From the IMG/VR virus record IMGVR_UViG_3300031211_000035, positions 1 through 21,288 of that record: DNA of 21,288 nt; one strand, 5' to 3'. Below, one piece after another: positions 1-21,288 of the stretch; positions within the stretch are counted from its first letter, which is position 1, and every line of letters begins with the position of its first letter. The stretch is from a virus. The notes under the pieces are model-generated. The model was not told the DNA's origin and searched no databases. It worked only from the letters and a program-made list of their open reading frames with translations. The position numbers and the translations under genes are program-made.

Positions 1-120
1 CAAGTAGAAATTATTGAGGTTGAAGTTTTCACTCCTGATGACCCTAACGCAATCACCATAAACATTTACTATTCTGTTATAAATACATTAGAAGAACAAC
101 AATTAAGCATTAATTTTTAA
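1..120 (+). CDS. 25: Baseplate wedge subunit, gp25-like (3' end only)
   Basis: The window opens inside a reading frame that runs through codon 39 and stops with TAA at 118-120. The visible C-terminus alternates hydrophobic and polar residues (VEIIEVEVF, then ITINIYYSV), which resembles the last beta-strands of the GPW/gp25 family. It lies directly upstream of gp6, the usual gene 25-gene 6 neighbourhood of marine T4-like phages. In that family gp25 is a small baseplate wedge protein with a lysozyme-like fold, joining the wedge to the tail tube and sheath end. Only 39 residues are visible, so the name rests on this short tail plus synteny. The start and the family core lie outside the window. 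The late promoter motif for the next gene is embedded in these last codons. Confidence 0.65.
   Translation, partial: QVEIIEVEVFTPDDPNAITINIYYSVINTLEEQQLSINF
78..85 (+). promoter_or_regulatory. T4-type late promoter motif upstream of gene 6
   Basis: An exact TATAAATA lies 47 nt before the ATG at 133, inside the 3' end of the preceding gene. This is the -10-like element recognised by the T4 late sigma factor gp55. A few exact copies are expected by chance in DNA this AT-rich, so the support comes from its position just before an operon-leading start codon. It probably drives the wedge genes 6 to 8. Confidence 0.65.
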
Positions 121-132
121 AAAAGGTATATC

Positions 133-1851
133 ATGGCTAACCAACTTAATGTCACATCTTTGGACACCGAAGACTTAAAGCAGAGTCTTATTAGTTTTGT
201 TCAAGAAAAACCTGAGTTCTCAGACATTGATTATGAAGGTTCAGCTATCAACACCATTGTTGATCTTTTGGTTTATAACACAAGCTTTACTTCGTATCAA
301 GCTAATATGGTTGCCAATGAGTCTTTTCTAGACACGGCACAAATTCGAAGAAACGTGGTATCACATTCACAAAAGTTGTCGTATGTTCCAAAATCAACTA
401 CGGCTTCACGAATTATTTGTGATATTGAAGTTATTCCCGTACAAAAAACTAACATTTCTAGTTCTATTGTAATGGATGCGGGTACACAATTTATTGCATC
501 AAGCGAAAACACTTCATTCACATTTGTCAATAAAGATTCTTTTGTTCTTTCTTATTCAAACGTATCTCAGTCTTATAAAGCATTTGATGTAGACTTGTAT
601 CAGGGACAGCGTATCACAGAAAGATACACGTATTCTGGTCAGTCTATTAATATTTCTAATACAAATGCTGACACATCAACAATGTTGATCAATGTAAATT
701 CTACGCCTTACACAAAGGCTACAAGCATTGATCAATTCAGTAACACCTCACTGCTTTATTTTTTAGGAGAAAATCAGTATACACAATCTGTTGTTGAGTT
801 TGGTAAGAACATTCTAGGTCTTGAGCCTTCTGATGGGGATATTGTTACCATCACATATATTGCAACCGAGAAAGACAGCGCAAATGGACTGACTAACTTG
901 GTTCCAGCATCAACAATATCTGGATACAGCAATATTATAACTACAGTAACAACCGCTGCTTATGGTGGGTCAGATAGAGAGTCTATTGAATCTATTCGTT
1001 TTCAGGCTCCAAAAATCTATCAGGCACAAGACAGGGCGCTAACAGAAAATGATTATATTCCTATCTTGAAAAGCAGATTTCCTTTTATTAGGTCTGCTAT
1101 TGCGTGGGGTGGAGAAAAAAACATTCCACCAGCTTATGGAAATGTGTTCATTTCTATCTTGAGTGATAGAGCAAAAATTTCATCATCTATAAAACAACAG
1201 ATGGTGTCATATCTTTCTTCAAAAAATGTTGGATCTATTACACCTACAATCGTTGATGCTGTTATTTTTAATGCCAACTTACACATTATGTTTTCTTATG
1301 ATAGCAGAAGCACTAATTTAAACTTTTCAAGTCTTGTTGTGGTCATTAAAGAAATAGTTAAAAATTATAATAATGAAATTTTTGATTTTGGATTGTTTTT
1401 GAATCCATCCGAACTGATTTCAAGAATAAAAATGATCTCTGGCATTACAAGCGTAGACATTGAAAAGGTTGTGTATAAAGACATTGATGTTTTGAACTTT
1501 GAAAATCCGGTGTACTCAGTTAATTTCATGAATAAAATCTATGCTGGTTCTCTGGCTATTGATGGATTTTCTGTAGCCAATAATTCAACCAACGAAAAAG
1601 TTCGTGACGACATGCAAGGAAACATTGTTTTGTCTTATGTGGACAGTTCATCAATAACACAAACTTCTAATATCGGAACCATTGACTACGAAAGCGGCAA
1701 AGTTGAATTTGAACTGAATATTATTGAAGGGGATAATCTTAGAGTGTTTGTTCAGCCTCTATTAGATAACTTTTATGTGAACCAAAATCAAGTCGTTAAA
1801 ATTGATCAAAGCAACATTGAACTAATCCAAACAAATACAAGAGGCATTTAA
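133..1851 (+). CDS. 6: Baseplate wedge subunit gp6 (baseplate J-like)
   Basis: This is a structural protein of the myovirus baseplate wedge. In T4, gp6 dimers link neighbouring wedges into the inner ring of the baseplate. The gp6 signature is clear near the N-terminus: DYEGSAINTIVDLLVYNT at residues 33-50, then ANMVANESFLDTAQIRR at 57-73 and VVSHSQKLSYVPKS at 75-88. A second family block runs from about residue 305 (ENDY) through AWGGEKNIPPAYGNVFISI around 324-342. The length of 572 aa is somewhat shorter than T4 gp6 (660 aa). The ATG at 133 follows an AAAAGG Shine-Dalgarno at 121-126 and matches the expected N-terminus. Two bases separate its stop from the next start, so the genes are probably cotranscribed from the TATAAATA at 78-85. 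No frameshift is visible. Confidence 0.93.
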   Translation: MANQLNVTSLDTEDLKQSLISFVQEKPEFSDIDYEGSAINTIVDLLVYNTSFTSYQANMVANESFLDTAQIRRNVVSHSQKLSYVPKSTTASRIICDIEVIPVQKTNISSSIVMDAGTQFIASSENTSFTFVNKDSFVLSYSNVSQSYKAFDVDLYQGQRITERYTYSGQSINISNTNADTSTMLINVNSTPYTKATSIDQFSNTSLLYFLGENQYTQSVVEFGKNILGLEPSDGDIVTITYIATEKDSANGLTNLVPASTISGYSNIITTVTTAAYGGSDRESIESIRFQAPKIYQAQDRALTENDYIPILKSRFPFIRSAIAWGGEKNIPPAYGNVFISILSDRAKISSSIKQQMVSYLSSKNVGSITPTIVDAVIFNANLHIMFSYDSRSTNLNFSSLVVVIKEIVKNYNNEIFDFGLFLNPSELISRIKMISGITSVDIEKVVYKDIDVLNFENPVYSVNFMNKIYAGSLAIDGFSVANNSTNEKVRDDMQGNIVLSYVDSSSITQTSNIGTIDYESGKVEFELNIIEGDNLRVFVQPLLDNFYVNQNQVVKIDQSNIELIQTNTRGI

Positions 1852-1853
1852 TT

Positions 1854-3557
1854 ATGCCCAGTATAAGAGATAATATAATTTCACAGATACCTTCTCATAT
1901 AATTGAGAAGTATCCTAACTTTGTTTCGTTTTTAGAAGCTTATTATGAATGGATGTCACAAGAAGGCAATCCGTATCATGCGATTAGGGAACACTTATCT
2001 CATCTTGACTTTAATAATTCAATAGATGATTTTATTAGTGCAATGAAAAATGAATACTTAGTTGACACACCAGACTCTATTCTTTTAGATAAAGAGTTGT
2101 TCATCAAATGGTCAAAGAAATTTAACAGTTCTCGCGGTTCTAATCAATCATATAAATTTTTGTTTAAATTACTATATGGAGAACAAAATACAGAAATTTA
2201 TTTGCCAAAAGAAAATATTTTAAAAACGTCTGATGGTGTTTGGATTAATAATGAGTTTAGAATGCTCATTACTAATTCAGGGGGAAGTATACAAGACTTC
2301 GAACTATCTAGAATTGTTCAAGAGAGAGAATTATTTCCTAATGTATTTGAATATGCTTATGCCAACGTTGAATCAGTTAAAAATAAATACTCAGGCCAGT
2401 ATAATTTAATTGAGTTAACTATTAGCAATATAGTAGGTACATTCAAAGATGGTTATCAAATTAATCCCGAAGGCAAAACAAAAAAAGAATGGCTATTACC
2501 CACTATAGGATCATTTAATATTGAATCAGGTGGCTCTGGATATCAAGAAGGTCTTGAAATTAAATTTTCAGAAGAATTGAGTCCTTATAAAGTCACGGTA
2601 GAGGCAGATAAAGATGGTTTGGTAGACTCTCGGGTTTCAGGATTTTTTAATGAATCTCAGTTAAACGTTCTAATTAATGGCACTGTGTTATCTGATTTTA
2701 GATTTGACAACAGAAATATTACCAGTAGTCAAATTTTAGTTGGAGATATAATACAGATTGAGTTTCCTCCTTATGTGGGTTATATGTCTATTGATTCTGT
2801 ATCACAAAAGGATATAAGATCTATTATAAATATTTCTATACTAGACTCGCCAATTGGTATATCTAGTGATTATTATCTTAAAGTTAGTGGACAAGAAGCA
2901 GGTTCTGGTTTTGTTGGTGTAGCAAATGGTGGCCAGTATTCATCACCAATTGCTGGATATTATCAAGGTAATAAAGGTCAATTATCTTCTAATATGTATC
3001 TTCAAGATAACTATTATTATCAAGAATATTCTTATGCAGTAAAAACACAAAAAGATATTGATGATTATGGAAGCATTATAAAAGAAATCATACACCCTGC
3101 TGGATTTGAATTATTTGGGTATATGCAAATTATTCAAATAATTCAAATAATCATTGGGCTTGTTGAAAGCGAATATATCCAAATAATTCCTTTTAAGACA
3201 GAATCTAGATCTAAATATTCTCTTGGTGCTAATTATTCATTCTTTGATAAATTTAAACATGGCTTATCAAAGAGACTGTATATATTATCTAATTTTCAAG
3301 AAAAGTCGATGACTACAGGTTATGTTTATAATACACGTATGGGATATCCAGAATACGATTCATCATACAATCTTGAAGACGACACATTATCTAAAACTAT
3401 TATTGATGGTAAAAGTTTTGTAGTTAACTCCGATGGTTGGATGACCAAACACAATCTTCAAGATTATTTCTTGTATATACCTCAAAATTATTCAAATGAA
3501 GTTGAGTCGGGTATTACTTATTTTGAACAGGGATATATATCGGAGAGAGAAGAATGA
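1854..3557 (+). CDS. Baseplate wedge/tail structural protein in the gp7 position
   Basis: A 567-aa protein between gp6 and gp8, the place held by gene 7 (a 1032-aa wedge core protein) in T4. I see no obvious similarity to T4 gp7. The sequence does carry motifs I associate with marine T4-like wedge/tail proteins: KYPNFVSFLEAYYEWMSQEG at residues 19-38, a KFLFKLLYGE block near 102-111, and a YYQEYSYAVK...IIHPAGFELFGY block at 387-423. An SGGSGYQEG turn lies near 225. Residues 425-433 are three tandem QII triplets. The likely role is a wedge component holding gp6 and gp8, inferred from synteny. The ATG is preceded by GAGG at 1841-1844, nine bases upstream, inside the end of gene 6. The stop overlaps the ATG of a mini-ORF (ATGA at 3554). 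The coding assignment is firm; the functional equivalence to gp7 is tentative. Confidence 0.82.
   Translation: MPSIRDNIISQIPSHIIEKYPNFVSFLEAYYEWMSQEGNPYHAIREHLSHLDFNNSIDDFISAMKNEYLVDTPDSILLDKELFIKWSKKFNSSRGSNQSYKFLFKLLYGEQNTEIYLPKENILKTSDGVWINNEFRMLITNSGGSIQDFELSRIVQERELFPNVFEYAYANVESVKNKYSGQYNLIELTISNIVGTFKDGYQINPEGKTKKEWLLPTIGSFNIESGGSGYQEGLEIKFSEELSPYKVTVEADKDGLVDSRVSGFFNESQLNVLINGTVLSDFRFDNRNITSSQILVGDIIQIEFPPYVGYMSIDSVSQKDIRSIINISILDSPIGISSDYYLKVSGQEAGSGFVGVANGGQYSSPIAGYYQGNKGQLSSNMYLQDNYYYQEYSYAVKTQKDIDDYGSIIKEIIHPAGFELFGYMQIIQIIQIIIGLVESEYIQIIPFKTESRSKYSLGANYSFFDKFKHGLSKRLYILSNFQEKSMTTGYVYNTRMGYPEYDSSYNLEDDTLSKTIIDGKSFVVNSDGWMTKHNLQDYFLYIPQNYSNEVESGITYFEQGYISEREE
3126..3152 (+). repeat. 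Three tandem 9-bp units encoding QII
   Basis: Units at 3126-3134, 3135-3143 and 3144-3152 read CAAATTATT, CAAATAATT and CAAATAATC. They are in frame and give QIIQIIQII at residues 425-433. A further CAAATAATT copy sits at 3180-3188. The near-identity suggests local duplication by slippage. It follows directly after the conserved HPAGFELFGY block. Confidence 0.8.
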
Positions 3558-3601
3558 TTAAACAACAAAATATTTTTGTACACAGAGGCAAGCCACAATG
3601 A
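3554..3601 (+). CDS. Possible 15-codon mini-ORF coupling two wedge genes
   Basis: ATG at 3554 opens a 15-residue frame (MIKQQNIFVHRGKPQ) that ends with TGA at 3599-3601. It overlaps the stop of the upstream gene through ATGA at 3554-3557 and the start of gene 8 through ATGA at 3598-3601. A purine-rich GGAGAGAGAAG run just before the ATG could serve as a ribosome binding site. The symmetric stop-start overlaps suggest translational coupling across a gap of about 40 nt that would otherwise be untranslated. It may encode a tiny peptide, or simply carry ribosomes into gene 8. An ATG plus 15 open codons is short enough to occur by chance, so confidence is low. Confidence 0.3.
   Translation: MIKQQNIFVHRGKPQ
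3584..3588 (+). promoter_or_regulatory. Shine-Dalgarno deciding the gene 8 start
   Basis: AGAGG lies nine bases before the ATG at 3598. Upstream in the gene 8 frame there is no other ATG before an in-frame TAA at 3559-3561, so 3598 is the only plausible ATG start. Confidence 0.6.
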
Positions 3602-4920
3602 GTGCTATCATAACAAATGATTTAAGAATCAAAAATGGAGACTACTTTAAAGATAATGTATCAGACATACCTATGTACATTTATTTTGGTGGTTCGTCGC
3701 CTTGGGAAGATGAACAGAATCCTCCCGATTCTGTCGATTCAACAAAAGGTCGAATTTCAGCAATGGATGATATCATTGGACTAAAAAGAATTTTTGGTTC
3801 TAATATAGCTTCTGTTTTGCCTCGTTACGATTGGAAAAACGAAAATGTTTATGACGAATACACCGATGAAGCAAATATAATTGATGACAAAAACCCAGAA
3901 ACAAATGAATATTACAAGTTCTTTGTTGTTACAGATGAATTTAATGTATACAAATGCATTTCAAATAATAATAGATCGAAATCTACAGTAAAACCAAGAA
4001 ATTCACCAATTGTATCATTTAGCACACCAGATGGATATATTTGGAAGTATATGTATACTATTAAGACAGAAGATGCTTTTAATTATATGACTCCAAACTG
4101 GATTCCCTGTTACACTATTTACAATAATGACCGGTCACAACAATGGTATGTTCAAAATTCAGCAATACACGGAACTATTGAACATATTGTTGTTGAAAAC
4201 GGTGGCGTAGGACACACATCATCAAACCCACCACTGGTTACTATTTCTGGTAATGGTTCTGGTGCAACTGCTGTTGCTCAAGTAAATGATTTCAGTGGCG
4301 AAGTTTCTAAGATTATAGTCACAAACTTTGGAGAGAATTATACAAGTGCATCTGTACAAATATCTGGTGGAGATGGCGCAAGCGCAACTGCTAAACCTGT
4401 CCTTAGTCCAATCAATGGTCATGGTTATGATGCTAGAAGTGAACTTGGTTCTACATATAAAGTAATTCGAGTTGAAGTTAATAATGATGAGAATGGTAAA
4501 ATTCCAATTGGAATACAATACCGAAAAGCGGGTATTTTAGTTGAACCAAAATCTATTGAAACCTCGACAACTATTTACGTTTCTGATACAAAATTCTGCA
4601 TAGTTGGTGATACGTTAACAGGAAAAACTTCTGGGGCAACAGGTATTGTTAGATCAATCAATAGTATAAAGAAAAAAATCTACTTAGAAGAAGTAATTGG
4701 TGTTTTTTCTGTTGATGAATTTATATCAAGAAGCGCACTTAGTGAAGAGCAACAAGTGCTTAGTATAATTAATGAAGACAATCTACCACTAACTGATTTG
4801 GTAGTAAGTGGTTCAGATTATAAACTATTATCAGGCACACCAATTTATTATTCAAGTAGAGAAAAAATTACTCGCGGTGTTAATCAAATCGAGGCTTTTC
4901 TTTTCATCATCTCTTTTTAA
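3598..4920 (+). CDS. 8: Baseplate wedge subunit gp8
   Basis: gp8 is a peripheral baseplate wedge protein; in T4 it forms a dimer that helps dock outer baseplate parts. Family landmarks in order are YFGGSSPWEDEQNPPDS at residues 29-45, the RYDW block near 76-79, DGYIWKYMYTI at 145-155, and a C-terminus ending in IYYSSREKITRGVNQIEAFL, which matches the gp8 pattern of an IYxxxR motif followed by xQxE and a final hydrophobic strand. At 440 aa it is about 100 residues longer than T4 gp8 (334 aa). Much of the excess is a glycine-rich two-repeat segment at about 195-275 (PPLVTISGNGSGATAVAQV, then VQISGGDGASATA). AGAGG at 3584-3588 supports the start, which overlaps the mini-ORF stop. No exact late promoter motif lies close upstream, so it is probably read through from gene 6. 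Confidence 0.88.
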   Translation: MSAIITNDLRIKNGDYFKDNVSDIPMYIYFGGSSPWEDEQNPPDSVDSTKGRISAMDDIIGLKRIFGSNIASVLPRYDWKNENVYDEYTDEANIIDDKNPETNEYYKFFVVTDEFNVYKCISNNNRSKSTVKPRNSPIVSFSTPDGYIWKYMYTIKTEDAFNYMTPNWIPCYTIYNNDRSQQWYVQNSAIHGTIEHIVVENGGVGHTSSNPPLVTISGNGSGATAVAQVNDFSGEVSKIIVTNFGENYTSASVQISGGDGASATAKPVLSPINGHGYDARSELGSTYKVIRVEVNNDENGKIPIGIQYRKAGILVEPKSIETSTTIYVSDTKFCIVGDTLTGKTSGATGIVRSINSIKKKIYLEEVIGVFSVDEFISRSALSEEQQVLSIINEDNLPLTDLVVSGSDYKLLSGTPIYYSSREKITRGVNQIEAFLFIISF

Positions 4921-4973
4921 TTAAAAGTAAAAAGACTTTACAATCCAAAGAAATTATATAAGGCCAAAATTTT

Positions 4974-7415
4974 ATGATAAAGCTACTAAAAATTAAAGAT
5001 TCTATACAAGAATGGGTTGATAAAGTTAATAATATTATTAATCTTAACAACGTTGATGGCTCTTTTTCAATAAGAAATGAAAATGTTACGTATACCAACA
5101 CTAAGGTTAATGTGTCTGGTGGTTATATTCGTGTCGGATATATAACAAAAACAGTTCCAGATAAGCAACTAATTTTACCTACAGACAGCATACTAATTAT
5201 TGGTATTGATTCTGATGATTTGTCTATTAAATATAATCATGAAAATAATCCAATTGCAAATATAACAACTGAACTTTATCGCGTAAAAACTAACAATGTT
5301 CGTATAACTGAGGTTGTTGAATTAAGGACTTGGGTAAGCGAGAATGCTAACCAATCTTCTATAGCTCCAACATCCCCCATAGGCAGCGCAGGATTAGAAT
5401 TATCAGGTACTGGTGCGGGCTGGAAGACATCTATAACTGTCCCTTCGACTAGCGGGTTTGAATCTGTAGGTAAGGTATGGTTATTGGGTGCAACCAACAA
5501 AGAACCAAGCAATCTAAATACAAATAACCTTTCTGTTTCTGCAATTACAAAAGGATTTTCTGAATCTTCTGATGTGGAATTTAGTTATAAAGTATCATAT
5601 TTTTCTTTCACTACTGGTGAATATTCACCATCATCACCGTCATCAACTGTTAGTATAAGCTCATCTGATTTACAAAATTTTTCTCTAACACAAAATATTG
5701 GACTCACCTTATCAAGACCAGACGCATCATCCGGTATATTAGTATATCGCCGCGTAGGATTAGGAGTAGATTATAAACTAATTTCTGTTCTTGGTCCCAG
5801 TGAACTAGGATTTCAAACATCCAATATCTCTTTTATTGACTACTGGACATGGAGCGTTGCTGTTTGGGCCGACAAAGACATCAATGGTTATATTAATAAC
5901 AACATCAAAATGTTACCACAGGTAGCACCATCAAGCTCTGGTGGTGGCTGGACATCTGCTGATATTGATCGGGTTGATTATAATAACAATATTATTTATT
6001 TTAAAAATAGTGTTTATTTTAAAAATACTTTTTGGGTATATCCAGATCACACCGATAGACTACAAGACCTAATTGATAAAAAAGGTTATATTGAAATACC
6101 CAGAGGCGAAACATGGATAAAATCTTTATCCATACCCGTAGGAACAACATTGTATGGACATGGTGTTTTAAGTAAAATTAAAAGACTGCCTTGGTGTGGT
6201 GGTGATGATCTTCATATGCTTTCTGGCGAACCTTCTCAAGAAGAAGGTGATATGAACTTTGAAGCAAGAATGTTATCTATTCAGGGTAATGCTATAAACC
6301 AATGGATGCCCGATGTAAATTCTAATAGCAAATTATCTACTGTTAAACTAAACGGTCGTGGTATAAAAATAAATAACTGTGCAGTAGAAGATGTTAGAGG
6401 TAGTGCTTTGTGGTTTAATGATGATGATGGAGCCGGATTAGTAGAATTAGTAGAAATTCATAATTCGAAAATAGAAGGTGGGGGCTTGGATCTAAGAGAA
6501 ACAACATACCCAGTATATTGCCGTGGTGCTAAAAATATACATACAAGCAACAATACATTTGCAAGATTTACAGAAAGTGTAGATTTTACTGGATTAAGAA
6601 ATGCAGTTATTACTCCAAACATAATTCGTGATTGTGGTTCTGGTCTGCTTTTGTTTGGAGCCATTAATACTATTTCATCTCCAAATGTTATTATTGGTCC
6701 TAATGGGGAATACATACAAAGTTCTGATCAACTAAATTCAGAATTTGACAGTGTTAATATTCGACTTGTACCCGGCGAGGATTATGTATCCCCTAGTGTG
6801 GTTTATCAAGAGGGTGGTGAGTTATTTAATCTTTCCGCAAATAATGGAAAACTTACTACTGCAATAAATGAACTAACGATAATTAATGGATCAGAAGTTA
6901 TAGGAAATGATTATACTACAATTGAAAACACAGAAAACGAATACATTGTTTTAAATAATAGTGTGCAATTTGATAGAGGTGAAGTTTCTTGGAGAATACC
7001 TAGTTCGAATGTTAATGACTTACTTGATAGAGCCAATATTAATACACTAAGAGATACTAATCCAAACAGTCAAGGGCTTGTGTATCGAATACTACAAACA
7101 GAGTACCCAGTAATCGCAAATATTTCTAATGGATCTTATGATAATAGTTCGGGCTTATATGAACTTACTGTTATTGATGACAGAATAATCACTGGATTTG
7201 CTGGTTTATCTATTGTGGGAGTTGGTGATGTAGTTAGGATATTTAATCATAGCACCACACCTGACCTTACAAATATTGAAGGTAAAGTAATGAGTATAAA
7301 TACAATAACTAATAGAGTTATTGTTGATTTTGAAACTGAAATATCAACAGCCGGTGATACTGGTCAATTAGCACTAAAGAATACATTTACAATTGTTAAA
7401 GGGAAAATAAACTAA
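4974..7415 (+). CDS. Fibre-like structural protein with probable parallel beta-helix
   Basis: An 813-aa protein directly after gp8. The first ~130 residues (starting MIKLLKIKDSIQEWVDKVNN) look like an N-terminal virion-attachment module, perhaps with a short helix followed by beta-rich sequence. Residues ~200-260 are a Ser/Thr-rich beta region with a YKVSYFSFTTGEYSPSSPSS stretch, reminiscent of an Ig/FnIII-like domain. From GYIEIPRGETW (about 371) to about 600, short beta-strands recur with N/G turns (VKLNGRGIKINNCAVEDVRG, NIHTSNNTFARF, NAVITPNIIRDCGSG, NVIIGPNGEYI), typical of pectate-lyase-like right-handed beta-helices in tailspikes. I cannot identify catalytic residues. A C-terminal beta domain of about 200 residues follows. 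AAGG at 4960-4963 sits 10 nt before the ATG. The stop overlaps the next start by one base (TAATG). It could be a short tailspike, a host-glycan-binding fibre or an adaptor. Confidence 0.78.
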   Translation: MIKLLKIKDSIQEWVDKVNNIINLNNVDGSFSIRNENVTYTNTKVNVSGGYIRVGYITKTVPDKQLILPTDSILIIGIDSDDLSIKYNHENNPIANITTELYRVKTNNVRITEVVELRTWVSENANQSSIAPTSPIGSAGLELSGTGAGWKTSITVPSTSGFESVGKVWLLGATNKEPSNLNTNNLSVSAITKGFSESSDVEFSYKVSYFSFTTGEYSPSSPSSTVSISSSDLQNFSLTQNIGLTLSRPDASSGILVYRRVGLGVDYKLISVLGPSELGFQTSNISFIDYWTWSVAVWADKDINGYINNNIKMLPQVAPSSSGGGWTSADIDRVDYNNNIIYFKNSVYFKNTFWVYPDHTDRLQDLIDKKGYIEIPRGETWIKSLSIPVGTTLYGHGVLSKIKRLPWCGGDDLHMLSGEPSQEEGDMNFEARMLSIQGNAINQWMPDVNSNSKLSTVKLNGRGIKINNCAVEDVRGSALWFNDDDGAGLVELVEIHNSKIEGGGLDLRETTYPVYCRGAKNIHTSNNTFARFTESVDFTGLRNAVITPNIIRDCGSGLLLFGAINTISSPNVIIGPNGEYIQSSDQLNSEFDSVNIRLVPGEDYVSPSVVYQEGGELFNLSANNGKLTTAINELTIINGSEVIGNDYTTIENTENEYIVLNNSVQFDRGEVSWRIPSSNVNDLLDRANINTLRDTNPNSQGLVYRILQTEYPVIANISNGSYDNSSGLYELTVIDDRIITGFAGLSIVGVGDVVRIFNHSTTPDLTNIEGKVMSINTITNRVIVDFETEISTAGDTGQLALKNTFTIVKGKIN
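7295..7302 (+). promoter_or_regulatory. T4-type late promoter motif before the 1222-aa gene
   Basis: An exact TATAAATA lies inside the last codons of the upstream fibre gene, 112 nt before the ATG at 7415. It would give the first giant structural gene its own late transcript. Its position supports function, but a chance match is possible in AT-rich coding DNA. Confidence 0.5.
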
Positions 7416-10400
7416 TGAGCAGTTTAAATAATATAAACAATAATTCTAGCGTAGTTAGTGTTGGTCGAACCACACCAATTACTCCCGGTCCCCAGCCCTC
7501 AAGTAAAAGTCTTCCGGTTGTTGTTGCAAGTGATCAGGAAGCTATTCCAGTTGAAGAACAAAATAAAATTCAAAGTGAAGTTGCGCTTAGTCTTCTTGGT
7601 ATTCCTCGGGCGGAAGTTGCTTTGGGTATCTTTGCAGACGTTAATACATATGATGTTAACCCGAAAGAATGGAGCAGTAATCCAAGCAATTATTCTTTTG
7701 TATCAAATACCGAAAAACCAGAATACGCCGATATTGCTGGGCCTCAAGGCTATGGCGTTAAGCATCTTCCCGAAGAAAGTGGTGCATTAGTGGAATCTCC
7801 CGCTGATGATACAACAATTCTTACTTCTAAAAGATTTTTTAGATATCAACCGGGGCGTGTCAGTTCCGCTACGTTTGGTATTAAATCAAGTAAATTAATT
7901 GGAGATATAACAGAACGAAATGCAGTAAAAAATCCACCTATCAAAAAATTTGGTATTTTTGACAAATTTGATGGTTATTATTGGGAAACTCGTGATACTT
8001 CCCAAGGTGATCAGTTTGCTGTTGTTCGCAGAACTCAAAGCATCATGAGTTATAATCCATTGAAATTTGGATCAGCTTCTGGTCAACAAGTAGAAGATCA
8101 TGGCCTTGCTGGCCAGCCAGCAGACATAGGCCGCGAACGTGTTGGTTATTATCAACGTGAATGCGAAATAGTGAATATACAGAGATTTGAAATTATTGAT
8201 ACTGTTGTTGGAAGCAAAGATCCAAAATATGCAAGAGATTTTCATCTAATTATTGATGCTTTTTTGAATGATCTTAGGTGGGGCGGTGATGGCCATACAG
8301 TCGTTAACAGTACAACATACCGCACAACACTGAATGAAACCCCAGCCGCCTTTGTGGCATCTCTAGAGGCGCTAAGAGATGAAATCAACTTGGTCTTGAC
8401 CGACAGTGGATACACAGAGGCATCTAGTAAAATTACAAGCCTATCACAAATTCTGATTGACTTTTTTACATCTGGTAATATTTCTAATCTATCCAACATC
8501 AACTGGGGTGATCGACCAAAAGTTGACACAATCATATCTGGATACGATAAGTATCTAGGGTTTTTGATATCCTCGGAAGCAGACTTTGAAGGTGTATTTG
8601 CCGGTCAAACACAAGAAATGTATGAATTATTCAGATACAAAACATTACTAGATATTAAGTTTATAGCTAATGCTATTGGTTCTGATACACAATACGGTGG
8701 TAATGCAGCAACAGTATACACATCAAAAAATAATTACTCTAATAATGAACTTATTGCTGCTGCTGCTGTGTCGGAAGATGGTAAACAACTGCTAATCACT
8801 GCATATCAGAGACTGAAAGAGTTTCTAACATCAACTACCAGTATTACTGTTGAGCTTTCTAATGGTACAACTAAAGATATTGATAGCGTAGTAAACTTGT
8901 TTAGTCTTAGTGAAGCTCAAAGAACAAAATTAAAAGATCTATCTGATATTGCAATTGATAACTTTGATGAAGAATATCAAGGCATCATTGATTATGGTTC
9001 TGCTGATCAATTTGGAGACACTGTAATTCTTCGTGATGGTTTAATAATGACTCATGCCGCCGTATATGACCCTTCTTTGTTGCTTCCTAAAGAGATGGCA
9101 TCTTCTTTGGCTTATCCAGATACTAATACAGTTGTAACTAGTGGTCGTGAACTTGTATCTGGTCAATATGTCAACTATCACGGTGATGCGGGTGGCTTGG
9201 TAAGTGGGAAGACTTATAGAATTGCGTCTGTTGCTGGTTTTACTGCAAATGAGATTACACTAGAAGACCCAATGAATAATGCTCCTGTTGTTATTACAAG
9301 CTCAGGAACTTCTAGTGTGATTGAAACCCCAGTTCCTTTTATATTTCCTGATGATTATGACGAACCATTCTTAACAGAAACTAGCCCAACCAACTATGAT
9401 GGCATGTTTCCATACCAGTATATAAGCGAAGATGACCCTATGGGGGCTATTGATACTTCTATTGATACAAGTACAGTAGAAGGTTCTGCATCAATGCAAG
9501 CTCAAATTGATGCTGTTAACTATAAATTTAATAACTGGGTTCTGGCTAACGTTGATCCAAGATATTATTCTGTATATGAGTTTAGAGTGCCACGTAGCAG
9601 ATTTTCTGGTGATAGCTTAAATGGTAAAAAAAGACAAGCAGTATATTCTGATAATGTTTTGGACAAACGAGCCGGTGATCCTGTAATTGAAGACGGTGTG
9701 CGTGTAGAACAACAATCACTATGGGACTTTGACTTTTCTAAAGTATCAATGCTCAAGATTGATTTTTCTTGGTATGGTGCGGTAGGTGCTCTATTTCTTG
9801 CTTATGTTCCTGCAAGTAATGGTGAAGCTAGGTGGGTAAGAGTTCATCACCTACGTTGCTCTAATCAATTGAAAATTTCATCACTTGGTAATGCAACATT
9901 ACCAATTACATATCTTGTCTATGGTGGTGGATCTGAAAGAAGAATGGGACTTGAAAACAGTGCTAGATTACCATCAAATTATAATTCATATTCTGAACAT
10001 TTGGTAAAATATGGATCTTCATATTATATTGATGGTGGTGATAGAGGAACAGTTAGATTGTATAATCACAGTTCTGATGAACCAACTGAAATTCAAGGAT
10101 CAAAATATAATTTAGATATATCGGATGCATCTGATGCTACGGATACAACAGATCCTAGATTTATTGTATCATCTAACACAAATGTTAATACTTTTTATAT
10201 GAATGCAAAAATTGTTACTGGCAATCCACAGGATCAAAGCGTTCGAGTCGTTTGGGTAGATGAAGACACCAACACTTTACATCTAAACAAAATATTATCA
10301 GGTAATAGTTTTTCTACTGTTGGTATTATTACAGATAGACCTTCTATATTATATGGTATCAAGACTAAAGACTTTATAACATCTAGTGATGGAAAAGATG

Positions 10401-11083
10401 TTAGAAATCGTGTACAGGTTTATCCTACAAGATTGAGTTTAGGTACAAATGGATCTGGGTCTGGAAAAGCTAGTCTTCTAAAAACTCCACTGTTCCAAAC
10501 AAAAACAATGACCTTTGGATCTATCTCAACAACATCTGACATGAATCTAAACGAAACACGATTTGTTAGTGTAGATAATGAAGATTATATAAAAGAATTT
10601 GATGATTTTGTTTATGGGTATTTTCGTGCGCTAAAAGGTAATTCAAGCTCTCTTTTTACTGTCTTAGGAACACTGACTAAAAAAGCAAATGGTCTTTCAT
10701 TCGTCCCACTTGATAGTTTTAACACGGATATAATTATACCTTCTGGTCAGAAATTTCTTAAAGAGGGAATCTTTGATAGCAACGGTAACTCTATTGAATT
10801 TAATGAAGGTGATTTTGAGAAAGAAAGATTGAGTTCGGTAGAAGTTTCTGTTGTAAATGCTTCTCCTATTCCAAGAACGGGTGTAGACATATCTTCTTTT
10901 TATGTTTCGGGGGGCGCTCAAGACTTTGACCTTTCATCTTACTTTGATTATAACAAGGAATATATTTCTTATCCACTGACAGACTCATTAGAAACTCTTT
11001 ATATAGTAGGTTCTTCTACCATTATAAATAACTCGACGCCAGCAGTTTCTATTTCGGCTAGTCTAACTTGGGAGGAACAGTAA
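7415..11083 (+). CDS. Giant virion structural protein, paralog A (1222 aa)
   Basis: A large modular tail/baseplate-associated protein of unknown function. Residues 32-46 hold SLPVVVASDQEAIPV, a motif common near the N-terminus of phage tail proteins. SLLGIPRAE (59-67), RYQPGRVSSATFG (143-155), the MLKIDFSWYGAVGALFLAYV block (from 779), and the YGSSYYIDGGDRG block about 90 residues further on are all shared with the next gene's product, as is the C-terminal SSFYVSGG region. Between RYQPGR and the SWYGAVGA block lies about 520 residues of extra sequence. It includes two tandem helical domains of the RD-x-IIDA-x-x-NDL-x-x-GG type, at about 271-395 and 404-525, followed by a beta-rich linker. AAAGGGA at 7398-7404 supports the ATG, which overlaps the preceding stop. 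Expression is likely late, from TATAAATA at 7295. Virion location is inferred from context and paralogy; the coding call is firm. Confidence 0.8.
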   Translation: MSSLNNINNNSSVVSVGRTTPITPGPQPSSKSLPVVVASDQEAIPVEEQNKIQSEVALSLLGIPRAEVALGIFADVNTYDVNPKEWSSNPSNYSFVSNTEKPEYADIAGPQGYGVKHLPEESGALVESPADDTTILTSKRFFRYQPGRVSSATFGIKSSKLIGDITERNAVKNPPIKKFGIFDKFDGYYWETRDTSQGDQFAVVRRTQSIMSYNPLKFGSASGQQVEDHGLAGQPADIGRERVGYYQRECEIVNIQRFEIIDTVVGSKDPKYARDFHLIIDAFLNDLRWGGDGHTVVNSTTYRTTLNETPAAFVASLEALRDEINLVLTDSGYTEASSKITSLSQILIDFFTSGNISNLSNINWGDRPKVDTIISGYDKYLGFLISSEADFEGVFAGQTQEMYELFRYKTLLDIKFIANAIGSDTQYGGNAATVYTSKNNYSNNELIAAAAVSEDGKQLLITAYQRLKEFLTSTTSITVELSNGTTKDIDSVVNLFSLSEAQRTKLKDLSDIAIDNFDEEYQGIIDYGSADQFGDTVILRDGLIMTHAAVYDPSLLLPKEMASSLAYPDTNTVVTSGRELVSGQYVNYHGDAGGLVSGKTYRIASVAGFTANEITLEDPMNNAPVVITSSGTSSVIETPVPFIFPDDYDEPFLTETSPTNYDGMFPYQYISEDDPMGAIDTSIDTSTVEGSASMQAQIDAVNYKFNNWVLANVDPRYYSVYEFRVPRSRFSGDSLNGKKRQAVYSDNVLDKRAGDPVIEDGVRVEQQSLWDFDFSKVSMLKIDFSWYGAVGALFLAYVPASNGEARWVRVHHLRCSNQLKISSLGNATLPITYLVYGGGSERRMGLENSARLPSNYNSYSEHLVKYGSSYYIDGGDRGTVRLYNHSSDEPTEIQGSKYNLDISDASDATDTTDPRFIVSSNTNVNTFYMNAKIVTGNPQDQSVRVVWVDEDTNTLHLNKILSGNSFSTVGIITDRPSILYGIKTKDFITSSDGKDVRNRVQVYPTRLSLGTNGSGSGKASLLKTPLFQTKTMTFGSISTTSDMNLNETRFVSVDNEDYIKEFDDFVYGYFRALKGNSSSLFTVLGTLTKKANGLSFVPLDSFNTDIIIPSGQKFLKEGIFDSNGNSIEFNEGDFEKERLSSVEVSVVNASPIPRTGVDISSFYVSGGAQDFDLSSYFDYNKEYISYPLTDSLETLYIVGSSTIINNSTPAVSISASLTWEEQ
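11023..11030 (+). promoter_or_regulatory. T4-type late promoter motif before the 1151-aa gene
   Basis: An exact TATAAATA lies in the last codons of the 1222-aa gene, 59 nt before the ATG at 11090. This spacing resembles the motif before gene 6. It probably starts a transcript covering the 1151-aa, LRR and 339-aa genes, before whose other starts I found no exact motif. Confidence 0.6.
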
Positions 11084-11089
11084 CCTAAA

Positions 11090-14000
11090 ATGCCAAAAAT
11101 AAAGATAGGATTTGATAAAGTATCTACGCCTTTTATCTTAACAGATCAACCCCTATATGACATTATAAGAGGTGTCCCTTTAAGGGATGCCTCTCGCAAT
11201 GTTATTGTTACTGATTCTATTGTACCCTTGCCTAGTGGAGTTGATTCAAATAATTCAACTAGCGTTATTGTTGATAGCTCACCATATGCAAAACCAGTGA
11301 AAATTATTGAACAATTTCCCGAAACCTCGGCAGTTAGTTCTTCACTTCTGGGAATTCCTAGAGCAGAAACACAACTTAGTCTATTTTCTGACGTGAGTAC
11401 ATATGGTTTAGATGAAGATCTTTTTGAATATTATGACTATTCTTCAAACGGAAGACCCAGCCAGTGGTATACCAGAAGAAATGAAACCCATGGCAATCAT
11501 TTTTCTCCTAGATTATCAGAAGAAATAAATCAACAAGCTCTGGTAATTGAAGCATATCCTGTAAACTATACGTTTACAAGAGGGCCAAGGTTTGAAAACT
11601 ATAATGAAAATGCATATGAAAGATACAAGAATTTTATTCTTCTTGGTAATTTTCTATATAGAGAATATAAAGATGTAAATTTGAGCTTCGCAAACAAACA
11701 ATTCTTAGATCCAGCCGTTGTTACAGTATTTAATAATGAAGTCATATACGAATCGGATGATAGTACTTCTTTCGATTTAATTGAAAAGTGGACGCATGGT
11801 TGGATGGATATGAGGGACGGTACTCTTATAGATCCTTATAATAGACAAGTATTATTTCCAGACGGGCTTGGTTCCGATGTAACTCTTCCCGGTAGCAGTT
11901 CTTCTGGTCGCTACTATGGGATGCTAGAATCTAAGAAAACTTATCGTTATCAACCGGGTCGAATTTCTGGTTTTAGTTTTGGCTTTCGTTGTTCGACAGA
12001 TGAGGCTAGTGTTGATAATGTTATCGAATGGGGCGTTGGTAATCCGTCAGATCAATACGTTTTTCAAGTCAGAGGTGCATCATTTAGTATAGTTAGAAGA
12101 AGTACGATACCACTGCCAGAAAAAGTTCTTATAAGACAAGGGTTAACTTTAGATGACCAAGTTCTTAAAGGATCTACAGAACCCGTTAATTCTAAGGCCA
12201 TATATGAAACGGTAATCCCTAGAGATATGTTTAATAACGACACTGTTGATGGTAACGGCAAAAGTGGTTATTTGATTGATCCAAAAAAAGTTACGATGTA
12301 CAAGATTGAGTTTGGCTGGTACGGTGCTGTTGGTGCAAAATTTTATGCTTATGTACCATCCAGCAATGATGGTGCTCGGTGGGTGCTGATGCATACTCTA
12401 GTAATTGAAAATAGTTTAAACGAGCCATGCTTAGAAGACCCTAGATTCAAATTCAGATATACTCTGGATATTAGGAACACTTCTAACCTAAGAGAACCCC
12501 AGTATTTGTATAAGTATGGGGCTAGTTGTTTTATTGACGGGGGAGATAGCGGTTCTGAATATCCATATTCTCATTCAAGTGAAGGTAATGTAGTCAATTC
12601 TAACTCAAGATCACCTTTGCTTGGTATTATGCCAAAAAGAAAAATATTTAACTCAGATGGTATTGGAAAAGAAAATAAAAATAATATATATCCTGTTTCT
12701 GTTAATGCTTCGACTGACCAACTAACAGAAATACAAATAATTGAAGTTGATGGTGCTGATACTTTTGGCCACCATTACACTCCATCTTTGCATTCTAAAG
12801 AAAGTGGAATTATCAGATCATTTAATATATCCGAAGATTATAAAACTATAAGTATTATAGACGGACCTGAATATAATGTAGAAGATATTATAAAAGGTAA
12901 TACGGCAATTATTCAAACTGTATTGAATCATAATCTATACTCTGGTCAAAAAGTTAGAATTAGTAATGTAGAAGGTATGGAAGAACTCAATAATCAAGAA
13001 TTTTATATCAAAGTTCTTGATTCAAAACAAATATCATTGTTTTCTGATAGTAGTCTTAATACTGCTGTATCCAATACAAGCTATAATGACTATATAACTG
13101 GTGGTGTTATTCTAAGTATTCCTATTTTTAGGAATATTATAGATAATGATGCAAAACTAATTTCATCAAAAATTCATAGCAGTTACATAAATCCAATAGA
13201 TGAAAGAACTGCAACAATTTCACGAATTGGTATTAGAGGTTCATACAGAAAAACAAAGAATGAATCAATTTCTAAAGAAACAAAAGTTGATGGAGAAATA
13301 GTTAATTTTTTAGATGCTGTTGATACATCAAATGTCAGATTTTCTAACTTTGATGGTATAGCAACTTCTATATACCCACTTACCGGTGACGTGATTGACG
13401 TTAACTTTCTGAATAGATTATCTAGGGAAGCGACTGGGCAATTTACAGAATTTAGGATTGGAGTCACTGATCTTTTGCCTGACACAAGAGAAGAAATTAA
13501 TCAGATTGGTGTAGCAGAAAAAACAATATTTTTTAGAAATAAATTAGGGGTAGAATTCAGAGTTCTAGATGATACCGATTATCTATTTGAAGGTTTTACT
13601 CAGCGTGGTGTTTCAAGGGATCGTGATGGAATTGAAATAGGTGAAGATATTGGTGGGTATGGCATAAAAATGGGCTTAGATTATAGAATAGGTAGTCCAA
13701 GGGGTGTTGATTCTGGTGTCCCTTCTAGTGTAAGAATAAAGATAGATCAAAGAATTGGTTTTGAAATAGATTATTCAGATACTAACCCGAAAACTTCACA
13801 ACCCGGTAATTATCTGATTTTTCGAGAGATACCAGAATCTATTCTAAATGTTACTTTATTGGGTGGTGAACTTGGTATTGGTGGTTCAATAATAACAGCC
13901 GAAGCATCTGGTGTATATTTTTTGTCTAATATGCAATCGTATGTTGTGAGCCAAGAAACGGGAGCGATAGGACATTTTGTTGAGATTGATTCTATTGTTT

Positions 14001-14545
14001 CTCTAAATATAGATGACATGTTGTGGATTACTTCTATTTCTATAGGTGATCGTGGTTATCTTGATATTAACCAATCTATAAAATTCTCAAACAGAAAGAT
14101 TTTTAGTTTTAATCCTAAACCACTATATCTTGTATTACAATTTAGGGATAATTGTAAAGTCAATAATGTTTCAGTTACTGAATATTTTTCAAACTCAACA
14201 AGATCATTTTCTCCATTTTGGATTGTAAACGATTTGGTTGATGTTATTAACAGCGGTGGGTCACAACAAGGACTGCCTGCCGAAGATTATAAATCAAAGA
14301 ATAGGCTGGAATCTATAGGGGTTACTACTGGATTGACTCAACCGCTTCGCCCCGGCGTAGTTAAAGATTCTTTCTATATATCCGAAGGTAAAAATAAAGA
14401 AATTTCATTAGATTCTATTTATGGTCCAGACCGAACTACATTATCAACAGGTCTTTTAAATACTAAAGCAACATTCTTTACTGCTAGATCTGTTGAGAAT
14501 AATAATATTAACCTAGTAGATTTTAATGTCGTTACAAAGGAATAA
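11090..14545 (+). CDS. Giant virion structural protein, paralog B (1151 aa)
   Basis: A paralog of the preceding 1222-aa protein. Shared blocks in the same order are SLLGIPRAE (85-93), RYQPGRISGFSFGFR (from 286), the MYKIEFGWYGAVGAKFYAYV block (from 403), YGASCFIDGGDSG about 70 residues later, and a C-terminal SFYISEG region. Here only 117 residues separate RYQPGR from the WYGAVGA block, so it lacks the long insertion of paralog A. Residues ~604-673 resemble the FCCH-type beta module often found in phage tail proteins: LNHNLYSGQKVRISNVEGME, then LNNQEFYIKV, ending in YNDYITGG. The C-terminal half is beta-rich and unrecognised. GGAGG at 11071-11075, in the last codons of the previous gene, lies 14 nt before the ATG. 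Six bases separate the two genes. It is probably a baseplate rim or fibre-anchoring protein; the exact role is unknown. Confidence 0.8.
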   Translation: MPKIKIGFDKVSTPFILTDQPLYDIIRGVPLRDASRNVIVTDSIVPLPSGVDSNNSTSVIVDSSPYAKPVKIIEQFPETSAVSSSLLGIPRAETQLSLFSDVSTYGLDEDLFEYYDYSSNGRPSQWYTRRNETHGNHFSPRLSEEINQQALVIEAYPVNYTFTRGPRFENYNENAYERYKNFILLGNFLYREYKDVNLSFANKQFLDPAVVTVFNNEVIYESDDSTSFDLIEKWTHGWMDMRDGTLIDPYNRQVLFPDGLGSDVTLPGSSSSGRYYGMLESKKTYRYQPGRISGFSFGFRCSTDEASVDNVIEWGVGNPSDQYVFQVRGASFSIVRRSTIPLPEKVLIRQGLTLDDQVLKGSTEPVNSKAIYETVIPRDMFNNDTVDGNGKSGYLIDPKKVTMYKIEFGWYGAVGAKFYAYVPSSNDGARWVLMHTLVIENSLNEPCLEDPRFKFRYTLDIRNTSNLREPQYLYKYGASCFIDGGDSGSEYPYSHSSEGNVVNSNSRSPLLGIMPKRKIFNSDGIGKENKNNIYPVSVNASTDQLTEIQIIEVDGADTFGHHYTPSLHSKESGIIRSFNISEDYKTISIIDGPEYNVEDIIKGNTAIIQTVLNHNLYSGQKVRISNVEGMEELNNQEFYIKVLDSKQISLFSDSSLNTAVSNTSYNDYITGGVILSIPIFRNIIDNDAKLISSKIHSSYINPIDERTATISRIGIRGSYRKTKNESISKETKVDGEIVNFLDAVDTSNVRFSNFDGIATSIYPLTGDVIDVNFLNRLSREATGQFTEFRIGVTDLLPDTREEINQIGVAEKTIFFRNKLGVEFRVLDDTDYLFEGFTQRGVSRDRDGIEIGEDIGGYGIKMGLDYRIGSPRGVDSGVPSSVRIKIDQRIGFEIDYSDTNPKTSQPGNYLIFREIPESILNVTLLGGELGIGGSIITAEASGVYFLSNMQSYVVSQETGAIGHFVEIDSIVSLNIDDMLWITSISIGDRGYLDINQSIKFSNRKIFSFNPKPLYLVLQFRDNCKVNNVSVTEYFSNSTRSFSPFWIVNDLVDVINSGGSQQGLPAEDYKSKNRLESIGVTTGLTQPLRPGVVKDSFYISEGKNKEISLDSIYGPDRTTLSTGLLNTKATFFTARSVENNNINLVDFNVVTKE

Positions 14546-14547
14546 AA

Positions 14548-16932
14548 ATGTCGTCTATCAAGCCAGAAATTAAGTTTGGTCTAAATGTAAACAGATCATT
14601 TACTGATATAAGTGATAGAAAAAAGTCTCTAGAGAACCTTGGTCTTTCTTTTGATGATCTTGAAATTATCAGAGGCTCGTCAGAAACTAACGGAATATCC
14701 AGAAATGATGTTAGAACCATTTCTGGATTAGATATACCAATCCAAAGATATATTGTTAGGTTGAGAAGTGATGTTAGTAAATATAGAGGCATACTTGAAG
14801 ATCTAGCTGGTATAGATCAACGTCTAAAAGGCAACCTTGAAATAAATGGCTCTCTTGCTGCAAGTGCAATAAAATATAGTTATATTGAAAACGACACCAA
14901 TGATGTAAAGAAAGCTGACATTTCTACATCTCGGGTGTCTAGTTGGAGTTCTACTGAATCGCCTGTCTTGCCAGAGTCGGCTATATTTTATGGGGGAGAT
15001 CTTGATGTCGGTGGTAAAATAACAACTACTAATCTAAACTTCACCAATGATATAACCCCTGTATTTTTTAAAGATTCTGAAATTCCTACCCACAAGATAC
15101 AAGCAGAAGTTAATGGTAGTACAATTTACTTCTATGCAATGAAAGGAATACCCATTATTTTTAAGGGATTTTTCAGAAGCATGGATGCTGAATTTTCTTT
15201 GGACACCAAGGGGGCTATAAGCATTCGTGTGGTTGATGTAGAAGATTCTAGATACACTGCTAAGTATGAAAATCTAGGTGGTAGAGATGCTGATAGAGAG
15301 TCTTTAACATATAGATCAAATAGACCTGCTCTTAAAGATGTAGAAATATATCATGATCCATCAAACATCACAAGAATAAAATTAAACCGTTTGGGTATAT
15401 TTGAATATCCATCAAAAGTTATTCTTCCTAAAATGGATAGATTGATACTTGATAAAAATAACATTAAAAGTTTTCCTGACCTTGCTAAATTAACACCTAC
15501 ATTGACTTACTTAGATATGAGCGAAAACCCGCTTTTTAGTTCTGATGATGATAGTATAAGAAAACTTAATGATATCGTGGTTGCTCGCATTCCTCCTAAT
15601 ATAGAAACTCTTATATTTGGTAATACATACAGAGGTTCTATTACAGGGGATTTAACAAATCTACAAAACTTAAAATCGTTGAACCTTGATTCAAATAGTA
15701 AAAACTTGGGATTTGGTAGAGATTTAGACGATCCTAATGCTACATGCCCCGAAGTTTCTGATATGGTAACTAGCTATAGTGTTCAAAGAAATAAATTCAG
15801 AACAATACCCAATTCAGTTAAAGAGCTTCCAGAGTTAGTCAGTATAAATTTATATAATAATAACATTACTGACAGATCATTTAAAATTGATAGTGAAAAT
15901 ATTAGATCAATCAATATTGGTCGCAACGCTATTAATACACCAAATATGAGTGGTAGCGATACTTTAGAAAGTCTTTCGGCCAGATACTCTTATAATAGAG
16001 CAAGATCAGGCGATGATATCAATGGTTTGGTTACTGACTCGGGTGTATATAAGTTTAATAATTGTTCCAAATTAAATTCTATTAACTTGTATAGAAGCTT
16101 TTATAGAGGTTATATACCAAAGTTTTCTGGTAATAGTAGTCTCAGTCGAATTGATCTTTACTATACTCAGCTTTCTGGTGGTAGAATTGGTGATGATAGT
16201 CGCGTTTTGTTTTCTGATACATTTGATGATTGTGCAGACAGCTTAACTTTTTTTAGGCTGGCTAGTTATTATCTATTAAATGCTCCTATAGATCCCGATG
16301 TATTTAGAGATGCAAAGAATATAAGCTACTTGTATATAAAAAGTTTTAACAGAGGCGTAACAGGCCCAATTCCTGATTTGAGTGGTATGCCTAATCTTGT
16401 AAGTTTTTATATGCATCAAAACAAACTAACTGGAACAGTGCCTAGATTTTCAAATAACCCAAGAATACGGACTGTGTATCTATCAGAAAATAATTTAGAT
16501 GGCGCTGTTCCTTTTATTGAAAGTAGCACTTTAACAACTTTGAGTTTGCATACAAATAAATTAACATCATTTACGAAAATCAATGTGCCATCTCTTATCA
16601 ATTTGTATTTACACAACAATAATTTTAATGCCGAGATACCAGATATTAGTAATCTTTCGAGTTTAAGAACTTGTAGGTTAAACGATAATAGTTTCAATGG
16701 TTATAAAAGTGGGATATTCTCTTCATTAACAAATTTGCGGTCGTTGGATTTATCTAATAATAGCTTAACAGAAAGTGATATTAACTCGATAATGAGAGAT
16801 ATGTTAGAAAACTATAAAAAAAGCCCTAGAGGACGAGTAACTATTAATATAAGGGGAAACTCGGTCGCAACTGGTGCTGGGGTTGATATTATTTTTACAC
16901 TAAGAAGCTACGGCTGGATAATAAGGAACTAA
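14548..16932 (+). CDS. Leucine-rich-repeat virion protein (candidate adhesin)
   Basis: A 794-aa two-part protein. Residues 1 to ~150 form a module of the kind I associate with marine T4-like structural proteins: SLENLGLSFDDLEIIRGSSE, RTISGLDIPIQRYI, then LEINGSLAASAIKY and ADISTSRVSSWSS. This part presumably anchors it to the virion. After a beta-rich linker, residues ~270-755 contain about 18-19 leucine-rich repeats of about 20-30 residues. Clear examples are LDKNNIKSFPDL, TGPIPDLSGMPNLVSFYMHQ, NKLTGTVPRFSNNPRI, LYLHNNNFNAEIPDI and LRSLDLSNNSLT. The IPxLSGxxNL and NxLTGxxP forms resemble plant-type LRRs. LRR solenoids bind proteins or glycans, so a receptor-binding role is plausible but inferred. 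AAAGGAA at 14536-14542 is a strong Shine-Dalgarno, and two bases separate it from the preceding gene. No signal peptide or membrane segment is evident. Confidence 0.85.
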   Translation: MSSIKPEIKFGLNVNRSFTDISDRKKSLENLGLSFDDLEIIRGSSETNGISRNDVRTISGLDIPIQRYIVRLRSDVSKYRGILEDLAGIDQRLKGNLEINGSLAASAIKYSYIENDTNDVKKADISTSRVSSWSSTESPVLPESAIFYGGDLDVGGKITTTNLNFTNDITPVFFKDSEIPTHKIQAEVNGSTIYFYAMKGIPIIFKGFFRSMDAEFSLDTKGAISIRVVDVEDSRYTAKYENLGGRDADRESLTYRSNRPALKDVEIYHDPSNITRIKLNRLGIFEYPSKVILPKMDRLILDKNNIKSFPDLAKLTPTLTYLDMSENPLFSSDDDSIRKLNDIVVARIPPNIETLIFGNTYRGSITGDLTNLQNLKSLNLDSNSKNLGFGRDLDDPNATCPEVSDMVTSYSVQRNKFRTIPNSVKELPELVSINLYNNNITDRSFKIDSENIRSINIGRNAINTPNMSGSDTLESLSARYSYNRARSGDDINGLVTDSGVYKFNNCSKLNSINLYRSFYRGYIPKFSGNSSLSRIDLYYTQLSGGRIGDDSRVLFSDTFDDCADSLTFFRLASYYLLNAPIDPDVFRDAKNISYLYIKSFNRGVTGPIPDLSGMPNLVSFYMHQNKLTGTVPRFSNNPRIRTVYLSENNLDGAVPFIESSTLTTLSLHTNKLTSFTKINVPSLINLYLHNNNFNAEIPDISNLSSLRTCRLNDNSFNGYKSGIFSSLTNLRSLDLSNNSLTESDINSIMRDMLENYKKSPRGRVTINIRGNSVATGAGVDIIFTLRSYGWIIRN

Positions 16933-16933
16933 A

Positions 16934-17953
16934 ATGTCGATTAGATCAAGTATACAAGGTTACGTTAGGAATAATAATCTTAGTGAGTCTCTTTTAGATA
17001 GGGACGCTTTAAATAATCTCGGCGGATCTCCTATTGCAGATGATATAGCACTCTTTGCAAATAATTTAAAAAATGAATCTATTATTTCAATAAGAAAAGA
17101 TGAGTATGATAGTACAACTGGGTTTTTTACTATAGTTAACACAACTACAGAAGAGATTAATAAAAGGGCGTCAGTTTTTACTGATGGTGACGTTGTATCA
17201 CTTATTGATGAAAATGGAGATATATTAGGAGAAAATCTTTATATAACAGACAGCAATACTATAGATGAATTTAGATTAAGCAGTAAAAAAAATTCATCTG
17301 ATGCAGGCGATATAATTAATGTTGGAGATCTTTCTCAATATGAAGATAATTACGTTCTATCTATAATTAGAAGCGATGCAGTCTCATCTATTAATATACT
17401 AATGCTGTCAGAGCAAAAAGCTAGGTCTGTGTCTTATAATAATAGTAATGATGATAGTCAGTTACGAAATAACAATGATGATATTTTTAATGTGGGTAAT
17501 TTAGAAGATGAGTTTTCTAGTATCAACTTTAATATTGATTATAGTGAGTTTGAATCTAAAAGAAAATATAGAAAAGATGTTTCAATTTTAACAGATTATA
17601 ATCTTGAAATTGACGGGGCTGTTGGCATAACAGACCCGTCAGATACCATTTCTCAAGAAGGGTTTAGTGAATCCTCACCGGGTTTATATATTTCAAATCC
17701 TGATTCAAATCCAGAAGATGTGGATATAACTAGGGCATTTAGTAGCAACTACAATTCTTGGTCTGATAATGGACAAGGCGCACTTACTACAGAAAGTAGG
17801 AATGTTACTGTTGGTTCATTGATATATAATAATGGGGTTCAGATTGATGGCCTACCTGATAATACAGTAGATAAATCCATCAATCTGAATTTCTCTCATA
17901 AAATGAACGTAGTTATTGATGGGATTTCATATAACTTGTGTTTAACTACTTGA
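16934..17953 (+). CDS. Virion structural protein, 339 aa, function unknown
   Basis: The gene starts one base after the LRR gene stop, with AAGGAA at 16923-16928 as Shine-Dalgarno, so it is almost certainly in the same operon. The N-terminus has an LLDRDALNNLGGSPIADDIA block followed by LFANNLKNES, similar in style to N-terminal modules of other T4-like marine phage structural proteins. The middle (residues ~160-200) is rich in Asn, Asp and Ser. The C-terminal third includes SPGLYISNPDSN, RAFSSNYNSWSD, GSLIYNNGVQIDG and a final beta-strand YNLCLTT. No enzyme motif is visible. Its 3' end overlaps the convergent 731-aa gene by 12 bp. A minor fibre or neck/baseplate accessory role is possible, inferred only from context. 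Confidence 0.72.
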   Translation: MSIRSSIQGYVRNNNLSESLLDRDALNNLGGSPIADDIALFANNLKNESIISIRKDEYDSTTGFFTIVNTTTEEINKRASVFTDGDVVSLIDENGDILGENLYITDSNTIDEFRLSSKKNSSDAGDIINVGDLSQYEDNYVLSIIRSDAVSSINILMLSEQKARSVSYNNSNDDSQLRNNNDDIFNVGNLEDEFSSINFNIDYSEFESKRKYRKDVSILTDYNLEIDGAVGITDPSDTISQEGFSESSPGLYISNPDSNPEDVDITRAFSSNYNSWSDNGQGALTTESRNVTVGSLIYNNGVQIDGLPDNTVDKSINLNFSHKMNVVIDGISYNLCLTT

Positions 17954-20137
17954 TGATATAATATTAAATCTATTCCCCTTTACAGTAATTCCAATTTCTC
18001 TGTCGTATGTTTGATTATTTTGTGTTATAGCATTAACTGTTGTTAAGTTTGCAGTCAAAGATACGACAGATAGATTGGAGTTCGGATGTGAAAGTTCGAT
18101 ATTTTTATTTGTTGCTAGTCCTGTATCTGTACCACTAAATGGAGGGGCTGTATTGAGAGGTATAATACATTGCTCTTTATTTAGTGTAGTGCTTGGTGGA
18201 CAAAACACAATACTGATACCAGAAATCATGCTACCTATTGCTGGATTAGATATTGTTATCGTATTTGTTGCACTATTGATGCTAGTTACTGTTGTCCCTT
18301 CATCAAAAGAACCTGTTGACTGAACAACCATATCTAAAACTAGATCACTAACATTATTAAGTATGATATCAGTATCGCCAACACTTACAACTTCTCCAAG
18401 ACCACCAGCCGTTTCTTTACCAATTACACCACTACAAAAATTATCTAGTGTGTTGTTTGTCAATCCTTTGTCTTGATAAAAAAACATCTGTCCTGATTGG
18501 CTTAACTCTAAGTTGTCATCTACAGTAAATTGTGAATTGGATAGTATCTCTTGTACTCTACAGTACCTAGTAGTATTTTCTGTTACACAAACCATTCCTA
18601 CTTTAAGAAATGCATTGTCATCAATTGTCACTACATTATTATTTAAAGTATATGATTTGTTATTAATATAACCTTTATGACTAAAGAACTTGACCGATTC
18701 TGTTGAACTACTCCCTATTGAATCATTATCTGAGATTATTAAAATATTAGAAGATATTTCAACAACCCTTGAGTTTTTTGAAATATTATCATTGTATATG
18801 ATATTACCAATTTCAATACCATCTGTTAGTGGAGAGTTCTCTGTTACAGATATTACTTTACTATTAGATACTGTTCTGTATTGGTAGTCACCTACTAAAA
18901 TATCCGAGTATGCCTTTGGTGGAATATAACCAACAAAAAGCGGTGATGTAGTTAATAATTTAATGTATTCATTAGAAGATTCAACAGATTCTGGTCCAAT
19001 AGTACCACCACCACCCAGTAGTGCATTATTAAAAAAAGATTTAAATGTTGATTTCTCGACTTCATTATCATATTTTGGGGTTTTTGACAAATACAAAAAA
19101 GATAAATTCCTAAAAAAATTTACATTATGCCTAAAATCTACATCTAGGTATTTTCTTAAATAATTTTCACCAACTTCGGGAAATATTAATGTGATTCTTA
19201 TCTTTTTTGATACAAACTTTTCAAGGTTACGATATGCATGTTGTACTCTATACCCTTCTTCTCCAATATAGTCATCAACCGAAATAGTAAATGGTTCATC
19301 TGCTAATATTGATACATTATCTCTTAACAATATGTAGAATTTAGTTGAGTCGCCTGAATCGTAAACATTTTCTATTAGTGTATTAACTCCATTAATAGTA
19401 ACACTTACATTTTCAGGGATATTAATGTAGTCTAATTTTGAAATCTCAATAAGATTACCTGATGAAACTTCATTTAACGATATGGCTGTGTACTCATTTG
19501 TCACTTTTTTTGCGACTTCTAAGATGCCTTCATTATTTTCAACTTCAAATATAAAATATCCAGTTGTATTAAAAGAAAAATTGACTACACCTGACTCTAC
19601 AGGAGTAAAGTAACCTTCCCACTGTATAGCTCCATTACTTCCCCCCAAAGTGTTATCTATCATATTAGAAAATCTAAAAGATCCATTATCCCATAATAAA
19701 TTAAGCACAGTATCAGGATTCTCTAAACTAACTGAATCACCATCATCTATCTCAGACAAGTTCAATAATTTATCTGCACCCCAAAACTTTGCTGGTAGTC
19801 CATTTCCACCGTTAAAGAAAGATTCTTTTCCTGTAGTTCTTTCTAGTATGTTTATTCTGTTTTTTAGCGTAATAAAAGGAGATGCAGTAATAAGATTTGT
19901 TATGGAATTAAAATCAGATTTCTGTACAGTTGAACCGGCAATTTTGATAAAATCAGAATTTGTCATTTTTTCTACATACAAATCATTAATCGGGGCAATA
20001 TCATCTGCGTCAAATGATAGATCACCGCTTACTAGATCATTAAGAATATTTGTTAGTGCTGTTTTTTTATTTTTAATGTCGTTAAAATTTTCTGTTCTGA
20101 CCAAGCCATAATTTTTGAAACTTTTTTTATAAGACAT
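17942..20137 (-). CDS. Minus-strand structural protein with PA14-like region and three beta repeats
   Basis: A 731-aa protein encoded opposite to every other gene in the window. The N-terminus (KNYGLVRTENFNDIKNKKTA at 9-28, then LTNILNDLV) resembles a module of marine T4-like structural proteins. Residues ~113-225 look like a PA14-type carbohydrate-binding beta-sandwich: LPAKFWG at 114-120, then GYFTPVESGVVNFSFNTTGY at 175-194 and FIFEVENNEG. Three tandem beta-rich repeats follow at about 425-489, 490-560 and 577-647. The last reads like the phage motif VGDTDIILNN...GMVV...GTTVTSI...TITISNP. The C-terminus has TLNKEQCIIPLNTAPPFSGT. The ATG at 20137 has a weak Shine-Dalgarno, but a CATAAATA late-type motif lies about 30 nt upstream. 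It is probably a virion or host-binding accessory protein; the PA14 call is by eye only. Confidence 0.8.
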   Translation of the reverse strand: MSYKKSFKNYGLVRTENFNDIKNKKTALTNILNDLVSGDLSFDADDIAPINDLYVEKMTNSDFIKIAGSTVQKSDFNSITNLITASPFITLKNRINILERTTGKESFFNGGNGLPAKFWGADKLLNLSEIDDGDSVSLENPDTVLNLLWDNGSFRFSNMIDNTLGGSNGAIQWEGYFTPVESGVVNFSFNTTGYFIFEVENNEGILEVAKKVTNEYTAISLNEVSSGNLIEISKLDYINIPENVSVTINGVNTLIENVYDSGDSTKFYILLRDNVSILADEPFTISVDDYIGEEGYRVQHAYRNLEKFVSKKIRITLIFPEVGENYLRKYLDVDFRHNVNFFRNLSFLYLSKTPKYDNEVEKSTFKSFFNNALLGGGGTIGPESVESSNEYIKLLTTSPLFVGYIPPKAYSDILVGDYQYRTVSNSKVISVTENSPLTDGIEIGNIIYNDNISKNSRVVEISSNILIISDNDSIGSSSTESVKFFSHKGYINNKSYTLNNNVVTIDDNAFLKVGMVCVTENTTRYCRVQEILSNSQFTVDDNLELSQSGQMFFYQDKGLTNNTLDNFCSGVIGKETAGGLGEVVSVGDTDIILNNVSDLVLDMVVQSTGSFDEGTTVTSINSATNTITISNPAIGSMISGISIVFCPPSTTLNKEQCIIPLNTAPPFSGTDTGLATNKNIELSHPNSNLSVVSLTANLTTVNAITQNNQTYDREIGITVKGNRFNIISSSS

Positions 20138-20167
20138 ATTTCAAGACCCATTTTGTTTATATACATT

Positions 20168-20175
20168 TATTTATG
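20168..20175 (-). promoter_or_regulatory. Late-type promoter motif for the minus-strand gene
   Basis: Read on the minus strand this is CATAAATA, a one-base variant of the T4 late consensus TATAAATA. It ends 30 nt before the minus-strand ATG at 20137, a spacing comparable to the plus-strand motifs. It would make the inverted gene an independent late transcription unit. Confidence 0.5.
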
Positions 20176-20216
20176 TATGAATGAGTTAATAAAAAAAATT
20201 TGTAGCTTTATTTGTA

Positions 20217-20224
20217 TATAAATA
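20217..20224 (+). promoter_or_regulatory. T4-type late promoter motif for the tail-fibre gene
   Basis: An exact TATAAATA in non-coding DNA, 60 nt before the ATG at 20285. Of the motifs in the window this is the most convincing, because it is intergenic and directly precedes an isolated gene. A purine-rich AAAGAGAAA at 20269-20277 may act as a weak ribosome binding site downstream. Confidence 0.7.
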
Positions 20225-20284
20225 GAAGTAGCATAAAAAAGTCTATTGATTTAACAATCTTTCTATATAAAGAGAAAAACTACT

Positions 20285-21288
20285 ATGTCAGAATCATCTA
20301 ATATTACAATTCGGCTAGGTATTAATGGAGGCACTGACTCACCATTAACTTATGAGCAATTAGACACTAATTTTTTAGAACTGAAATCCGTTATTGATGA
20401 CTACAATGATCACATCAATTCAGAAAATCCACATGATGCTATCTTTATTTATTATGACAATGAAAATTCTAGTTTATCCTCATCTGACATTCAATCTGCA
20501 TTAGATGAAGTTGACGCCAATGTTGTCAATATGCAGAATCAGATCACTACTAAACTAGATAAAACTTCTTTTGAAGACCATATTGATTCAAATACTGCAC
20601 ACAATGCAGTTGATATCGTATACGATAACTCTAATTCAACAATACAGCAAGATGATGTTAATGCCGCAATAGATCAACTTGATGCTAATTATAATGCTAA
20701 TGATGTTTTAAATAAGATAAAAAGTGTTGATGGTTCCGGTAGTGGTTTGGATGCGGATACGCTTGATGGTATTGACTCGCTAGGCTTCGACGCGGCGGGC
20801 GCTGCTGACACTGCCGTATCAGATCACGAGGCTACAAATGACCATCCCTTAGCCACGACTAGCGCAAAAGGTTTTCTGTCTGGCGCTGATAAGACTAAGA
20901 TTGACACTGTTGAAGACGGTGCCACGGCAGATCAAACTGATGCAGAGATTAAAATAGCCTACGAAAGCAACGCTGACACTAATGAGTTTAGTGACGCAGA
21001 GAAAACAAAACTATTAGGGATTGAAGACGGTGCCACGGCAGATCAGACAAAAGCAGATATTGACGCCCTTAATATTGATGCGGATACGCTTGATGGTATT
21101 GACTCGCTAGGCTTCGACGCGGCGGGCGCTGCTGACACTGCCGTATCAGACCACGTCGCGCTGCCTGACCCACATACACAATACGAACCTAGACTAAGTG
21201 CCAATATGGTTTGGGATAGTGTAAGTGATGACTACAGCCGTGATAGATTTACGTCAGGCATTACCCCGATCCATGAAGCTATGCGCCG
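20285..21288 (+). CDS. Repeat-rich tail fibre protein (N-terminal part, cut by window end)
   Basis: The reading frame is open from ATG 20285 to the window edge (334 codons). Residues 1-40 (ITIRLGINGGTDSPLTYEQL, then DTNFLELK) look like a phage fibre attachment segment. Two 56-residue-spaced repeats follow at 42-79 and 98-135, with pattern DHIxS...HxA...YDNxNS...DAN. From about residue 150 the protein consists of classic tail-fibre motifs: DADTLDGIDSLGF twice (156 and 265), TSAKGFLSGADKTKID, EDGATADQT twice with a 37-residue period, and DPHTQYEPRL near 295. These make up the elongated shaft; the receptor-binding tip would lie beyond the window. DNA from about 20750 is much richer in G+C than the first 460 bases, suggesting acquisition from another genome. 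It has its own late promoter motif at 20217. Confidence 0.85.
   Translation, partial: MSESSNITIRLGINGGTDSPLTYEQLDTNFLELKSVIDDYNDHINSENPHDAIFIYYDNENSSLSSSDIQSALDEVDANVVNMQNQITTKLDKTSFEDHIDSNTAHNAVDIVYDNSNSTIQQDDVNAAIDQLDANYNANDVLNKIKSVDGSGSGLDADTLDGIDSLGFDAAGAADTAVSDHEATNDHPLATTSAKGFLSGADKTKIDTVEDGATADQTDAEIKIAYESNADTNEFSDAEKTKLLGIEDGATADQTKADIDALNIDADTLDGIDSLGFDAAGAADTAVSDHVALPDPHTQYEPRLSANMVWDSVSDDYSRDRFTSGITPIHEAMR
20408..20521 (+). repeat. Tail-fibre protein repeat, copy 1 of the DHI...YDN unit
   Basis: Codons 42-79 share their spacing with codons 98-135 (offset 56 residues). Matching positions include DHI, the internal H, YDNxNS and DAN. The DNA copies have diverged, so this is an old duplication within the AT-rich part of the gene. 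Confidence 0.7.
20576..20689 (+). repeat. Tail-fibre protein repeat, copy 2 of the DHI...YDN unit
   Basis: Codons 98-135 pair with copy 1, 168 bp upstream. The repeat probably forms a shaft segment of a trimeric fibre. Confidence 0.7.
20750..20823 (+). repeat. Perfect 74-bp direct repeat, copy 1
   Basis: Identical base for base to 21077-21150, at an offset of 327 bp (109 codons, in frame). It encodes the DADTLDGIDSLGFDAAG segment and its continuation to SD. The sequence is markedly G+C-rich compared with flanking DNA. Confidence 0.92.
20910..20934 (+). repeat. 25-bp direct repeat encoding EDGATADQ, copy 1
   Basis: Identical to 21021-21045, at an offset of 111 bp (37 codons, in frame). EDGATADQT is a known recurring tail-fibre shaft motif. 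Confidence 0.88.
21021..21045 (+). repeat. 25-bp direct repeat encoding EDGATADQ, copy 2
   Basis: Second identical copy of 20910-20934. The two copies bound a 37-residue unit containing the NADTNEFSDAEKTKL segment. Confidence 0.88.
21077..21150 (+). repeat. Perfect 74-bp direct repeat, copy 2
   Basis: Identical to 20750-20823. After the repeat the two copies diverge (DHEATNDHP after copy 1, DHVALPDPH after copy 2), so it marks the ends of a 327-bp recombination-prone unit. Confidence 0.92.

Follow-up and report, generated by a model that had tools for sequence, protein, structure and literature searches.

A leucine-rich-repeat protein in a conserved structural gene block of marine phages, a probable virion component at the tail tip or baseplate periphery

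Leucine-rich-repeat (LRR) solenoids are among the chief scaffolds with which surface receptors of eukaryotes read their ligands. A preliminary description of the locus examined here held that LRRs are uncommon in phage virions, and our fold comparisons agree that they are rare in phage proteins. Among the 29 viral fold matches to its LRR protein at E ≤ 1e-3, a phage origin is identifiable only for those of cyanophage S-TIM5 and Bacillus phage G and for three proteins of uncultured Caudovirales; nearly all the others are giant-virus proteins. In the openly licensed papers searched, no LRR protein is reported as a part of a phage virion, and the nearest match in this literature is a BspA-like LRR gene listed for the Vibrio jumbo phage pir03 (PMC7765460).

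The closest described counterparts are gp118 of S-TIM5 (YP_007006107.1, UniProt H6WFW9) and UYE97282 of S-TIM54 (Aurunvirus). The former is annotated as a 'virion structural protein' and occupies the LRR position within a block, gp121-gp116, that has the same gene order and strand pattern as ours; S-TIM54 has the same order as well. These phages were reached through the synteny of two neighbouring genes (P3 and P4 below) and through profile comparison, tblastn with the LRR protein having given nothing.

Our locus lies in a virus record of 21,288 bases, the whole of which was analysed and is called the window. Its relevant features are the following.

133 to 1851, plus strand: T4 gp6-like baseplate wedge subunit (Pfam PF21379, 1.8e-15; PHROG 219, 5.7e-129)
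3598 to 4920, plus strand: T4 gp8-like baseplate wedge subunit (Pfam PF09215, 3.1e-11; PHROG 438, 2.1e-87)
4974 to 7415, plus strand: P2, 813 amino acids, belongs to the block on its upstream side (orthologues occur in matching order)
7415 to 11083, plus strand: P3, virion structural protein (phrog_1645; S-TIM5 gp120)
11090 to 14545, plus strand: P4, paralogue of P3 (S-TIM5 gp119)
14537 to 14541, plus strand: Shine-Dalgarno sequence AAGGA, 6 nucleotides ahead of the ATG of the LRR gene (sequence)
14548 to 16932, plus strand: LRR protein, 794 amino acids (ORF translation, Pfam, AlphaFold2)
14551 to 14736, plus strand: shared N-terminal module, residues ~2-63 of the LRR protein (hhalign with column-shuffle control, hmmsearch)
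15091 to 15351, plus strand: predicted beta-sandwich-like domain, residues ~182-268 (AlphaFold2 pLDDT ~70-87 over most of the domain)
15367 to 16827, plus strand: LRR solenoid of 19 repeats, residues 274-760 (Pfam, AlphaFold2, repeat count)
16828 to 16929, plus strand: C-terminal LRR cap, residues 761-794 (kept in relatives, folded in the AlphaFold2 model)
16934 to 17953, plus strand: P5, 339 amino acids, shared N-terminal motif at its start (orthologues, profile comparison)
17942 to 20137, minus strand: P6, 731 amino acids, carries the shared N-terminal module (orthologues, profile comparison)

The start codon of the LRR gene lies 2 nucleotides past the stop of P4, and the Shine-Dalgarno sequence noted in the preliminary description is present at the spacing given above. 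The gene is also correctly placed there among baseplate and fibre genes, as the two wedge genes are found upstream and a fibre-like gene begins at position 20285, downstream of the block. This last gene is still open at the end of the window. It contains tail-fibre repeats, and at the DNA level some stretches match genes annotated as fibre or tail genes in cyanophages and in a Roseobacter phage, at 70-76%. The available stretch, 20285-21288, holds ADTLDGIDSLGFDAAGAADTAVSDH repeats and a 79-nucleotide repeat that is 99% identical, which suggests recent duplication or recombination.

The adjacent genes P3 and P4 are paralogues (E 6.5e-21). A similar neighbouring pair, gp044/gp045, is found in phage S-CBS4 close to genes annotated as tail fibres. 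The order P2, P3, P4, LRR gene, P5 and reversed P6 recurs in the contigs inspected, although in some of them further ORFs separate P4 from the LRR gene. A short ORF with a collar-like IPVGGIIMWSG motif occupies this interval in some contigs of cyanophage type (L053, 8481-8999; L067, 8378-8890). No match to gp6 was found in the contigs of the ten closest relatives, which are fragments and so do not prove its absence, and in two other phages gp6 lies far from the block. Thus, the adjacency to wedge genes seen in the window is not common to all, and because the position of the block relative to gp6 varies between phages, the block appears to behave as a unit in different genome contexts.

The LRR protein exceeds the curated cut-offs of three Pfam families (LRR_4, 9.4e-16; LRR_8, 1.9e-14; LRR_1, 1e-5), and a phmmer search of the PDB returns plant LRR receptor kinases at E ~1e-33, with the best stretch at about residues 587-740. 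PHROG 6688 (1.2e-16) and PHROG 21719 (1.9e-6) also match the LRR stretch. Where 18-19 repeats had been proposed, we counted 19, all of the LxxLxLxxN type and running from residue 274 to about 760 before the C-terminal cap. Their spacing is usually 21-26 amino acids, with four longer repeats of 32-36. The plant-type NxLTGxxP extension occurs in some repeats, being clear in some of the C-terminal ones (NKLTGTVP, NNLDGAVP) and missing from many others.

An AlphaFold2 monomer prediction, made from an alignment of 16 family members, yields the solenoid that the preliminary description expected, with residues ~270-794 mostly at pLDDT 90 or above. The structures that this solenoid matches include plant receptor-kinase ectodomains, at Z up to 28, and an internalin. 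Since the protein is rich in N, S and L, one could suppose that the LRR matches are an artefact of low-complexity sequence with no genuine solenoid behind them. This is extremely improbable given the Pfam and PDB matches and the retention of length and repeat frame across relatives, and the confident prediction over some 520 residues already refutes it at the level of the model. A genuine LRR solenoid is thus well supported by prediction. The N-terminal 183 residues gave no confident monomer fold, even when the N-terminal 275 residues were refolded with 32 sequences.

The LRR protein has an N-terminal motif in common with P5 and P6, in which a G-hydrophobic pair is followed by NL-x-D/E and then by AL-x-NL. 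Because hhalign E-values from small alignments are rough, the profile comparisons were controlled by column shuffling. The LRR protein and P6 align over 61 columns with a score of 59.2 (E 1.5e-11), against a maximum of 17.4 in 150 shuffles. The scores for the LRR protein with P5 (27.4) and for P5 with P6 (27.8) are reached in none of 150 shuffles, where the maximum is about 16.6; P5 shares only the first ~30 amino acids of the module. HMMs built from the single families cross-match weakly (hmmsearch E 3e-5 to 0.004). The module, labelled phage-type in the preliminary description, has no match among Pfam or PHROG families, but it is kept in relatives and is common to two neighbouring genes. The sharing suggests a common docking module or site for the three proteins.

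Viral contigs were scanned with the protein and with alignments built from it, in one case with the N-terminus alone, and these scans recovered 35 distinct relatives of at least 700 amino acids. All 35 have LRR-type repeats (matches clipped by contig ends cannot be judged), and the N-terminal module and the C-terminal cap are both conserved. One more member lies on a MAG contig beside P3, P4, P5 and part of P6. The preliminary description had envisaged the same N-terminus joined to other C-terminal domains. No such combination was found in the N-terminus-only scan of viral contigs, and every complete relative keeps the LRR part. Two longer forms of 964 and 969 amino acids (L002, 7998-10892; L018, 8998-11907) carry two FTxVGA...FTATGT-like inserts that break the solenoid at two positions common to both forms. 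In a 236-kb contig (L067, 8995-11307) the LRR ORF lacks the first ~37 residues of its relatives, possibly through a frameshift or sequence error. The contigs of some relatives also contain psbA/psbD-like genes (Photo_RC), so that for this subgroup alone cyanobacterial hosts are indicated.

Neither the LRR protein nor its first 294 residues gave any tblastn match in 50,697 phage records. A generic LRR consensus query likewise gave nothing, although the low-complexity filter may hide LRRs and this result is therefore no proof of absence. Matches to Listeria 'phage' records were set aside because they are weak (E 2e-4 to 0.3), come from unannotated records and are probably internalin-like LRRs. 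The standard T4-like cyanophages S-RIM2 and Sf-CH8 have a short P4-like protein and no LRR-like annotation seen within 14 kb.

Profile and fold comparison nevertheless connect the family to cultured phages. S-TIM5 gp118 aligns with the LRR family at an hhalign E of 9.8e-12, in an alignment whose 317 columns take in the N-terminus and the first LRRs, and it is the best viral fold match of our protein (BFVD, E 4e-16). The S-TIM54 copy matches LRR_4 at 7.9e-8. As judged from these comparisons, gp118 is a remote homologue of the LRR protein. Its deposited annotation, together with the gene context, leads us to infer that the LRR protein is present in the virion.

These same observations bear on whether the protein might instead act outside the particle, as an intracellular or secreted LRR protein that interacts with the host as an effector and is co-transcribed with structural genes. 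The giant-virus LRR proteins that dominate the fold matches are often non-structural, which lends this explanation something. It is nonetheless very unlikely, because the N-terminal module is common to P5 and P6, the gene keeps a fixed place within a structural block across distant phages, and the S-TIM5 counterpart is annotated as structural.

The preliminary description had proposed a distinct class of receptor-binding protein. An LRR solenoid mounted on a conserved N-terminal module and encoded in a virion gene cluster is indeed what we find, but the receptor-binding role itself has so far gained no support. Such a protein would read a ligand on the host surface with its solenoid, set host range and found a new receptor-binding class. 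LRR solenoids are classic ligand-binding scaffolds, as in the plant receptor kinases and internalin matched above, and the gene sits among adhesion and baseplate genes. Variability at exposed concave positions is also slightly above that at the other non-core positions, though not significantly. The concave face is thus no better conserved than the remainder (entropy 1.87 versus 1.69, p 0.12), and no conserved binding patch was located.

Receptor-binding proteins usually, though not universally, combine a constant N-terminus with an exchangeable or hypervariable C-terminal domain, and from a tip involved in an arms race one would typically expect either exchange or rapid change. Here every complete relative keeps the LRR part, and the LRR gene has the lowest median dN/dS in the block within the close clade (0.076, versus 0.127 for P3, 0.105 for P4, 0.125 for P5 and 0.123 for P6; 45 pairs from ten related loci, with dS ~0.6-1.0 and without a significance test). 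Across the wider family, divergence is somewhat greater in the LRR part than in the N-terminus (median distances 0.60-0.63 versus 0.53). The divergence of the N-terminus, the LRR part, P4, P5 and P6 is nevertheless congruent, with Spearman coefficients of 0.86-0.95 overall, and of 0.90-0.95 for the LRR part against the other four, that are dominated by a few clades. Low dN/dS and the failure of the N-terminus-only scan to find C-terminal swapping argue against a swapping receptor-binding protein engaged in an arms race. They fit either a conserved part of the baseplate or tail tip or an adhesin whose ligand does not vary. With a conventional fibre-like gene also present downstream, we consider a host-range-setting role rather unlikely. 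Being unusually well conserved, the LRR protein resembles a constant component of the particle, or a protein that reads some stable feature of the host, more than it does a fast-changing host-range fibre, and a receptor-binding role is possible if the receptor is invariant.

We therefore favour, as the probable explanation, a conserved virion protein at the tail tip or baseplate periphery that is docked by the shared module and whose solenoid binds a conserved partner. The short N-terminal module, present also in P5 and P6, would dock the protein on a common site formed by other structural proteins of the block, probably the P3/P4 pair, and the beta-sandwich-like domain would then present the 19-repeat solenoid. 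The conserved partner might be another virion protein, in which case the solenoid could hold the P3-P6 assembly together, or it might be a host-surface feature that does not vary.

A bolder form of the second alternative is that, in a widespread lineage of marine phages, a plant-receptor-like LRR solenoid carried on the virion serves as a conserved sensor or adhesin for a host-surface ligand that does not vary, mounted via the docking module common to three neighbouring tail proteins. We regard this as unlikely, but if true it would define a class of receptor-binding protein based on ligand-reading LRRs and not on trimeric fibres. The LRR gene is in any case a fixed and slowly evolving part of its block in more than one marine phage lineage, including lineages with psbA/psbD-like genes, and one shared N-terminal module links three unannotated neighbours.

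Several known systems resemble the LRR protein in part. Like the ectodomains of the plant LRR receptor kinases RGFR1, BRL2, MIK2, FLS2 and HAESA, it has a long solenoid, with the plant-type LRR motif in some of its repeats, but it has no kinase part, carries a phage N-terminal module and shares ~20% identity with them. The likeness may reflect convergent use of the motif. Conventional tail fibres and spikes, which are trimeric beta-helix or knotted proteins, share its gene neighbourhood and its probable surface position, whereas our protein is an LRR solenoid for which C-terminal modular exchange was not found. The phage LRR-containing proteins of PHROGs 6688 and 21719, whose function is unassigned, match the LRR region and leave the N-terminal module uncovered. 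Gp353 of Bacillus phage G and the uncultured Caudovirales proteins are likewise phage-encoded LRR folds, but their TM-scores are low (~0.1-0.2) and the same N-terminal module and block were not found with them. The S-TIM5 and S-TIM54 proteins are longer (1193-1217 versus 794 amino acids) and too divergent for tblastn, their annotation names no LRR, and the gp6-like domain model was not found in the S-TIM5 genome. They nevertheless share with our protein its place in the block, the N-terminal homology and the LRR fold, and as products of cultured phages they make the LRR candidate directly testable.
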